64,000 nt of DNA from Herbidospora galbida (GTDB lineage Bacteria > Actinomycetota > Actinomycetes > Streptosporangiales > Streptosporangiaceae): NCBI RefSeq assembly GCF_005233835.1, contig NZ_SZQA01000001.1, positions 372,001 through 436,000 of the forward strand, given 5' to 3'. The stretch's first letter is position 1. Every line of letters starts with the position of its first letter. The notes under the pieces were generated by a model that did not search any database, was not told the DNA's origin, and saw nothing but the letters and a program-made list of their open reading frames with translations. Both the position numbers and the translations under genes were made by a program. Shown here piece after piece: positions 1 through 64,000 of this stretch.

Positions 1-504
1 CAGGAGCCGCCGGCCCCCGCTGCGCGGATCACCGAAGAACCACGCGAAAGCGCCGTCGAGGAACACGTCGGGGTGGAGCTGACGCTCCCGGACGGGCGCC
101 GGGTGGCGATGCAGTACAAGAACGGCCGCGGGCTCTTCGAGCAGCACTACACACCGGAGACCGGGACGTGGTCGGATCCTCTCCTCATCTACGGCACGAA
201 GACCGACGCCTGCCAGAGCATCAAGCTCGGGGCCGAGAACGGCACGGTCACGGCGATCGCGAACTTCGGCCGCTACTGCTCGGACGGCGAGCCGCCCACC
301 GAGTCCGTCGCCGCGGTGGCCGTGGGTGACCTCGGCACGTGGGAGCACCACCTGACCAGGAAGTTCGACGGCTGGGCGCGGGCCACCGTCGCCGACGACG
401 GGCGGAAGGTCACGTTCGTCCGCAACGCCACCCATGTCCGGGTGAGGCTCGTCTGGACGGCGTCCGACGGCTTCTCCGACGCCGTGTTCACCTACTTGGA
501 GTGA
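1..504 (+). CDS. Hypothetical protein, 5' end outside the window
   Basis: The reading frame is open from the first base, so the gene probably starts left of the window; the first in-frame start visible is a GTG at 73. The visible 167 or so residues are rich in aromatic and charged residues and alternate short strands, with two cysteines (in TDACQS and RYCSDG) that could pair in an exported domain. No family is recognised. The stop lies five bases before the ATG of the next gene, so the two are probably cotranscribed, and both look like beta-sheet extracytoplasmic proteins. A sialidase-like or propeller fragment is possible but unsupported. Confidence 0.6.
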   Translation, partial: QEPPAPAARITEEPRESAVEEHVGVELTLPDGRRVAMQYKNGRGLFEQHYTPETGTWSDPLLIYGTKTDACQSIKLGAENGTVTAIANFGRYCSDGEPPTESVAAVAVGDLGTWEHHLTRKFDGWARATVADDGRKVTFVRNATHVRVRLVWTASDGFSDAVFTYLE

Positions 505-509
505 TCGCC

Positions 510-1529
510 ATGAGAACCCGGACGACGGCGCTGGCCGCCTGCCTGATCACCGTGGGCTGCGCCTCCCCGGCGACGAGCGCGCCCGTCGCGGTGGTCGCCG
601 AGACGTGGGTCCGCGTCCCCGGTTTACCCGACGACGAGCGCTGGGAGCGGGGGCTGTACGACGTGAGCGCCATCGGCCCCGACCTGGCGTGGGCGGTCGG
701 GTACACCGGCTGGGAGGACAACGTGGCGACGTCGCTGCGCGTCTGGAACGGGTCACGGTGGCAGTCGGTGCAGATGACGGGCATGAAGGGCGGCCTGGCG
801 AGCGTCGACTCCGACGGCCCGCGCAACGCCTGGATGCTCAGCGGCGGCTTCCACGCGTCGTTCGCCCACCAGTGGGACGGCCGGACCTGGCGGCGGCACC
901 AGCTCCCCACCTACGGGAGGGACGTCGCGGTCGACGGCCGCCGGGTGGCCGTGGTCACCGACGCCGACGTCCTGACCTGGAACGGCACCGCCTTCGTCCG
1001 GGAGACCAGGCTCGGCGACAAGCGGACCCGGCTCACCTCGGTGGACACCGAAGCCGGGCACACCTGGGTCGCCGGCTACCGCGACCCCGACCAGCCCGTC
1101 GTCTGGCACGGGCACCGGGGCAGGTACAAGACCACCCCCGCCCTGCCCAAGGGCCGCCTCAACCGGATCCTGCAGCTCGCCCCCGACGACGTCTGGGCGG
1201 TCGGCGGCGACGGCGAGAAACCCCTGCTGCTGCACTGGGACGGCCGGTCGTGGCAGCGGCCCGCCATCCCGCAGGTGCGGGGTGAGGTGAACAGCGTGAC
1301 CGCCTTCGGCCCCGACGACGTCTGGTTCGCGGGCCGCGACCTCAGCCGGCCGGGGCACATCACCGTCCTGCACTGGGACGGCCGGACCTGGACTCAGGAG
1401 ACGCCCCCGCAGGTCGGCACCGGCCTGCATGCGCAGATCGAGCGCATCCCCGGCACCTCCCGGCTGTGGCTGACGGTCAACGTCCTCAAGGGCGACTCCG
1501 AGAAGATCGCCACCTTCCGCCGGAAGTGA
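510..1529 (+). CDS. Putative exported beta-propeller lipoprotein
   Basis: The protein has 339 residues. The N-terminus has basic residues, a short hydrophobic stretch and a cysteine in LITVGC, an imperfect lipobox (Thr at -3), so lipid anchoring is plausible rather than certain. The mature part has at least four repeats ending in W-N/D-G-x-x-W (VWNGSRWQ, QWDGRTWR, HWDGRSWQ, HWDGRTWT) and repeated DDVW(A/F) motifs, which suggest a blade repeat as in Kelch-type or photosynthesis-stability-like propellers. The ATG at 510 puts the start just after the preceding stop; longer starts would overlap that gene. Substrate or partner is unknown. Confidence 0.7.
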   Translation: MRTRTTALAACLITVGCASPATSAPVAVVAETWVRVPGLPDDERWERGLYDVSAIGPDLAWAVGYTGWEDNVATSLRVWNGSRWQSVQMTGMKGGLASVDSDGPRNAWMLSGGFHASFAHQWDGRTWRRHQLPTYGRDVAVDGRRVAVVTDADVLTWNGTAFVRETRLGDKRTRLTSVDTEAGHTWVAGYRDPDQPVVWHGHRGRYKTTPALPKGRLNRILQLAPDDVWAVGGDGEKPLLLHWDGRSWQRPAIPQVRGEVNSVTAFGPDDVWFAGRDLSRPGHITVLHWDGRTWTQETPPQVGTGLHAQIERIPGTSRLWLTVNVLKGDSEKIATFRRK

Positions 1530-1530
1530 C

Positions 1531-2331
1531 CTAGCGCTTGAGGTCCTTCTCGTCGATCACCTGGTCGGCTCGGGGCGCCGCGACCGAGACCCTGGCGCCC
1601 CAGTTGTAGAGACGGGTGTCGGAGACGTGGTCGACGATGCTGCCGCCGGGGACGGGCATCCGCATCGTGGCGTGCAGGCGGGTGACCAGGCCCTCCTTGT
1701 TGAGGGTGAACGCATAGGTGATCTTGGAGATCTGCCCGCTCTCGCTCTTGCCGCCGGGGCCGTACTGCTTGCGGAACACCGGGGAGAGCGCGGCCATCTT
1801 CGCGCTCGTGGTGGACCCCTTCACCACGCCCCCGCGGACCGAATCGGCCCTCGCGATCAGGGCCTTGACCGTGTCCGGCTCGAACACGCTGATGATGATC
1901 CCGTCGGGGACCGGGGGGATCGGCCGCTTCCGGACCCACGACTTGCCCTCGGGCAGCTCCCCGGCCCAGCGTCCCTGCATGTACGCCGCCTTCGGCAGCG
2001 AGATCACCCTGCCGGGGGCCTCAAGGAGCTTCCGCATCTCGCGCTCGTCCTTCTTCGAGTCGTCGAAGAAGCCCTTGTCGTAGCGCATCTTCTTGGTGAG
2101 ATCGGACGCGAGCGCCCCCTTCGGACCGAACTGGATCACGCCGATCTCCTGGGTGACGCTCCCGTTCCCGCCCTTCACCTTCACCTGCTGCACCGTCTTG
2201 AACTTGACGCCCTGCCCGGCGACGAACCGCGCCTTCAGCGCCTTGATCGGATCGACCTTGGCCGCCGCCGGCGCCGCGGGCACCACCAGGGCGCTCACCA
2301 GCAACACTGTCCCCGCCATCACTCGCTTCAT
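1531..2331 (-). CDS. Exported hypothetical protein
   Basis: The 266-residue protein begins with a signal peptide (MKRVMAG, hydrophobic core, then PAAPAAA as a likely signal peptidase I site). The remainder has alternating polar strands and the pattern of actinobacterial exported proteins of the LppX/LprG or DUF2092 sort, but I cannot assign a family. A GTG at 2346 in frame would add five residues; the ATG at 2331 places the signal peptide normally. It ends one base from the lipoprotein gene on the other strand (stops at 1529 and 1531), and is divergent from the XRE regulator with about 100 bases between the starts. Confidence 0.65.
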   Translation of the reverse strand: MKRVMAGTVLLVSALVVPAAPAAAKVDPIKALKARFVAGQGVKFKTVQQVKVKGGNGSVTQEIGVIQFGPKGALASDLTKKMRYDKGFFDDSKKDEREMRKLLEAPGRVISLPKAAYMQGRWAGELPEGKSWVRKRPIPPVPDGIIISVFEPDTVKALIARADSVRGGVVKGSTTSAKMAALSPVFRKQYGPGGKSESGQISKITYAFTLNKEGLVTRLHATMRMPVPGGSIVDHVSDTRLYNWGARVSVAAPRADQVIDEKDLKR

Positions 2332-2387
2332 GCGCGAAAGTCTCACAAGGCCAGGTCACGGCATGATCACATACATCGCCCACCGAT

Positions 2388-2404
2388 GTTCGATACCATC
2401 GAAC
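2388..2404. promoter_or_regulatory. Palindromic operator candidate upstream of XRE regulator
   Basis: The bases read GTTCGAT, ACC, ATCGAAC: a perfect 7-bp inverted repeat with a 3-base centre. It lies 30 bases upstream of the GTG at 2434 and in the gap shared with the divergent exported-protein gene. This is the geometry of an autoregulatory operator for an XRE dimer, and it favours the GTG start over an ATG at 2386 that would place the palindrome inside the gene. The role is inferred. Confidence 0.5.
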
Positions 2405-2433
2405 AAATCCGGCGTGAGTCATGGGGAGATCAG

Positions 2434-3048
2434 GTGGCCAGGAGTGACCGGCGTGCCGACGACGGCGACAGTCAGCAGGTGCTGGTCGGCGCCCGGGTGC
2501 GGCAGTTCCGCACCGAGCGGGGGCTGACCCTGCGCGGGCTGTCGGCCCAGTCCGGGCTGTCGATCGGGTTCCTCTCCCAGGTCGAGCGGGGTGTCTCCTC
2601 CATCGGGCTGACGGCGCTCAACAGCCTCGCCAAGGCGCTCGACCGGCCGGTGCCGGAGTTCTTCAGCGCCGACGAGCCGGAGCCCCGGTCCGAGCCGGCC
2701 GCCGCGCCGCCGCACTTCACGCTGACCCGCCGCGACGACGGCGCGACCCAGTACGTCTCGGGCCAGACCACCTACCGCATGCTCTCCGACCGGGGCCCCG
2801 ACCTGGTGCTGGAGCCGATGCTGGTGCACATCGCGCCCGGCGGCCGGCGCGAGGAGTCCTACGGTCACCGGGGCGAGGAGTTCGCCTACGTCGTGCACGG
2901 CGAGCTGCTCTACGAGGTCGACGGGGTCGAACACCGGCTGCTGCCGGGTGACAGCGTGCACCTGCGGTCGAGCGTGCCGCACCGGCTCTACAACGACACC
3001 GACGAAGTGACCACGGTGGTGTCCGTGGTCACCCCCCGGCTGTTCTGA
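2434..3048 (+). CDS. XRE-family regulator with C-terminal cupin
   Basis: The 204-residue protein has an N-terminal XRE helix-turn-helix (residues about 20-75; LRGLSAQSGLSIGFLSQVER is the typical HTH with recognition helix) and a C-terminal cupin_2 domain (about 115-200; conserved PGG, E, PGDSVH and PHR motifs). This architecture usually senses a small acid, amine or amino-acid derivative and represses nearby catabolic or transport genes. GTG at 2434 is preceded by GGGGAG; an ATG at 2386 is in frame but covers a palindrome. It converges with the Hyu/ABC operon, ending 18 bases from that operon's last stop, so the operon is its likely target. Confidence 0.85.
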   Translation: MARSDRRADDGDSQQVLVGARVRQFRTERGLTLRGLSAQSGLSIGFLSQVERGVSSIGLTALNSLAKALDRPVPEFFSADEPEPRSEPAAAPPHFTLTRRDDGATQYVSGQTTYRMLSDRGPDLVLEPMLVHIAPGGRREESYGHRGEEFAYVVHGELLYEVDGVEHRLLPGDSVHLRSSVPHRLYNDTDEVTTVVSVVTPRLF

Positions 3049-3066
3049 CGAGGGCTCTGTTCACTC

Positions 3067-3483
3067 TCACGTAACATCGCGGACGAGTTCCGCGTGATGG
3101 TGCACGATGGCCCAGCCCGTGGCCGACCGGCGCAGCACGTCGGTGACCCGGGTGTGCTCCGGCGGGCCGCCCGGCGCGACCGCGACCAGCACGTAACGGG
3201 CCACGGCGGTGTCGCCCCAGACGTCCACGCGCATCTCCCTGGCGCTCAGCGAGTCGAGCGACGGCCGCGCCCCGGCGGCGTCCCGCTGGGCGCGGTAGGC
3301 GTCGAGTTCGGCGCGGGTGCGCAGCGGGCCGGGCAGGTGGGTCTCCCAGGTGGTCACCTCGGGGTGGAGGTGGCTGTCGAACCGGGCGCGGTCGCCCGCC
3401 AGGAAGGCGTCGTACATGTCGTCGATGGCGGCGGCGACATCGGCGGCGGTGGTGCCGCGCGTGGTGACGTCGAAGCCGGTCAC
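3067..3483 (-). CDS. NTF2-like (SnoaL/DUF4440-type) protein
   Basis: A 138-residue single-domain protein. The pattern of an N-terminal helix (AADVAAAIDDMYDAFLAGD) followed by strands and a C-terminal WAIVHHHAEL strand is characteristic of the SnoaL/DUF4440 cone fold. Members are small enzymes (isomerases, cyclases, hydrolases) or ligand-binding partners. The GTG start overlaps the stop of the amidohydrolase in a GTGA, so it is translationally coupled as the last gene of the ABC-Hyu operon. That position suggests a part in degrading the imported substrate, but no reaction can be assigned. Confidence 0.75.
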   Translation of the reverse strand: MTGFDVTTRGTTAADVAAAIDDMYDAFLAGDRARFDSHLHPEVTTWETHLPGPLRTRAELDAYRAQRDAAGARPSLDSLSAREMRVDVWGDTAVARYVLVAVAPGGPPEHTRVTDVLRRSATGWAIVHHHAELVRDVT

Positions 3484-4718
3484 AGGGCGGCCCGGCCGTT
3501 CTGGTCGTCGCGGACGATCCGGCCGCCGGACATCACCCAGCGCACGCCCCGGAAGGCCGACGTCGACTCCAGCGGGTCGGCGTCCATGGCGATGAGGTCG
3601 GCGTACTTGCCGGGCTCGACGGTGCCGAGGTCGGCCTCCGCGCCGAGCCAGCGGATCGGGCCGAGGGTGCCGGCGTAGAGGGCGCGGGCGGGGCCGAGGC
3701 CGGCGTCCGACATGTGCTCCAGTTCGCGGACCGTGGCGTTGGTGCCCTCGAAGTCCCAGAACGGGGGCATGTCGCTGCCGAGCAGCACCTCCACGCCCGC
3801 CGCCAGGGCCAGGGCGTAGCTCTCCAGGTGGCGGGGGCCCGCGCCGAGCGAGCGCCGCTGCATCCACTCGGGTACGCCGAGCTCGTCGAAGAACGCCTTG
3901 CAGCGGGTGACCAGCAGGGTCGGCACGAGGGCGGTGCCCCGGGCGGCCATCGCGGCGACCACCTCGGGGGTCAGCTGGTAGCCGTGCTCGACGCAGTCGA
4001 GGCCGAGTTCGACGGCCTCGGCGATGACCGGGGCGGGGCCCGCGTGGGCGGTGACCTTGCGGCCCCAGGCGTGCGCGGTCTCGATGACGGCGGTCAGCTC
4101 GTCGGTGAAGAGCTGGCGGGTGTCGATGTCCTCGTGCTCGCCGGCGATGCCGCCGGAGATCATCACCTTGATCAGGTCGGCCCCGGCCTTGACCTGGCTG
4201 CGCACCCCCTGGCGGAAGCCGTCGGCGCCGTCGCACTCCAGGGTGTCGGTGCCCTCGTGGCCGTGGCCGCCGGTGGAGACCAGCGCGCGGCCCGCCGTGA
4301 AGATGCGCGGCCCGGCCGCGCGGCCGGCGGTGACGGCGCGGCGCAGCGCGAAGTCGGCGTGGTCCTTCTCGGCGACGCAGCGGACCGTGGTCACCCCGCA
4401 GAGCAGGGTGCGCCGGGCTCCGTCGGCCATGTAGAAGGCCAGGTCGTGCGGGCTCAGCCCCTTGACCGCGTCGCCGCCCTGACCGGGCAGCGACAGGGAC
4501 AGGTGGGTGTGCATGTTGGCCAGGCCGGGCGTCACGAACGCGCCGCCCAGGTCGACCCGCCGATGGTCTCGCCCGGCCTCGGCCAGGACGTCGTCGGCGG
4601 GGCCGACGGCGGCGATGCGGTCGCCGCGGACCCACACCGCCGCGTCGCGCAGTGGGGCGACGCCGTCAAGGACGCGGGCGTCGACCACCGTGCAGCCGGT
4701 CAGCACGGTCGAGTTCAT
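3480..4718 (-). CDS. Amidohydrolase of the prolidase/imidazolonepropionase-like group
   Basis: The 412-residue protein is a full-length metal-dependent amidohydrolase with the TIM-barrel ligand set: H70 and H72 (NMHTHLS), a lysine likely carboxylated at K184 (LIKVMISGG), H225 (VTAHAG), H245 (VEHGYQL) and D316 (LLGSDMPPF). The N- and C-terminal beta-sandwich segments are intact (VEPGKYADLIAMDADPL). The nearest family by pattern is the Xaa-Pro dipeptidase or cyclic-imide group that cleaves small amides. It overlaps hyuB upstream and the NTF2-like gene downstream by four bases each. In context it may open or hydrolyse the product of the HyuAB enzyme or the imported peptide; the substrate is inferred only. 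Confidence 0.85.
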   Translation of the reverse strand: MNSTVLTGCTVVDARVLDGVAPLRDAAVWVRGDRIAAVGPADDVLAEAGRDHRRVDLGGAFVTPGLANMHTHLSLSLPGQGGDAVKGLSPHDLAFYMADGARRTLLCGVTTVRCVAEKDHADFALRRAVTAGRAAGPRIFTAGRALVSTGGHGHEGTDTLECDGADGFRQGVRSQVKAGADLIKVMISGGIAGEHEDIDTRQLFTDELTAVIETAHAWGRKVTAHAGPAPVIAEAVELGLDCVEHGYQLTPEVVAAMAARGTALVPTLLVTRCKAFFDELGVPEWMQRRSLGAGPRHLESYALALAAGVEVLLGSDMPPFWDFEGTNATVRELEHMSDAGLGPARALYAGTLGPIRWLGAEADLGTVEPGKYADLIAMDADPLESTSAFRGVRWVMSGGRIVRDDQNGRAAL

Positions 4719-6370
4719 GAAGGGTTCTTCCTTTCATACAGGTCATGGGCCGCCTCGGCGGAGACGTAGCCTTCGGCGAGGTCGTCTTGGACGGCCGCGG
4801 GGTCGCGGTCGCGGGGGTCGCCGTGGCCGCCGCCCCCGGCCGTGAGGACGGTGACGCGGTCGCCGGGCGACACGGCGGTGCGGCGGGTGCTGACGCGGTG
4901 TTCGCGGTCGGTGCCGGGGAAGACGATCACCTGGTTGGGTTCGGGCTCGTGCCCGCCGTCGAGGGCCCAGGGGCGGGAGCGGGTCTTCTTGATCACCGAC
5001 AGGAACTCGCCCTCGGTGACGAACCGGATGTCCCGGCGCAGGCCGGGGCCGCCGCGGAAGCGGCCCGCTCCCCCGGAGTCGGTGCGGATCTCCAGGCGCT
5101 CGAAGAACATCCCGGTCCTGGCCTCCAGGACCTCGATCGGCGTCATCCGCGCCTGGGTCTGGGCCAGGTGGTTGGCCGGGCCGATGCCGTCGTGGTGCGG
5201 CGTGCCGCCCCACCCGACCGGCTCGTTGTTGCTGACCGCGAACAGCTTGCCGGTGTCGGGGTGGACGCCGACCATCATGAAACCCGGCACGTCGCCCCCG
5301 GAGGAGGCGGGCAGCCGGTCGGGCATGCCCTGCGCGAGGGCCTTGTAGATGAGTTCGAGCGCCACCGTGCCGGTCCACTGGGTGAAGGTCGCCGCCGGGT
5401 AGACCGCGTGGAAGATCGTGCCGGGTTCGGCCCGGACGGTCAGGGCGGTGAAGTGACCGGCGTTGGCGGCCTCGCCGGGCGTCGTGATCGCCTTGAACGC
5501 GACCCGCGCGGTGGCGATGGTGGCCCCGAGGGGCAGGTTCACCGGGCCGGCCACGGCGGGCGAGGAACCGGCGAAGTCGACGACGCAGGTCCCGTCGGCG
5601 ATGGTGACGGTGACCCGCATCTTCACGGGGTCGCCGGTGACGCCGTCGTCGTCGAGCCAGTCCTCGGCGGTCCACGAACCCTGCGGCAGCGCGGCCAGGG
5701 CGTCGGCGGTGGACGCCTCGGCCACCTCGATCACGGTGTCGATCACCTCGGCGACGGTGTCGCGGCCATACCGGACGCTCAGGTCGACCAGGCGGCGCTC
5801 ACCCATGCGCAGGGCGGCGATCTGGGCGTGCAGGTCGCCGAGCACCTCGTTCGGCATGCGCGAGTTGAACCGGATCAGCTCGTGGATCTCATGCACCGGT
5901 TCGCCCCGGGAGACGACCTTCGTCCCGGGGAAGATCAGCCCTTCCTGGTGCATGTCGATCGAATCGAGGACGTAGCCGGGGTCTTTGGCGCCCAGGTCCA
6001 TCCAGTGCGCCCGCACGCAGACGAAGCCGATCAGCTCGTCGTCGAAGACGGGGGCGAACAGGGTCGCGTCGTAGGAGTGGGCGGCGTTCCAGTACGGATA
6101 GTTCATCAGCACCACGTCGCCGGGATGCAGGTTCCCGACGCCGACGTACTCCACGCCCTTGCGGACGGAGTAGTCGTTGGCGCCCAGGAACCGGCTCAGG
6201 CCGGTCGACTCGGCGACCAGGCGCAGCCGGGGGTCGTAGATCGAGATGCCGAAGTCGTGCACCTCGTAGATGACGGGGTTGAAGGAGGTGCGGACCAGCG
6301 TGGCCCGCATCTCCTCGGCCACCGAGACCAGGTGGCTGCGGACGACCTCGACGGTGGTGCCGTCAGTCAT
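4715..6370 (-). CDS. hyuB: Hydantoinase B/oxoprolinase subunit (second copy in operon)
   Basis: The 551-residue protein is a HyuB-family subunit. It shows the family core from the N-terminal AEEMRATLVRTSFNP through HPGDVVLMNYPYW, GLIFPGTKVV, the GTP-independent C-terminal SGGAGRFRGG and the final TAGGGGHGDP. HyuB works with HyuA in ATP-dependent opening of cyclic amides (5-oxoproline, N-methylhydantoin) or related carboxylations. It is closely related to the next gene upstream: the first 190 and last 160 residues are nearly identical while the middle (about 190-310) differs. Start overlaps the upstream stop by eight bases. Cytoplasmic enzyme. Confidence 0.9.
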   Translation of the reverse strand: MTDGTTVEVVRSHLVSVAEEMRATLVRTSFNPVIYEVHDFGISIYDPRLRLVAESTGLSRFLGANDYSVRKGVEYVGVGNLHPGDVVLMNYPYWNAAHSYDATLFAPVFDDELIGFVCVRAHWMDLGAKDPGYVLDSIDMHQEGLIFPGTKVVSRGEPVHEIHELIRFNSRMPNEVLGDLHAQIAALRMGERRLVDLSVRYGRDTVAEVIDTVIEVAEASTADALAALPQGSWTAEDWLDDDGVTGDPVKMRVTVTIADGTCVVDFAGSSPAVAGPVNLPLGATIATARVAFKAITTPGEAANAGHFTALTVRAEPGTIFHAVYPAATFTQWTGTVALELIYKALAQGMPDRLPASSGGDVPGFMMVGVHPDTGKLFAVSNNEPVGWGGTPHHDGIGPANHLAQTQARMTPIEVLEARTGMFFERLEIRTDSGGAGRFRGGPGLRRDIRFVTEGEFLSVIKKTRSRPWALDGGHEPEPNQVIVFPGTDREHRVSTRRTAVSPGDRVTVLTAGGGGHGDPRDRDPAAVQDDLAEGYVSAEAAHDLYERKNPS

Positions 6371-8030
6371 CGACGTCCACTCCGTAGAGGTCGCGGGCCG
6401 CCTGCGGGGAGACGTAGCCTTCGGCGACGTCGTCGCGGACGGCCGCCGGGTCGCGGTCGCGGGGGTCGCCGTGGCCGCCGCCGCCCGCGGTGAGCAGGGT
6501 GGCGCGGTCGCCCGGCGACACGGGGGTGCGGCGGGTGCTGACCCGCTCCTCGCGGTCGGTGCCGGGGAACACGATGACTTGGTTGGGTTCGGGCTCGCAG
6601 CCGCCGTCGAGGGCCCAGGGGCGGGTGCGGGTCTTCTTGATGACCGACAGGAACTCGCCCTCGGTGACGAAGCGGATGTCGCGGCGCAGGCCCGCGCCGC
6701 CCCGGTGCCTTCCCGCCCCGCCCGAGTCGGTGCGGATCTCGACCCGCTCGAAGAACATCCCGGTCTTGGCCTCCAGGACCTCGATCGGGGTGGTGCGGCC
6801 GGTGCTGCCGGAGACGTGCGTGGCGGCGTGCATGCCGTCGTGGTCGGGGGTCGCGCCCCAGCCGACCGGGTCGTTGTTGCTGACCGCGAACAGCTTCCCG
6901 GTGTCGGGGTGGACGCCGACCATCATGAAGCCCGGCACGTCACCCCCGGAGGAGGCCGCCAGCCGGTCGGGCATGCCCTGGGCCAGGGCCTTGAGGATCA
7001 GCTCCACCGCGACGATGCCGGTCCACAGGGTGAAGGTCGGCTGCGGGTAGACGGCGTGGAACAGCGTCCCCGGCTCGGCCTTCACCACCAGCGGCGCGAC
7101 GGTGCCCTCGTTGGAGGGCTGGTCGGCCGAGGTGAGCGACTTGAGCACGACCTTGCAGATCGCCTCGGTCGCGCCGTAGGGCATGTTGATCGGGCCGGCC
7201 GTCGCCGGGGCGGAACCGGCGAAGTCGACGGTGAACCCGCCGTCGTCGATGGTGACGGTGACCTGCATCTTCACCGGGTCGTCGGTGATGCCGTCGTCGT
7301 CGACCCAGTCGACCGCCGTCCACGAGCCCTGCGGCAGGGCGGCCAGCGCGGCGCGGGTGCGCGCCTCGCCGTCGGCGATGATCCGCTCGACGGCTGCCTC
7401 GACGGTGGGGCGGCCGAACTTGGCGAGGATCTCCAGGAAGCGGCGCTCACCGGTGCGCAGGGCGGCGATCTGGGCGTGCAGATCGCCGAGCACCTCGTTC
7501 GGCATGCGCGAGTTGAACCGGATCAGCTCGTGGATCTCCCGCACCGGCTCGCCCCGGGAGACGACCTTCGTCCCGGGGAAGATCAGGCCTTCCTGGTGCA
7601 TGTCGGTCGAGTCGAGCACGTAGCCCGGGTCTTTCGCGCCCAGGTCCATCCAGTGGGCCCGCACACACAGGAAGCCGACCAGGTCGGCGCCCTCGAAGAC
7701 CGGCGCGAACAGGGTCGCGTCGTAGGCGTGGGCGGAGTTCCAGTACGGATAGTTCATCAGCACCACGTCGCCCGGGTGCAGGTTCTCCCTGCCGACGTAC
7801 TCCACGCCCCTGCGGAGGGCGAAGTCGTTGGCGCCGAGGAAGAAGGTGAGGCCGGTGGCCTCGGCGATCAGGCGCAGGTCGGCGTCGTACATCGACATGC
7901 CGAAGTCGTGCACCTCGTAGATGACGGGGTTGAAGGAGGTGCGCACCAGGGTGGCGCGCATCTCCTCGGCCGCCGACAGCAGGTAGCTGCGCACGACCTC
8001 CACGGTCGCGCCGTCGAGCGGGGTCATCAC
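6363..8030 (-). CDS. hyuB: Hydantoinase B/oxoprolinase subunit (first copy in operon)
   Basis: The 555-residue HyuB paralogue lies directly after hyuA. It has the same signatures as its neighbour (RATLVRTSFNP, DVVLMNYPYW, SGGDVPGFMMVG, GGAGRHRGG, TAGGGGHGDP) and normal length. Two consecutive HyuB genes beside one HyuA are unusual; the usual arrangement is one A to one B. The ATG pair at 8030/8027 overlaps the hyuA stop. The copies may form two alternative HyuAB enzymes or one A-B-B' complex; this cannot be decided from sequence. Confidence 0.9.
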   Translation of the reverse strand: MMTPLDGATVEVVRSYLLSAAEEMRATLVRTSFNPVIYEVHDFGMSMYDADLRLIAEATGLTFFLGANDFALRRGVEYVGRENLHPGDVVLMNYPYWNSAHAYDATLFAPVFEGADLVGFLCVRAHWMDLGAKDPGYVLDSTDMHQEGLIFPGTKVVSRGEPVREIHELIRFNSRMPNEVLGDLHAQIAALRTGERRFLEILAKFGRPTVEAAVERIIADGEARTRAALAALPQGSWTAVDWVDDDGITDDPVKMQVTVTIDDGGFTVDFAGSAPATAGPINMPYGATEAICKVVLKSLTSADQPSNEGTVAPLVVKAEPGTLFHAVYPQPTFTLWTGIVAVELILKALAQGMPDRLAASSGGDVPGFMMVGVHPDTGKLFAVSNNDPVGWGATPDHDGMHAATHVSGSTGRTTPIEVLEAKTGMFFERVEIRTDSGGAGRHRGGAGLRRDIRFVTEGEFLSVIKKTRTRPWALDGGCEPEPNQVIVFPGTDREERVSTRRTPVSPGDRATLLTAGGGGHGDPRDRDPAAVRDDVAEGYVSPQAARDLYGVDVDD

Positions 8031-10078
8031 GCCTCCTCGTCGAGGGTCACCAGCAGGTGGCCGAATTCGTCGACCTCGACCCGCTGGCCGCTGGGCACCA
8101 CGGTGGTGGAGGTGCCCTCGTCGACCAGGGCCGGGCCCGCGAACGTGTCGCCGGGCGCGAGGTCGGCCCGGTCGTACACCGCGAAGGAGGTCAGCGTTCG
8201 GGTGCCGAAGTCGTAGGCCCGGCGGTACGCCGGCGCGAGGTCCTTCTCGCGGCGGGGCGGGCGGGTCAGTTCGGGGCGCTCGGCCCGGCCGATGCCGCGT
8301 ACGCGCAGGTTGAGGATCTGGAGCCGGTTGTCCATGGCGTGGCCGTAGCGGGCGCGGTGCAGTTCCTCGAAGGCGACCCGGACGGTCTCGGCGTCGAGGT
8401 CACGGCCGACCGGGACCGTCAGCGTGTGCTCCTGGCCCAGGTAGCGCAGTTCGAGCTGCCGCTCCAGGATCGCCAGGTCGGCGGGGATGCCCTGCTCCTT
8501 CAGGGAGGCCACCGCCTCGGCCTCCACCTCGCCGAAGCGTCCCTCCAGGCCGGCGAGGTCGATGTCGTCGAGGGTCGCCATGACGGTCCGGGAGAAGTCG
8601 CCGACGATGTCGGCCGACAGCATGCCCCAGGCCGAGAAGCCCGAGGGCGCGAACGGCACGACCACCTCGCGGATGCCCATCTCCCTGGCCAGCAGCGGGG
8701 CCAGCAGCGGCCCGGCCCCGCCGAAGGCGAGCAGCGAGAAGACCCGGGGGTCGTGGCCGCGCTCGACGGTGATCTGCCGGACCGCGCCGACCGTCTTGGC
8801 CAGCAGCACGTCGAACACCCCGGCGGCGGCCGACTCGACCGGCAGCCCGAGCGGCCCGGCGATCTGCTCCTCCAGCGCCGCGCGGGCGGCGTCGGCGTGC
8901 AGGCCCATCTCGCCGCCGAGGAACCGGTCGGGGTCGACGTAGCCGAGGACGACGGCGGCGTCGGTGACCGTGGGGCGGGTGCCGCCCCGGCCGTAGGAGA
9001 CCGGGCCCGGGTCGGCCCCGGCGCTCTCGGGGCCGACCTTGAGCAGGCCCCGGTCCAGCCAGGCGATCGAGCCGCCGCCCGCGCCGATGGTGCGGATGTC
9101 GTACGTCGGGATGAGCAGCGGGAAGTGTTCGAGCTGGGCCTCGTAGGCGGCCACCGCCGAGCCGCGCTCGATGACGCAGGCGTCCAGCGAGGTGCCGCCG
9201 ATGTCGAAGGTCAGCAGGTAGTCGCGCTGGAGGGCGTCGGCCAGGTAGGCCGCGCCGACGATGCCCCCGGCCGGGCCGGACAGCACCGTGTGGGTGGGCG
9301 AGGTCTTGGCCACCGAGGAGGTCATCGAGCCGCCGCCCGAGCGCATGATGAGGAACCGGCCGCCGAAGCCGCGCGCGGCCAGCCCGGCCTCCAGCTCGTC
9401 GACGTAGCTCTCGAAGATGGGCCGGATGTAGGCCTCCAGCACGGTGGTGCTGGTGCGTTCGTACTCGCGGTACTCGCGCACGATGTCGGTGGACAGCGAC
9501 AGGCTGACCTGCGGGTACGCCTCGCGGATGACGGCCGCCGCCTCCCGTTCGTGGACCGGGTCGAGGTAGGAGTGCAGGAAGCAGACGGCGATGCCGTGCA
9601 CGCCGTGCTCCTCGACGAGGGTGCGGGCCGCCGCGCGCACGCTGTCGGGGTCGAGGTCCTCCACGACGCGGCCCCGGTAGTCGAGCCGTCCTCTGACGCC
9701 CGCCGTGTGGCGGCGGCGGACCAGGCTCTCGGGGCGTTCGTACTGGAAGTCGTACATGTGGTCGGGCGGTACGTTGCCCCGGCCGATGAGGAAGACGTCC
9801 CGGAAGCCCTCGTTGGTGATGATGCCGGTCGGGCCGCCCCGGCGCTCCAGCACGGCGTTCAGGCCGAGGGTGGTGCCGTGGATGAACAGCTCCACGCGGG
9901 ACAGGTCGGTGCCCAGCGCCTCGATCGCGTTGAGCACGCCCTCCCACGGCCGGGCCGGGGTGGTGGAGGCCTTGCGGAACCTGACCCGGTTGGTGCGCGA
10001 GTCGAGCTCCATCGCGTCGACGAAGGTGCCCCCGATGTCGACGGCCAGCCGGATGGTGCGGTCAGACACGGATGTCAC
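8027..10078 (-). CDS. hyuA: Hydantoinase A/oxoprolinase ATPase subunit
   Basis: The 683-residue protein is a typical full-length HyuA. It carries two ASKHA-type phosphate loops, VDIGGTFVD (residues 13-21) and FDIGGTSLD (291-299), the GPAGGIVGA motif and the FGGAGPL motif near residue 455. It hydrolyses ATP to activate the cyclic amide or keto substrate for the HyuB subunits. GTG at 10078 is taken as start and overlaps the end of the ABC ATPase gene by 17 bases; an in-frame GTG four codons later is possible. Placement right after a peptide-type importer suggests that the imported compound is the substrate, for example a pyroglutamyl or hydantoin-type molecule. Confidence 0.9.
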   Translation of the reverse strand: MTSVSDRTIRLAVDIGGTFVDAMELDSRTNRVRFRKASTTPARPWEGVLNAIEALGTDLSRVELFIHGTTLGLNAVLERRGGPTGIITNEGFRDVFLIGRGNVPPDHMYDFQYERPESLVRRRHTAGVRGRLDYRGRVVEDLDPDSVRAAARTLVEEHGVHGIAVCFLHSYLDPVHEREAAAVIREAYPQVSLSLSTDIVREYREYERTSTTVLEAYIRPIFESYVDELEAGLAARGFGGRFLIMRSGGGSMTSSVAKTSPTHTVLSGPAGGIVGAAYLADALQRDYLLTFDIGGTSLDACVIERGSAVAAYEAQLEHFPLLIPTYDIRTIGAGGGSIAWLDRGLLKVGPESAGADPGPVSYGRGGTRPTVTDAAVVLGYVDPDRFLGGEMGLHADAARAALEEQIAGPLGLPVESAAAGVFDVLLAKTVGAVRQITVERGHDPRVFSLLAFGGAGPLLAPLLAREMGIREVVVPFAPSGFSAWGMLSADIVGDFSRTVMATLDDIDLAGLEGRFGEVEAEAVASLKEQGIPADLAILERQLELRYLGQEHTLTVPVGRDLDAETVRVAFEELHRARYGHAMDNRLQILNLRVRGIGRAERPELTRPPRREKDLAPAYRRAYDFGTRTLTSFAVYDRADLAPGDTFAGPALVDEGTSTTVVPSGQRVEVDEFGHLLVTLDEEA

Positions 10079-12074
10079 TACCTTTCAGCAGGTCGGGGAT
10101 CTCGGGCACCCGCCAGCAGGCCACCTGGGCGGTCCCGTGCGGCCGGAGCTGCTGCTCCTCGGTACGGCAGCGGTCGGCCGCGAACGGGCAGCGCGCGGCC
10201 AGCGGGCACCCGGTGGCGGCGGCCTCGGTGTCGTCGAGATCTTCGGTGAGCGTCACCTTCGGCCCGGAGAAGCCGGAGCCGAGGCTGGGCGCGCTCGACA
10301 GCAGCGCCCGGGTGTAGGGGTGGCGTGGGCGGCCGAAGACCTCCTCGACCGGGCCCTCCTCGACGATCCGGCCGAGGTAGAGCACGATCACCCGGTCGGC
10401 GAAGCCGCGCACGGTGGCCAGGTCGTGCGAGATGAAGACCGAGCCCCGCGACGGGTCGCGCACCACGTCGGCGATCACGTCGAGGATCTGCGCCTGCACG
10501 GTGACGTCGAGCGCCGAGGTGGGTTCGTCGAAGACGAGCACGTCGGGTTCCCCGGCGAGCGCGCGGGCGATGCAGACGCGCTGCGCCTGCCCGCCCGACA
10601 GTTCGTGGGGGTGGCGGGCCAGCATCGAGCGGTCGATCTTCAGTCGGTCGGCCACGGCGGCGACCCGCTCGGCCCGCTGAGCCGCCGGCAGGCCGAGGGC
10701 CCGGAGCGGTTCGGCGATGGCCTCGGCGACGGTGCGGCGCGGGCTGAGCGACCCGATCGGGTCCTGGAACACCATCTGGACGCGGGTCCGCAACCGGCGC
10801 AGCTCACGTCCGCGCAGGTCGGACATGCGCGACCCGGCCACCCGCACGTCGCCGCGCGCCGCCGGAACCAGGCCGAGCAGCAGCTTGGCCAGGGTGCTCT
10901 TGCCGCAGCCGCTCTCCCCCACCACGCCGAGCGTCTCACCCGCCGCCACCCGCAGGCTGACCCCGCGCAGCGCGGCGTGGCCGCCCTTGCCGAACCGGCT
11001 GCGGTAGACCACGTGGGCGTCGTCGACCTCCAGCACGGCCCGCTCCGCCGCCGTCGCCCGCGCAGGGGTGGCGGCGGGCTCTTCGAAGGCGAGTTCGTCG
11101 GTACGCGGATGGAAGCAGGCCAGGCTCCATTCGTCGGTGGCGCCCGGCACCGGGGTCGGGAGAGGCCGGTCGACGGAGCACTCGGCGGTGGCGTGCGCGC
11201 AGCGCGGCGCGAACGGGCACTCGCGCGGGGCCGCCTTCAGCAGCGGCATCGCGCCCGGCGTGGCGACGACCGCGCGGCCGTCGACGTCGGGGACCGACCG
11301 CAGCAGCGCCCGCGTGTACGGGTGGGCGGGCCGCCCCAGCACCCGCGCGGCCGGGCCGCTCTCCACCACGGTGCCCGCGTAGAGCACCACGACGCGGTCG
11401 CACACGTCGGCGACGGAGGCCAGGTCGTGTGAGATGAGCAGCACTCCCCGGCCGTCGGTGTCGGCGGCGTGCCGGAACTGGCGCAGGATCTCCCTGGTCA
11501 GCGTCACGTCGAGGCCGGTGGTCGGCTCGTCGGCGATGAGCAGGCCGGGGGCGCAGCCGGTGGCCAGCGAGATCATCACCCGCTGGGCCATGCCGCCCGA
11601 CAGCTCGTGCGGGTAGGCGCCCAGCCGCCGCCGGGGCGAGCGGATGCCGACGGCGGCGAACTGCTCCTCGGCGGCCCGCCGCGCCTCGGTCTCGGTCAGC
11701 CGCTGGTGGGTGATCAGGCGGTCGGTGAGCTGGCGGCCCACGGTTCGGGTCGGGCTCAGCGCGCCGCGCGGGTTCTGGAAGCAGATGGCCGCGCCGTGCC
11801 CCCGGTGGCGGCGCAGCGCGTCGTCGTCCATGCGGAGCACGTCGTCGCCCTCGAAGCGGACCGCGCCGGTGGCGTGGGACCCGCCCGGGAGCAGCCCGAC
11901 GATCGAGCGGGCGACCATGCTCTTGCCGCCGCCGCTCTCTCCGACCAGGCCGACCACCTCGCCCCGGCCGACCCGCAGCGTGACGTCGCTGAGCGCGGCC
12001 ACCTCGCGGCCGGGACGGCGGATGACGACCGACAGATTCTCGATCGAGAGCAGGTCAGGGTCCACGGGGCTCAC
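10062..12074 (-). CDS. Fused two-domain ABC transporter ATPase (DppD-DppF type)
   Basis: One 670-residue polypeptide holds two complete ABC ATPases. The first (about 1-320) has Walker A GESGGGKS, signature LSGGMAQR, Walker B LLIADEP; the second (about 345-670) has GESGCGKS, LSGGQAQR and VLVFDEP. Each is followed by the oligopeptide/dipeptide C-terminal cysteine-containing extension (CPFAPRC, CPLAARC), the cluster-like motif of DppD/F and OppD/F. It energises the importer formed with the adjacent permeases. GTG at 12074 overlaps the permease stop as GTGA. The sister operon further right keeps D and F as separate genes, so this is a fusion of the same pair. Confidence 0.92.
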   Translation of the reverse strand: MSPVDPDLLSIENLSVVIRRPGREVAALSDVTLRVGRGEVVGLVGESGGGKSMVARSIVGLLPGGSHATGAVRFEGDDVLRMDDDALRRHRGHGAAICFQNPRGALSPTRTVGRQLTDRLITHQRLTETEARRAAEEQFAAVGIRSPRRRLGAYPHELSGGMAQRVMISLATGCAPGLLIADEPTTGLDVTLTREILRQFRHAADTDGRGVLLISHDLASVADVCDRVVVLYAGTVVESGPAARVLGRPAHPYTRALLRSVPDVDGRAVVATPGAMPLLKAAPRECPFAPRCAHATAECSVDRPLPTPVPGATDEWSLACFHPRTDELAFEEPAATPARATAAERAVLEVDDAHVVYRSRFGKGGHAALRGVSLRVAAGETLGVVGESGCGKSTLAKLLLGLVPAARGDVRVAGSRMSDLRGRELRRLRTRVQMVFQDPIGSLSPRRTVAEAIAEPLRALGLPAAQRAERVAAVADRLKIDRSMLARHPHELSGGQAQRVCIARALAGEPDVLVFDEPTSALDVTVQAQILDVIADVVRDPSRGSVFISHDLATVRGFADRVIVLYLGRIVEEGPVEEVFGRPRHPYTRALLSSAPSLGSGFSGPKVTLTEDLDDTEAAATGCPLAARCPFAADRCRTEEQQLRPHGTAQVACWRVPEIPDLLKGSDIRV

Positions 12075-12931
12075 CGCCGCTTCGCTTCGGCGCGCTCCTG
12101 GAGGCCCTCGCCCAGAAGGCTGAAGCCGAGCACGCAGATGAGCAGGACAAGGCCGGGCGGGACCGAGGTCCACCAGCGTCCGGCCACCACGTCGGGGCTG
12201 CCGAGGCTGATCATCGCGCCCCACTCGGCGGCCGGGACGGTCACGCCCAGCCCGAGGAACGACAGCCCGGCCAGCGTGAGCATCGCCCACCCGGCGTTCA
12301 GGGGCGCGATCACCCGGACCGGGGTCAGGCTGTTGGGCAGCACGTGCCGCCACAGCACCCCGAAGGTGGAGGCGCCCGAGGTGACCGAGGCGGCCACGAA
12401 CGACGACTCGCGGACCGTGCGCACCTCGGCCCTGACCAGCCGGGCGTACGCGGGCGCGTTCACCGCCGCGATCACCGCGATCAGGTTGCCGGTGCCGTTG
12501 CCGACCAGCGCCGCCACCGCCAGGGCCAGGATGAAAGTGGGGAAGGCTTGGAAGACGTCGACCACGCGCATCAGCACGTCGTCGACCCAGCCGCCGAGAT
12601 AGCCGGCCACCAGGCCGAGCGCGGTGCCGGCGACCACGGCCGCGGCCACCCCGGCGACCGCGATGCCGAGGTCGAGGCGGCCGGCGTACAGGAGCCTGCT
12701 CCAGACGTCCATGCCGTTGGCGTCGGTGCCGAGCGGATGGCCGGGGCCGGGCGGCACGAGCGTGCCGAGGGGGTCGATCTCGGTCGGTCCCCAGCCGGTG
12801 AGCAGCGGGGCGACGATCGCGGCCAGCGCGACGACGGCCAGGATCGCCGAGCCGGTGACGATGAGGACGGTGGCGAAGCGGCCCGCGCGGGCCGCGCCGA
12901 CGACGACGGTTTCGGGCATGACTTCGGGCAT
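12071..12931 (-). CDS. ABC transporter permease, DppC type
   Basis: The 286-residue membrane protein has about six hydrophobic segments and the BPD_transp_1 EAA loop. The first helix (residues about 20-45) is followed by the periplasmic PLGTDANGMDVWSRLLYAG motif typical of DppC/OppC. It forms the heterodimeric channel with the next permease. Two ATGs four codons apart (12931, 12919) are both possible. It is spaced 10 bases from the DppB-type gene upstream. Confidence 0.92.
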   Translation of the reverse strand: MPEVMPETVVVGAARAGRFATVLIVTGSAILAVVALAAIVAPLLTGWGPTEIDPLGTLVPPGPGHPLGTDANGMDVWSRLLYAGRLDLGIAVAGVAAAVVAGTALGLVAGYLGGWVDDVLMRVVDVFQAFPTFILALAVAALVGNGTGNLIAVIAAVNAPAYARLVRAEVRTVRESSFVAASVTSGASTFGVLWRHVLPNSLTPVRVIAPLNAGWAMLTLAGLSFLGLGVTVPAAEWGAMISLGSPDVVAGRWWTSVPPGLVLLICVLGFSLLGEGLQERAEAKRR

Positions 12932-12941
12932 GACGCGGCTC

Positions 12942-13952
12942 CTAGATCTGCACGCGCGGGTCGAGGACGGCCTGCACCACGTCGGCGATGAGGAACACCA
13001 CGACGTAGCAGAACGCGATCACCAGCACCGACGCCTGGACGACCGGGTAGTCCCGGTAGAGCAGCCCGCGCAGCGCCCACTGGCCGAAGCCCTGCCACGA
13101 GAACACGTACTCGACCAGCACGGTCGAGCCGATCGAGGTGCCGAAGACCAGCGCGGCCAGCGAGGGCAGCCGGGCCAGCGTGGCCCGCAGCAGGTAGCCG
13201 CGCAGCAGCGTGCGCCCGCGCAGGCCGTGGGCGGTGGCCGCCACGTAGGGCTCGGAGTGCAGCACCTCCAGCGCCGAGGCCCGCACGCTGCGCAGCAGCG
13301 GCGCGACGACCACGATCGACAGCGTCGCCACCGGCAGGATCAGGTGGGCCAGGGCCGACCCGAACGCCGGGCCGTTGAGCGTCAGCGCGGCGTCGAGCAG
13401 GTCGGCCCCGGTGAGCGGGGTCAGGTTGGTGTCCGGGTCGACCCGGCCGCTGGGCGCGGGGAACCAGCCGAGCACGCTGTAGCCGACCAGGATCAGCACC
13501 AGCCCGAGCCAGAACTCCGGCATCGAGTTGCCGACCAGGGCCGCCAGCCGCACCCCGTGGTCGCCGGCCCGGTCGGCGTGCCGCGCCGACCAGACGCCGA
13601 GCAGCACGGCGACGACCAGCGCCACCGCGAGCGCCAGCACGACCAGCTCGAAGGTCGGGCCGATGCGCAGCCCGATCTCCGCGCCGACCGAGGTGCCGCT
13701 CTGGATGGAGGTGCCGAGGTCGCCGGTGACCAGCCCGCCGAGGTAGTCGAGGAACTGCTTCACCATGGGCTGGTCGAGGCCGTAGCGGGCCCGCGCGGCG
13801 GCGGCGTCCTCGGGCGTGGCGTTCGGGCCGAGGATGGTCCGGATCGGGTCACCCGGCAGCACCCGGACCAGCAGGAAGGTCAGGACGACCACTCCGAGCA
13901 GCACCGGGATGAGCTGGAGCAGCCGCCTGCCGACGAAACGCGCGATCCGCAT
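12942..13952 (-). CDS. ABC transporter permease, DppB type
   Basis: The 336-residue inner-membrane protein begins with the classic DppB opening (RIARFVGRRLLQLIPVLLGV, then LVRVLPGDP) and ends with the EYVFSWQGFGQWALRGL and VQAVLDPRVQI motifs of the family. Six transmembrane segments are visible. It pairs with the DppC-type subunit. The gene follows the solute-binding protein gene after only four bases, so all importer parts are on one transcript. Confidence 0.93.
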   Translation of the reverse strand: MRIARFVGRRLLQLIPVLLGVVVLTFLLVRVLPGDPIRTILGPNATPEDAAAARARYGLDQPMVKQFLDYLGGLVTGDLGTSIQSGTSVGAEIGLRIGPTFELVVLALAVALVVAVLLGVWSARHADRAGDHGVRLAALVGNSMPEFWLGLVLILVGYSVLGWFPAPSGRVDPDTNLTPLTGADLLDAALTLNGPAFGSALAHLILPVATLSIVVVAPLLRSVRASALEVLHSEPYVAATAHGLRGRTLLRGYLLRATLARLPSLAALVFGTSIGSTVLVEYVFSWQGFGQWALRGLLYRDYPVVQASVLVIAFCYVVVFLIADVVQAVLDPRVQI

Positions 13953-13956
13953 GTCG

Positions 13957-15585
13957 TTACCCCAGGAAGCGGAGCCGGGCCAGGCCGTCCATGGGCTGCA
14001 CCCACCCGGCCACGTTCTCGCGTACGGGCAGGTTGAAGTTGGGCTGGCAGACGACCACCCAGGGCACGTCGGCGGCGAGGATGTCCTGCGCCTTCGCCCA
14101 CAGCTCGCCGCGCGCGGCGGCCTCGACCGTGGTGTGCGACTCCTCGTAGATCTTCTCGATCTCCGGGTTGGAGTAGTTCGAGTAGTTGAGGTTCGCGCCC
14201 TTCACCAGGCTGGTGGCCAGCATGTACTCGACGTCGTTGACCCACAGCTGGCCCGAGGTGATCTGGAGCGGCACGCTGCGCTTCTGACGGCGTTCGGCCA
14301 GCGTGGCCGGGTCGAGCGGGGCGAGCGTGAGCTCGATGCCGGCCTTGCGGGCCTCGCTCTGCACGAGCACGGCGAGCTGCTGCTGCTCCTCGTTGTCGGC
14401 CTCGAAGACCAGCTCGGAGGCGACGGAGGGCTTGCCCGCCGCCGCCAGCGCCGCCTTGGCCTTCGCCAGGTCGTAGGTGTACGGGTAGCCGCGCTCGTCG
14501 TAGCCGGGCATGTCGAGCGGCACCGGGCTCTTGGCCGGGCGCGCGTCGCCGCCGTAGATGTTGGCGATGATCTGCTCGTACGGCACCGCGTACGCCAGCG
14601 CCTTGCGGACGTTCACGTCGTCGAAGGGGGCGGTGGTCACCGACATCTGGAGGGTGACCTGCTGGTTGCTCGGCGCGGAGATGACCTTGACGCCGGGGAC
14701 CTTCTTGAGGTCGGCGACGTCGCGCTTGCTCACGCCGAGGGCGATGTCGATGTCGCCGTTCTGGAGCTGGAGCCGCTGGTTGGAGGCGGCCGGCACGACG
14801 GAGACGCGGATCGTCGGGGTCTTGGCCGGGTCGGGGCCGGGGTAGCCGGCGTTGGCCGCCAGCACGATCTCCTGGCCCTGGGTGGCCTTCTCGACGTTGA
14901 AGTAGCCGCCGGTGGGCGGGTTCTTGGCGAACCACTCCTTGGCCCAAGGGTCGGCGTCGGTGGCGTGCTTCTTGGCTTCGACGGAGTCGAAGACGTACAG
15001 GGAGATGGCCTGGATCTGCGGGGTGAGCGCGCTCGGGAAGGCCTGGGTGAACTCGACGGTGTAGTCGTCGACGACCTTCACCTGGTCGGGCTCGGTCAGG
15101 CCGATGACGCGGTAGACGCCGGCCACGTTGGCCTGGGCGGCGAAGGCGCGGTCCTTGGACCACTTGACGTCGGCGGCCTTCATCTCGTTGCCGCTGGCGA
15201 ACTTGACGCCCTTGCGCAGCTTGAGGGTCCAGACCTTCTGGTCGGCGCTCGGGGTGAAGGACTCGGCGAAGGTGGGCGTGATGTTCGTGGTGTCGAGGAT
15301 CTGGGCCCCGTTCACGTCGGTCACGCCGTAGTCGATCAGGTAGGGGTAGACGTTCTTGTAGAGCATGAGCGCGGTGAGGTCGAAACCGACGAAGTCCTGG
15401 TCCCAGCTGCTGAGGTAGCTGGAGACGGCGATCCGCAGGGACGACGCGGCGGCGGGGGCGGTGCCGGAAGGGGCGTTCGCGCCCTGGGGCTTGGAGCCGG
15501 CGGCGCAGCCGGTGGCCAGCAGCAGGGCGACGCCGCCGCCGAGCTGGAGCACCGACCGACGAGAGAAAGCGGGTGAACCAGCCAT
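13957..15585 (-). CDS. Peptide-type ABC solute-binding lipoprotein (SBP_bac_5), Tat signal
   Basis: The 542-residue protein captures the substrate outside the cell. Its N-terminus has a twin-arginine motif (SRRSVLQLGG) followed by a hydrophobic stretch and LLATGC, so it is probably a Tat-exported lipoprotein. The mature domain has the SBP_bac_5 pattern (WTLKLRKGVKFASGNEMKAADV; ADLKKVPGVKVI). ATG at 15585 is chosen because GGAAGG lies seven bases upstream and it starts the signal peptide; an earlier start at 15633 would add an odd basic leader. First gene of the ABC-Hyu operon, so the promoter lies in 15586-15741. Confidence 0.93.
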   Translation of the reverse strand: MAGSPAFSRRSVLQLGGGVALLLATGCAAGSKPQGANAPSGTAPAAASSLRIAVSSYLSSWDQDFVGFDLTALMLYKNVYPYLIDYGVTDVNGAQILDTTNITPTFAESFTPSADQKVWTLKLRKGVKFASGNEMKAADVKWSKDRAFAAQANVAGVYRVIGLTEPDQVKVVDDYTVEFTQAFPSALTPQIQAISLYVFDSVEAKKHATDADPWAKEWFAKNPPTGGYFNVEKATQGQEIVLAANAGYPGPDPAKTPTIRVSVVPAASNQRLQLQNGDIDIALGVSKRDVADLKKVPGVKVISAPSNQQVTLQMSVTTAPFDDVNVRKALAYAVPYEQIIANIYGGDARPAKSPVPLDMPGYDERGYPYTYDLAKAKAALAAAGKPSVASELVFEADNEEQQQLAVLVQSEARKAGIELTLAPLDPATLAERRQKRSVPLQITSGQLWVNDVEYMLATSLVKGANLNYSNYSNPEIEKIYEESHTTVEAAARGELWAKAQDILAADVPWVVVCQPNFNLPVRENVAGWVQPMDGLARLRFLG

Positions 15586-15664
15586 AGCTCGCCTTCCACG
15601 AACAGGTGTGTGCGGGCTGGGGGTCGCCCGCACCTAGCACCGTTCTACCAAGGCGAAACTTCCG

Positions 15665-15740
15665 TGAACAAGAGGGGAAGCTGTTTCATCTGAGTAAACA
15701 TGTCTTCGCTGACCTGCGGAGGTGTGTTCACCGCTGTTCA
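15665..15740. promoter_or_regulatory. TGTTCA/TGAACA repeats upstream of the ABC-Hyu operon
   Basis: The 156-base gap before the solute-binding gene holds TGAACA at 15665, TGTTTCA at 15682, and two TGTTCA copies at 15725 and 15735 that are ten bases apart, one helical turn. The arrangement could bind a regulator such as one of the XRE-cupin proteins. No convincing -35/-10 pair was identified, so the function is a guess. Confidence 0.3.
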
Positions 15741-15741
15741 G

Positions 15742-16731
15742 TTAAAGCGCAATGGCGGGCAGGACCTCGCTGCCGAGCTTCTCGACGGCCTCCCGCAGGT
15801 CAGGGCCGAGCGGCGGCCCGAACGACAGGTGGGTGGCGCCCGCCGCCCGCAGCGCCCGGCAGCGGTCGACCACGTCGGCCGTGCCGCCGGTGATGCCGAG
15901 CGACAGCATGCGGTCGTCGACCAGCCGCGCGGCGGCGTCCAGGCCGTCGCGCTCCAGCACGGCCGTGATCGGGGCGAAGTCCTCCACCGCGAGCCCCGCC
16001 CGGCTGAGCAGGTACGGCGCGAACGACGGCCCGTAATAGGCGATCTTGGCGGCCATGGCGAGCCGGGCCCGCTCGTCGTCGTCGCCGGTCGACACCCAGA
16101 AGCAGGCCGGGATGTCGAGCTCCTCGACGGACCGCCCCGCCTCCTCGGCCCCCTTCGCCACCTCGGCCCTCGCGGTGGTGAAGTGTTCCGGCGGATAGAG
16201 CAGCGGCAGCACGCCGTCGGCCAGCCGCCCGGCCATCTGGAGCATCTTGGGGCTCATCGCGCCGACGTACACCGGCACCGGATCGCCCGGCGGCAGGCGC
16301 AGCTCCGACAGCGGGCCGAACCACGCGGGCAGCTCGCCCCCGACCTCCTCCGCGCCGAGCAGTGCCCGCAGCACGGTGACCGCCTCGGCGGTCTTGGACA
16401 GCGGGCGCGGGCGCTCGATCCCCGCCCAGCCGAGGAACTCGGCCGACCCGGCGGCGACGCCCAGCAGGAACCGGCCGCCGGTGGCCTCGCGCATGGTGGC
16501 GGCCATCATCGCGATCTCCGACACGTGCATGGAGTAGGGGTTCATGATGCCGACGCCGAGCTTGATGCGCTCGGTCCTGGCGGCCAGGACGCCGAGCAGC
16601 ACCGGGGCCGAGCGCAGGAACAGGTCGTTGGAGACCCACAGCTGGTCGAAGCCGTGCCGTTCGGCCCGCCGCGCCAGGTCGACCAGGGTCGGGATGTCGA
16701 GGTCGTTGTTGACCCGCAGGGAGAACGTCAT
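15742..16731 (-). CDS. LLM-class (F420-type) flavin-dependent oxidoreductase
   Basis: The 329-residue protein has the luciferase-like monooxygenase TIM barrel: an N-terminal LVDLARRAERHGFDQLWVSND segment, GVGIMNPYSMHVSEIAMM and GGRFLLGVAAGS loops, and a C-terminal GTADVVDRCRALRAAGATH cofactor-side region. In actinomycetes this group mostly uses coenzyme F420 or FMN. The start overlaps the tri-domain peptidase stop (ATGA), making it the last gene of the second ABC operon. It may reduce or oxidise an imported or released product; the substrate is unknown. Confidence 0.88.
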   Translation of the reverse strand: MTFSLRVNNDLDIPTLVDLARRAERHGFDQLWVSNDLFLRSAPVLLGVLAARTERIKLGVGIMNPYSMHVSEIAMMAATMREATGGRFLLGVAAGSAEFLGWAGIERPRPLSKTAEAVTVLRALLGAEEVGGELPAWFGPLSELRLPPGDPVPVYVGAMSPKMLQMAGRLADGVLPLLYPPEHFTTARAEVAKGAEEAGRSVEELDIPACFWVSTGDDDERARLAMAAKIAYYGPSFAPYLLSRAGLAVEDFAPITAVLERDGLDAAARLVDDRMLSLGITGGTADVVDRCRALRAAGATHLSFGPPLGPDLREAVEKLGSEVLPAIAL

Positions 16732-19076
16732 GCGCCGACCGCCTTCGCGTCGATCTCTACTTCGACCAGGAATCCCTCGCCGATGAGGGCGTTGACGACG
16801 TACGTGCTGTTGGCGGGGGCCACGTCGCCGAGCACCTCGGCGTGGGCGCGCGCGGCCTGCTCCCAGTCGGCGTCGGGGGTGAGCAGCAGCCGGGTGCGGA
16901 ACACGGTGTCGCGCGAGCCGCCCAGCGCCTCCACCGCCGCAACGCCCCGGCGCAGGGCCTCAAGGGTCTGGGCGTAGGCGTCCGGGCCGTCGGCCGTCGT
17001 GCCGCTCACGGCGATGAGGTCGCCCTCGCGGGCGGCGCGGGAGTAGCCGGCCTGCTCCTCCCAGCCCGAGCCGTCCTTGAACCGGGTCGCCGGGGGAATC
17101 GAGCCCTGCGCAGGGTCGGTGTACTCCTCGATCCGGACGACCTGGCCGTTCCGGACCTCGACGAACATCATCGCGTCGACGGCCATCTCGGCGCCGCGCT
17201 CACGGCCCCGGTAGACGCAGCGCTGCACGTAGCCGCCGGCCACCGGGTCGACGCGCACGCCGGTGGCGCGGAAGTCCTCGATCTCCGCGTCGAAGCGGCG
17301 GATCGCGTCGAGGCTCTCGGCCTTGTCCCGCTCGACTCCGTCGTAGTTGTGCCAGATGCGGATGTCGTCGGCGTACAGGCGGTCGAGGCGGGCGACGTCG
17401 CCGGAGGTGATGGCGTCCAGGAGTTCGGCGGCGAAGGCGCGCATGTCACCGGCGAGGGCGTCGGCCCTGCGCAGTTCTCCGTCGTCGCCGAGCAGCTGCA
17501 GGCGCTGCACGGCCAGCGGGATGTTGCCGTCGGCCCACAGCGCGTCGTGGAAGGCGCGCAGGTCGAAGCCGTCGCGGTCGCGGCGGGCGGCGTCGGCCAG
17601 CAGGCGGGTCACCTGGACCTTCCCGACCTGGTACGACAGCCCCTGGCCCGGGGCCGACGCGAAGAAGGCGGCCTCCTCCCTGGCGGTGTCGAGGTCGACC
17701 GGCACGAGTTCGTGCAGCATGCGGGCCGCGCCGTCGATGTCGAGCTCGCCGAGCGCCAGGCGCACGTCCACCTCGACCCTGATCGCGCGCAGCCGCATGA
17801 AGTTGTAGACGATGGCCCGGGTGAGCGGCGCGTCCTCGAACAGGCCGGCCTGGAGCATCATCTCCTCGTTGTAGAAGGCGATGCCCTCGTTGGGCACCGA
17901 GTCGTAGAAGCGGCGGTGGGCCGGGTCGGGGTGCCGCCAGGTCAGCGCGAGCTGCTGGTAGTGGACGCCCTCGTGGATGATCCCGGCCCGGGGGTCGGCG
18001 GCGTTGGCCCGGTAGAAGTAGGGCAGGTCCGGGCCCGGCACCGGGACGTAGGCGATGCCGTCCTGGTCGAGCCGGTGCTCGTCGGTCAGGTCGTCGCTGA
18101 CGCCCAGCCAGCGCAGCGGCTCCAGGTAGTCGGGCCGGGGCAGGTTCCGGTAGTGCCGCAGCTCCGCCGGCTGCGACAGCAGGCCGCGCTCCTCGTAGAA
18201 GGCGCGCACGTCCAGTTCGGCGGCCCGTTCGGCCGCGCTCTGCTCCTCGGCGCTCGCCGGGGGCGGCGGCCACTCGGGCGGGCCCGACCTGGCCCGCTCG
18301 AACAGCTCGAAGGCCTCGGCCCGGTCGCGCTCCTGGGCGGCCAGGGCGAGGATCTCGTCGGCCGACCAGGGCAGCAGGGCGACCTGGTGCAGGAAGAAGC
18401 CGAACGCCTCCGCGCCGACGGGCCGGTGCGGGGCGAGGCCCGGCAGCCGCTCGATCAGCCACGCCCGCCAGTCGGCGAGCGCCCGCGCCGCCTCCTCGGC
18501 CGCCGCCGCCGCGGCGTCGCGGGCGGCCGGATCGAGGTGCGGCAGCAGCAGGCCGACGGCGGTCCGGAGCTGGTCGGGCACGTCGGCGCTGTCGGTCAGG
18601 GCGAGCTCGGCGAACTCGCGGGTCGCGGTGCCGTCGAGGTTGTCCCTGGCGGTGTCGAGGGTGCCGGGGATCCAGCGCAGCCGCTCGACCAGGTCGGCGC
18701 TGCGGGCCGCGTCGAAGGGACCCGGCTGGAGCAGCGCGTCGTAGACGTGGCCGACGGTCTGGTCGAGGTAGAACCAGGGGTCGCGCCGCCAGCTCCGGAG
18801 GACGTCGAGCTCCCAGCGCACCCGCGCGGTCGCCGAGCCGAGCAGCCGGCGCGGCACCTCGATCGCGGGGTCGTCCGACGGCGCGACCGTCGCCAGGTCG
18901 CTCTCGATCCCGGCCAGGAAGCGCAGGTCCTCCTCGACGGTGAGGGCGTCCCACTCCGGACGCCACCCGGCGGGCCGGACCACCCGGGGGATGTCGTCGC
19001 GGCTACGCGGCGTGGTGGCCAGCCGCCAGGCCCAGAACCGCTCGGTCAGCTCCGCGAGCACGAGATGTCCTTCCAT
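16728..19076 (-). CDS. Three-domain fusion: DUF885 metallopeptidase, SnoaL-like, RidA-like
   Basis: A single uninterrupted 782-residue frame. Residues 1-540 match DUF885 peptidases: HEGVH at 368-372 (HExxH zinc motif) and NEGIAFYNEE at 396-405, the EGxAxYxE motif supplying the third ligand. Residues 546-656 form an NTF2/SnoaL-like domain. Residues 668-780 form a RidA/YjgF-like domain with the family's GDLIAVSGTT opening and VEVEIDAKAV ending, but the usual substrate-binding Arg in P-x-R-S/T-x-V is missing (PANSTYVV). DUF885 proteins are normally about 550-600 residues. The gene sits between the DppF-type ATPase and an LLM oxidoreductase, so the product probably processes the imported peptide. 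No frameshift or clear internal ribosome site is seen. Confidence 0.85.
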   Translation of the reverse strand: MEGHLVLAELTERFWAWRLATTPRSRDDIPRVVRPAGWRPEWDALTVEEDLRFLAGIESDLATVAPSDDPAIEVPRRLLGSATARVRWELDVLRSWRRDPWFYLDQTVGHVYDALLQPGPFDAARSADLVERLRWIPGTLDTARDNLDGTATREFAELALTDSADVPDQLRTAVGLLLPHLDPAARDAAAAAAEEAARALADWRAWLIERLPGLAPHRPVGAEAFGFFLHQVALLPWSADEILALAAQERDRAEAFELFERARSGPPEWPPPPASAEEQSAAERAAELDVRAFYEERGLLSQPAELRHYRNLPRPDYLEPLRWLGVSDDLTDEHRLDQDGIAYVPVPGPDLPYFYRANAADPRAGIIHEGVHYQQLALTWRHPDPAHRRFYDSVPNEGIAFYNEEMMLQAGLFEDAPLTRAIVYNFMRLRAIRVEVDVRLALGELDIDGAARMLHELVPVDLDTAREEAAFFASAPGQGLSYQVGKVQVTRLLADAARRDRDGFDLRAFHDALWADGNIPLAVQRLQLLGDDGELRRADALAGDMRAFAAELLDAITSGDVARLDRLYADDIRIWHNYDGVERDKAESLDAIRRFDAEIEDFRATGVRVDPVAGGYVQRCVYRGRERGAEMAVDAMMFVEVRNGQVVRIEEYTDPAQGSIPPATRFKDGSGWEEQAGYSRAAREGDLIAVSGTTADGPDAYAQTLEALRRGVAAVEALGGSRDTVFRTRLLLTPDADWEQAARAHAEVLGDVAPANSTYVVNALIGEGFLVEVEIDAKAVGA

Positions 19077-19079
19077 GAG

Positions 19080-20021
19080 TCACTTCGCCAGCACGCAGGC
19101 GGCCGACCGGCCGTCCCGCAGGATCGTCAGCGGCGGGTCGTCGTCCGCGCACGACGGCAGGGCCACCGGGCAGCGCGGGTGGAACCGGCACCCGCCGGGC
19201 GGCCGCGAGGGGTCGGGCACGTCGCCCGGCAGCTCGACCGGCAGCACGCCCGCGCCGTCGGCCCGGGGCACCGCCGAGATGAGCGCCTTCGTGTACGGAT
19301 GGGCGGGCTCCGACCACACCTGCCGGGTCGGCCCGACCTCGACGACCCGCCCCAGGTACATGACCGCCGTGCGGTCGGCGATCTGCCGCACCACCGACAG
19401 GTCGTGCGAGATGAACACCATGCCCATGTCGAGCTCGCGGACCAGCTCCACCAGCAGGTTGGCGACCGACGCCTGCGCCGAGGCGTCGAGCGCGCTGATC
19501 GGCTCGTCGGCGATGATGCAGCTCGGCTCGGCGGCCAGGGTCCGGGCGATCGCGATGCGCTGGCGCTGGCCGCCGCTGAACTCGTGCGGGTAGCGCTTCA
19601 CCGCGTCGGCCGGGAGGCCGACGCGTTCGAGCAGCTCACCGGCCCGGCGGCGGGCCTCCGCCTTGGACGTCCCGCCGAGCAGGTACCCGTCCCCGACCTG
19701 GTCGCCGACCAGGCGGCGGGGGTTGAGGGAGGCGTACGGGTCCTGGAAGACCATCTGCAGCCCGCGCAGGTCGGCGGGACGGCGGCGCAGCCCCAGCGGC
19801 GCGACCGGGCGGCCGTCGAAGCGGATCTCCCCGGCGGCGGTGCGCTGGAGCCCGACGACCGCGCGGCCCAGCGTCGACTTGCCGCACCCGGACTCGCCGA
19901 CCAGCCCGAGGATCTCGCCCCTGTTCAGGGTCAGGTCGGCGTGGTCGACGGCGCGCAGCGGCGGCGCGCCGGTCCGGTGGTATTCGACGGCGACCCCGGT
20001 CGCCTCCAGCAGCGCGGTCAC
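19080..20021 (-). CDS. ABC transporter ATPase, DppF/OppF type
   Basis: The 313-residue ATPase has Walker A GESGCGKST, signature FSGGQRQR, Walker B CIIADEP with switch region, and the oligopeptide-family C-terminal extension with CRFHPRCPVALPSC. GTG at 20021 overlaps the DppD-type stop (GTGA), giving strict coupling of the two ATPases. It lies three bases upstream of the peptidase fusion gene. Confidence 0.93.
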   Translation of the reverse strand: MTALLEATGVAVEYHRTGAPPLRAVDHADLTLNRGEILGLVGESGCGKSTLGRAVVGLQRTAAGEIRFDGRPVAPLGLRRRPADLRGLQMVFQDPYASLNPRRLVGDQVGDGYLLGGTSKAEARRRAGELLERVGLPADAVKRYPHEFSGGQRQRIAIARTLAAEPSCIIADEPISALDASAQASVANLLVELVRELDMGMVFISHDLSVVRQIADRTAVMYLGRVVEVGPTRQVWSEPAHPYTKALISAVPRADGAGVLPVELPGDVPDPSRPPGGCRFHPRCPVALPSCADDDPPLTILRDGRSAACVLAK

Positions 20022-20998
20022 GCGGTATCTCCCAGCGGGTCGGGGGGACAGGCCAGCCGGTGGTCGGATCCGACGAGCACCGGCTCGGGGCGGTCCACCC
20101 GGCACGAGTCGACGGCGAAGGCGCAGCGGGGATGGAACGCGCACCCCTCGGGCACCGCGCCGAGCGACGGCGGGCTGCCCGAGATCGGCCGCAGCGTCGC
20201 CGCCCCGCCCTCCGGGTGCGGCAGCGCGTCGAGCAGGCCCCGGGTGTAGGGATGCCGGGGGTGGGTCAGCACGGTCTCGCGCGGCCCGACCTCGGCGGTG
20301 CGGCCGCCGTACATGACGCAGATGCGGTCGGCCACGGCCGACATCACGCCCAGGTCGTGGGTGATCACCACGACCGCCAGGTCGCGCTCCTGCCGCAGCC
20401 GGTTCAGCAGCCGCAGGATGCCCGCTTGCACGGTCACGTCGAGCGCGGTCGTCGGCTCGTCGGCCAGCAGCAGCCGGGGCTCGCAGGCCAGCGCGACGGC
20501 GATGGCGATGCGCTGGCGCATGCCGCCGGAGAACTGCGCCGGGTGCGCCTTCAGCGCCCGCTCCGGATCGGGGATCCGCACGGTCGACAGCAGCTCCACC
20601 GCCCGGCCGCGCGCCTCCGCCTTGCCGATCCCCAGGTGGTGGCGCATGTGCTCGGTCACCTGGGTCTCGATGCTGAGCATCGGGTGCAGGCTCGTCGACG
20701 GGTCCTGCGACACCATCGCGATGCTGCGCCCGCGCACGTCGCGCAGCTCGCGCGGCTTCATGGCCAGCAGGTCGCGGCCCTCGAAGACGGCCCGGCCGCT
20801 GGTGCGGGCGGCGTGCGGGAGCAGGCCGAGCAGCGCCATCGCGGTCATCGTCTTGCCGCTGCCGCTCTCCCCCGCGATGCCGAAGACCTCGCCGGAGTCG
20901 ACCCGGAACGACAGGCCGTCGACGGCCTTGCGGGGTCCGTTCCTGGTGGCGAGCCACACGGTGAGGTCCTCGACCTCCAGTAGCGTTCCCACGGTCAC
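20018..20998 (-). CDS. ABC transporter ATPase, DppD/OppD type
   Basis: The 326-residue ATPase has Walker A GESGSGKT, signature FSGGMRQR, Walker B LLLADEP and the C-terminal CAFHPRCAFAVDSC motif of peptide importers. GTG at 20998 is taken as start because family similarity begins at once (LLEVEDLTVW); a GTG two codons later is equally possible. A longer frame to 21103 runs into the inserted TnpB element and is rejected. The normal upstream neighbour, the DppC-type permease, is now separated from it by the insertion. Confidence 0.92.
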   Translation of the reverse strand: MTVGTLLEVEDLTVWLATRNGPRKAVDGLSFRVDSGEVFGIAGESGSGKTMTAMALLGLLPHAARTSGRAVFEGRDLLAMKPRELRDVRGRSIAMVSQDPSTSLHPMLSIETQVTEHMRHHLGIGKAEARGRAVELLSTVRIPDPERALKAHPAQFSGGMRQRIAIAVALACEPRLLLADEPTTALDVTVQAGILRLLNRLRQERDLAVVVITHDLGVMSAVADRICVMYGGRTAEVGPRETVLTHPRHPYTRGLLDALPHPEGGAATLRPISGSPPSLGAVPEGCAFHPRCAFAVDSCRVDRPEPVLVGSDHRLACPPDPLGDTA

Positions 20999-21087
20999 CA
21001 AGACCGTCCGGCAGAGATGCTCAGCCGTCCGGGACGGGGAGGAAATGCGGAACACTGCGGCACTTTTCGATCTCCCTGATTCTGCCG

Positions 21088-22305
21088 GTGGGGTCCGATA
21101 CATTCATCCGCGTGTCCCGTTACCGCCTTTCGCCCACGCCTGCCCAGGAGGCGGCGTTGGCGGAGCATTGCGGGCACGCGCGTTTTGTGTGGAATCTCGC
21201 CGTCGAACAGCATTCGTTTTGGAAGCCGGGCGGCGGCAGCGCCCCTGGATTCGCCGAACAATGCCGCCAACTGACGGAGGCGCGAACTGAATTCGAATGG
21301 CTGCGTAATGGCTCCGTCGTCGTCCAGCAGCAGGCACTCAAAGACTTCGCCCAAGCCATGGCGAATTTCTTCCGCAGAACGCACAACCGGCCGACATGGC
21401 GAAAGCGCGGGCAGAACGAGGGCTTCCGCATCGTGGCGATCACGCCCAGCGACGTTCGCCGCCTTTCCCGTCACGTCGGCGAGGTCAAGGTCCCCAAAGT
21501 CGGCTGGGTCCGTTTCCGCTGGTCGCGATCCGTTCCAGATGGCGTGAAGTCCTACCGCGTCACCTGGGACCGAGCCGGGCGCTGGCATGTCGCGTTCGCC
21601 GCGATTCCAGAGCCCATCCCCGCGCCGGGAAGAGGTGAAGTAGTCGGTGTGGATCGCGGAGTGGCCGTCGCGGCAGCCCTGTCCACAGGTGAACACCTGG
21701 TCATGCCCACACTGCGGGACACGGAGAAGGCGCGGCTTCTGCACCTGCTGCGAAAACTTGCTCGCGCCAAGCGCGGGTCGAATCGGCGTCGCAAGGTCAA
21801 GCAGGCCATCGCCCGCGTCAGGGCGCGCGAGATCGACCGGCGTAAGGATTGGGTGGAGAAGACCACCACCATGCTCGCGCGGCGGTTCGATGTCATCGGA
21901 GTGGAGGACCTGAAGGTCGCCGCCATGACCCGTTCGGCCAAGGGCACGATCGAGCGGCCGGGACGGAACGTTCGCCAGAAGGCCGGGCTCAACCGAGACA
22001 TTCTCGCAGCTGGATGGGGCCGGCTCGACGCCCGGCTCAAAGACAAGGCCTCCGTCCGGGTCGTCAAAGTCAATCCCGCTTATACATCGCAGACCTGTAA
22101 TCGCTGCGGGCATCGTGACCCGGATAACCGTGAGAGCCAAGCGGTGTTCCGGTGTCGCGCCTGTGGGCATCAGGAGAACGCCGATGTGAACGCCGCCAGA
22201 AACGTTCGTGATATCGCCGCAGGGCATGCGGTGAATGCGCGGGGAGGCGACCGGGCTACCGGGCCTATGAACCGCGAACCTCAACTCGTCCTCCTTTCAG
22301 CGTGA
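21088..22305 (+). CDS. tnpB: TnpB RNA-guided nuclease
   Basis: The 405-residue protein has the N-terminal helix-turn-helix segment (YRLSPTPAQEAALAEHCGHA), the wedge region (RPTWRKRGQNEGFRI), and a RuvC domain with all three acidic residues in their motifs: GVDRGV (Asp), GVEDL (Glu) and NADVNAARN (Asp). A zinc finger with C-x2-C and C-x2-C (TCNRCGH, CRACGH) lies between RuvC II and III. All catalytic parts are intact, so it may be an active omega-RNA-guided endonuclease. GTG at 21088 or 21112 could be the start; neither has a good ribosome site. It runs antisense to the interrupted importer operon. Confidence 0.92.
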   Translation: MGSDTFIRVSRYRLSPTPAQEAALAEHCGHARFVWNLAVEQHSFWKPGGGSAPGFAEQCRQLTEARTEFEWLRNGSVVVQQQALKDFAQAMANFFRRTHNRPTWRKRGQNEGFRIVAITPSDVRRLSRHVGEVKVPKVGWVRFRWSRSVPDGVKSYRVTWDRAGRWHVAFAAIPEPIPAPGRGEVVGVDRGVAVAAALSTGEHLVMPTLRDTEKARLLHLLRKLARAKRGSNRRRKVKQAIARVRAREIDRRKDWVEKTTTMLARRFDVIGVEDLKVAAMTRSAKGTIERPGRNVRQKAGLNRDILAAGWGRLDARLKDKASVRVVKVNPAYTSQTCNRCGHRDPDNRESQAVFRCRACGHQENADVNAARNVRDIAAGHAVNARGGDRATGPMNREPQLVLLSA

Positions 22306-22348
22306 GATGAGTTGTAATCCCCCGCCTTCGGACGGGGGAGGATGTCAA
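22200..22348 (+). ncRNA. Putative omega-RNA (reRNA) scaffold at the TnpB element right end
   Basis: Known TnpB proteins use an RNA made from the 3' end of tnpB and the element's right end, with the guide read from flanking DNA. Here the scaffold would end in the hairpin 22319-22338 (CCCCCGCC, TTCG loop, GGACGGGGG with one mismatch) and the terminal TCAA. The guide would then begin at about 22349, inside the end of the DppC-type permease gene. The 5' limit is approximate; the assignment follows from the TnpB family and not from any promoter seen. Confidence 0.4.
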
Positions 22349-23181
22349 CCCCTGATCGCACGCGCGGTGCGCGGATCGAGGGCGTCCCGCAGCGTGTCTC
22401 CGACGAAGTTGAAGGCGAGCACGACGGTCAGGATGGACAGGCCCGGATACAGCCACAGCCACCACAGGTCGAAGTAGTCCATGCCGGACACCACCATCGA
22501 GCCCCACTCGGCCATGGGCGGCTGCGCGCCGAGTCCCAGGAACGACAGTCCCGACAGCAGCAGCACGGCGTTGCCGACGTCGAGCGCCGCCATGACCAGC
22601 ACCGGCCCGGCGACGTTCGGCCGCAGGTCGACGATCATCGTGCGGACGGACGAGGATCCGAGCAGCCGCCCGGCCGCGACGTACTCGGAGTTGCGGGCCG
22701 ACATGACCAGGCCGCGCACCAGCCGGGCGTACGACGGCCACGACACCACGACCACCGCGAGCACGGCGTTGCGCAGCTCGGGGCCGAGCGCGGCGGCGAC
22801 CGCCATCGCCAGGATGATGCCGGGGAAGGCGAACACCAGGTCGGCCAGCCGCATGAGCGTGCCGTCGACCCAGCCGCCGAAGAACCCGGCCACCGCGCCG
22901 ACGACCGAGCCGATCACCGCCGAGAGGGCGACGAGCAGGAACGCGAGCGGCAGCGAGACCTGCGCGCCGTAGATGACGCGGCTGAGCACGTCGCGGCCGA
23001 GCTGGTCGGTGCCGAACAGGTGCTGCGCCGACGGTTCGAGCAGCTTGTCGGCGATCTGGTCGAGCGGGCCGTACGGCGCCAGCACGGGCGCGAGCACCGC
23101 CACCAGCACCCACAGCACGACGAAGGCGGCGCCGACCAGGGCCAGGGGCTGCCGCCACGGGGTGCGGGATCCAGTCGTCAT
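22345..23181 (-). CDS. ABC transporter permease, DppC type (second importer)
   Basis: The 278-residue membrane protein has the DppC layout: an N-terminal helix, a HLFGTDQLGRDVLSRVIYGA periplasmic motif, five further helices and the EAA-loop SARNSEYVAAGRLLGSS. It ends normally with ALDPRTARAIRG. Its TGA stop lies in the last bases of the TnpB element's right end, so the insertion was placed exactly at the gene's 3' boundary without truncating it. ATG at 23181 overlaps the upstream stop (ATGA). Confidence 0.92.
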   Translation of the reverse strand: MTTGSRTPWRQPLALVGAAFVVLWVLVAVLAPVLAPYGPLDQIADKLLEPSAQHLFGTDQLGRDVLSRVIYGAQVSLPLAFLLVALSAVIGSVVGAVAGFFGGWVDGTLMRLADLVFAFPGIILAMAVAAALGPELRNAVLAVVVVSWPSYARLVRGLVMSARNSEYVAAGRLLGSSSVRTMIVDLRPNVAGPVLVMAALDVGNAVLLLSGLSFLGLGAQPPMAEWGSMVVSGMDYFDLWWLWLYPGLSILTVVLAFNFVGDTLRDALDPRTARAIRG

Positions 23182-24260
23182 GTGAGCCTGATCCTCGGGT
23201 CGATGACCCCGTACAGCAGGTCGACGAGCAGGTTGATGAGGATGTACACGCCGGCGACGACGATGCTGACGCCCATGATGCCGGGCAGGTCGAGGTTGAC
23301 CGCGCTGCGGTAGGCGTACTGGCCGACCCCGGGCCAGGAGAAGATCTTCTCCACCAGCACGGCGCCCGACAGCAGGCTGCCGAAGGCGACGCCGGCCACG
23401 GTGATGATCGCGACCATCGCGGGGCGCAGCACGTGCCGCACGATGACGACCCGCTCGGGCAGGCCCTTGGCCCTGGCCGCGCGCACGTAGTCGTTGCCGA
23501 GGATCTCCAGCACCGACGCGCGGCTGAAGCGCATCAGCATGCCGACCGTGTAGACGGCCAGCACCAGCGACGGCAGCACCAGGTGACCGAGCGCCGACCA
23601 CATCACGTCCCACTGTCCGGCCAGCGCCGCGTCCACGGAGTAGAAGCCGGTGGTGTACGGCGGCGGGCTCAGCACCGGATCGAGCCGTCCGGTGCCCGGC
23701 AGCAGGTCGAACTTGAAGGACAGCAGGTAGAAGGCGACGAGCGCGACCCAGAAGGTGGGCATGGACACCCCGCCCAGGCTCACCACGCGCAGCACCTGGT
23801 CGGGCCAGCGGTCGCGGTTGACGGCGGCCACCACGCCGAGGGCGACGCCCACGACCAGCGACAGCACGATCGCGAACAGCGCGAGCTCGATCGTGGCCGG
23901 CACGAACTCGGCCAGGTCTTCGGCCACCGGCCGGTGGCTCTGCTGCGACATGCCCAGGTTCCCCTGGAACACGTTGCCGATGTACGTCAGGTACTGCACC
24001 GGAAGGGGCTGGTCGAGCCCGTACTTGGCGCGGAACGCGGCCACCGCGGCCGGGTCGCCGATCGCCTGCTGCCCCAGGTTGGCGGCGGCGGGATCGCCCG
24101 GGACCAATTGGGTCAGGGTGAAGGCCACGAGGGTGATGCCCACGCACAGCAGCAGGGCGGCCGCGAGCCGCCGGGCCAGGAACCGCAGCAGCACCCCGCC
24201 GGGACGGGCCGGCCTGCGACCCGTCCCGGGGGCACCGCTTTTCGGCTTAGCCGAGCTCAC
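23178..24260 (-). CDS. ABC transporter permease, DppB type (second importer)
   Basis: The 360-residue permease has a short basic leader and then the DppB hallmark (LLRFLARRLAAALLLCVGIT, LTQLVPGDPAA) and the closing EKIFSWPGVGQYAYRSAVNL and IDPRIRL. Six helices are visible. The GTG start at 24260 overlaps the solute-binding gene by 14 bases; an internal start after the leader cannot be excluded. Partner of the DppC-type subunit downstream. Confidence 0.92.
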   Translation of the reverse strand: MSSAKPKSGAPGTGRRPARPGGVLLRFLARRLAAALLLCVGITLVAFTLTQLVPGDPAAANLGQQAIGDPAAVAAFRAKYGLDQPLPVQYLTYIGNVFQGNLGMSQQSHRPVAEDLAEFVPATIELALFAIVLSLVVGVALGVVAAVNRDRWPDQVLRVVSLGGVSMPTFWVALVAFYLLSFKFDLLPGTGRLDPVLSPPPYTTGFYSVDAALAGQWDVMWSALGHLVLPSLVLAVYTVGMLMRFSRASVLEILGNDYVRAARAKGLPERVVIVRHVLRPAMVAIITVAGVAFGSLLSGAVLVEKIFSWPGVGQYAYRSAVNLDLPGIMGVSIVVAGVYILINLLVDLLYGVIDPRIRLT

Positions 24261-25833
24261 GGACGTTGACCAGCCAGAGGGCGTTCGACTGCAGGTTGGT
24301 CACCGACTTGGCGGCGACCAGGATCTGCGCCGGCTGGATCAGCGGCATGATCGGGCCGCCCTCGTTCATCTTGTGCTGGATGTCGACGTACAGCGCCGAG
24401 CGGGCGGCGTCGTCGACGGTGGTGCGGGCCTTGCCGCCCAGCTCCTCCAGCTCGGGGGCGCTGCCCTCGGCCCATCCGGCGCGCAGGCCCACGAGCTGGC
24501 CCGGGAGGAAGTTGAGGTAGTTGCTGGGGTCGGGGAAGTCGGGGCCCCACTGCCACAGGCCCAGTTCCTCGGTGCCGCCGCGGTAGGACTCCAGCGCGGT
24601 CTGCACCGACGCAGGGGCCAGCTCCACGTTGATGCCGACCTCCTTGAGGTTGGCCTGGACGCGGGCGGCGAGGTCGCCGAAGTTGAGGCCGTTGACCTGC
24701 ACGTCGCTCGGGTAGTTCAGCTTGACGGTCGGGTTCTGCAGGCCCGACTCGGCCAGCGCGGCCTTGGCCTTGGCGACGTCGCGCTTGATGCCGTCGCCGG
24801 CCGGGAGCGCGCCGAGGAAGACCGACGGCACGATGCCGGGCGCCTGCACGGCTCCCTCACCGGCCAGGTCGACCAGTCCCTGGTAGTCGATGCCGTAGCG
24901 CACCGCCTCCTGGAACTTCGGGTTCGAGGAGATCTTGGAGATCTCCGGGTTGTTGTTGGTGAACAGGAAGAACACGTTCGGCGAGGCGCCGTTCACGACC
25001 TGGAGGTCGCCCATGTTCTTGGCCTGCTCGGGCGACAGGTCCACCGCGATCTGCGACTCGCCCTTCTGGACGTTGAGCCGCTGCACGTTGGCCTGCGTGT
25101 TGCGGACGACGACCTTGGAGTAGGCGGGCTTGGTGCCCCAGTAGTTCTCGTTCAGCTTCAGCACGACCTGCGAGGTGGTGCTGTAGCTCTCCAGGACGTA
25201 CGGCCCGCTGCCCAGCGACTGCTTGTTGAAGAACGCCTCGGCGGTGTCGGTCTTGTCGGCGTCCTCGGCGTCGCTGGCGCCGTTCTTCTTGGCCACGGCC
25301 GAGTTGACGATGCCCAGCGCGGGGTTGGGCAGGATGAACGGGATGGCGGTGTTGGGCTCCTCGCTGGCGATCTCGACGGTGGTCGCGTCGGGCGCGGTGA
25401 CCGTGAGGCCCGCCATCAGGAACGACGGGTTGCCCTTGACGTTCTTCACGCGGTTGAGCGAGAAGACGACGTCGGCCGAGGTGACCGGGGTGCCGTCGGA
25501 GAACTTCGCCTCGGGGCGCAGCTTGAACGTGAAGGTCTTGGCGTCGTCGGAGGCGGTGTACGACGCCGCGAGCGCCGGGACCGGCTTGGTGACGTCGCCG
25601 CCCTTGAAGGTGAGCAGCGTGTCGTAGATCGTCTGGTCGATCAGCAACCCCGAGGGCTCGAACATGCGGGCCGGGTCGGTGGTCTTGAGCTGGAACGCGG
25701 TGTCGATGACGAGGGTCTTCCCGCCCTGCCCGCCGGGCGAGGACGGGGCGGCGGTGTTGCCACCGCCGCAGGCGGCGAGCAGGCTCAGCGCCACTGCGGC
25801 GGTGAGCGCACCGGCAGACCGGCGGATCTTCAT
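24247..25833 (-). CDS. Peptide-type ABC solute-binding lipoprotein (SBP_bac_5)
   Basis: The 528-residue protein starts with a lipoprotein signal (MKIRRSAGAL, hydrophobic core, LSLLAAC lipobox). The mature part has the SBP_bac_5 features (TFTFKLRPEAKFSDGTPVTS, VVFSLNRV, YGIDYQGLVD). ATG at 25833 is chosen because GGAG stands seven bases upstream; a TTG at 25845 would lengthen the leader. It heads the second importer operon, and its promoter and operator lie in 25928-25987. Confidence 0.93.
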   Translation of the reverse strand: MKIRRSAGALTAAVALSLLAACGGGNTAAPSSPGGQGGKTLVIDTAFQLKTTDPARMFEPSGLLIDQTIYDTLLTFKGGDVTKPVPALAASYTASDDAKTFTFKLRPEAKFSDGTPVTSADVVFSLNRVKNVKGNPSFLMAGLTVTAPDATTVEIASEEPNTAIPFILPNPALGIVNSAVAKKNGASDAEDADKTDTAEAFFNKQSLGSGPYVLESYSTTSQVVLKLNENYWGTKPAYSKVVVRNTQANVQRLNVQKGESQIAVDLSPEQAKNMGDLQVVNGASPNVFFLFTNNNPEISKISSNPKFQEAVRYGIDYQGLVDLAGEGAVQAPGIVPSVFLGALPAGDGIKRDVAKAKAALAESGLQNPTVKLNYPSDVQVNGLNFGDLAARVQANLKEVGINVELAPASVQTALESYRGGTEELGLWQWGPDFPDPSNYLNFLPGQLVGLRAGWAEGSAPELEELGGKARTTVDDAARSALYVDIQHKMNEGGPIMPLIQPAQILVAAKSVTNLQSNALWLVNVRELG

Positions 25834-25927
25834 GAGGGACTCCAAGGCCGGGCTATGGGGGCCCGCTCAGACATATGGGGCGATGTCATGACTCTCCTGT
25901 GCGGCAGCGGCGCGAGGCCGCAACCCG

Positions 25928-25948
25928 ACGTGCAGCCTTACTGCACGT
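25928..25948. promoter_or_regulatory. Inverted-repeat operator before the second ABC operon
   Basis: Perfect 8-bp inverted repeat: ACGTGCAG, spacer CCTTA, CTGCACGT. It lies just downstream of the predicted leftward -10, where a bound protein would block transcription. The same half-site recurs in front of the divergent XRE-cupin gene at 26076, so that protein is the likely ligand. Confidence 0.6.
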
Positions 25949-25957
25949 TGACCGCGC

Positions 25958-25987
25958 ACGCTAGGCCGTCGGCCGGGACCCCGTCAA
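25958..25987 (-). promoter_or_regulatory. Predicted promoter of the second ABC operon
   Basis: On the minus strand TTGACG (25987-25982) and TAGCGT (25963-25958) are separated by 18 bases, a fair sigma-70-like match. It would start transcription about 110 bases before the solute-binding protein ATG, immediately upstream of the inverted repeat at 25928-25948. Confidence 0.4.
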
Positions 25988-26024
25988 GACCGATTACCGG
26001 GAACGACCTGCTCACAACTGTCTG

Positions 26025-26054
26025 TTGACGGCGCATGCCGACACCCCTACGGTG
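26025..26054 (+). promoter_or_regulatory. Predicted promoter of the XRE-cupin gene
   Basis: TTGACG at 26025-26030 and TACGGT at 26049-26054 with an 18-base spacer point toward the XRE-cupin gene. The second operator half-site (26076-26088) lies about 15 bases after the expected start of transcription, consistent with autoregulation. Confidence 0.4.
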
Positions 26055-26075
26055 TCGCCCACGCGTGTAGTTAAC

Positions 26076-26088
26076 CTGCACGTGACAG
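26076..26088. promoter_or_regulatory. Second operator half-site before XRE-cupin gene
   Basis: The bases CTGCACGTGACAG repeat the CTGCACGT arm of the inverted repeat at 25928-25948 and form a weak palindrome by themselves (CTG, CACGTG core, CAG). This places one site at each of the two divergent promoters. Confidence 0.45.
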
Positions 26089-26113
26089 TGCGATGGTAGG
26101 AAGGACGGCGCGG

Positions 26114-26650
26114 GTGATCGGAGATCGCTTGCACGAACTGCGCACCGAACGGGGGATGAGCCTGCGCGCCCTGGCCGAGCAGGCCGGCGTCTCACCGACG
26201 TTGCTCAGTCAGATCGAGCGGGGCGTCACCGAGCCCAGCCTGTCGACCCTGCGCCGCCTGGCCGGGGTGTTCGGCGCGTCCATCGCCTCGCTGTTCGAAG
26301 ATCCCGCCGCGCCCGCGGTGTGGATCAGCCGGCCCGGTGAGCGCACCACCCTCGGCGCGCCCAACGGCCAGATCCGCTACGAGCGCCTGACCCCCGGCAA
26401 CGGGCAGCTCGAGGTGCTGCACGCCGTGCTGGCGCCCGGCGAGGTCTCCAGCGACGAGCTGTGGAGCCATCCGTCCTTGGAGTGCGTGTACGTGGTGTCC
26501 GGCACGCTGACCGTCCAGGTCGAGCGGTCGGCCTACACGGTCACCGCGGGCGAGAGCCTGACGCTCGACTCCAACCGCCCGCACCGCTACCTGAACACCT
26601 CCGACACCGAGACGGAGATCGTTCTGGCCATAAACCCCCCGACACCGTGA
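26114..26650 (+). CDS. XRE-family regulator with C-terminal cupin (second)
   Basis: The 178-residue protein has an XRE helix-turn-helix at about residues 3-58 (LHELRTERGMSLRALAEQAG, TLLSQIERG) and a cupin_2 domain in the second half (ECVYVVSGTLTVQVE, NRPHRYLN). GTG at 26114 is preferred since AGGAAGGA stands nine bases upstream; an ATG at 26093 lacks a ribosome site. It is divergent from the second ABC operon, shares operator half-sites with it, and is probably its ligand-responsive repressor. The downstream TIGR04076 and LLM genes follow closely and may share its transcript. Confidence 0.87.
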   Translation: MIGDRLHELRTERGMSLRALAEQAGVSPTLLSQIERGVTEPSLSTLRRLAGVFGASIASLFEDPAAPAVWISRPGERTTLGAPNGQIRYERLTPGNGQLEVLHAVLAPGEVSSDELWSHPSLECVYVVSGTLTVQVERSAYTVTAGESLTLDSNRPHRYLNTSDTETEIVLAINPPTP

Positions 26651-26664
26651 AGGAGACCGGCCCG

Positions 26665-26985
26665 ATGGACGACACAGACATGGAGCTCTACGACCTACGG
26701 GTGACGGTCGAACGCATCGAGGGCCGGTCGGTCTGCGGCATGAACGTCGGCGACCACTTCGACCTGACGCACAGCGCCCACCTGAAGCTGCCCGAGGGGC
26801 AGCACTTCTGCGTGTACGCCCTGGCCTCCGTGCTCCCGTTCCTGGCGGCCAAGCAGCGCGACCTGGCGGCGGGCGACTGGCTGGCCCAGGACACCCAGTT
26901 CGCCTGCCCCGACCCGGAGGAGCGCCTGATCATGCAGGTCTCCCGCACCTGCCGCCGCCGGATGAACTCGGCGGATCTGACGTGA
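26665..26985 (+). CDS. TIGR04076 family protein
   Basis: The 106-residue protein matches the TIGR04076 pattern: an N-terminal LRVTVERIEG strand pair, a CGMNVGDHFDL segment, FCVYALASVLPFLAAKQR, and a C-terminal cysteine-containing strand (CPDPEERLIMQVSRT). The biochemical role of this family is not established. AGGAG lies upstream of the ATG. The stop overlaps the GTG of the LLM oxidoreductase, so the two are coupled and may act together in redox processing of the imported compound. Confidence 0.75.
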   Translation: MDDTDMELYDLRVTVERIEGRSVCGMNVGDHFDLTHSAHLKLPEGQHFCVYALASVLPFLAAKQRDLAAGDWLAQDTQFACPDPEERLIMQVSRTCRRRMNSADLT

Positions 26986-27986
26986 CCACCGTCGAGATCG
27001 GGCTCGGCCTGCAGAGCGACAAGGGCGCGGGCGACTACGCGGAACTGGCGCGCAGCGCCGAGGCGCACGGCTTCGACGTGCTGACCGTCTTCGGCGACCT
27101 CATGTACCAGCCGCCGATCTTCCCGCTGCTGGAGATGGCCGCCGCCACCGAGCGGGTGCGCCTGGGCGTGGCCTGCCTCAACCCCTACTCCCTGGCTCCC
27201 TACGAGATCGCGGGCCAGATCGCCGCGCTCGACCTGGCCTCGCGCGGCCGCGCCTACCTGGGCCTGGCAAGAGGAACCTGGCTGGGCGCGGTCGGCATCG
27301 ACCAGCAGCGCCCGCTGACCACCCTGGAGGAGTCGGCGCAGGTCGTCTACCGGCTGCTGCGCGGCGACGCCGAAGGGTACGAGGGCAGGGTGTTCCGGCT
27401 GGCCCCGGGCACCACGCTGCGCTACCCCGTGCACCGTCCCGATCCGCCGCTGCTGCTCGGCGCGTGGGGCGCCAAGGGCGCGGCGCTGGCCGGGCGCATC
27501 GCCGACGAGATAAAGGTGGGCGGCAGCGCCAACCCGTCGATGGTGAAGGTCATCCGCGAGCGGCTGCGGCCCGGCGCGGAGGCCGCCGGACGGAACGCCG
27601 AGGACGTCGGGATCGTGCTCGGCGCGGTCACCGTCGTCGACACCGACGGCGCGGCGGCGCGGGCCCGGGCACGGGCGGAGGTGGCCATGTACCTCGCGGT
27701 CGTGGCCGAGCTCGACCCCACCCTGGAGATCCCCGCCGACCTGGTGGCCCGGGTGAAGGAGCTGGTCGACGCCGGGCGGCACGAGGAGGCGGGCCGGCTC
27801 ATCCCCGGCGACCTGCTCGACCTGTTCGCGTTCGCGGGCACCCCCGACCACGTCGCCGCACAGGCGCAGGCGCTCATCGACGCGGGGGTGCGCCGGGTCG
27901 AGTTCGGCACCCCCCACGGGCTGAGCGACCGGCGCGGCGTGGAACTCCTGGGGTCGGCGGTGCTGCCGGGGCTGCGGCGCTCCTAG
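26982..27986 (+). CDS. LLM-class (F420-type) flavin-dependent oxidoreductase
   Basis: The 334-residue protein has the luciferase-like barrel with YAELARSAEAHGFDVLTVFG, GVACLNPYSLAPYEIAGQ and GRAYLGLARGT motifs, and a C-terminal GTPDHVAAQAQALIDAGVRR region. It is related to, but clearly divergent from, the LLM protein at 15742-16731. GTG at 26982 overlaps the TIGR04076 stop. It converges on the Lrp gene, whose stop shares the CTAG bases with its own. Confidence 0.88.
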   Translation: MTTVEIGLGLQSDKGAGDYAELARSAEAHGFDVLTVFGDLMYQPPIFPLLEMAAATERVRLGVACLNPYSLAPYEIAGQIAALDLASRGRAYLGLARGTWLGAVGIDQQRPLTTLEESAQVVYRLLRGDAEGYEGRVFRLAPGTTLRYPVHRPDPPLLLGAWGAKGAALAGRIADEIKVGGSANPSMVKVIRERLRPGAEAAGRNAEDVGIVLGAVTVVDTDGAAARARARAEVAMYLAVVAELDPTLEIPADLVARVKELVDAGRHEEAGRLIPGDLLDLFAFAGTPDHVAAQAQALIDAGVRRVEFGTPHGLSDRRGVELLGSAVLPGLRRS

Positions 27987-28432
27987 GCGGGCCTGGTGCG
28001 GGGCGGGGTGACGGAGTGCCACGGGAGCGGGGTCGACAGCACCATCGTGCTCGACGGCTGGCCGTAGGGCGCGAGCCGGTCGATGACGTGCTCGAAGGCG
28101 TCCATCGTCTCGGCGGCCACCTTGAGGATGCAGCAGGCGTCGCCGGTGATGCGGTGGATCTCCAGCACCTCCGGCCATTCGGCCACCGCCGGGTCGCGCA
28201 GCATGCAGCGGGGCCCGTAGCACGACATCCGGATGATCGCCATCACCGGCCAGCCGGTCCGGGTCAGGTCGACCCGGGCGTGGTAGCCCGAGATCACGCC
28301 GGTCTCCTCCAGCCGCCGCACCCGCTCGGCCACGGCGGGCGGCGACAGGTGCACCCGGCGGGACAGCTCGCTGAAGGACAGCCGCGCGTCGACCTGCAAC
28401 TCGCGCAGCAGCGCCCAATCCATATCGTCCAT
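27983..28432 (-). CDS. Lrp/AsnC-family regulator, likely controls kynurenine operon
   Basis: The 149-residue protein has an N-terminal HTH_AsnC (residues about 4-60; LLRELQVDARLSFSELSRRV, then SPPAVAERVRRLEETGVISG) and a RAM ligand-binding domain (about 70-140; ITGDACCILKVAAETMDAFE). ATG at 28432 has AAGG five bases upstream. It is divergent from the tryptophan-degrading operon with about 118 bases between starts. Lrp/AsnC proteins of such operons (for example KynR of other bacteria) respond to kynurenine or a related amino acid; assigning this role is inference. Confidence 0.88.
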   Translation of the reverse strand: MDDMDWALLRELQVDARLSFSELSRRVHLSPPAVAERVRRLEETGVISGYHARVDLTRTGWPVMAIIRMSCYGPRCMLRDPAVAEWPEVLEIHRITGDACCILKVAAETMDAFEHVIDRLAPYGQPSSTMVLSTPLPWHSVTPPRTRPA

Positions 28433-28550
28433 GGCGACCTTCGGTTCATAAAGCGGTTGAGCGGTTTGGCCGTGAAACAACAGGCCAAGGGCGCATCGTA
28501 CCGTTAAGCGCTCCTTCTAAACATATGACCGATTGGTGGAGCATGAAGTT
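28433..28550. promoter_or_regulatory. Divergent control region between Lrp gene and kynA
   Basis: This 118-base gap must hold both promoters and any Lrp site. It has three CGGTT repeats near the Lrp end and a GGCC pair flanking a GTGAAACAACA stretch. I find no strong -35/-10 pair. The exact operator is not resolved. Confidence 0.4.
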
Positions 28551-29408
28551 GTGGAGAGCACGAACAGCACGCGCGCGGCCAGGGCCGCCGCCAACGGCGG
28601 GAACCCCACCCTGGAGTTCTCCGACGGTCTGCCGTACGACGTCTACGTGCACGCCGAGACCCTGCACTCGCTGCAGCAGACCATCAGCAAAGATCCCGGC
28701 GAGATGTCCTTCCTCATGGTCAGCCAGATCATGGAGCTCTACTTCGGCCTGACCTCCTTCGAACTGCGCGAGGCCCAGCGGCTGCTGCGTGAGGACGACG
28801 TCTGGGGCGCGCTCGCCCCGCTGAAGCGCGCCGCCCTCGACATCCAGGGCCTCAACGCCGCCTGGCGCGGGCTCGACTGGATGACCCCGGCCGACTTCAA
28901 CCGCTTCCGCGACCAGCTCGGCGAGGCCTCGGGCTTCCAGTCCGCCATGTACCGGCACCTGGAATTCCTCCTGGGCCTGCGCAGCGCGACGCTGCTGCGG
29001 CCCTTCCACCGTCAACCCGAGGTGTACGCCGCCCTCCAGGAGACCCTGCGCGCCCCCAGCCTGTGGGACGACGTCATCGCGACGCTCGCCCGGCAGGGCT
29101 TCGACATCCCCCGCGACCTGCTGGACCGCGACGTGACCGTCGAGCACGAGGGCCACCCCGCCGTCGAGGCCGCCTGGGTCGAGATCTACCGGGAGAACAC
29201 CCCCGGCAACCACCTGTGGTCGCTCGGCGAGGCGCTCACCGAGCTCGCCGACGGCTTCTCTGACTGGCGATGGCAGCACCTCAAGGCGGTGCAGCGGACC
29301 ATGGGCGAGAAGTCCGGCAGCGGCGGCTCGGCCGGGGCGAACTGGCTGCGCCGCAGCATGGCCCGCGTGGTCTTCCCCGAAATCTGGTCCGCCAGGACCC
29401 TCGTCTGA
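28551..29408 (+). CDS. kynA: Tryptophan 2,3-dioxygenase homologue (heme), distal His replaced by Ser
   Basis: The 285-residue protein is expected to open the indole ring of tryptophan to N-formylkynurenine. Family signatures are clear: ASGFQSAMYRHLEFLLG (127-142), the heme-ligand region WRWQHLKAVQRTMGEKSG with H243, and GSGGSAG (256-262). The normally invariant HDE...HQ...ELW helix reads GEMSFLMVSQIMELYF, so the distal His (H55 of the Xanthomonas enzyme) is S58, as in IDO. GTG at 28551 follows GGTGGAG; TTG 28533 and GTG 28536 are alternatives. First gene of the operon; it could instead act as another heme-dependent aromatic oxygenase, though the pathway context favours tryptophan. Confidence 0.85.
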   Translation: MESTNSTRAARAAANGGNPTLEFSDGLPYDVYVHAETLHSLQQTISKDPGEMSFLMVSQIMELYFGLTSFELREAQRLLREDDVWGALAPLKRAALDIQGLNAAWRGLDWMTPADFNRFRDQLGEASGFQSAMYRHLEFLLGLRSATLLRPFHRQPEVYAALQETLRAPSLWDDVIATLARQGFDIPRDLLDRDVTVEHEGHPAVEAAWVEIYRENTPGNHLWSLGEALTELADGFSDWRWQHLKAVQRTMGEKSGSGGSAGANWLRRSMARVVFPEIWSARTLV

Positions 29409-29421
29409 GCGGAGCACGACG

Positions 29422-30657
29422 ATGTTCACCGAGGCCGACGCCCTCGAACGCGACGCGGCCGACCCCGGCCACCGCGATCTCTTCCACGTCCCCCCGGCGG
29501 AGGGCGGCCGCTACGCCGAGGCCGCCTACCTGGCCGGCAACTCGCTGGGGCTGCAGCCCAGGGCGACCAGGGGCGACCTGCTCGACGACCTGGACGCCTG
29601 GGCGCGGCTCGGCGTCGAGGGCCATCTCGACGCGGCCCGCCCGTGGCTGCCCTACCACGAGTTCCTGACCGGCACGGCGGCCCGGCTGGTCGGCGCGCGG
29701 CCGGCGGAGACCGTGGTGATGAACTCGCTGACCGTCAACCTGCACCTGCTGATGGTGTCCTTCTACCGGCCGACCGGCACCCGGACGAAGATCGTCATCG
29801 AGGACACGGCCTTCCCGTCCGACAGCTACGCGGTCCGCAGCCAGGCCCGCTTCCACGGCCTCGACCCCGACGCGACGGTGGTCAGGCTCGACCCCGCCGA
29901 CGTGCTCGCCTACCTCGCCCGCGAGGGCCACGAGGTCGCGCTGGTGCTGCTCGGCGGGGTCAACTACCTCACCGGCGAGCTCATGGACATCCCGGCGATC
30001 ACCCGCGCGGGGCACGAGGCCGGCGCGCTGGTCGGCTGGGACCTGGCGCACGCCGCCGGGAACGTCCCGCTGGAGCTGCACGAGTGGGGGCCCGACTTCG
30101 CGGCCTGGTGCTCGTACAAGTACCTGAACTCGGGACCGGGCGCGCTCGGCGGCGTGTTCGTGCACGAGCGGCACCTCGGCGACCCGGCCGTGCAGCGGTT
30201 CGAGGGCTGGTGGAGCACCGAACCGGCCACCCGCTTCGAGATGGCCCCGGTCTCCCGTCCCCCGGCGACGGCCGACGCCTGGCAGGTCTCCAACCCGCCG
30301 ATCTACGCCATGGGCCCGGTCCGCACCTCCCTGGAGATCTTCGACCGGATCGGCATGGCCGACCTGCGCGCCCGCAGCGTGCGCCTCACCGGCTACCTGG
30401 AATCGCTGCTCGACGAGCTCCCGACGACCCTGGTGACCCCGCGCGATCCCGGCCGGAGGGGCAGCCAGCTCTCCCTGCGCATCAGCACCGGCAGCGCCCA
30501 CGAGCTGGCCAAACGGCTGCGCTTCGAGTTCGGCGTCATCACCGACGCCCGGGAGCCCGACATCGTCCGGGCCGCGCCGGTGCCCCTGTACTGCTCCTAC
30601 CACGACTGCTGGCGTCTGGCCGACGCCCTCGCGCACATCCTCGAGGAGGCCCGATGA
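29422..30657 (+). CDS. kynU: Kynureninase
   Basis: The 411-residue PLP enzyme cleaves 3-hydroxykynurenine (or kynurenine) to 3-hydroxyanthranilate and alanine. Residues seen: YLAGNSLGL near the start, MNSLTVNLH phosphate loop region, D207 and H210 in GWDLAHAAGN, and the PLP lysine K233 in CSYKYLNSGPG, followed by the kynureninase FEGWWST motif. Length is normal. It is 13 bases after kynA, and its stop overlaps the next ATG (ATGA). Confidence 0.95.
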   Translation: MFTEADALERDAADPGHRDLFHVPPAEGGRYAEAAYLAGNSLGLQPRATRGDLLDDLDAWARLGVEGHLDAARPWLPYHEFLTGTAARLVGARPAETVVMNSLTVNLHLLMVSFYRPTGTRTKIVIEDTAFPSDSYAVRSQARFHGLDPDATVVRLDPADVLAYLAREGHEVALVLLGGVNYLTGELMDIPAITRAGHEAGALVGWDLAHAAGNVPLELHEWGPDFAAWCSYKYLNSGPGALGGVFVHERHLGDPAVQRFEGWWSTEPATRFEMAPVSRPPATADAWQVSNPPIYAMGPVRTSLEIFDRIGMADLRARSVRLTGYLESLLDELPTTLVTPRDPGRRGSQLSLRISTGSAHELAKRLRFEFGVITDAREPDIVRAAPVPLYCSYHDCWRLADALAHILEEAR

Positions 30658-31979
30658 GCGATCCGGACGAGATCGCGGTGGTCGGCGCCGGCTTGGCCGG
30701 TTGCCTGCTCGCCTGTTTCCTGGCCCGGCGCGGCCTGCGGGTCGCCCTGTACGAACGCCGCCCCGACCCCCGGACCGGCGCCGTCGAGCGGGGCCGGTCG
30801 ATCAACCTGGCGCTGTCGGAGCGCGGCCTCGACGCGCTGCGCCGCATCGGCCTGGACAAGCAGGTCATGGCCGACGCGCTGCCGATGCGCGGCCGGGTCA
30901 TCCACCCGGTGCACGGCGAGCTCGACTTCCAGCCCTACAGCCACGACGGGCAGCGGGCGATCAACTCGATCAGCCGTTCGGCCCTCAACAACGCCCTGCT
31001 GACCGCGGCGGCCGAGCAGCCCGGCGTCCGCATCGCCTTCGACCACCGGCTGACCGGCCTCGACCCGCGCACGGGCGAGATGACGTACGAGACCCCGCAG
31101 GGCGTCGTCCAGGAGAAGGCGGCCGTGGTACTCGGGGCCGACGGCGCGGGTTCGGCGGTGCGGGCCCAGCTGCTCGCGCACGCCGGGCTGACCGAGAGCC
31201 TCGACTTCCTCGACTACGGCTACAAGGAGCTGCGCATCCCGGCCCGCGACGGCGAGTTCGCGCTGGCCCCGGACGCCCTGCACATCTGGCCGCGCGGCAC
31301 CTCCATGATGATCGCGCTGCCCAATCCCGACCGCTCCTTCACCTGCACGTTGTTCTGGCCCAACAGCGGCACCAGCAGCTTCGCCTCGATCGGCAGCCCC
31401 GCCGCGATCGAGCGCCACTTCACCGAGCACTACCCCGACCTGATCGAGCTCGCGCCCACCCTCGTCGAGGACTACCGGCACAACCCCGTCGGCCTGCTCG
31501 GCACGGTGCGCTGCACCCCCTGGCACGTCGGCGGGACGGCCGCCCTGATCGGCGACGCCGCGCACGCGATCGTCCCGTTCTACGGCCAGGGCGCCAACTG
31601 CGCCTTCGAGGACGTCGTCGAACTCGACCGCTGCCTCGACGAGACCGCCGGCGACTGGACCCGCGCGCTGCCCCTCTATGAGGAGCGGCGCAGGGACAAC
31701 ACCGAGGCCATCGCGAAGATGGCGCTGGCCAACTTCGTCGAGATGCGCGACAAGGTCGCCTCCCCCGTCTTCCAGCTCCAGAAGAAGGTCGAGCACGCCC
31801 TGGAGCGGGCCCTGCCCGGCCGCTACGTCTCCCGCTACGAGCTGGTCTCCTTCTCGACCGTCCCCTACGCGCAGGTGTGGCGGCGGGTGCGCCGCCAGCA
31901 CCGGGTGGTCGGCGCGGCCGTCGGCGCGGGCGCCCTGCTCGCCGTCGGCGCCCTCCTGAAGGGGAGGCGCGGCGCATGA
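30654..31979 (+). CDS. kmo: Kynurenine 3-monooxygenase
   Basis: The 441-residue flavoprotein hydroxylates kynurenine at C3 using NADPH and oxygen. It has the N-terminal FAD fold GAGLAGCLLA (11-20), the RSINLALSERG substrate-side motif characteristic of KMO, a middle VLGADGAGSAVR motif and the second FAD motif GDAAHAIVPFYGQG. The last 24 residues form a hydrophobic segment ending in basic residues, so it is probably membrane-anchored at the C-terminus like eukaryotic KMO. Overlaps both neighbours by four bases. Confidence 0.94.
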   Translation: MSDPDEIAVVGAGLAGCLLACFLARRGLRVALYERRPDPRTGAVERGRSINLALSERGLDALRRIGLDKQVMADALPMRGRVIHPVHGELDFQPYSHDGQRAINSISRSALNNALLTAAAEQPGVRIAFDHRLTGLDPRTGEMTYETPQGVVQEKAAVVLGADGAGSAVRAQLLAHAGLTESLDFLDYGYKELRIPARDGEFALAPDALHIWPRGTSMMIALPNPDRSFTCTLFWPNSGTSSFASIGSPAAIERHFTEHYPDLIELAPTLVEDYRHNPVGLLGTVRCTPWHVGGTAALIGDAAHAIVPFYGQGANCAFEDVVELDRCLDETAGDWTRALPLYEERRRDNTEAIAKMALANFVEMRDKVASPVFQLQKKVEHALERALPGRYVSRYELVSFSTVPYAQVWRRVRRQHRVVGAAVGAGALLAVGALLKGRRGA

Positions 31980-33469
31980 CGCTGTGGACCCCGGATCTGA
32001 TGTCCGGACGCCCGGCCGGTGAGCCGGGCCTGCTGCGCAACTTCGTCGACGGCCGGTTCGTGCCGGAGGGGAAGAGGTTCGCCAAGGTCAGCCCGGTCAC
32101 CGGGGAGACGGTCTTCGAGGTCGCCGAGGCGGACGCCGGCACCGTCGACGCGGCGGTCGCGGCGGCCCGCCGCGCCATGCGCGGCCCGTGGGGCCGGATG
32201 GACGAGCGCGAACGCGCGCGGATGCTGAACGCCGTCGCCGACGAGCTCGACCGGCGCTTCGACGACCTGGTCACCGCCGAGGTCGCCGACACCGGCAAGC
32301 CGATCTCGCAGGCCAGGACGCTGGACATCCCGCGCGGCGCGGCCAACTTCCGGGCCTTCGCCGAGATCGTCACCACCACCCCGACCGAGTCGTTCGTCAC
32401 CGGCGGGCGGGCGCTCAACTACGCCGTGCGCAAGCCGGTCGGCGTGGTGGCGGTCATCGTGCCGTGGAACCTGCCGCTGCTGCTGCTGACCTGGAAGGTC
32501 GCCCCGGCGCTGGCGTGCGGGAACGCGGTGATCGTCAAGCCGTCGGAGGAGACGCCCGCCTCGGCCACGCTGCTGGCCGAGGTGATGGCGGCGGTCGGCG
32601 TGCCCGACGGGGTGTTCAATCTCGTCCACGGCTTCGGCCCCGGCTCGGCGGGCGAGTTCCTCACCACCCACCCGGGAGTGGACGCGATCACCTTCACCGG
32701 CGAGTCGGCCACCGGCAGCGCGATCATGCGGGCCGCGGCCGACGGGGTGAAGGCCGTCTCGTTCGAGCTGGGCGGCAAGAACGCCGGGCTGATCTTCGCG
32801 GACGCCGACCTCGACGCCGCCGTGGAGGGCTCGGTCCGCTCCAGCTTCACCAACGGCGGCCAGGTCTGCCTGTGCACCGAACGGCTCTACGTGCAGCGGC
32901 CGGTCTTCGCGGAGTTCACCGAACGGCTGGCCCGGCGGGCCGCCGAGCAGGGCTTCGGCTGGCCGTCCGACCCGGCGACCGGCACGATGCCGCTGATCTC
33001 CCGTGGTCACCGCGAGAAGGTGCTCGGCTACTACGACCTGGCCCGCGCCGAGGGCGCGACCGTGCTGGCCGGCGGCGACGTGCCGGTCTTCGACGACGTG
33101 CGGGACGGCGGCGCGTACGTGCGGCCGACCGTGCTCACCGGCCTCGGCCAGGACGCCAGGACCAACCGGGAGGAGATCTTCGGCCCGGTCTGCCACGTCG
33201 CCCCGTTCGACGACGAGGACGAGGCGTTCGCGCTGGCCAACGACAGCGCCTACGGCCTGGCCGCGACCGTGTGGACCCGCGACGTCGGCCGCGCCCACCG
33301 GGCGGGCGCCCGGCTCGACGCCGGGATCGTGTGGGTCAACACCTGGTTCCTGCGCGACCTGCGCACCCCGTTCGGCGGGGTGAAGGCCTCTGGGGTGGGC
33401 CGCGAGGGCGGCGTACACTCACTCGCCTTCTATTCGGAGCTCACCAACGTCTGCGTGGACCTCTCATGA
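31976..33469 (+). CDS. 2-aminomuconate 6-semialdehyde dehydrogenase
   Basis: The 497-residue NAD-dependent aldehyde dehydrogenase has the oxyanion Asn N165 (PWNLP), general base E264 (FELGGKN) and nucleophile C298 (NGGQVCLC). Within the operon it oxidises 2-aminomuconate semialdehyde, the ACMSD product, to 2-aminomuconate. The closest family is the 2-hydroxymuconic-semialdehyde/aminomuconate-semialdehyde dehydrogenases (AmnC/NbaE type). It overlaps kmo by ATGA and the hydratase by ATGA. Confidence 0.92.
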   Translation: MTLWTPDLMSGRPAGEPGLLRNFVDGRFVPEGKRFAKVSPVTGETVFEVAEADAGTVDAAVAAARRAMRGPWGRMDERERARMLNAVADELDRRFDDLVTAEVADTGKPISQARTLDIPRGAANFRAFAEIVTTTPTESFVTGGRALNYAVRKPVGVVAVIVPWNLPLLLLTWKVAPALACGNAVIVKPSEETPASATLLAEVMAAVGVPDGVFNLVHGFGPGSAGEFLTTHPGVDAITFTGESATGSAIMRAAADGVKAVSFELGGKNAGLIFADADLDAAVEGSVRSSFTNGGQVCLCTERLYVQRPVFAEFTERLARRAAEQGFGWPSDPATGTMPLISRGHREKVLGYYDLARAEGATVLAGGDVPVFDDVRDGGAYVRPTVLTGLGQDARTNREEIFGPVCHVAPFDDEDEAFALANDSAYGLAATVWTRDVGRAHRAGARLDAGIVWVNTWFLRDLRTPFGGVKASGVGREGGVHSLAFYSELTNVCVDLS

Positions 33470-34254
33470 CCGACATCCGGCGCGCGGCCCAGATCCTGCG
33501 CGACGCCTACGACACCGGCACGCCGTGCCCTCCCCTGCGCGGCGACCTGCTGCCCGAGGGGGACGTCGCCACGGCCTACGCCGTCCAGCAGGCGCAGGTG
33601 GAGCGGTGGACCGCCGAGGGGCGGCGGCCGGTCGGCGCGAAGATCGGGCTGACCAACCCCGTCGTCCAGAAGGCCCTCGGGGTCTTCCAGCCCGACTTCG
33701 GGGTGCTGTTCGCCGACATGGCGGTGCCCGACGGCGCGGAGGTCGCCCCCGGGCGGGTGCTCCAGCCGCGGGTGGAGGCGGAGATCGCGTTCGTCCTCGG
33801 CGCCGACCTGCCTCACGAGCAGGTGACGGTCGTGGACGTCGTCCGCGCGACCGACCACCTGCTGCCGGCCATCGAGATCGTCGGCTCGCGGGTGGCGAAC
33901 TGGGACATCTCCATCGTCGACACCGTCGCCGACAACGCCTCCAGCGGCCTGTTCGTGCTCGGGACCAGCCCCCGCCGCGTCGCCGACGTGGACCTGCGGC
34001 TGTGCGGGGCGGTGCTCGAACACGACGGCGAGCCGGTCTCGGTCGGCGCGGGCGCGGCCTGCCTGGGCAACCCGGCGCACGCCGTGGCCTGGCTCGCCGG
34101 GACGCTCACACGGGCGGGCCGCCCGCTGCGGGCCGGTGACGTGGTGCTCTCGGGCGCGCTGGGGCCGATGGTCCCGGTGACCCCGGGCGCGGCCTACGAG
34201 GCGCGCATCTCGGGGCTCGGGTCGGTCAGAACCTGTTTCGGAGGTCTGCGTTGA
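33466..34254 (+). CDS. 2-oxopent-4-enoate hydratase
   Basis: The 262-residue protein belongs to the fumarylacetoacetate-hydrolase-like hydratase/decarboxylase family. Metal-binding region: [27 protein letters not shown] and [11 protein letters not shown]. It adds water to 2-oxopent-4-enoate giving 4-hydroxy-2-oxovalerate. Its paralogue at 36157 is taken as the decarboxylase; the two are distinguished here by closeness to MhpD/DmpE-like features ([16 protein letters not shown]), which is a judgement by eye. Coupled to both neighbours. Confidence 0.85.
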
Positions 34255-35156
34255 ACACCGGAGTGGCGGTGATCGGTTCCGGCAACATCGGCACCGATCT
34301 GATGATCAAGGTGCTGCGCCTGTCGAAGACGCTCCGCATGGTCGCGATGGCCGGGATCGACCCCGCCTCCGACGGCCTCGCGCGGGCCCGGCGGATGGGC
34401 GTGGCCACCACCGACAAGGGCGTCGAGGGCCTGGTCGCGATGCCGGAGTTCGCCGACGTCGACGTGGTCTTCGACGCCACCTCGGCCGGGGCCCACCGGC
34501 ACAACGACGAGGTGCTGCGCGCCCACGGCAAGCTCGTCGTCGACCTCACCCCGGCCGCGATCGGCCCCTACGTGGTGCCGCCGGTCAACCTCGACGAGCA
34601 CCTCGGCGAGCGCAACGTCAACATGGTCACCTGCGGCGGCCAGGCCACCGTGCCGATCGTGGCCGCCGTCGGCAGGGTCACCCCCGTCGTGTACGGGGAG
34701 ATCGTCGCCTCCATCTCCTCGCGGTCGGCCGGGCCGGGCACCCGCGCCAACATCGACGAGTTCACCGAGACGACGTCCCGGGCGATCGAGGTGGTCGGCG
34801 GCGCCGAACGCGGCAAGGCGATCATCGTGCTGAACCCGGCCGAACCCCCGCTGCTCATGCGGGACACGGTCTACTGCCTCTGCGCGGACGCCGACCACGA
34901 GGCGATCGCCCGCTCGGTGACCGAGATGGTGGCCTCGGTCCAGGAGTACGTGCCCGGCTACCGCCTCAAGCAGGAGGTGCAGTTCGATCCCGTGGACGCC
35001 CACGTCCCCGCCCTCGGCCGGCGGTTCACCGGCCTCCAGGTGTCGGTCTTCCTGGAGGTCTCCGGCGCGGGCCACTACCTGCCCGAATACGCCGGGAACC
35101 TCGACATCATGACCTCTGCGGCGCTGCGCACGGCCGAACGGATGGTGACCCGGTGA
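34251..35156 (+). CDS. Acetaldehyde dehydrogenase (acylating)
   Basis: The 301-residue protein makes acetyl-CoA from acetaldehyde, CoA and NAD. It has the N-terminal Rossmann motif GSGNIGTDL, the catalytic cysteine in [12 protein letters not shown], and the full DmpF/MhpF length. Start is a TTG overlapping the previous stop (TTGA). It normally forms a channeling complex with the aldolase encoded next, so acetaldehyde is not released. Confidence 0.93.
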
Positions 35157-36160
35157 ACCGCCTCTACATCCAGGACGTGACCCTGCGCGACGGCATGCAC
35201 GCCATCGCCCACCGCTACACGCCCGAGCAGGTCGCCCGGATCGCCGCCGCGCTGGACGCGGCCGGGGTCGACGCCGTCGAGGTCGCCCACGGCGACGGCC
35301 TGGCGGGCTCCAGCGTCAACTACGGCCACGGCGCGGCCACGGACGCCGAGTGGATCGAGGCCGCCGCGTCCGTCATGACCCGGGCCCGGCTCACCACGCT
35401 GCTGCTGCCCGGCATCGGCACCATCGCCGACCTGAAGGCCGCCCGCGACCTCGGCGTCACCAGCGTGCGCATCGCCACCCACTGCACCGAGGCCGACATC
35501 GCCGCCCAGCACATCGCCTGGGCCAGGGACAACGGCATGGACGTGGCCGGCTTCCTGATGATGTCCCACATGGCCGACCCGGCGACGCTCGCCGGGCAGG
35601 CCAAGCTCATGGAGTCGTACGGCGCGCACTGCGTCTACGTCACCGACTCGGGCGGCCGGCTGCTCATGCGCGACGTCGCCGAACGGGTCGACGCCTACCG
35701 GCAGGTGCTCGACGAGGGCACCGAGATCGGCATCCACGCCCACCACAACCTGTCGCTCGGCGTCGCCAACAGCGTCGTCGCCGTCGAGCACGGCACGACC
35801 CGGGTCGACGCCTCGCTCGCCGGGATGGGCGCGGGGGCGGGCAACGCCCCGCTGGAGGTCTTCGCCGCCGTCGCCGAACTCCACGGCTGGCCGCACGACT
35901 GCGACGTGTTCGCGCTGATGGACGCCGCCGACGACCTCGTCAGGCCGCTCCAGGACCGGCCCGTGCGGGTCGACCGCGAGACGCTCTCGCTCGGCTACGC
36001 CGGGGTCTACTCCAGCTTCCTGCGCCACGCCGAACGCGCCGCCGACCGCTACGGCGTGGACGTGCGCGCCATCCTGGTCGAGCTGGGCCGCCGCCGCATG
36101 GTCGGCGGCCAGGAAGACATGATCGTCGACGTGGCGCTCGACCTCGGAGGAACCCGATGA
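35153..36160 (+). CDS. 4-hydroxy-2-oxovalerate aldolase
   Basis: The 335-residue TIM-barrel aldolase splits 4-hydroxy-2-oxovalerate into pyruvate and acetaldehyde. The DmpG/MhpE pattern is complete: VTLRDGMHA (catalytic Arg-Asp and base His), [20 protein letters not shown], metal-ligand histidines in [11 protein letters not shown], and the C-terminal [15 protein letters not shown] communication domain. GTG start overlaps the dehydrogenase stop (GTGA). Partner of the acylating dehydrogenase. Confidence 0.94.
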
Positions 36161-36891
36161 TCAGTGAGCTCGCAGACCGCCTCGACCAGGCCGCGCTGAC
36201 GGCCACGGCCATCCCCCGCCTCGCGGCGGCGGCCGGTCTCGACCCGGCCGGGGCCTACGACGTCCAGCGGGCGCTGATCGAACGGCGGCTGGCGCGCGGC
36301 GAACGCCTCGTCGGCCTGAAGATGGGCCTGACCAGCCGGGCGAAGATGGCGCAGGTCGGCGTGGACGAGGTCATCTGGGGCCACCTCACCGACGGCATGC
36401 GGATCGACGACGGCGGCGCGCTCGACCTGACGCGGCTGATCCACGCGCGGGCCGAACCCGAGGTCGCGTTCCTGCTCTCCCACGACCCCGAACCGGTCAT
36501 CCGGGCGGTCGCCCCGGCGCTGGAGGTGATCGACTCACGCTTCGAGGGCTTCGACTTCTCGCTGCCCGACGTGATCGCCGACAACACCTCGGCGTCCGGG
36601 TTCGTCGTCGGCCCGTGGCGGCCGGCGCCCGAGGGGCTGGACAACCTCGGCGTGCTGCTGGAGGTCAACGGCCGGGTGGTGCAGACCGGCTCGACGGCCG
36701 CCATCCTCGGCGACCCGCGCCGTGCCTTCGACGCGGCGGTCCGCCTGGCCGGTGGCCGGGGCGTCGAGCTGCGCGACGGCTGGATCGTCCTGGCCGGCGC
36801 GGCGACCGCGGCCGTGCCCTTGAGCCCGGGCGACCACGTCCGCGCGGTGGTCGAGAAGCTCGGCACGGCGTCCTTCAAGGCGGCCTCATGA
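36157..36891 (+). CDS. 4-oxalocrotonate decarboxylase
   Basis: The 244-residue protein is a paralogue of the hydratase at 33466 (both are hydratase/decarboxylase family). Features: [33 protein letters not shown] and [14 protein letters not shown]. In the meta pathway it removes CO2 from 2-oxo-hexenedioate made by the deaminase, producing 2-oxopent-4-enoate. It commonly forms a complex with the hydratase, which matches their shared operon. Overlaps both neighbours. Confidence 0.87.
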
Positions 36892-37313
36892 GCGCGGGCA
36901 AGATCGTGCCCGGGAAGGCCACCCCGCGTGGCCGGTTTCCGCATCTGAAGGTCGCCGGGGGGTTCGCGTTCGTCTCGGGGACCTCCAGCCGTCGTCCCGA
37001 CAACACCATCGCGGGCGCGAGCGCCGACGCGATGGGGACCACGTCGCTGGACATCCGGGTGCAGACCCGGGCGGTGATCGAGAACATCGGCGACATCCTC
37101 GCCTCGGCCGGGGCGGGCCTGTCCGACCTGGTGCAGGTGACGACCTACCTGGTGAACATGAACGACTTCGGCGGCTACAACGAGGTCTACGCCGAGTACT
37201 TCGACGAGACCGGGCCCGCCCGCACCACCGTGGCGGTGCACCAGCTTCCCCACCCCCATCTGCTGATCGAGATACAGGCCGTGGCGCTACTGCCGGAAGG
37301 AGTCGAACAATGA
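36888..37313 (+). CDS. RidA-family 2-aminomuconate deaminase
   Basis: The 141-residue protein has the full RidA fold ([52 protein letters not shown]) and keeps the conserved Arg in [12 protein letters not shown] that binds the carboxylate of the imine/enamine substrate. In tryptophan and 2-aminophenol pathways this family releases ammonia from 2-aminomuconate. The position between the decarboxylase and 3-hydroxyanthranilate dioxygenase genes supports that role. ATG overlaps the previous stop. Confidence 0.88.
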
Positions 37314-37834
37314 CCGACATCACGGAGCCGGTGAACTTCCCTGGCTGGATCGAGGGCAACAAGCACCTGCTCAAGCCACCGGTCGGCAACAAGGAGATGT
37401 TCCCGGGCGGGTCGGACTTCATCGTGCAGGTCGTGGGCGGCCCCAACCAGCGCACCGACTTCCACGTCGACCCCTATGAGGAGTTCTTCTACCAGGTCAA
37501 GGGCAACATGCACGTCAATCTCATGACGCCTGACGGGCCTCGGACGGTGCACATCCGCGAGGGCGAGATGTGGATGCTGCCGGGCGACGTGCCCCATTCG
37601 CCGCAGCGGCCCGAGGCCGGGTCGATCGGCATGGTGGTCGAGCGGGTGCGCGAGGAGGGCACGCTGGAGAAGTTCCAGTGGTACTGCCTCGACTGCGGCC
37701 ACCTGCTGCACGAGGTCGAGCTCCAGGTCCGCGACATCGTCAAGGACCTGCCGCCGGTCTTCCAGGCCTTCTACGCCGACGAGGCCGCCCGCACCTGCGC
37801 CGAGTGCGGCGCGCTCCACCCGGGCAAGGGCTGA
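37310..37834 (+). CDS. haaO: 3-hydroxyanthranilate 3,4-dioxygenase
   Basis: The 174-residue cupin opens the ring of 3-hydroxyanthranilate to 2-amino-3-carboxymuconate semialdehyde. Iron ligands H52, E58 and H96 and substrate-binding R48 fit the family ([23 protein letters not shown]). The second, rubredoxin-like site of bacterial enzymes is complete: C126/C129 and C163/C166. It overlaps the deaminase by ATGA and the decarboxylase by one base (TGATG). Confidence 0.95.
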
Positions 37835-38838
37835 TGGCCGGGCCCGTCGTCGACGTCCACACCCACCTGGTGCCGAAGGGGTGGCCCGACCTGGCCGCCC
37901 GGTGCGGCGGCACGGGCTGGCCCTGGCTGCGCGTCGACTCCGAACGCGCCGCCATGATCATGGTGGGCGAGACCGAGTTCCGCCCGATCGGCGCCGAGGC
38001 CTGGGACCCCGGCACCCGCCTGGCCGACATGGACGCCGACGGCGTCGACGTGCAGGTCGTCTCGCCCACGCCGGTCTTCTTCTCGTACGACCGCCCGGCC
38101 GACCAGGCCGTCAAGGTCGCCCGCATCTTCAACGACCTCACGCTGGAGATGACCGGGAACAGCGAACGGTTCGTGCCGTTCTGCCAGGTGCCGCTCCAGG
38201 ACCCGGAGGCGGCGTGCGAGGAGCTCGACCGCTGCCTGGCCGACGGCCACGCGGGCGTCGAGATCGGCAACCACGTCGGCGACCGCGACCTCGACGACGC
38301 GGGCATCGTGATGTTCCTGCGGCACTGCGCGGAGGTCGGCGCGCCGGTCTTCGTCCACCCGTGGGACATGCCCGGCGGCCCGAGGCTCGACCGGTGGATG
38401 GCGCGCTGGCTGACCGGCATGCCGGCCGAGACGCACCTGTCGGTGCTGGCGCTCATCCTCGGCGGCGTCTTCGACCAGGTCCCGGAGACGCTGCGGCTGT
38501 GCTTCGCCCACGGCGGCGGCAGCTTCCCGTTCTGGCTCGGCCGCGCCGACAACGCCTGGCACCGCCGGGGCGACGTGGTGCGCGGCCGGTCGGCGCACCC
38601 GCCGAGCCACTACGTCGACCGGTTCTCCGTCGACAGCGTCGTGTTCGACCCGGCGGCGCTGCGGCTGCTGGTGGACGTGCTGGGCGACGACCGGGTCATG
38701 GTCGGCAGCGACTACCCGTACCCCCTGGGCGAGCGCCCGGTCGGCAAGGTCGTGCGCGACGCGGAGTTCCTCGGCGCGGAGCAGCGGGACAAGCTGCTGT
38801 CCGGCAACGCCCTGCGCTTCCTCGGGAGAACACGATGA
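37834..38838 (+). CDS. 2-amino-3-carboxymuconate-6-semialdehyde decarboxylase
   Basis: The 334-residue zinc enzyme belongs to the amidohydrolase_2 family. Ligands H9, H11 (VDVHTHL), H175 (FVHPWDMPG) and D293 (VGSDYPYP), and catalytic H226 (FAHGGG), agree with ACMSD. It decarboxylates the unstable HaaO product before it cyclises to quinolinate, which steers flux to 2-aminomuconate. Located next to haaO and coupled to it. The DYPYPLGE sequence is characteristic of ACMSD. Confidence 0.94.
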   Translation: MAGPVVDVHTHLVPKGWPDLAARCGGTGWPWLRVDSERAAMIMVGETEFRPIGAEAWDPGTRLADMDADGVDVQVVSPTPVFFSYDRPADQAVKVARIFNDLTLEMTGNSERFVPFCQVPLQDPEAACEELDRCLADGHAGVEIGNHVGDRDLDDAGIVMFLRHCAEVGAPVFVHPWDMPGGPRLDRWMARWLTGMPAETHLSVLALILGGVFDQVPETLRLCFAHGGGSFPFWLGRADNAWHRRGDVVRGRSAHPPSHYVDRFSVDSVVFDPAALRLLVDVLGDDRVMVGSDYPYPLGERPVGKVVRDAEFLGAEQRDKLLSGNALRFLGRTR

Positions 38839-39848
38839 TGCTGGTGGCGGTCATGCCCGGCCTGACGGCCGACCCCGATCTGGTCCGGCACATCGCCGAG
38901 ACGGAGTTCCGGCGCCTGGGAGTCGACGGCCGCGTGGTGACCGGCCTCGACGAGACGGCCGACGCCGTGGTCGCGCTGGGCCGCCCGGTCCCGCACCCCG
39001 CCCCCGTCGTCTGGTACGACCCCGCCGACACCGGCCCGGTCGAGGTCTCCCCCGGTTCCGTCCACCTGTACGGCCGGGGTCTCTGGGGCCTGACCTGGGC
39101 GATCCGGCACGCCTTCCACCGCCTGCGGCACCCCGCCGAGCGCGTCGCCTACGGCCCCGGCGACGAGCAGTGGGGCGACCTGCGCCTGCCGCCGCACCAC
39201 GACGGCGGCCCGTTGCCGGTCGCGGTGCTCATCCACGGCGGCTACTGGCGCTCGATCTGGGCCGCCGACCTGATGGACGCCCTCGCCGTCGACCTGGCCG
39301 AGCGCGGCTACGCCGCCTGGAACCTCGAATACCGCCGCCCCGACCGGCACGGCTGGCAGGCCACCGTCGCCGACGTCGCGGCCGGCCTCGACCGCCTGAC
39401 CGGCCTCGACTTCCTCGACCTCGACCGCGTCGTGGTCTTCGGCCACTCGGCGGGCGGCCAGCTCGCCCTGCGCGCCGCCGCCGACCAGGCCCGGATCGCC
39501 CTGGCCGTCTCCCTCGCCGGGGTGGTCGACCTCACCGAGGGCGAACGCCGCCGGGTCGGGACGGGCGCGGTCGCGCACGCCCTCGGCGGTCCCTCCGCCG
39601 ACCTCCCCGAGGTGTACGCCGCCGCCGACCCGATGAGCCGCCTGCCGCTCGGCGTGCGACAGCTCATCGTCGTGGGCGCCGACGACGACCTCGACCTGCT
39701 CGACTTCAACCGCCGCTACGCCGCCGGGGCTCGTGCGGCGGGCGACGACGTCACGTATCTCGAACGGCCGGGCGACCACTTCGCGGTGATCGACCCGGCG
39801 TCCGAGATCTGGGTTTCGACGATGACCGAGGTGGACGCATTGACGTAA
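38835..39848 (+). CDS. Kynurenine formamidase-like alpha/beta hydrolase with extra N-terminal domain
   Basis: The 337-residue protein ends in an alpha/beta hydrolase (about 110-337) with the oxyanion HGGYW (134-138), nucleophile S205 in GHSAGG and a late D/H pair (DDDLD, DHFAV). This fits an esterase-type kynurenine formamidase hydrolysing N-formylkynurenine; no other gene in the operon could do this step. Residues 1-105 form an extra segment (MPGLTADPDLVRHIAE; ADAVVALGRP) that looks like a worn domain of the hydroxyacid-dehydrogenase N-terminal type, but this is a guess. Last gene of the operon; starts at ATGATG overlapping the previous stop. Confidence 0.82.
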   Translation: MMLVAVMPGLTADPDLVRHIAETEFRRLGVDGRVVTGLDETADAVVALGRPVPHPAPVVWYDPADTGPVEVSPGSVHLYGRGLWGLTWAIRHAFHRLRHPAERVAYGPGDEQWGDLRLPPHHDGGPLPVAVLIHGGYWRSIWAADLMDALAVDLAERGYAAWNLEYRRPDRHGWQATVADVAAGLDRLTGLDFLDLDRVVVFGHSAGGQLALRAAADQARIALAVSLAGVVDLTEGERRRVGTGAVAHALGGPSADLPEVYAAADPMSRLPLGVRQLIVVGADDDLDLLDFNRRYAAGARAAGDDVTYLERPGDHFAVIDPASEIWVSTMTEVDALT

Positions 39849-39910
39849 GACGTCATACGAATTACGTTCCCCGGTGGGCCTCGCGCCCTCACCGGAAGAA
39901 AGGAACCACT

Positions 39911-42856
39911 GTGCGTCCATCCCCCAAAACGCGCAGACGTCCGGCGGCCGCCCTGGCGGCCGCACTCACCGCCGCGCTGCTCGCCGGGACGTTGTCCGCC
40001 CCCGCTCACGCCGCCCCCACGAGCCAGACCATCGTGGTCGCGCCGACGGGCGCCGCCAACGCCGACGACGACGGTTCCGGCCGCAGAGACGAGCCGCTGG
40101 CCACGCTCGGTGAGGCGCAGCGCCGGGTCCGGGCCGCTCTCGCCCAGGGAAACATCAACGTGAACGTGGAACTCCTCGACGGAGTCCACCGGCTGACCGC
40201 GCCGCTGCGCCTGGACGCCGCCGACTCCGCCGATGAGGGCGCCGCCGTCACCTGGACGGCCGCCCGCGACGCCCACCCGGTGATCAGCGGCGCCACGCCC
40301 GTCACCGGCTGGGAGCTCGACGACGCCGCCACCGGCGTCTACAAGGCCGCCGTCGGCACCGGCTTCGACACCCGTCAGCTGTACGTCGACGGCAAACTCG
40401 CCCAGCGGGCGCGGCTCAGGATCGCCCGCAGCGACATCACGCTCAACGCGGCCGGCTTCACGATCAACAACCCCGCGCTGTCCTACCTCTCGGGCCTGCC
40501 CGACCAGAAGCGCATCGAGCTGCAGGCGATGCTGTCGTTCACCAACCGGTTCGCGCCCGTCCAGAGCATCACCGGCTCCACGGTCGTCATGCAGCAGCCG
40601 GCCTGGGACAACAACACCTACGGCTACGACACCATCCAGTCGCCGCTGCGCGCGGCCACCTTCACCCTGCTCAACTCCAAGAGGTTCCTCGACGAGGCGG
40701 GCGAGTGGTACCTCGACACCACCGCCGGCGTCCTCTACTACAAGCCGCTGTCCGGCCAGGACATGACCAAGGCGCGCGTCGAACTGCCCCGCCTGGAGTC
40801 GCTGCTCCAGGTCGGCGGCACCTACGACGCCCCGGCCCGCAACCTGCGGTTCGAGAACCTGACGTTCACCGGAACCACGTGGCTCCACCCCGGCACGAAC
40901 GACGGGTACGCCAACCAGCAGACTGGCGTGTTCATCAGCGGCGTCCAGCCGCACCGGCCCGCCGACGGGTTCACCTCCTGCGCGTTCGGCTGCAAGGGGT
41001 TCGAGGGCTCCCGCAACGGCTGGGCCCAGTCGTCCTCGGCCGTCCAGGTGTCGGCCGCCGAGGACATCGCGTTCACCGGCAGCACCTTCACCAACCTCGG
41101 CTCCGTCGCGCTCGGCATCGGGAACGACGCCAACGCCCACGCCAGCGCCGTCGGCCTGGGCGCGCGCAAGGTGTCGGTCGTCGGCAGCACCTTCACCGCG
41201 AACGCCGGTGGCGGGATCATGGTCGGCGGCGTCCGGCCCGACGCGCACCACCCCTCCGACCCCCGCATGATCAACAGCGACATCTCGATCAGCAACAACC
41301 GCGTCTTCGCGACCGCCCTGGAGTACCTCGACCAGGACGCGATCTTCGCCAGTTACGTCACCCGGCTGTCGATCGAGCACAACTACGTCTCCGACATGCC
41401 GTACACGGGCATCGGACTCGGCTACGGCTGGGGCGCCAACGACCCGGGCGGCAGCCCGGAGTACGTCAACCGCGGCCTGTACGACTTCCAGCCCGTCTAT
41501 GACACGCCGACGACCCTGAGCGACGTCCGCGTCGTCGGCAACCACGTCCGCAACGTCGTGCAGACGATGTTCGACGCCGGGTGCATCTACACGCTGTCGG
41601 CGATGCCGCGCAGCGTCATCGACGAGAACTACTGCGAGAACAGCGGGCAGCTGGGCCTCTACTTCGACGAGGGCTCCCGCTACCTGAGCGCCAGCCGCAA
41701 CGTGTTCGTCCGGACCGCCGCCCAGTGGGCGCACGCCAACAACCAGAACGGCAACCGCACCGGCGACCTCACCCTGATCGACAACTTCGCCACCAACCCG
41801 GCCATCACCGGCATCACCAACGGCCAGCGCGGCAACGTCGCCCGGGGGAACCTCACCGTCACCGAGGCCACGCTGCCCCTGGAGGCCAGCCGGGTGATCT
41901 ATGAGGCCGGCCCCACGGGCGACCACCGCGGTGCCCCCGAGGCGCAGCGGCCTCCGGTCGGCGCGGCCCTGGCGGCGAACCCGCCGACCCTGCGGGCCGG
42001 GGAGTCGACGGAGGTCACCGTCACCGTCCGCAACTTCAGCCCGCGCCGGGCCTCGGAGTTCGCCGTCGCCCTCACCGTCCCCGCCGGCTGGCAGGCCGAG
42101 CGCGTCGGCAAGCCCGTGCGCTACGGTCTCGACTCCGGCGTGTCCGACAGCGAGACGTGGAAGGTCACCGCCCCCGCGTCGGTCGCCACCCCCGTCAGCC
42201 GGGCGGAGGTGAAGGCGACCGTCACCGGCCGGGCCGACCAGGCCGCCTTCAGCCTGACCCGATCGCTCACCGTGACGGCGCTCAACCCGCTGACCTCGAT
42301 GAAGAGTCACGGCTCGGTGCCCAGCCAGTTCGCCGAGGCCGGAGGGGAGTTCGTCATCCTGACGTCGGGAGCCGACATCTGGCAGGACGCCGGCGGCTCC
42401 TTCGACGAGTACGGCGCGATCTACCGCGACGATGCGGCCGGTGCCACCGCCACCGTCACCGCGCAGGTCACCCGCATGGACAACACCAACGCGTGGGCCA
42501 AGGCGGGCGTCGTGCTGCGCAACGACCTCACGGGCTCGGCGGCCTCGCCGGGCTACGCGGCCGTGGTCGCCACCCCCGGCAACGGGGTGGCGTTCCAGTG
42601 GGACGCCAACGGCAACGGCTACCTCGACTCCTTCAGCGGGGCGTCGGGCGTCACCGCGCCGGTGTGGGTCCGGCTCGTCCGCACCGACAACCAGGTCAGC
42701 GGCTACTACTCCAAGAACGGCACGACCTGGACGAAGGTCGGCCCGACCGTGACCCTGCCCGGCATCGCCGAGAAGCAGGACGCGGGGCTCATCGCCACCT
42801 CCCACGCGGCGAACGTCACCGGTCAGTTCAACTTCAAGGACTTCAGCGTGAGCTGA
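39911..42856 (+). CDS. Secreted beta-helix glycosidase-like protein (GH141-like) with NEW3 and C-terminal domains
   Basis: The 981-residue protein has a signal peptide ending AHAA. Residues about 40-660 form a parallel beta-helix with an opening resembling GH141 enzymes (PVISGATPVTGWE, RQLYVDGKLAQRARL) and many turn repeats (ITGSTFTNLGSVAL, IEHNYVSDMPYTGIGLGYG). About 690-785 resembles the NPCBM-associated NEW3 domain (PAGWQAERVGKP), and about 800-981 a jelly-roll of the DUF1349/LamG-like kind. GTG follows AAAGGA. It is 62 bases after the kynurenine operon but unrelated to it in function; it belongs with the xylan-degrading genes that follow. GH141 includes xylanase and fucosidase activities; the substrate here is unverified. 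Confidence 0.75.
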   Translation: MRPSPKTRRRPAAALAAALTAALLAGTLSAPAHAAPTSQTIVVAPTGAANADDDGSGRRDEPLATLGEAQRRVRAALAQGNINVNVELLDGVHRLTAPLRLDAADSADEGAAVTWTAARDAHPVISGATPVTGWELDDAATGVYKAAVGTGFDTRQLYVDGKLAQRARLRIARSDITLNAAGFTINNPALSYLSGLPDQKRIELQAMLSFTNRFAPVQSITGSTVVMQQPAWDNNTYGYDTIQSPLRAATFTLLNSKRFLDEAGEWYLDTTAGVLYYKPLSGQDMTKARVELPRLESLLQVGGTYDAPARNLRFENLTFTGTTWLHPGTNDGYANQQTGVFISGVQPHRPADGFTSCAFGCKGFEGSRNGWAQSSSAVQVSAAEDIAFTGSTFTNLGSVALGIGNDANAHASAVGLGARKVSVVGSTFTANAGGGIMVGGVRPDAHHPSDPRMINSDISISNNRVFATALEYLDQDAIFASYVTRLSIEHNYVSDMPYTGIGLGYGWGANDPGGSPEYVNRGLYDFQPVYDTPTTLSDVRVVGNHVRNVVQTMFDAGCIYTLSAMPRSVIDENYCENSGQLGLYFDEGSRYLSASRNVFVRTAAQWAHANNQNGNRTGDLTLIDNFATNPAITGITNGQRGNVARGNLTVTEATLPLEASRVIYEAGPTGDHRGAPEAQRPPVGAALAANPPTLRAGESTEVTVTVRNFSPRRASEFAVALTVPAGWQAERVGKPVRYGLDSGVSDSETWKVTAPASVATPVSRAEVKATVTGRADQAAFSLTRSLTVTALNPLTSMKSHGSVPSQFAEAGGEFVILTSGADIWQDAGGSFDEYGAIYRDDAAGATATVTAQVTRMDNTNAWAKAGVVLRNDLTGSAASPGYAAVVATPGNGVAFQWDANGNGYLDSFSGASGVTAPVWVRLVRTDNQVSGYYSKNGTTWTKVGPTVTLPGIAEKQDAGLIATSHAANVTGQFNFKDFSVS

Positions 42857-42940
42857 CCACACGACACCCGCCGACAGGGAATCCGTGACCCGCGGCCGCA
42901 TCCGTCGCCTTTCCGGCGATGCGGCGCGGGTCACCAGGTT

Positions 42941-43597
42941 TCATGGACACGACACAGGACGCCTCCGCAACGCCGCCCCGGCCAGGACGAAGCCGATCAG
43001 GAACGGATACACGACGCCGCGTTCGACGAGGCCGATGAGGATCCCCGCGCCCGATTCGAGCAGGGCCATGTAGCCCGCCAGCGAGACCAGGCCGATCACC
43101 CCGGCCGCGACCAGGACCCGGCCGAGCCTGCGGGACAGCCCGAGGAGCCGGTGCGCCGTGCCGATGAGCACGGCGAGGACGTTGCCGCCGATGAAGGCCG
43201 AGAAGGCGCCCAGCCCGTGGTAGTCGGCCGCGGTGCTCGCCGTGTCGCCCGAGCCGGGGAAGAACGCCAGGACGACGCCCCCGGCCGCGAGCAGCACCGC
43301 CATCGCGACGATCGGCAGGCGACGGCGGCCGGGCAGCCCCCTCAGCAGGACGGCGCCGGTCAGCGCGGCGATTCCGAAGAGGAAGAACCCGGTGTTCATC
43401 ACCCAGGCGAGCGGCGAGTACATGTACTGCCCGAACGCGGTCGCGGGGCCGCGCACCCCGAGGTTGCTGATGAAGTGGTGCGTGTAGCTGTAGGGCGGGT
43501 CCGTCCACGCCGCCGCCGCGACGAACTCGGCGGTGAAGTAGACGCCGGCGCCGGCGATGAGCGCCGCCCCCGCCGCGCGGCTCCGTACGTCGGACAC
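42941..43597 (-). CDS. DUF998 family membrane protein
   Basis: The 218-residue protein has about six hydrophobic segments and the DUF998 pattern (YTHHFISNLGV, MNTGFFLFGIAALTGAVLL, AFIGGNVLAVLIGTA). The function of the family is unknown. GTG at 43597 follows a very good ribosome site (GGAGGAAACC). Divergent from the SARP-like regulator, with about 127 bases between starts that probably hold both promoters. Confidence 0.82.
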   Translation of the reverse strand: MSDVRSRAAGAALIAGAGVYFTAEFVAAAAWTDPPYSYTHHFISNLGVRGPATAFGQYMYSPLAWVMNTGFFLFGIAALTGAVLLRGLPGRRRLPIVAMAVLLAAGGVVLAFFPGSGDTASTAADYHGLGAFSAFIGGNVLAVLIGTAHRLLGLSRRLGRVLVAAGVIGLVSLAGYMALLESGAGILIGLVERGVVYPFLIGFVLAGAALRRRPVSCP

Positions 43598-43724
43598 GGT
43601 TTCCTCCTGAGGTTCGAAAGTGGTCTGCGAAGACTGGGGCCGGCCGCTCACACGGGGCTGTCACGGCGCTCGTACGGCCGCCGCCCGGTTTGGGGCCTGG
43701 GGAAAGGCGCGCGAAGATGGGCCG

Positions 43725-46700
43725 ATGGACGAGGGGGCGCGGCTTCGCGTCACACTGCTCGGCGCGCCGCGGGTGACTCGCGGTGCGGCCGTCGTGCCCG
43801 TGCCGGGCGCGCGGTCGCGCAGCCTGCTCGTCCGGCTGGCGCTCGCCGGGGGCCGCGCGGTCGAGCCCGGCGTCCTGGTCGACGCGATCTGGGGAGCGGA
43901 GCCGCCGGCCGTCCCCGCCCACGCCCTGCAGACCCTCGTCTCCCGGCTGCGCCGCACCCTCGACCCCGCCGGCGCGACCCCTGACGCCGTCGTGTGGGCG
44001 GCGGGCGGCTACCGGCTGGTGGTCGAGCCGGGCGACGTGGACGTGGTGCGCTTCGAGCGGCTCGTCACCACCGGCCGGGAGAGGTTGTGGGCCGGTGAGC
44101 CGGAGGCCGCCCGCGCCGCCCTCGCCGAGGCCGTGGCGTTGTGGGGCGACCGTCCCGGCGCGGAACCCGCCGTCGTCGCCTCGGTCGCGCCCGCGGTCGC
44201 GACCCGGCTGGCGCAGGTGTCGATCGAGGCGGTCGCCGACCTCGCCGACGCCGAGACCTCACTGGGGCGGCCCGAGCCGGCTGCCGCCCGGCTGACCGCG
44301 TTGCTGGCCGAGCAGCCGGTGCACGAGCGGGTGGCCGCGTCGCTGCTGGACGCGCTCGCCGCCCAGGGACGGCAGGCCGAGGCGCTGACCGTCTACGAGC
44401 GCACCCGCCGGGCCCTGGCCGACGTCCTGGGCGCCGACCCCGGCACCGCTCTGCGGGAGCGCCACCTGCGGCTGCTGCGCCCCGACCGGCCCGCCCCGAA
44501 GCCGTCCGCGACCACCTTGCCCACGCCTCTGACCAGCTTCATCGGCCGTGACGACGACCTCGCCCGCATCGACGCCCTGCTCGGCGCCGGGCGCCTGGTC
44601 ACGGTCGTCGGCCCCGGCGGCAGCGGGAAGACCCGGCTCGCGCTGGAGGCGGCCCGCCGCCGCGCACACCCGGCCTGGCTCGTCGACCTGGCGTCCGTCG
44701 CCGAACCCGCGGAGATCACCGCGGCCGTGCTGGCCGCGATCGGGCCGCGCGGCACGATGTTCGACGCGCGCAAGCGTGTCGAGGGCGACGAGCTGGACGT
44801 CCTCGTCGGCGAACTCGGCCGCCGCGAAGGGCTGCTGCTGGTCGACAACTGCGAGCATCTGATCGACGCTGCGGCGCACCTGGTCGTGGCGCTGCTGTCG
44901 CGCTGCCCGGGGCTACGTGTGCTCGCCACCAGCCGCGAACCCCTCGCGGTCGACGGCGAGGTGCTCCTGCCGCTGGCCCAGCTCGCGCTGCCCGCGCCGG
45001 ACGACGACGTCAGAAGGGCCCGGGAGGCGGCCTCGGTGCGCCTGTTCACCGAGCGGGCGGCCGCCGTGCGGCCCGGATTCGACGTCGACGAGACCACCCT
45101 CCCCGACGTCCTGCGCGTGGTGCGCGGCCTCGACGGCCTGCCGCTGGCCCTCGAACTGGCCGCCGCCCGGCTGCGGACGCTGGCACTGCCCGACCTGGCC
45201 GACGGGCTCTCCGACCGGTTCCGGCTGCTCACCACCGGCAGCCGCACCGCGCCGCCCCGGCACCGCACGCTCCGCGCGGTCATCGCCTGGAGCTGGGACC
45301 TCCTCGACGACCACGAACGCACGGTCGCCGAACGGATCTCCATCCTGCCCGGCGGTGTCACCGCCGCCTCGGCGACCGCCGTCTGCGCCGACACCGCCGT
45401 GCCCGCCGCCGAGATCCCCGGCCTGCTCGCCGCCCTCGTCGACCGGTCGCTGCTCCAGCTCGCCCCCGGTCCCGGCCGCCACCGCATGCTCGAAACCATC
45501 CGCGAATACGGCGCCGACCGCCTGGCCGCCACCGGCCACCTCGACGCCGCCCGCGACCTGGCCGCCGCCCACTTCACCGAACTGACCGCCCGCCACGATC
45601 CCCGGTTGCGCGGACCCGACCAGCTCGCGGCCATGCGGGTCATCGGCGCCGATTACGACAACACCCTCGCCGCCCTGCGCCACCGGTGCGCCACCCACGA
45701 CTCCTCCGGCGCGATCGCCCTCGCCCTCAGCCTGATCTGGTACTGGCAGATGTTCGCCCGCCACGCCGACGCCGCCCATTGGCTGGGCGAGGCGCTGGCG
45801 GTTCCGGACGGCGGGCCGACGCCCGAACGCGACTGCGCCCGCGCCGCCTACCTGCTCAACCGGGCCGACGTCCTCCCCGAGGTCACCACCGGGGAGACCG
45901 CCGACGACCGGGCGGAGACGCGTGAGCTGGCCGACCGGCTGCTCGCCCATGCCGGGCTGCCGGGCCACCACCGCGTGTTCGGCCCGATCCTGCTGTTCCT
46001 GTACGACGACGAGGCCGCGCTCCCGGTCTTCCGGCGCCTGGCCGACGGCGACGACGTGTGGCTGGCCGGGCTGGCCCACATGTTCCAGGCCGAGATCACC
46101 GAGAACGCGGGCGCGCTCGACCGGGCGCGTATCCACGTGGAGGCGGCCCTGGCCCGCTTCCGGCAGGCCGGCGACCGCTGGGGCCAGGCCGCCACCCTGC
46201 CGATGCGGGCCCGGCTCCGGCGCTACGACGACCTCGACGGCGCCTTCGCCGACCTGCGCGAGGCCGGAAGACTGGCCGGCGAGTTCGGCGCGCTCAGCCT
46301 CGGCGACCGGATCCGCGGCGACCTGCGCTGGATCGACCTGCACCTGCGGCGCGGCGACGTCGACGAGGCGCTGGCGCTGATCGGCTCCGCCAGGGAGCGC
46401 GCGTCGTCGACGGAGCCGCTGGTCCTGATCGACACATGTGAGGCCGACCTCCGGATCCGGCTCGGCGACCTCGGCCGGGCGGCCGACCTGCTCGGCGACA
46501 CCGCCCTCCTCTCGGACCACGCCCGGACGTCCGCCGAGAACACCCGGGCCGCCCTCCACCTCGCGCAGGGCGACCCGGAGGGCGCGGGCAAGTCGCTGCG
46601 AGAGGCGTACGCGGCGGCCCTGGCGACCGGTGAACTGCCCGTCCTGTCGCTGGTGGTGGTGAACGCGGCCGCGCTCGCCGAGACGCGCGGGCGGCGGCAC

Positions 46701-46895
46701 GAGTCGGCCGTGCTGCTCGGCGCCGCCGCCCGGCTGCGGGGCGCCCACGACCACACCGATCCCCGGGTCCGCGAACTCACCGACCGGGGCCGCACCGCAC
46801 TGGGCGAAGAGGTGTTCGCCTCGGCGTACACGCGCGGCTGGGCGATGGACGGGAGAACGGCCACCGCCGCTGCCGCGCAGGTGATCCGGGAGTAG
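43725..46895 (+). CDS. SARP/AfsR-like transcriptional regulator (BTAD, NB-ARC, TPR)
   Basis: The 1056-residue protein has an N-terminal OmpR-type DNA-binding winged helix (about 5-95, LRVTLLGAPRVTRG, LQTLVSRLRRTLD), a BTAD domain (about 100-245), a STAND/NB-ARC ATPase with Walker A GPGGSGKTRLA and LLLVDNCEHL, and a C-terminal TPR-rich region. This layout is that of AfsR-type regulators, which commonly activate secondary metabolism or local enzyme genes. ATG at 43725 is used. It converges on the GH30 gene with one base between stops, but no target can be proposed from sequence alone; the divergent DUF998 gene is the first candidate. Confidence 0.88.
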   Translation: MDEGARLRVTLLGAPRVTRGAAVVPVPGARSRSLLVRLALAGGRAVEPGVLVDAIWGAEPPAVPAHALQTLVSRLRRTLDPAGATPDAVVWAAGGYRLVVEPGDVDVVRFERLVTTGRERLWAGEPEAARAALAEAVALWGDRPGAEPAVVASVAPAVATRLAQVSIEAVADLADAETSLGRPEPAAARLTALLAEQPVHERVAASLLDALAAQGRQAEALTVYERTRRALADVLGADPGTALRERHLRLLRPDRPAPKPSATTLPTPLTSFIGRDDDLARIDALLGAGRLVTVVGPGGSGKTRLALEAARRRAHPAWLVDLASVAEPAEITAAVLAAIGPRGTMFDARKRVEGDELDVLVGELGRREGLLLVDNCEHLIDAAAHLVVALLSRCPGLRVLATSREPLAVDGEVLLPLAQLALPAPDDDVRRAREAASVRLFTERAAAVRPGFDVDETTLPDVLRVVRGLDGLPLALELAAARLRTLALPDLADGLSDRFRLLTTGSRTAPPRHRTLRAVIAWSWDLLDDHERTVAERISILPGGVTAASATAVCADTAVPAAEIPGLLAALVDRSLLQLAPGPGRHRMLETIREYGADRLAATGHLDAARDLAAAHFTELTARHDPRLRGPDQLAAMRVIGADYDNTLAALRHRCATHDSSGAIALALSLIWYWQMFARHADAAHWLGEALAVPDGGPTPERDCARAAYLLNRADVLPEVTTGETADDRAETRELADRLLAHAGLPGHHRVFGPILLFLYDDEAALPVFRRLADGDDVWLAGLAHMFQAEITENAGALDRARIHVEAALARFRQAGDRWGQAATLPMRARLRRYDDLDGAFADLREAGRLAGEFGALSLGDRIRGDLRWIDLHLRRGDVDEALALIGSARERASSTEPLVLIDTCEADLRIRLGDLGRAADLLGDTALLSDHARTSAENTRAALHLAQGDPEGAGKSLREAYAAALATGELPVLSLVVVNAAALAETRGRRHESAVLLGAAARLRGAHDHTDPRVRELTDRGRTALGEEVFASAYTRGWAMDGRTATAAAAQVIRE

Positions 46896-46896
46896 G

Positions 46897-48576
46897 TCAG
46901 ACCACGGTGCAGGGGACGCCGTTGAGGGTGAACGCGCCCGGTTCGGCGGTGTTGCCGGTGTGGGTGGCCTGGAAGCCGACCTCGACGGTGGCGCCCGGCG
47001 CGATCGTGGCGTTGTGGCCGACGTTGACCGCGCTGACCTGGCCGCTGGAGGGCGAGTAGGTCGCGTTCCAGCCCCCCGAGATCGCCTGCCCGGACGGCAG
47101 GGTGAAGACCAGCGTCCAGCCGTTGACCGTGGACGTGCCGGTGTTGGTGATGCTGATGCCGGCGGTGAAGCCGTTGTTCCAGGCGTTCATCGTGTACGCC
47201 ACCCGGAACTGCCCGGTGCCGCTGGGCGACGGTGTCGGCGTGGGCGTCGGGGTGGGGGTGGGCGAGGGGACGGGGCCGCTGCTGGTCACGAAGGTGGTCA
47301 CGCTGCGGGCGGGCAGGGTGACGGTCAGGGAGCCGTTCGTCATGGCCGTGGTCCCCTGGGGCGCGACGTTCCGGCCGGCGTCGGTCACCCACGACGACGC
47401 GCTGGTGGCGGTGCTGCCCGCGATGGTGAACTGCTGGCTCACCGCCGAGGTGTTCTTGTTGATGGCCACGATGACGACCGTGCTCCCGTTCCGGTACGCC
47501 GACACGTAGACGTTCGACGCGGGGGTTGCCGTGGCGCCGATGCGCACGTAGCCGGGGCGGACGAACCGGGCGTAGTGGGCCATCATCGCACCGCGCTTGC
47601 TGATCTGGCCGTCCTCGCGCATGGGGCCGTAGCCGCGCCGGATGTACCACCAGACGTACATCTGGAACTCCGCGTCGACCATGGCGCGGTGGATGTGCTC
47701 CCCCACGTCCAGGGCCTGCGGCCACAGGTCGGCCGAGTCGCTGCTGTTGGGGTAGTAGACCTCGGTCATCCACAACTCCTTGCCCGCGCCCCGCTGCTGG
47801 AACAGGGGGTAGGGGAAGTTGGAGTACGGGGTGCCGTAGAGGTGGGCGCCGATGACGTCCACGTTCGCGAGCGCGGCGGCGTCGTTCAGGATCGGGTCGG
47901 ACATGCTCTTGACGTACTGGAACGACTCGGGGGCGATGACCCGGGTGGAGATCTGGCCGGCGTTGTCGCGCAGGAAGCGCAGCATCTCGGCCGAGGTCCA
48001 CCACGTCCAGTCGTGGGCGTAGTCGGGCTCGTTCTGCACGGAAATGGCGTACAGGTTCACCCCGTTGTTGCGCATGTGGGTGGTGAAGTCGTTCAGGTGC
48101 TGGGCGTAGGCGGCGTAGGCGTTGTACCGCAGGCGCTTGGCGTTGGTCTGGCTGCCCCGGGTGAAGGTCTCGATCATCGAGGCCGGCGGGTTCCACGGCG
48201 AGGCGAAGACCAGCACCCCCAGTTCGGCCGCGCGCCGGGCCGTCGCCAGGTCACGGCTGAAGTCGGCCGAGCTCTCCGGGACGGGGATGCGCAGCACCGA
48301 GAACCCCAGGCGGCCCTCGCCGGTGCCGAAGGCCGTCTCCCGCTGGGCGGCCGTGAGGTCGCCGATCCACGCGGCGTGCGCCATGCCGCCGAACCCGCGG
48401 ATCGTCTGCCGCTGCGTCGACGGGTCGATGACCGCTGTGGCGGCCGCCGCCTCCGAGGCCCCGATGACCGACGTAGCAGCCGTGATCACCGGCAGGGTCC
48501 CCATCGTGGTCAGCACGGCTCTGCGGCTCAGCAGACTCCGGCCGCCGCTCTCGGGCTCATTCTGATCTTCCATCAT
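46897..48576 (-). CDS. GH30_8 glucuronoxylanase with CBM2, Tat signal
   Basis: The 559-residue secreted enzyme cuts glucuronoxylan. N-terminal twin-arginine signal (LLSRRAVLTTMG). Catalytic acid E183 (ISVQNEPDY) and nucleophile E272 (LWMTEVYY) are present, and YIRRGYGP (311-318) matches the loop that holds the glucuronate side chain in subfamily 8. A Pro-Thr/Ser linker leads to a C-terminal CBM2 with the usual two cysteine-free Trp strands and [19 protein letters not shown] start follows CGGAG. Located downstream of the LacI gene. Confidence 0.9.
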   Translation of the reverse strand: MMEDQNEPESGGRSLLSRRAVLTTMGTLPVITAATSVIGASEAAAATAVIDPSTQRQTIRGFGGMAHAAWIGDLTAAQRETAFGTGEGRLGFSVLRIPVPESSADFSRDLATARRAAELGVLVFASPWNPPASMIETFTRGSQTNAKRLRYNAYAAYAQHLNDFTTHMRNNGVNLYAISVQNEPDYAHDWTWWTSAEMLRFLRDNAGQISTRVIAPESFQYVKSMSDPILNDAAALANVDVIGAHLYGTPYSNFPYPLFQQRGAGKELWMTEVYYPNSSDSADLWPQALDVGEHIHRAMVDAEFQMYVWWYIRRGYGPMREDGQISKRGAMMAHYARFVRPGYVRIGATATPASNVYVSAYRNGSTVVIVAINKNTSAVSQQFTIAGSTATSASSWVTDAGRNVAPQGTTAMTNGSLTVTLPARSVTTFVTSSGPVPSPTPTPTPTPTPSPSGTGQFRVAYTMNAWNNGFTAGISITNTGTSTVNGWTLVFTLPSGQAISGGWNATYSPSSGQVSAVNVGHNATIAPGATVEVGFQATHTGNTAEPGAFTLNGVPCTVV

Positions 48577-48692
48577 CACGTCTCCGGTGTCGCTGGGGTC
48601 CTGTTCCCGCACACAGGAACGCCGCAGCACGCGAAGCGTCAAACAGGACCTGAGCCGACCAGCCGACACGCTGTGCGAATCTACGGAGGGTC

Positions 48693-48706
48693 GTGAAAAT
48701 TTCAAC
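48693..48706. promoter_or_regulatory. GTGAAA-TTTCA palindrome upstream of GH30 gene
   Basis: GTGAAAATTTCAAC, one base off a perfect palindrome, lies about 117 bases before the GH30 start. The same motif stands upstream of the GH10 and esterase genes, and a degraded copy before the GH62 gene. Shared placement suggests a common regulator. Confidence 0.5.
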
Positions 48707-48734
48707 GATTCACGCAGGTGGACGCCCGAAAGAA

Positions 48735-49769
48735 TCAGCAGGCGGGGACCGCCGTGCTGCCCCGGATCATCAGTTCGGTGCCCAGCTCCACCCGCCGCTG
48801 GCCCAGCCGCTCGCCCGTGGCCAGTTTGATCAGCATCTCGGTGGCCGCCGACCCCATCTCGGCCAAGGGCTGGCGGACGGTCGTGAGCGGCGGGTTGGCC
48901 CACCTCCACGTGGCCGTGTCGTCGAATCCGACCACGCTGAGGTCCTCGGGGATGCGCAGGCCGAGCTCGTGGGCGGCCCGGTAGACGCCGATCGCCATTC
49001 CGTCGTTGGCCGTGAAGATCGCGCTCGGCGGGGCGGAGAGCTCCATCAGCCGGCGGGCGTGCACGACCCCGTCCTCGATCTGGAACGACCCCCGGCGGAT
49101 CAGCGCGGGATCGGCGGGTATCCCGGCGGCGTCGAGCGCGGTGCGGTAACCGTCGAGACGGGCCCGGCTGGAGAAGGCGAACTCGGGGCCCGTGATCATG
49201 GCGATCCGCCGATGCCCCAGTTCGAGCAGGTGGCGGGTGGCCTCCAGGCCGCCGCTCCAGTTGGTCGCCCCGACCGCCGGCACTCCCCGGCCGGGATCGC
49301 CCGCCGGGTCGAGCACGACCAGGGGCATGTCGCGGGTGGCCAGCAGGAGGCGCTGCTCCTCGGTCGGGCCGGAGAACACCGTGATGATCCCGGCGGGACG
49401 CCGACCGAGCACGTCCTTGATCCAGCGCTGGCCGGGGACGTGTCGTCCACCCAGTTCCGAGACGATCACATTCACGCCGTGGTGCTCCGCCGCCGCCCTG
49501 ACGCCCTTGACTATCTCCGTCGGATAGTCGCCGGCCAGCTCGTGGAAGACGACCTCGATGAGGCCCGCGGGCTTGATGCGACGGCGCTGCCGCCGCAGCC
49601 CCCGCTCCTGGATGAGGCCTTCGACCAGGGCCCGGGTCTCGGAGCCGACCTCGGAACGGCCGTTGACGACCTTGGAGACGGTGGCCACCGACACACCGGC
49701 CAGCCCGGCGATCTCGGCGAGGGTCAGAGCGTCGGCGGGAGCGCGGGGGACATCCTCGGTCGCGGTCAT
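48735..49769 (-). CDS. LacI-family regulator of the xylan genes
   Basis: The 344-residue protein has a LacI HTH (residues about 15-65; LTLAEIAGLAGVSVATVSKV, followed by the hinge NGRSEVGSETRALV) and a periplasmic-binding-protein-like effector domain (about 70-335; GHRRIAMITGPE, ndG in IFTANDGMAIGVY, DLSVVGFDDT). It lies between the GH30 and GH10 genes and the LacI-type operators TGTTNNCGNNAACA recur at neighbouring promoters, so it is probably the local repressor sensing a xylan-derived sugar. The ATG at 49769 has TTTACGTAAA just upstream, a likely own operator. Confidence 0.88.
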   Translation of the reverse strand: MTATEDVPRAPADALTLAEIAGLAGVSVATVSKVVNGRSEVGSETRALVEGLIQERGLRRQRRRIKPAGLIEVVFHELAGDYPTEIVKGVRAAAEHHGVNVIVSELGGRHVPGQRWIKDVLGRRPAGIITVFSGPTEEQRLLLATRDMPLVVLDPAGDPGRGVPAVGATNWSGGLEATRHLLELGHRRIAMITGPEFAFSSRARLDGYRTALDAAGIPADPALIRRGSFQIEDGVVHARRLMELSAPPSAIFTANDGMAIGVYRAAHELGLRIPEDLSVVGFDDTATWRWANPPLTTVRQPLAEMGSAATEMLIKLATGERLGQRRVELGTELMIRGSTAVPAC

Positions 49770-49777
49770 GCCGGAAG

Positions 49778-49787
49778 TTTACGTAAA
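49778..49787. promoter_or_regulatory. TTTACGTAAA palindrome at the LacI gene start
   Basis: Perfect 10-bp palindrome with CG centre, the usual LacI-family core, nine bases upstream of the LacI-gene ATG. It overlaps where the ribosome would bind, suggesting autoregulation. Confidence 0.4.
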
Positions 49788-50001
49788 TGTTTTCGGCCGA
49801 TACATGGCTCAGTTTCCGCTGATCCCAGCCCCTTTTGCGGTCGCGAGATCAACCTTCGGCGGAACAATGTTCTGAAAATTATCGAATGATATGAGAAAAG
49901 TTTCGCTGACCAGGCACGCTCTCCCCCGCCCCGGCCCGGAGGCGAGCCGGGAAAGCGCTCGGAACGTGACCGAAAGCAAAGGTGCCGAGCAGGTGGTTTC
50001 T

Positions 50002-50014
50002 GTGAAATTTTCAC
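50002..50014. promoter_or_regulatory. GTGAAATTTTCAC palindrome upstream of GH10 gene
   Basis: Perfect 6-1-6 palindrome about 100 bases before the predicted GH10 -35. Same motif as at 48693 and 56692. Confidence 0.55.
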
Positions 50015-50112
50015 CCGAACGAGCGGTGCAGCGCGATCTCCGTCCGGGTCGAATGCCCAGGCCCGCCACGCGATCACGCCCGCACCCGGGCCCGCCCGCC
50101 CACGGCGGCTCG

Positions 50113-51660
<1,548 letters not shown>

Positions 51661-51728
51661 TCTCCCTTCGGGGAGACGCCGTCCGCCCGGGATCGGGCCG
51701 GGCGGACGGCCGACCCACGAAGGGAAAG

Positions 51729-51769
51729 CCCCGGAAGCCTGAACGGCAGAACCGTTCAGGCTTCCGGGG
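51729..51769. terminator. Strong hairpin terminator after GH10 gene
   Basis: Perfect 18-bp stem (CCCCGGAAGCCTGAACGG pairing with its complement) and a 5-base loop, 69 bases after the GH10 stop, followed by TTTCGC. It is a probable bidirectional terminator between the convergent GH10 and GH62 genes. Confidence 0.75.
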
Positions 51770-51782
51770 TTTCGCATGCCTT

Positions 51783-51813
51783 ACGGCCGGCAGATCGGGG
51801 ATCTGCCGGCCGT
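51783..51813. terminator. Second hairpin in the GH10-GH62 gap
   Basis: Perfect 14-bp stem (ACGGCCGGCAGATC and its complement) with a GGG loop, 13 bases after the first hairpin. It has no T-tract on either strand. Confidence 0.5.
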
Positions 51814-51818
51814 GGCGG

Positions 51819-51865
51819 TCGTACCGGCGGCGGGTGTGTCCCAGCCGAACCCGCCGCCGGTACGA
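51819..51865. terminator. Third hairpin in the GH10-GH62 gap
   Basis: Perfect 17-bp stem (TCGTACCGGCGGCGGGT and its complement) with a 13-base loop, ending 17 bases before the GH62 stop. It could end the leftward GH62 transcript. Confidence 0.5.
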
Positions 51866-51882
51866 GCAGGAGCGTCGCGCCG

Positions 51883-53373
51883 TCAGCGCTGGAGGGTCAG
51901 CAGCCCCGGCCGGTAGGGCAGGAGGCCGTAGTCGACGCCGTTGGAGCTGGGGCTGCGGCCCTGGTAGAGCAGCTGCAGGTTGCAGGGGTCGACGGTCATG
52001 GTCTGGTCGGCGCTGGTGCGGAGCAGTTCGCCGTGGCTGATGTCGTTGGTCCAGGTCGCGCCGCTGTTGGCCTTGCCCGCGAACGGGTTGGACTCGGTGG
52101 TGGCGTTCGGGGTCCACGAGCCGCCCAGGCTGGTGGCGGTGAAGGACCGGAAGTAGCGGCCCTGCGAGCCGATCGCCTCGACGATCATCAGGTAGCGCTG
52201 CTGGCCGGCCAGCTTGTAGACCTGGACCGCCTCGAACAGGTTGTTCGTGGTGTCGGTCATGATGGTCGTGTAGTTGGAGCCGAAGCTGCCGGGGAAGTTG
52301 CCGATCGGCATGCTGGCCCGGTAGATGCGGCCGTTGTCACCGGCGAAGAACAGGTACATGTTCTGGCTGTCGCCGATGAGCGCCTGGTCGATCGGGCCGG
52401 TTTGCGAGTTGGAGATGCTGCCCGAGAACAGCGTCTGCGGCGCCGACCAGCCGTTCGGGTTGGTCGGGTTGGAGGAGGTGCGGTAGGAGAACGCCGGGCC
52501 ACCCCACTGGTAGGCCAGCACCCAGATGTTGCGCGGCTGGAAGTAGAACAGCGACGGCGCGACGGTGCCCGAGTTCATCGCGTTCTGGCTGGCCGAGCCC
52601 ATCTGCGAGTAGTTGGTGAACAGGCCGAAGTTCATCGAACCCCAGCTCGACCCGAAGTCGTGCGTGGTGGCGTAGACGAGCTGCTGCCCGTTGTAGGGGG
52701 CGACGGTGAAGTCCTTCAGCGACACCCAGCCCGACCTCGGCTGCGCCAGCGCGCCGGTCGAGGTCCACCGGTAGGTCGAGGGGAGGTTGCACGTCGGCGT
52801 CGGGCTCGGGGTCGGGCTCGGGCTCGGCGTGGGCGTGGGACTGGGAGTGGGTGTGGGACTGGGGGTCGGTGTGGGGCTCGGCGTCGGCGTCGGCGTGCCG
52901 GGGGTTCCGGTGCAGGGGACGCCGTTCAGGGAGAACGAGGTCGGCAACTCGTTGCTGCTGCTGAAGGAGCCGTTGAAGCCGAAGCCGGTGCTGCCGCCGG
53001 AGGGGATCGACGCGTTGTAGCTCATGTTGGTGGCGGTCACCGACGTACCCGACTGGGACGGCGTGGCGTTCCACATCTGGCTGATCTGCTGGCCCGAGCC
53101 GAAGGTCCAGCCCAGTTGCCAGCCGTTCACCGCGTCACCCAGGTTGTGGATGGTGACGTTGGCGCCGAAGCCGCCGGGCCACGACGAGGTGATGGTGTAG
53201 TCGACCCGGCAGGCGACGGCGGCCTGGGCGGGCTGCGTGGCCACCAGTCCGGCCCCCGTCAGCAGGATCGGGAGGGAGATGATCGCGAAGCGGCGGCGTA
53301 CGGCCGATCGGGACGCCGCCGACGGCGTGACCGCGGAACGGCGCGGGGTCCGCGTTCGCCAGGGAAGGCGCAT
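51883..53373 (-). CDS. GH62 alpha-L-arabinofuranosidase with N-terminal CBM2
   Basis: The 496-residue secreted enzyme removes arabinose side chains from arabinoxylan. A basic leader and hydrophobic signal peptide end at about QPAQAA; a CBM2 follows (about 54-152; [16 protein letters not shown], ends GVPC), then a Pro-Thr/Ser linker (to about 195) and the GH62 five-bladed propeller (about 197-496; [51 protein letters not shown]). The catalytic Asp/Asp/Glu positions of GH62 can be matched to those motifs. Predicted promoter, LacI operator and upstream palindrome lie at 53448-53652. Confidence 0.92.
52793..52900. repeat. Pro-Thr/Ser linker-coding repeat (GH62)
   Basis: Low-complexity GGCGTSGG-type repeat on the plus strand, encoding the CBM2-GH62 spacer on the minus strand. 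Open frames of Gly-Val repeats on the other strand are artefacts of it. Confidence 0.8.
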
Positions 53374-53447
53374 GGGGATGCTCCTCGTTGGTTCGTCCAG
53401 CCGCTGTCGGCGACCGGTGTGGAGCCGGCTCCCGTGTCAGAGAAGTC

Positions 53448-53461
53448 TGATAGCGCTAACA
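53448..53461. promoter_or_regulatory. LacI-type operator, GH62 gene
   Basis: TGATAGCGCTAACA, central palindrome TAGCGCTA, about 75-88 bases upstream of the GH62 start and downstream of its predicted promoter. Best-preserved symmetric core of the four copies. Confidence 0.55.
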
Positions 53462-53512
53462 AATGATCGGTGACCCACTGCTCCTTCTCTGCCGGGACGG
53501 CAGTGCGCGGAG

Positions 53513-53540
53513 CTAATACGAGGCGGCCGATTCGCGTCAA
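53513..53540 (-). promoter_or_regulatory. Predicted GH62 promoter
   Basis: On the minus strand TTGACG (53540-53535) and TATTAG (53518-53513) with a 16-base spacer. Good match for a primary-sigma promoter; the LacI-type operator lies downstream of it. Confidence 0.5.
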
Positions 53541-53600
53541 GGCGCGCCCTCGGCCCGGACTTTCGAACCGTCCGCCTCGGTTGGGCCCTTCTTCTGCTCT

Positions 53601-53623
53601 TACGGTCCTACGGCCGGACCGTA
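53601..53623. terminator. Possible terminator after lipase gene
   Basis: TACGGTCC and GGACCGTA form an 8-bp stem with a 7-base loop, 31 bases after the lipase stop on the minus strand. There is no T-run, so it is only a candidate. Confidence 0.35.
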
Positions 53624-53639
53624 CAAGATCGCTTCTGTG

Positions 53640-53652
53640 CTGAAACGTTCAC
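53640..53652. promoter_or_regulatory. Degenerate copy of GTGAAA-TTTCAC motif upstream of GH62
   Basis: On the minus strand GTGAACGTTTCAG, three mismatches to GTGAAAWTTTCAC, about 100 bases before the GH62 -35. Position agrees with the other copies even though the match is weak. Confidence 0.35.
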
Positions 53653-53654
53653 CC

Positions 53655-54485
53655 TTAGGGCAGCGCGTCCGGCGAGGTGTCGAGTGTGTTCAGCACGATC
53701 TGGTGCACCACCGGGTCGTAGTTGACGGCCACGTGGCCGCTGAAGTCGAGCGGGGCGCGGTCCTGGAGCAGGATGTTCTCGACGGAGTCGCCGGTGAGGA
53801 AACTCGACGTGTGCGGCGTGACCACCAGGTCGAACCTCGTGGCGATCACCGTGTAGTGGACGCCGGGCACCGTGTCGCCCCCGTCGTTCAGCGTCCTCAT
53901 GAAGTCGGAGCCGACCATCTGCTGCTGACACGACTGGCACACCAGTGAGATGGCGGGACTGAGCCCGAGCAGCCGGGCGAGGTTGACCAGCCCGTTGGAG
54001 TTTGTGCCGTGGTTGGACGGCGTGACGCCGATCAGCCGATGGACCTTCGCCGCGCCGTTCAGGAACTTCAGGTAGTAGCGCGGCATCATCCCGCCCTGCG
54101 AGTGACCGACGATGTCCACCTCGGACGCGCCGGTCGCCGTCAGCACCCGGTCGATGAAGTCCGACAGCTGCCGGGCCGACCGGGCGATGTCCCCCACGCC
54201 GTTGAGCGGCCCCGTGGCCGGGACCCGGCCGTAGTTGAGCGCGAAGACACAGTGGCCCGCCGCCTTCAGCTTCGGCGCGAGCGTCGCCCAGTTGCCCGCC
54301 ATGTCCTCGAACGTGCCGTGCACCAGCACCACCGGACGCGGGCGCAGCGGTGACGGCTTGCAGGTCCAGATGTTGGCGCCCAGGGGCGAGATGTCGGCCG
54401 CGGCGGGCGCGGCGGTCAGGCCGACCCCGGCGGCCAGGGCCAGGGTCACCGCGGCGGCCCATGCTGAGACACGATTGATCGTCAT
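53655..54485 (-). CDS. Secreted lipase/esterase (class 2 lipase-like)
   Basis: The 276-residue protein has a signal peptide ending APAAA, the oxyanion segment VVLVHGTFEDM, and the nucleophile in GHSQGGMMPRYYLKFL. Further marks of Streptomyces-type triacylglycerol lipases are CWxLN (HCVFALNYG), TPSNHGT and the catalytic-triad aspartate in the RFDLVV/TPHTS region. Two near-C-terminal cysteines (CQSC) could form a disulfide. It is divergent from no gene and follows an SDR gene; no operator motif is seen. Confidence 0.88.
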   Translation of the reverse strand: MTINRVSAWAAAVTLALAAGVGLTAAPAAADISPLGANIWTCKPSPLRPRPVVLVHGTFEDMAGNWATLAPKLKAAGHCVFALNYGRVPATGPLNGVGDIARSARQLSDFIDRVLTATGASEVDIVGHSQGGMMPRYYLKFLNGAAKVHRLIGVTPSNHGTNSNGLVNLARLLGLSPAISLVCQSCQQQMVGSDFMRTLNDGGDTVPGVHYTVIATRFDLVVTPHTSSFLTGDSVENILLQDRAPLDFSGHVAVNYDPVVHQIVLNTLDTSPDALP

Positions 54486-54581
54486 GCCCTCATTGCGGCC
54501 CCTGACCAGGGGGAATCCGAGCAGCCCCGCCGCTACGGAAGATCATTTGCGGTGATCATTACTTACGGCGGCACGGCGCGG

Positions 54582-55331
54582 TCACTGGGGCAGTCCCTGG
54601 TAGTCGGCCGGGCCGGCGATCTGGCCGCCGTCGCCGGCGACCTCGGCGCCGGTGACGAACCGGGAGTCGTCACCGGCGAGGAACAGCACGATCGCGGCGA
54701 TGTCGTCCGGCTCGCCGACGCGTCCGAGCGCGACGTTCCGGGTGTCGAAGACGACGCCGTCGGTCATCGGGGTGCGGATCTGCCCGGGGTGGACGGCGTT
54801 GACCCGGATGCCGAAGACGCCCAGTTCCAGGGCGGCGGTCTTGGTGAGGCCGCGTACACCCCATTTGGAGACGACGTACCCGGACATCCTCGGCACACCC
54901 TGCAGCGCGCCGACCGAGCCGATGTTGACGATCGAGCCGCCGCCCGCCCGTCTCATCGCCGGGACGACGGCCTGGATGCCGTTGAAGACGCCGACCAGGT
55001 TGACGTCGAGCGTGCGCCGCAACCGGGCGGCGTCCCACTGCTCCAGGGGCGCCGGGTCGGCGACGCCCGCGTTGTTGACCAGGACGTCGACCGAGCCGAA
55101 CCTCTCTTCGGTACGCCCGACGACCCCGGCCCACTCCTCCTCCGACCGCACGTCGAGCCGTTCGGCGACGACGCGCGCGCCGAGACCGGCCGCGAGTTCC
55201 CGGGCCGCCGTGACGTTGACGTCGGCGACGACGACGTTCGCGCCCTCCGCCGCCAGCCGCCGTACGGTAGCCGCCCCCATGCCCATGGCGCCGCCGGTGA
55301 CGATGGCCGTCTTTCCCGCCACGCGATCCAT
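54582..55331 (-). CDS. SDR-family oxidoreductase
   Basis: The 249-residue enzyme is a classical short-chain dehydrogenase: cofactor motif TGGAMGMG, NNAG, catalytic Ser in NIGSVG, and YVVSK. The VADVN motif after the second strand has Asp, which favours NAD. GGAG precedes the ATG at 55331; an earlier start at 55349 is possible. It follows the truncated SDR remnant closely and is probably controlled by the divergent MarR protein. Confidence 0.9.
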   Translation of the reverse strand: MDRVAGKTAIVTGGAMGMGAATVRRLAAEGANVVVADVNVTAARELAAGLGARVVAERLDVRSEEEWAGVVGRTEERFGSVDVLVNNAGVADPAPLEQWDAARLRRTLDVNLVGVFNGIQAVVPAMRRAGGGSIVNIGSVGALQGVPRMSGYVVSKWGVRGLTKTAALELGVFGIRVNAVHPGQIRTPMTDGVVFDTRNVALGRVGEPDDIAAIVLFLAGDDSRFVTGAEVAGDGGQIAGPADYQGLPQ

Positions 55332-55354
55332 CGCGGGCTCCTTTCCCATGTCGT

Positions 55355-55567
55355 TCACTCGTCGAAGTCGGTGCCGCGCGACAGGGACTCCCAGGCGTCG
55401 CGCTCCCGCTTGGCCGCCGCCGTGAGGCGGTCGAGGGGGTCGTTGCCGAAGGCCGGCCGCAGGGGTGTGTCGGGTGCGTCCAGGGCGGCGACGAGCTCCG
55501 CGGCTCCGTCGGTGCGGCGGTCGGTCAGCACGACGGTGGCGCCGGTGACCAGCCAGATGCGTTTCAT
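55355..55567 (-). pseudogene. SDR remnant with in-frame internal deletion
   Basis: A 70-codon open frame with a good ribosome site (GGAGGAGAGTGATC before ATG 55567). It starts like an SDR (MKRIWLVTGA) and continues directly with an SDR C-terminus (TDGAAELVAALDAPDTPLRP, then GNDPLDRLTAAAKRERDAW). About 190 codons of the normal core, including the active-site Ser/Tyr/Lys, are absent without loss of frame. It may still be translated, being first after the promoter and operator, but cannot be an active SDR. Confidence 0.65.
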
Positions 55568-55584
55568 GATCACTCTCCTCCGGT

Positions 55585-55626
55585 AAGGGTGATGTGTCAC
55601 CCTTGAAAGGATGATGCGTCACCCTT
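55585..55626. promoter_or_regulatory. Two tandem MarR operators
   Basis: Copy 1 (55585-55604) is a perfect palindrome, AAGGGTGA, TGTG, TCACCCTT. Copy 2 (55607-55626) reads AAGGATGATG then CGTCACCCTT, with two changes. Starts are 22 bases apart, about two helical turns, so two dimers could bind the same face. The sites lie between the divergent MarR and SDR genes. Confidence 0.7.
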
Positions 55627-55673
55627 CGGGAAAAAGCAAATGTCCGCGTTTGTCCGTTCGGTAGCCTGAGAAG

Positions 55674-56147
55674 GTGACCGGATCCGGGGAGTTGAGCGAG
55701 CGCGAGCGCCGTGCCTGGTACGCCTTCCTCACCATGCAGGAGGACCTGCGCCGCCACATGAACCGGCAACTGCTGCAGGACACCGGCCTGTCGCTGGCCG
55801 ACTACGCCGTCCTCAGCACGTTGTGGATGCAGCCGGACAACTCGTTGCGCGTCTTCGAGCTGCGGGAACGACTCCGGTGGGAGAAGACCCGGCTCACCCA
55901 CCAGATCTCGCGGATGGTCACGCGCGGACAGGTCGAGCGCAACCCCTGCGCCGACGACCCGCGCGGCCAGCAGATCAGCCTCACCCCGGCCGGACACGAG
56001 GCCATCACCAAGGCCGTCCCGCTGCACATCGAGTACGTCCGCCGGATCTTCCTCGACGTCGTCACTCCTCGGCAGCTCGACACCCTGGCCGTGCTGTCGG
56101 AGTCGGTCCTGGGCAACCTCGCCACCGAGGAACCGGCCGACAACTGA
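55674..56147 (+). CDS. MarR-family regulator
   Basis: The 157-residue winged-helix protein has the MarR layout: dimer helix (WYAFLTMQEDLRRHMNRQLL), HTH (LSLADYAVLSTLWMQP, LRVFELRERLRWEKTRLTHQ) and wing (DDPRGQQISLTPAG). GTG at 55674 is used. It is divergent from the SDR genes and lies next to two operators, so it is an autoregulated repressor of them. Phenolic-type ligands are usual for the family; the ligand is not known here. Confidence 0.88.
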   Translation: MTGSGELSERERRAWYAFLTMQEDLRRHMNRQLLQDTGLSLADYAVLSTLWMQPDNSLRVFELRERLRWEKTRLTHQISRMVTRGQVERNPCADDPRGQQISLTPAGHEAITKAVPLHIEYVRRIFLDVVTPRQLDTLAVLSESVLGNLATEEPADN

Positions 56148-56150
56148 CCC

Positions 56151-56624
56151 TTACCGGGGGCGGGTGACGCGGAGCCGCGCGTCGGTCACGTTGTCGAAGC
56201 GCGAGTCCCCGCCCCGGATCAGCACGAAGTGCGTGCGCACGTCGGCGCGGTAGGCCACCAGGGAACCGGACGGCGCGAGGTCGTCGTCCACGAGTTCCCC
56301 GCCCTCGGGCAGGCGGGCGTTGAGCGCGGCCACGGCCGCGACGGGATCGTCGGCGGGGCCGGCGGTCGCTTCGAGGTAGAGCGCCTCGGCGCCGCCGACG
56401 GGCGCGTGGGAGTCGAAGACCGTCATGGCCACATCGGGGCGGGCGGCGAGGTTGCGGGAATGCCTGCTGCCGGGTGACGACACCCAGTACAGCCGGTCTT
56501 CGTCGCGGGCGGCGAAGAAGACCGGGGTCGCCCACGGTCGTCCCTGATCGTCGGCGGTCGCGAGCACGAGGTAGCGGTTCTCGCCGAGCAGTCGCGGGAC
56601 CGCCTCCCACATGCCGTCCGTCAT
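56151..56624 (-). CDS. Pyridoxamine 5'-phosphate oxidase-like flavin protein
   Basis: The 157-residue protein has the split-barrel FMN-binding pattern of PNPOx-like proteins (YLVLATADDQGRPWATPVFF, RLYWVSSPGSRHSRNLAARP, VAMTVFDS). Such proteins bind FMN, F420 or heme; the substrate is not predictable. It ends three bases from the MarR stop on the opposite strand. Confidence 0.82.
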   Translation of the reverse strand: MTDGMWEAVPRLLGENRYLVLATADDQGRPWATPVFFAARDEDRLYWVSSPGSRHSRNLAARPDVAMTVFDSHAPVGGAEALYLEATAGPADDPVAAVAALNARLPEGGELVDDDLAPSGSLVAYRADVRTHFVLIRGGDSRFDNVTDARLRVTRPR

Positions 56625-56691
56625 CGCTCCTCCTGTGGTCGTCGCGTTCGTTCCGGCGTCTAACCGAGGAGACGCGACGCACGCGGCCGGC

Positions 56692-56708
56692 AGGTGAAAA
56701 TTTCACCT
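56692..56708. promoter_or_regulatory. Extended GTGAAA-TTTCAC palindrome upstream of esterase gene
   Basis: AGGTGAAA, A, TTTCACCT: a perfect 8-1-8 palindrome, the best of the set, about 85 bases before the predicted -35 of the CE1-like gene. Confidence 0.6.
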
Positions 56709-56792
56709 CGGCCCGTTCCGGCGGTGAGGACGTCTTCGGTGGCACGCCCGCGAATCGTCCCCGCCGCCCTCTCGGCGGCCCGGACGCCATTC

Positions 56793-56822
56793 TTGACAGG
56801 CCCGCTCACTCCTGCCTACCGT
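56793..56822 (+). promoter_or_regulatory. Predicted esterase promoter
   Basis: TTGACA (56793-56798) and TACCGT (56817-56822) with an 18-base spacer; the -35 is a perfect consensus. The LacI-type operator follows 16 bases later. Confidence 0.5.
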
Positions 56823-56838
56823 GACCGCGAAATCTGGA

Positions 56839-56852
56839 TGTTAGCGATAACA
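56839..56852. promoter_or_regulatory. LacI-type operator, esterase gene
   Basis: TGTTAGCGATAACA matches TGTTNNCGNNAACA with only one asymmetric pair. It overlaps the start of the predicted transcript, an ideal position for a repressor. Confidence 0.6.
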
Positions 56853-56888
56853 AGTGTTCCCGCAAGGGAATTCACCAGAGGAAATCCC

Positions 56889-58184
56889 GTGCTCACACGA
56901 ACCCGATCTGTTCTCGCCGCCGCCGGGGCCGCGGCGCTCGTCATCCTGGCCTGGGGTCCCGCGGCACTGAGCCACAGCACCGCCGAGAGCGTCATGGCCG
57001 CGACCGCCGGGTGCGGCAAGACGCCCACTCTGCGCAGCGGCACCTACTCGCTCCAGCACAACGGCAAGAGCCGGTCGTACATCCTCCGGGTCCCCGACAA
57101 CTACGACAACACCCGGCAGTACCGCCTGGTCTTCGGGTTCCACTGGCTGAACGGCACCGCCACCGACGTGGCCACCGGGCAGACCGTCCAGCGTGACGTG
57201 TGGTCCTACTACGGCCTGCAGCGGCTGGCGAACAACACCGCCATCTTCGTCGCGCCCCAGGGGCTCAACAACGGGTGGGCCAACTCGGCCGGCGAGGACG
57301 TCACGCTCGTCGACGCCATCATCAACCAGATCGAGTCCGATCTGTGCGTCGACACCGCCCAGCGGTTCGCGGTCGGATTCAGCTACGGCGGCGCCATGTC
57401 GAACGCGCTGGCGTGCGCGCGGCCCGACGTCTTCCGGGCGGTCGCGGTGCAGTCGGGCGCGCAGCTGAGCGGCTGCGGCGGCGGCACCCAGCCGGTCGCC
57501 TACCTCGGCATCCACGGGCTGCGTGACTCCGTGCTGGCGATCTCGCAGGGGCGGACGTTACGCGACCGGTTCGTCCGCAACAACGGCTGCACGGCGCAGA
57601 ACCCGCCGGAGCCCTCCCAGGGCAGCCTGTCGCACCGGGTCACCACCTACTCCGGATGCCGGTCCGGCTACCCGGTCACCTGGGCGGCCTTCGACGAGGG
57701 CCACATCGCCGCACCGCAGGACGGCGCGACGGGCGACAGCGGATCGCGAACCTGGGTGCCGGCCGAGGTCTGGCGCTTCTTCACCCAGTTCACCTCCCCC
57801 ACACCTTCGCCGTCGCCGAGCCCATCACCGTCGGCCTCTCCCAGTCCGTCACCGAGTCCGGGCACCGGGTCGTGCCGGGTGACGTACACGACGAACGCCT
57901 GGAACACCGGGCTCACGACCGCGATCAAGATCACCAACACCGGGTCGACGGCGGTGAACGGCTGGGCGTTGCGCTTCACCCTGTCGCCGGGGCAGGTCAT
58001 CACCAACGGGTGGAACGCCATCTACGAGCCGACCAGCGGGGCGGTGACCGCCACCAACGTCTCCTACAACGCCGACCTCGCGGCGGGCGCGAGCCTCGAC
58101 ATCGGCTTCCAGGCGACCCACACGGGCAACACCACGGCACCGGCGACCTTCACCCTCAACGGCTCCCCTTGTACGACCGCCTGA
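56889..58184 (+). CDS. Secreted CE1-like (PHB depolymerase/feruloyl esterase) enzyme with CBM2
   Basis: The 431-residue protein has a signal peptide, an alpha/beta hydrolase (about 40-300) with nucleophile in GFSYGGAMSNALAC and the GFHWLNG oxyanion region typical of CE1/LpqC-type esterases, followed by a Pro-Ser linker and a C-terminal CBM2 (CRVTYTTNAWNTG...SPC). It probably removes ferulic or acetyl groups from xylan; PHB depolymerase is the alternative but the CBM2 and neighbours favour plant polymer. GTG at 56889 follows AGAGGAAA. Confidence 0.88.
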   Translation: MLTRTRSVLAAAGAAALVILAWGPAALSHSTAESVMAATAGCGKTPTLRSGTYSLQHNGKSRSYILRVPDNYDNTRQYRLVFGFHWLNGTATDVATGQTVQRDVWSYYGLQRLANNTAIFVAPQGLNNGWANSAGEDVTLVDAIINQIESDLCVDTAQRFAVGFSYGGAMSNALACARPDVFRAVAVQSGAQLSGCGGGTQPVAYLGIHGLRDSVLAISQGRTLRDRFVRNNGCTAQNPPEPSQGSLSHRVTTYSGCRSGYPVTWAAFDEGHIAAPQDGATGDSGSRTWVPAEVWRFFTQFTSPTPSPSPSPSPSASPSPSPSPGTGSCRVTYTTNAWNTGLTTAIKITNTGSTAVNGWALRFTLSPGQVITNGWNAIYEPTSGAVTATNVSYNADLAAGASLDIGFQATHTGNTTAPATFTLNGSPCTTA

Positions 58185-58190
58185 CGGGTG

Positions 58191-58228
58191 ATCCGCGAGG
58201 GGATGCGCGCTTCCATCCCCTCGCGGAT
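58191..58228. terminator. Terminator hairpin after esterase gene
   Basis: Perfect 15-bp stem (ATCCGCGAGGGGATG and its complement) with an 8-base loop, six bases after the esterase stop. Confidence 0.7.
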
Positions 58229-58369
58229 GCCGACGATCAGCCCGGTCGTCGGATTCGCGCAATTGATGGTTAATGTCCGTTGAAAAGTCCGGCGACCGTT
58301 TCAAGCCGGGGATCGCAACCATAAATTGACCTTCAATCAGGCCGAATCACCGCCTAACGGGCTACCGTT

Positions 58370-58383
58370 TGTGAGCGTTAACA
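58370..58383. promoter_or_regulatory. LacI-type operator-like site before the methyltransferase gene
   Basis: TGTGAGCGTTAACA fits the LacI pattern less well (TGTG end). It lies 27 bases before the methyltransferase ATG. Its meaning is unsure; the gene is not a secreted enzyme and it may be a coincidence. Confidence 0.35.
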
Positions 58384-58410
58384 AGAAAGAGACAACCGAG
58401 GGAGAAAGTA

Positions 58411-59268
58411 ATGGCCGGTTTCCCCAACGGTCCCAAGGCATCGACCGCCGGTGACGCTCCGCCGATCACCCGGATCGATCCCACGATCCCTCACCCCGCG
58501 CGTATCTACGACTACCTCCTCGGCGGCAAGGACCACTTCGCCGCCGACCGGGAGGCGGGCGAGCAGCTCATCAAGCTGTCGCCCGGCACCCGCGAGGGCG
58601 TGCGCGCCCACCGGGCCTTTCTCAGCCGGGCCGTGCGGCACCTCGCCGCGAAGGCGGGGATCTCGCAGTTCCTCGACATCGGCACCGGCATCCCCACGCA
58701 GGGCAACACCCACGAGATCGCCCAGGCGGTCAACCCCGCCGCCCGGGTGGTGTACGTCGACAACGACCCCATCGTCCTGGTGCACGGGCGGGCCCTGCTG
58801 ACCAGCAGTGAAGAGGGCAGGACCACGGTCATCGAGGCCGACCTGCGCGACCCCGACCACATCCTGTCGCACCCCCAGGTCAACGAGGTGCTCGACTTCT
58901 CGCGGCCGGTCGGGATCATCATGGCCGGGGTGCTGCACTTCATCACCGACGGCGACAAGCCGGGCGAACTCGTCGAGCGCTACAAGGCGGCCGTGCCGTC
59001 GGGGAGCCATCTGCTGCTGTCGCACATCACGCTCGACTTCGCGCCGCAGGTGGAGGAGAACGAGTTCACCAAGCCCTACGACAAGGGCCCGGCGTCCATG
59101 GTCCCCCGCACCCACACGCAGGTGACGAGCTTCTTCGACGGCTGGACGCTGCTGCCTCCGGGCGTCGTCGAGGTCGTCACCTGGCACCCGGACGAGGACG
59201 AGTACCAGGAGCCCATCCCCGGCGGCGGGCACGCGTGGGCGTACGGCGGCGTGGCCGCCAAGCCGTGA
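58411..59268 (+). CDS. DUF574 SAM-dependent methyltransferase
   Basis: The 285-residue protein belongs to the actinomycete-specific S-adenosyl methyltransferase family PF04672: HPARIYDYLLGGKDHFAADR, FLDIGTGIPTQGNTHEIAQ (SAM site), YVDNDPIVLVHGRALL and GVLHFITDGDKPGELV. GGGAG precedes the ATG. Substrate unknown; members often sit beside regulators or BldB/Cvn-type genes, not seen here. The TGA stop abuts the SDR stop on the other strand. Confidence 0.9.
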   Translation: MAGFPNGPKASTAGDAPPITRIDPTIPHPARIYDYLLGGKDHFAADREAGEQLIKLSPGTREGVRAHRAFLSRAVRHLAAKAGISQFLDIGTGIPTQGNTHEIAQAVNPAARVVYVDNDPIVLVHGRALLTSSEEGRTTVIEADLRDPDHILSHPQVNEVLDFSRPVGIIMAGVLHFITDGDKPGELVERYKAAVPSGSHLLLSHITLDFAPQVEENEFTKPYDKGPASMVPRTHTQVTSFFDGWTLLPPGVVEVVTWHPDEDEYQEPIPGGGHAWAYGGVAAKP

Positions 59269-60060
59269 TCAGAAGGCGCTGCGGACGGTTCCGCCGTCGA
59301 CGCGCAGGGTCGCGCCGCTGACGTAGTCGGCGTACGCGCCGCACAGGTAGGCGACGGCCCCGGCGATCTCGTGCGGGCGGCCGAAGCGGTCGGCGTCGTT
59401 GGGCACCCACTCCCCGGACGCCGCCCGTTCGAGGTCGGCCCACTCCCCCGACCAGCCGCGCGCGGGGGCGATCCGGGTGACGAGTTCCCGCACGTGGTCG
59501 ACGAGTATGGCCCCCGGCGACACGACGTTGGAGGTCACACCGGTGCCCTTGAGCTCGCGGGCCAGCGAGGTGGCCAGGTTGTGGCGGGCGGCGAGGGTCG
59601 CGTTGTAGTGGGGCGCGTCGGCCATCGGCTGGGAGGCCAGCCCGCCGCCGATCTGGATCACCCGCCCCCAACCTCGTGCCCGCATGCCGGGCACGAGGCG
59701 GCGGATCATGCGCGCCGCGGCGATGACGTTGACGTTGTAGATGTCGGCCCAGTCGCCGGAGGTCAGGTCGTCCCATCCCATGTGGTCGTAGACGCCGGCG
59801 TTGTTGACGAGAATGTCGACCGGCCCGGCGAGCGCGGCGACGGCGTCGGCGCCCTCATCCGTACCGAGATCACCGACGGCGGCCGTGGCGGCGCCTCCGT
59901 CGCCGCGGATCGTCTCGGCGACCGCCTCGGCCCTGGCGGCGTTCCGCCCGTGGACGACGACGTCGGCCCCTTCGGCCGCGAGCAGCCGGGCGATGGCCTC
60001 GCCCAGGCCCGAGCTCGATCCGGTGACGAGGGCCCGGCGGCCCTTCAGGTGCAAATCCAT
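59269..60060 (-). CDS. SDR-family oxidoreductase
   Basis: The 263-residue classical SDR has TGSSSGLG, HGRNA after the second strand (Arg, suggesting NADP), NNAG, GGGLAS and YNATLAARH. The usual YxxxK is YNATL, so the Lys is replaced by Leu; activity may be altered or unusual. It follows the TetR gene by 28 bases and is probably controlled by it. Confidence 0.87.
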   Translation of the reverse strand: MDLHLKGRRALVTGSSSGLGEAIARLLAAEGADVVVHGRNAARAEAVAETIRGDGGAATAAVGDLGTDEGADAVAALAGPVDILVNNAGVYDHMGWDDLTSGDWADIYNVNVIAAARMIRRLVPGMRARGWGRVIQIGGGLASQPMADAPHYNATLAARHNLATSLARELKGTGVTSNVVSPGAILVDHVRELVTRIAPARGWSGEWADLERAASGEWVPNDADRFGRPHEIAGAVAYLCGAYADYVSGATLRVDGGTVRSAF

Positions 60061-60087
60061 GGTTCTCTCTCCTCGAATCTCCTGGTC

Positions 60088-60672
60088 TCAGCGAGGACGT
60101 CCGGATAATCCGTTGAGCCAGTCGGGCACCAGCCCGACGAGGAGGTCGAGCAGGTCGTCGCGCGAGCAGTCGATCTCCCCCAGGAGCCACGCGACCACCG
60201 CCGCCGCCAGCCCCGATCCGACCATCACGGCCGCGGTGGCCCGCTCGGCGAGCCCCCGCTCGGGAGCGGCGACCTCGAGGTAGCCGGTCAGGTTGGCCCG
60301 GATCCGCTCCCCGAAGAGCACCCGGGCGTCCCCTCCGGCGGTCGAGGTGAAGACCGCGACCAGATCGGCCCGCTGGCCTTCGACCTGGTCGAGAATGCGC
60401 CCCACCACGACCCGGGAGGCCTCGACCCCGTCGGCCTCGCCGCTGGCGCGGGCCCGCAGGTCGTCGACGGAGATCTCGATGAGGGCCTGCTCCAGTACGT
60501 AGAGAGCGAGCTCGCTGGTGGAGTCGAAATGGGCGTAGAAGGACGACCGGTTGAGCCCGGCCCGCTCGACGATCGCGCTGACCGAGACCGGCGCCTCCCC
60601 GGCGACGGCGGTGAACGCCTCCGCGAGCCTGTTCCTGGTGCGAACGGCACGCGGGTCGGTACTTCGGGTCAT
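60088..60672 (-). CDS. TetR-family regulator
   Basis: The 194-residue protein has an N-terminal TetR HTH (RTRNRLAEAFTAVAGEAPVS, IVERAGLNRSSFYAHFDS) and a ligand-binding C-terminal half. ATG at 60672 is used; an ATG at 60699 would overlap the operator. A 22-bp palindrome at 60689-60710 is its likely binding site. It is divergent from the CPCC gene and cotranscribed with the SDR gene. Confidence 0.87.
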   Translation of the reverse strand: MTRSTDPRAVRTRNRLAEAFTAVAGEAPVSVSAIVERAGLNRSSFYAHFDSTSELALYVLEQALIEISVDDLRARASGEADGVEASRVVVGRILDQVEGQRADLVAVFTSTAGGDARVLFGERIRANLTGYLEVAAPERGLAERATAAVMVGSGLAAAVVAWLLGEIDCSRDDLLDLLVGLVPDWLNGLSGRPR

Positions 60673-60688
60673 ACCTCGACGATACCAC

Positions 60689-60710
60689 TTCTCCAACACT
60701 TGTCGGAGAA
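60689..60710. promoter_or_regulatory. TetR operator
   Basis: TTCTCCAACA and TGTCGGAGAA, separated by CT, form a 22-bp palindrome with one mismatch in ten. It lies between the TetR and CPCC gene starts, 17 bases from the TetR ATG, so it can control both. Confidence 0.65.
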
Positions 60711-60731
60711 CTATCCGGCCATAATGATCAC

Positions 60732-61133
60732 ATGGATGGCCGGAAGGCGCTGTATCCCTGCAGCTGCTGCGGATACCGCACGTTGAAAGACGGGCCGGGC
60801 AGCTATCTGATCTGCCCTATCTGCTTCTGGGAGGACGACCCCTTGCAGCTCAGGTGGCCGTTGATGGACGACGGCGCCAACGGCGTGTCCTTGGTGCAGG
60901 CCCAGCGGAACTTCATCCGCTTCGCGGCCGGCGAAGAGAGATTCCTTCCCCGTGTCCGGCCTCCCTCGGAAGCGGAGACCGTCCCCGACGGCTGGCGGAT
61001 CATCGACCTGACGGTCGACCGGTTCGAGCCCACAGACGAACAGCTGCACCCGTGGCCGGACGACAGCAAGGCCTTGTACTGGTGGTCACCCGGCTTCTGG
61101 CACCCCTGCGCCGATGACCGCGGCCTTGCGTAG
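60732..61133 (+). CDS. CPCC-family cysteine-rich protein
   Basis: The 133-residue protein opens with YPCSCCGYRTL and CPICFWEDD, the CPCC domain (PF14206) cysteine pattern, probably one zinc site, followed by the conserved SLVQAQRNFIRFAA region. Function is unknown; family members occur beside toxin or immunity genes in other genomes. Its 3' end overlaps the sigma-factor gene on the other strand by 48 bases. Confidence 0.8.
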   Translation: MDGRKALYPCSCCGYRTLKDGPGSYLICPICFWEDDPLQLRWPLMDDGANGVSLVQAQRNFIRFAAGEERFLPRVRPPSEAETVPDGWRIIDLTVDRFEPTDEQLHPWPDDSKALYWWSPGFWHPCADDRGLA

Positions 61134-62315
61134 CAGCACCGCGGCTTCGCGTTCGTTGGCGCACAGCCGGGCGGCCGTCTCCAGTTCTGCGCGGGCTTCC
61201 GGCAGGCGGCCGAGGCGGGCCAGGAGTTCGCCGCGTACGGTCGGCACCAGGTGCGAGCCGGGGAGCCGGTCGCCGGCGATCAGGGCGTCCACGATGGTCA
61301 GGGCCTCGGCCGGGCCGGTGGCCATGGCCACCGCGACGGCGCGGTTGAGGTCGACGAGCGGCGAGGGTGCGACCCGGCCGAGCGCCTCGTAGAGCAGGAC
61401 GATCCGGGTCCAGTCGGTCGACTCGACCGAGGGGGCCGAGGTGTGGACGGCGGCGATCGCGGCCTGGAGGGCGTAGGGGCCGAGGCCCCTCTTCGACGCC
61501 CTGGCCAGTGCGGCCAGGCCTCGGTGGATCGCCGCCGCGTCCCACAGGCGGCGGTTCTGGTCTTCCAGCAGGATCGGGGTGCCGTCGGGGGCGGTCCGGG
61601 CCGGGAAGCGGGCGGACGTCAGTTCGCACAGGGCCAGCAGGCCGTGGACCTCCGGCTCGTCGGGTTGCAGCTCGGCCAGGATCCGGGTCAGCCGGATCGC
61701 CTCGTACGCGAGGTCGGGGCGCAGCAGCCGGTCGCCCGACGTGGCCGTCGACCCCTCGGTGAAGATCACATAGAGGACGCTGAGCACGCCCGCCAGCCGT
61801 TCCCCGCGCTCGCCGGAAGGTGGCAGCTCGAACGGCACCCCGGCCGCCGCGATCGTCTTCTTGGCCCGGGTGATGCGGGCCTGCACGGTCGGCACCGGCG
61901 CCAGGAACGCGCGGGCGATCTCCTCGCTGGACAGGCCGCCGACGACGCGCAGCGTCAGCGCCACCCGGGCCTCGCGCGAGAGCACCGGGTGGCAGCTGAC
62001 GAACATCAGCGCCAGGACGTCGTCGCCGAACCCGTCGGGGTCGAACTCCGGCTCGACCGGGACGTCGGCCGCCAGCAGGGCGTACTTGTCGTGGAGGACC
62101 GTCCGGCGGCGGATCGCGTCGATCGCCCGCCGCCGGGCCGTGGCCGTCAGCCAGCCGGCCGGGTTGGCCGGCGAGGCGCGCGGCCACGACGTCAGCGCCT
62201 CGGCCACCGCCTCCTGGGCGGCGTCCTCGGCCAGCCCGAAATCGCCGGTGAACCGGGTCAGCGCGGCGACGATCCGGGCCGACTCCGTCCGCCAGACGGC
62301 CTCGACGTCGGTCAT
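61086..62315 (-). CDS. ECF42-like RNA polymerase sigma factor with C-terminal TPR-like extension
   Basis: The 409-residue protein has sigma2 (ARIVAALTRFTGDFGLAEDA, NPAGWLTATARRRAIDAIRR) and sigma4 (ALTLRVVGGLSSEEIARAFL, PTVQARITRAKKTI) and then about 200 residues of helical repeats (DUF6596/TPR-like). This length and neighbourhood match group ECF42, known to be genetically linked to DGPF (YciI-type) proteins and to lack a classical anti-sigma factor. ATG at 62315 overlaps the DGPF stop (ATGA). Confidence 0.9.
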   Translation of the reverse strand: MTDVEAVWRTESARIVAALTRFTGDFGLAEDAAQEAVAEALTSWPRASPANPAGWLTATARRRAIDAIRRRTVLHDKYALLAADVPVEPEFDPDGFGDDVLALMFVSCHPVLSREARVALTLRVVGGLSSEEIARAFLAPVPTVQARITRAKKTIAAAGVPFELPPSGERGERLAGVLSVLYVIFTEGSTATSGDRLLRPDLAYEAIRLTRILAELQPDEPEVHGLLALCELTSARFPARTAPDGTPILLEDQNRRLWDAAAIHRGLAALARASKRGLGPYALQAAIAAVHTSAPSVESTDWTRIVLLYEALGRVAPSPLVDLNRAVAVAMATGPAEALTIVDALIAGDRLPGSHLVPTVRGELLARLGRLPEARAELETAARLCANEREAAVLLRKAAVIGAGVPEAG

Positions 62316-62689
62316 CAGGCGCGGCTGTCCTGCGGGACCTCGTCGGCCTCGGCCACCCGCCGGACCTCGATCTTCGAGCCGCGGACCGCCGGGACCCGGG
62401 TGGCCCACTCGACCGCCTCCCGCTGGGTGGCGACGTCGAGCAGGAAGTAGCCGCCGAACAGTTCCCTGGTCTCGCCGTACGGCCCGTCGGTGACGACCGG
62501 GGTCTCGCCGCCGAAGTCGACGACGACGCCCCGCGCCGGATCGTCCAGGCCCTCGGCGGCGAGGAGGACCCCGGCCTTCATCATGTCCTCGATGAACCGG
62601 CCGGTCGCGGCCATCGCCTCGTCGATCGAGGCCATCATGGCCGCGTTGGTCTCGTCGGTGCCCCGCATGATCAGCATGTACCTCGGCAT
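62315..62689 (-). CDS. DGPF/YciI-type protein coupled to the sigma factor
   Basis: The 124-residue protein has the YCII-related ferredoxin-like fold (MPRYMLIMRGTDETN, AEGLDDPARGVVVDFGGE) and TDGPYGET, a variant of the DGPF motif. In ECF42 loci these proteins are sigma-factor partners or targets, not established enzymes. It is translationally coupled to the sigma gene. ATG at 62689 starts the domain. Confidence 0.88.
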   Translation of the reverse strand: MPRYMLIMRGTDETNAAMMASIDEAMAATGRFIEDMMKAGVLLAAEGLDDPARGVVVDFGGETPVVTDGPYGETRELFGGYFLLDVATQREAVEWATRVPAVRGSKIEVRRVAEADEVPQDSRA

Positions 62690-62778
62690 CGCGCTCTCCT
62701 CATCCGGCGGGGCCGCCTCCCGGCCCTCGCACCCACTTGTCGAACGGGCGGGTCGCGGATCGACATCAAGCTTCGACA

Positions 62779-63114
62779 TCACACAGGGCCGCCGCCGATC
62801 CCGATCTCGTTGCCGTCCGGGTCGTGGTAGATCGCCTTGCGGACGCCGTTCTCGTAGGTCTCCCGCTCGACGGGTTCGACGCCGCGCGCGGAGATCGCCG
62901 CCACCCGGTCGTCGTAGTCGTCGACGAAGAGGGTCTGCAGGGCGTGGCCCGCGCGCTCGGGGAGGTGCTCGATGTAGAGGTAGCGGTGCTCGGCCAGCTC
63001 CCACACGGCCTCGACGTCGTTGGGGAAGAACGCCGGGGGCGTGCCGAGGAGACGTTCGTACCACTCCAGAGCGCGCCGGTAGTCGGTGACGGGAATGCCC
63101 GCGAACAGGTCCAT
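62779..63114 (-). CDS. VOC-superfamily (glyoxalase-like) protein
   Basis: The 111-residue protein has one VOC module (IPVTDYRRALEWYERLLGTP, HDPDGNEIGIGGG). Candidate metal positions are incomplete, so it may be a binding protein and not a dioxygenase. A GTG three codons upstream (63123) is possible. It lies 89 bases before the DGPF gene and may be in the same transcript. Confidence 0.82.
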   Translation of the reverse strand: MDLFAGIPVTDYRRALEWYERLLGTPPAFFPNDVEAVWELAEHRYLYIEHLPERAGHALQTLFVDDYDDRVAAISARGVEPVERETYENGVRKAIYHDPDGNEIGIGGGPV

Positions 63115-63143
63115 GCGGCCCACTCTAGGGATCGCGGCCGCGA

Positions 63144-64000
63144 TCATTCGGCCGGACAGACGGTGCCCGGAGGGGGCAGTCTCAGGTCGGTCAGGTAGGT
63201 GGTCGCGTACCGGATCGGGCACTTCTTCCCCCACAGGTACAGCGCGTGCCCGGGGCCGTCGTAGCCGACCGTCACCGATCCGGGGACCTTCCTGATCAGG
63301 CTCTCCGTCCACACGTAGTCGCCCCACATGCTGCCCGCGCCCAGGAGCGGCGGCAGCTCGCGCGTGGGCAGGGGACGCGGCGGGTTGGCGACGCGCAGCG
63401 GCCAGCCGGTGCAGCCCAGGGCGTCGAACGCCGCTCCCCCGAAGTTCGGCGACGCCTGCCGCGCCTGACGGCGGAACTCCTCCAGCTGCGCGTAGCCGGT
63501 GTAGCCACGCCCGTCTCCGCAGGTCATCGCCAGAGCTCCGGGGGTGGCCCAGGCGCGGGCGTTGCCGAGGGCGGCGTCGGCGAAGCCGGATCCGTCGCCC
63601 CGCACGGCCTTGGCGATCGCGTCGGCGAAGGCCGACCACCGCGCGTTCCCGGGGCCGGGGTCGGCCGTGAAGCCGAAGCTGCGCAGGTGCCATCCGGTCA
63701 GCTCGCCCTCGCCGAAGTGGGGGGAGGTCACCCGGATCGGCGTACGGTCGGCGCCTTCGGTGAGTTCGCGCCAGACCGCCTTCACGTCCTGTCCGTGCAG
63801 CGCGCAGGCGGGGGTGGCCGCGCACCAGGCGGCGAACCTGGTGAGGGTCTCCTCCATGACGGGCAGAGTGCGGAGCGTCTGGGTGAGCCAGCCGTCGACG
63901 TGGTTGGCCGTCCCGTCCAAATACATCGCCCGGATCCGCCGCGGGAACAGCCGGGCGTACGCGACGGCGGGCGCCCCTCCGTAGGAGTTGGCCATGAAAC
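63144..64000 (-). CDS. TAP-type alpha/beta hydrolase, N-terminus beyond the window
   Basis: The visible 285 residues begin at the nucleophile elbow NSYGG and show the lid (FAAWCAATPACALHG), TAP-like C-terminal domain with cysteine pairs (CTGWPLRV) and the late His in YDGPGHALYLWGKKC. The frame is still open at base 64000, so the signal peptide and first hydrolase strands are missing; an ATG at 63995 is inside the elbow and cannot be the start. The family comprises secreted tripeptidyl aminopeptidases and related proteinases/esterases. Confidence 0.85.
   Translation of the reverse strand, partial: FMANSYGGAPAVAYARLFPRRIRAMYLDGTANHVDGWLTQTLRTLPVMEETLTRFAAWCAATPACALHGQDVKAVWRELTEGADRTPIRVTSPHFGEGELTGWHLRSFGFTADPGPGNARWSAFADAIAKAVRGDGSGFADAALGNARAWATPGALAMTCGDGRGYTGYAQLEEFRRQARQASPNFGGAAFDALGCTGWPLRVANPPRPLPTRELPPLLGAGSMWGDYVWTESLIRKVPGSVTVGYDGPGHALYLWGKKCPIRYATTYLTDLRLPPPGTVCPAE

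Follow-up and report, generated by a model that had tools for sequence, protein, structure and literature searches.

What might a predicted metallohydrolase of the DUF885 family do when it is joined to an NTF2-like and a Rid domain in one polypeptide and encoded beside a peptide-type importer? The question is raised by a locus of Herbidospora galbida in a stretch of 64,000 nucleotides (assembly GCF_005233835.1, contig NZ_SZQA01000001.1, positions 372,001 to 436,000), the whole of which is called the window here. The coordinates of the genes and domains are given in Table 1.

Table 1. Features of the fusion gene and its cluster, in positions of the window.
Feature	Position	Strand	Basis
Amidohydrolase, Xaa-Pro-dipeptidase-like (below model cut-off)	3480..4718	-	
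Second cassette, flanked by LLM and amidohydrolase: SBP, DppB, DppC, double ATPase, HyuA, HyuB, HyuB	4715..15633	-	
LLM (Bac_luciferase) oxidoreductase, start overlapping the fusion stop (ATGA)	15742..16731	-	Pfam
DUF885-SnoaL-Rid fusion gene, 782 aa	16728..19076	-	Stop-free frame, Pfam, homologues
Rid/YjgF domain with the end of the linker, aa 659-782; Asn at the site of RidA Arg105	16731..17102	-	Pfam, predicted fold, alignments
SnoaL/NTF2-like domain, about aa 541-655, conserved WHN motif	17112..17456	-	Pfam, predicted fold, motif
DUF885 domain, about aa 1-540, HEGVH and candidate third metal ligand Glu397	17457..19076	-	Pfam, predicted fold, motifs
OppF-type ATPase	19080..20018	-	
OppD-type ATPase; start of homology to relatives near 20980	20018..21103	-	
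DppC-type permease	22345..23157	-	
DppB-type permease	23178..24260	-	
Peptide-type solute-binding protein (SBP_bac_5)	24247..25845	-	
Divergent regulator of helix-turn-helix type; shares 56% identity with the regulator next to the unfused L017 cluster, class named via that homologue	26093..26650	+	
Small TIGR04076-type protein; L017 counterpart 81% identical	26668..26982	+	
Second LLM oxidoreductase; L017 counterpart 78% identical	26982..27986	+	

Conservation of the three-domain frame

The fusion gene is one uninterrupted minus-strand frame from ATG to TGA, in which DUF885 is followed by the SnoaL/NTF2-like domain and by Rid/YjgF at aa 666-780; these wider domain boundaries were taken from alignments of relatives, and the Pfam match ranges are narrower. 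All Pfam matches of the protein exceed the curated cut-offs. The initial annotation had described a single frame of 782 codons with three domains, had named a frame error splitting the gene as one outcome that would overturn it, and had proposed a search for the same domain order and its neighbours. That search returned 11 further genomes (five genera, two families) with the three-domain frame unbroken and with importer and LLM genes adjoining, and the description was confirmed. The ratio dN/dS was well below 1 for all three domains, with medians within Herbidospora of 0.24 for Rid, 0.29 for DUF885 and 0.37 for SnoaL, and Rid had the lowest median in both sets compared (0.24 and 0.11). A sequencing or frame error, or a chance open frame, is ruled out by these ratios and by the same frame being open in the 11 other assemblies.

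The 13 fused DUF885 rows formed a single branch in a quick tree (SH-aLRT 100), and 12 of the 13 genomes of this branch, in two families, keep the complete three-domain form; in Acrocarpospora corrugata the protein consists of two domains and lacks Rid. The SnoaL-Rid linker is short in Herbidospora and reaches about 100 residues in A. phusangensis. The fusion is a new architecture made of known families. No description of it was found among the papers listed by the literature searches, and nothing relevant appeared there on a Rid protein joined with a peptidase or otherwise fused, or on dehydroalanine with RidA. A phosphorylase-PF05960 fusion has been mentioned for Talaromyces (PMC8478523).

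Folds and motifs of the domains

The DUF885 domain (PF05960) was matched at 131 bits against a cut-off of 32.4, in two stretches, the best at aa 359-523. The predicted fold (structure model pLDDT 87.2) resembles the solved DUF885 structures 3o0y (Z 27.1, rmsd 3.3, 513 aligned), 3u24 (Z 26.9) and 3iuk (Z 26.8), with which it is shared over about 500 residues; the titles of these structures give no function, and the Pfam label reads protein of unknown function. The motifs HEGVH (from aa 368) and NEGIAFYNEE (from aa 396) are both present, as had been annotated, but HEGVH is a trait of a subfamily: HExxH, as HEG(V/A)H, occurs in all 35 cluster-type DUF885 proteins (the window and 34 relatives), whereas the canonical homologues have HExxPGH, as HE(A/G)YPGH, in 8/8. 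The His/Glu motif and an EGxA-type motif of the canonical proteins align with those of the window. The window domain differs from them, and from 3u24 and 3iuk, which have HExxPGH, in lacking PG before the second His, and it carries two extra fused domains. The residues H368, E369, H372 and E397 correspond in sequence to the HExxH and downstream Glu signature of the Peptidase_MA clan type, which suggests a gluzincin-like zinc metallohydrolase with HExxH and Glu397 as candidate ligands. A DUF885 model with a predicted zinc site, in the Peptidase_MA clan, has been reported elsewhere (PMC12572635).

The central domain matched SnoaL_2 (36.6 bits, cut-off 27, aa 551-649) and, in the same region, DUF4440 (36.4 bits, aa 547-631). 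Its predicted NTF2-like fold gave Z values of about 16 to the folds of ketosteroid isomerase and limonene-epoxide hydrolase. The comparison with these enzymes and the SnoaL cyclases covered fold and Pfam family, both of which are shared; relative to the known SnoaL/NTF2-like enzymes, the window domain is of a WHN-motif type. Six standalone WHN-type relatives, 31-41% identical to the fused domain, were present in 396 genomes, and none of the unfused DUF885 genes in 19 loci is adjoined by a SnoaL gene of this type. SnoaL genes of another type occur in the unfused loci L017, L029 and L031. The L017 gene was considered as the source of the fused domain but is not supported, since the profile of that domain missed it at E 1; genes of the L017 type also lie downstream in some fused loci.

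The Rid domain was matched by Ribonuc_L-PSP (PF01042; 40.4 bits, cut-off 27.3, aa 675-777). Its closest solved relative is Rv2704 (3i7t), which has the same fold (Z 18.6, rmsd 1.6, 117 aligned) at 38-42% identity. The window domain is distinguished from Rv2704 and the Rid family by being fused, by an Asn in place of the deaminase Arg, and by grouping with Rids that adjoin LLM genes. At the site of RidA Arg105, it reads PANSTY where Arabidopsis RidA (5hp7) has PARSTY, and the Asn is found in 12/12 fused proteins. Rid deaminase activity depends on the Arg (PMC4433059, PMC8113886); RutC has it, and the RutC R104A variant is inactive (PMC8113886). At this site the fused Rid differs from the deaminases with Arg at 105 (RidA, Rid1-3, RutC) and agrees with the subfamilies Rid4-7, in which Arg105 is absent. 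Rid4 and Rid7 have Trp there, and the residue varies in Rid5 and Rid6 (PMC4433059), so that the domain with its Asn is Rid5/6-like. The same source, from 2015, called the activities and functions of Rid4-7 completely unknown.

Fused and LLM-linked Rids carry the same Asn. Ten of 13 Asn-type Rids adjoin LLM, compared with 0/20 other Rid rows, counts to which selection caveats apply. Separate Asn-type Rids lie beside LLM, with DUF885 absent within the stretch seen, in L034 (16 kb), L042 and L043 (about 3 kb each). A separate Asn-type copy in the fused genomes was also considered and rejected: a search at E 1e-8 of every other three-domain genome but L005 (10 of 11) gave no second Rid above 46% identity. 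The second Rid of the window genome, the only second Rid read at the Arg105 site, has Cys there, as does the one Rid detected in the A. corrugata genome at E 1e-8.

Fused and unfused gene clusters

The fusion gene had been placed at the end of its operon, which was wrong. Its stop overlaps the LLM start, and an amidohydrolase gene follows LLM in six loci (L004, L006, L008, L009, L011, L014), directly so in L004 and L014, where the second (Hyu) cassette is absent from this place. The LLM protein matched Bac_luciferase at 204.8 bits; its best curated F420 model was methylenetetrahydromethanopterin reductase (218.4 bits, cut-off 276). In the unfused relatives examined, Rid is a gene of its own, with a stop codon that overlaps the start of LLM. 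The ATGA/GTGA overlap is present in the window, in 11 of the 12 other fused loci (at the end of SnoaL in L011; L007 has TGATG) and in the four unfused loci examined. Because the fusion retains this overlap between Rid stop and LLM start, it is a gene of the middle of the cluster.

Thirteen fused and 19 unfused DUF885 loci were compared. Importer, DUF885 and LLM are present in all 13 fused loci, so the annotated linkage of the fusion with importer and LLM held throughout, and Rid in 12 of them. The cluster is partly common to other actinobacteria, with importer, DUF885, Rid, LLM and sometimes the Xaa-Pro-dipeptidase-like amidohydrolase. The fused partners are usually separate proteins, as had been stated for the first two families: DUF885 stands alone in the unfused relatives, and among the unfused loci a separate Rid gene occurs in 8/19 (seven also with LLM), a full importer in 11/19 and LLM in 9/19. 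The amidohydrolase is found in 9/13 fused and 4/19 unfused loci, and an S9 peptidase in 3/19 unfused loci. Eight unfused loci miss a full importer, although a weaker one is present in L023; in five of the eight, Rid and LLM are missing as well. L031, L032 and L097 have the importer with Rid and LLM absent from the locus; L016 and L029 combine importer, DUF885 and LLM, and a genome search at E 1e-8 gave no Rid for either. A. corrugata kept importer and LLM and lost the Rid domain. In both Pseudomonadota loci, the genes that come after an HExxH-type DUF885 encode a short-chain dehydrogenase, an Asp/Glu/hydantoin racemase and HyuA; in L023, HyuB was seen too.

Proposed pathway and competing explanations

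The reading that we prefer, with a probability of about one half, is that the fusion is a multifunctional enzyme of a catabolic cluster by which a peptide-like (amide-bonded) compound is taken up and broken down, with the Arg-less Rid as a partner of LLM. It builds on features computed directly, namely the folds predicted for the three domains, the conservation of the frame, the make-up of the gene cluster, the signature of HExxH with Glu and the Rid/LLM gene overlap. The compound would be taken up by the oligopeptide-type importer, and one of its amide bonds would be cut by DUF885. The substrate or a cleavage product may undergo a redox reaction catalysed by LLM, a reaction that the Asn-type Rid could serve by binding or converting its product or by docking the enzyme, in a role other than that of an ordinary imine deaminase. 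The NTF2-like domain might provide an extra pocket or an assembly surface, and breakdown would be completed by the amidohydrolase, with the S9 peptidase as well in some other taxa. The Rid-peptidase fusion would link two steps that are performed by separate adjacent proteins in other actinobacteria. The loss of Rid in A. corrugata, the Rid-less L016 and L029, the unfused loci short of a full importer, the lack of Rid and LLM in the L031, L032 and L097 loci, and the lack of a WHN-type SnoaL beside the unfused DUF885 genes count against this pathway. Dehydropeptide and diketopiperazine substrates were considered, and nothing singles either out.

NTF2-like proteins often dimerise. SnoaL and Rid may possibly, though at fairly long odds, be non-catalytic assembly modules, with NTF2 dimers and Rid trimers bringing the peptidase, and possibly LLM as well, together in a larger particle; the replaced deaminase Arg, the variable linker and the Rid-less A. 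corrugata protein fit this explanation, as does the typically trimeric state of Rid proteins (PMC4433059). The lowest dN/dS of the three domains, in Rid, argues against it, as do the Asn shared with LLM-linked Rids, which fits a specific site, and the occurrence of such Rids beside LLM with DUF885 absent from the stretch seen. Variable linkers and the loss in A. corrugata would also suggest loose coupling after a neutral fusion of adjacent genes, with domains working independently and without a functional link. Genes that lie side by side in a cluster are readily fused; the retention of three domains in nearly the whole fused branch and the lack of a close second Rid in the genomes searched nevertheless make such a fusion unlikely.

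The initial annotation had suggested that a released amine or enamine is handled by the attached domains; in this model an imine or enamine (e.g., 2-aminoacrylate from a dehydropeptide) would be set free by the peptidase or LLM and hydrolyzed by the attached Rid. The Rid fold and family, a neighbouring oxidoreductase that could make imines, and the deamination of 3-aminoacrylate by RutC, a Rid sharing an operon with RutA (PMC8113886), are in line with it; as written it is unsupported, since imine-hydrolysing Rids need Arg where the fused proteins have an invariant Asn. With the inactive R104A variant, and with Arg-less Rid4-7 having no known activity (PMC4433059), we regard it as very improbable. 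The hydantoinase-type genes beside DUF885 in the two Pseudomonadota loci mean that the amide could be other than a peptide, and DUF885, instead of being a peptidase, might hydrolyze, for example, a ring-opened hydantoin or lactam product; the window cluster likewise includes a HyuA-HyuB-HyuB cassette that brings an importer of its own. This alternative is nonetheless improbable: among 17 actinobacterial unfused loci, HyuA occurs in L094 only (27%) and HyuB in none, and some of these loci have peptidase-like genes. It is rather more doubtful still that HExxH-type DUF885, Asn-type Rid and LLM form an undescribed module in which Rid represents a new catalytic class acting on an unstable product that LLM makes from the fragment set free by the attached DUF885 domain, with the NTF2 pocket holding or isomerising the intermediate.

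The fusion and its cluster link one Asn-type Rid group with an LLM partner, whose gene overlaps, and with a predicted metallopeptidase, which allows the functions of Arg-less Rid and DUF885 to be tested in one protein. If correct, the proposed import and degradation pathway would be a new actinobacterial route for unusual peptides or amides; if not, the protein would be an uncommon yet ordinary domain fusion. A new catalytic class of Asn-type Rid would give a function to Arg-less Rid and DUF885 and define a new kind of substrate-channelling enzyme. RutA, the flavoenzyme of pyrimidine degradation, is LLM-like. The Rut pathway likewise combines a Rid protein, a flavoenzyme and an amide hydrolase in one operon (PMC8113886); RutC carries the Arg and the window Rid does not.

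Architecture and conservation of the fused protein

The initial annotation had read one frame joining three domains, and this was borne out by the open frame (see table) and by Pfam matches that all exceeded their curated cut-offs, namely DUF885 (131 bits, in two stretches), SnoaL_2 (residues 551-649, 36.6 bits) together with DUF4440 (residues 547-631, 36.4 bits), and Ribonuc_L-PSP (residues 675-777, 40.4 bits). The structure prediction it had proposed was also obtained. The AlphaFold2 model, computed from 33 aligned sequences (mean pLDDT 87.2, pTM 0.76), comprises DUF885, NTF2-like and Rid folds, which resemble the solved DUF885 structure 3o0y (Z 27.1, rmsd 3.3, 513 aligned), ketosteroid isomerase 5kp1 (Z 16.1, rmsd 2.2, 115 aligned) and the Rid protein 3i7t (Z 18.6, rmsd 1.6, 117 aligned), respectively. 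The only stretch of at least three residues with pLDDT below 50 is the SnoaL-Rid linker (residues 655-662), and a separate model of the final 242 residues recovered both folds (pLDDT 84.7, pTM 0.49). In Acrocarpospora phusangensis (locus L008, 8001-10658) this linker has about 100 residues with repeated Ser/Gly/Pro-rich units.

A search for the same domain order, also suggested at the outset, was made in a collection that represents each species by a single genome and returned 31 loci, 11 of which carry the identical unbroken three-domain frame. Their hosts are six Herbidospora species, Acrocarpospora macrocephala, A. phusangensis, Microbispora corallina, Micromonospora yasonensis and a Dactylosporangium MAG. 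In Acrocarpospora corrugata (locus L011) the protein ends after the SnoaL domain and has no Rid part. Of 341 genomes from the family to which the window belongs, 19 matched at E 1e-60; 11 were of the fused type (at least 79% identity, counting the window and the two-domain A. corrugata form, and largely the same assemblies as in the species-level scan), and the other eight matched the DUF885 part only (42-61%). The 13 fused DUF885 domains formed a single branch in a quick tree (SH-aLRT 100). Median dN/dS for DUF885, SnoaL and Rid was 0.29, 0.37 and 0.24 among seven Herbidospora sequences and 0.21, 0.19 and 0.11 among five fusions from other genera. A sequencing or frame error splitting the gene was ruled out by these values and the unbroken frame in the 11 further loci.

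Gene surroundings and unfused relatives

The minus-strand gene order in the window is SBP, DppB, DppC, OppD, OppF, fusion and luciferase-like oxidoreductase (LLM), and order, strand and overlaps suggest that these genes form one operon.

Features in the window around the fusion gene
Feature	Position	Strand	Remark
Amidohydrolase, Xaa-Pro-dipeptidase type	3480-4718		233 bits, under that model's cut-off of 500
Second cassette: SBP, DppB, DppC, double ATPase, HyuA, two HyuB	4715-15633	minus	between LLM and amidohydrolase
LLM	15742-16731	minus	next to fusion
DUF885-SnoaL-Rid fusion	16728-19076	minus	782 codons without stop
IS605/TnpB-type gene	21088-22305	plus	between DppC and OppD, opposite strand to importer
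Helix-turn-helix-type regulator, TIGR04076-type protein, second LLM	26093-27986		divergent from importer-fusion genes
Of the above, TIGR04076-type gene directly preceding second LLM	26668-27986		
Lrp/AsnC regulator, tryptophan 2,3-dioxygenase, kynureninase	27983-30657		adjoins cluster
Further Rid-family match	~36924-37289		

The two HyuB copies are 77% alike. The second cassette, from its own Dpp importer through HyuA (where the fetched loci end), recurs in four other loci (L005, L010, L012, L013). It is not at the corresponding place in L004 or L014, where an amidohydrolase homologue directly follows LLM. Matches in L004 to DppC and OppD, which flank the IS605/TnpB-type gene in the window, lie less than 20 bases apart with no insert. 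The TIGR04076-second LLM pair was also seen in L004, L005, L006, L008, L011, L016, L017, L018, L028, L030 and L034, the last with no DUF885 in the stretch examined.

Unfused relatives were counted in 19 loci of at least 12 kb; the shorter L021, L026, L027, L028, L030, L048 and L098 were excluded, and L093 and L092 duplicate L021 and L025, respectively. The five-gene importer (every gene at least 44% identical) was found in 11, LLM (at least 50%) in nine, Rid in eight (seven of them with LLM), amidohydrolase in four and S9 peptidase in three. Paractinoplanes tereljensis (L017) carries consecutive separate SnoaL-type, Rid, LLM, DUF885 and importer genes. Two Pseudomonadota loci have an HExxH-type DUF885 followed by short-chain dehydrogenase, Asp/Glu/hydantoin racemase and HyuA. 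Five of the 19 (L020, L094, L095, L096, L099) are without full importer, Rid or LLM, and three (L031, L032, L097) contain the importer and neither Rid nor LLM within the locus; in the L032 genome, a Rid-LLM pair (L100) lies outside this locus. Of 12 genomes searched at E 1e-8, the four that carry L016, L023, L029 and L031 yielded no Rid match. These loci and genomes speak against a strict linkage of DUF885 with importer, Rid and LLM.

Catalytic residues, Rid-LLM pairing and proposed function

HEG(V/A)H is present in all 35 cluster-type DUF885 sequences, and HE(A/G)YPGH in all eight canonical homologues; the solved structures 3u24 and 3iuk have the longer PG-containing motif, unlike the fusion, whose motif without PG is a textbook HExxH, with Glu397 of NEGIAF 25 residues downstream. 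DUF885 is assigned to the Peptidase_MA clan in one study, which predicts for a single member a zinc site made up of two His residues and a Glu (PMC12572635).

LLM start and fusion stop overlap as ATGA in the window. Of the 12 other fused loci, 11 have such an overlap as ATGA or GTGA (formed by the SnoaL end in L011) and L007 has TGATG; separate Rid and LLM genes overlap likewise in all four unfused loci examined. Across 33 Rid-bearing loci, most of them checked over a range of 1.5 kb, LLM adjoins 10 of 13 Rids with Asn at the Arg105 position (in L053, one of the ten, by a weak 41% match) and none of the 20 others; this contrast is indicative and no clean test, as seven of the ten lie in genomes that carry DUF885 too, four rows are shortened by contig ends, about seven of the 20 align weakly with the site residue unsure, and one place in the genome of the window is counted repeatedly. 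Fused and LLM-linked Rids grouped together (support 92) in a tree with only 3 of 29 inner branches starred. No second Rid above 46% identity at E 1e-8 was found in the ten searched of 11 other three-domain genomes; the A. corrugata genome has one Rid match (43%), with Cys at the Arg105 site.

The proposal that an attached domain, here Rid, handles a released enamine is not supported in its original form. Arabidopsis RidA PARSTY aligns with PANSTY in the fusion, and Asn occupies this position in 12 of 12 fused proteins. According to two papers, Rid deaminase activity requires this Arg, and Rid4-7, which lack it, include no member with demonstrated deaminase activity (PMC4433059; PMC8113886); on that account, the key residue for such a role is missing.

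The folds, the motif, the cluster and its overlapping genes were obtained by computation; substrate, reaction, metal and channelling are inferred. The importer cluster would take up a peptide-like compound, which the predicted DUF885 metallohydrolase would degrade, and the Rid part would work with the LLM step; we give this reading a probability of about one half. An assembly role of the Rid and NTF2 parts, which the replaced Arg would suit, is less likely yet still credible. Slightly less probable again, but likewise credible, are a non-peptide amide as DUF885 substrate, for which the hydantoinase-type neighbors speak, and a neutral gene fusion. The domain families themselves are already known; in the parts of the literature covered (open-access, with few subscription papers), no description was found of the three-domain architecture, the HExxH DUF885 subfamily or Asn-type Rid-LLM coupling.

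A second Rid fusion in a like context was observed in a marine Acidiferrobacteraceae MAG (L024, 6900-8420, plus strand), where an aldo/keto reductase carrying a fused Rid domain of the Asn type is encoded directly upstream of an HExxH-type DUF885 gene.
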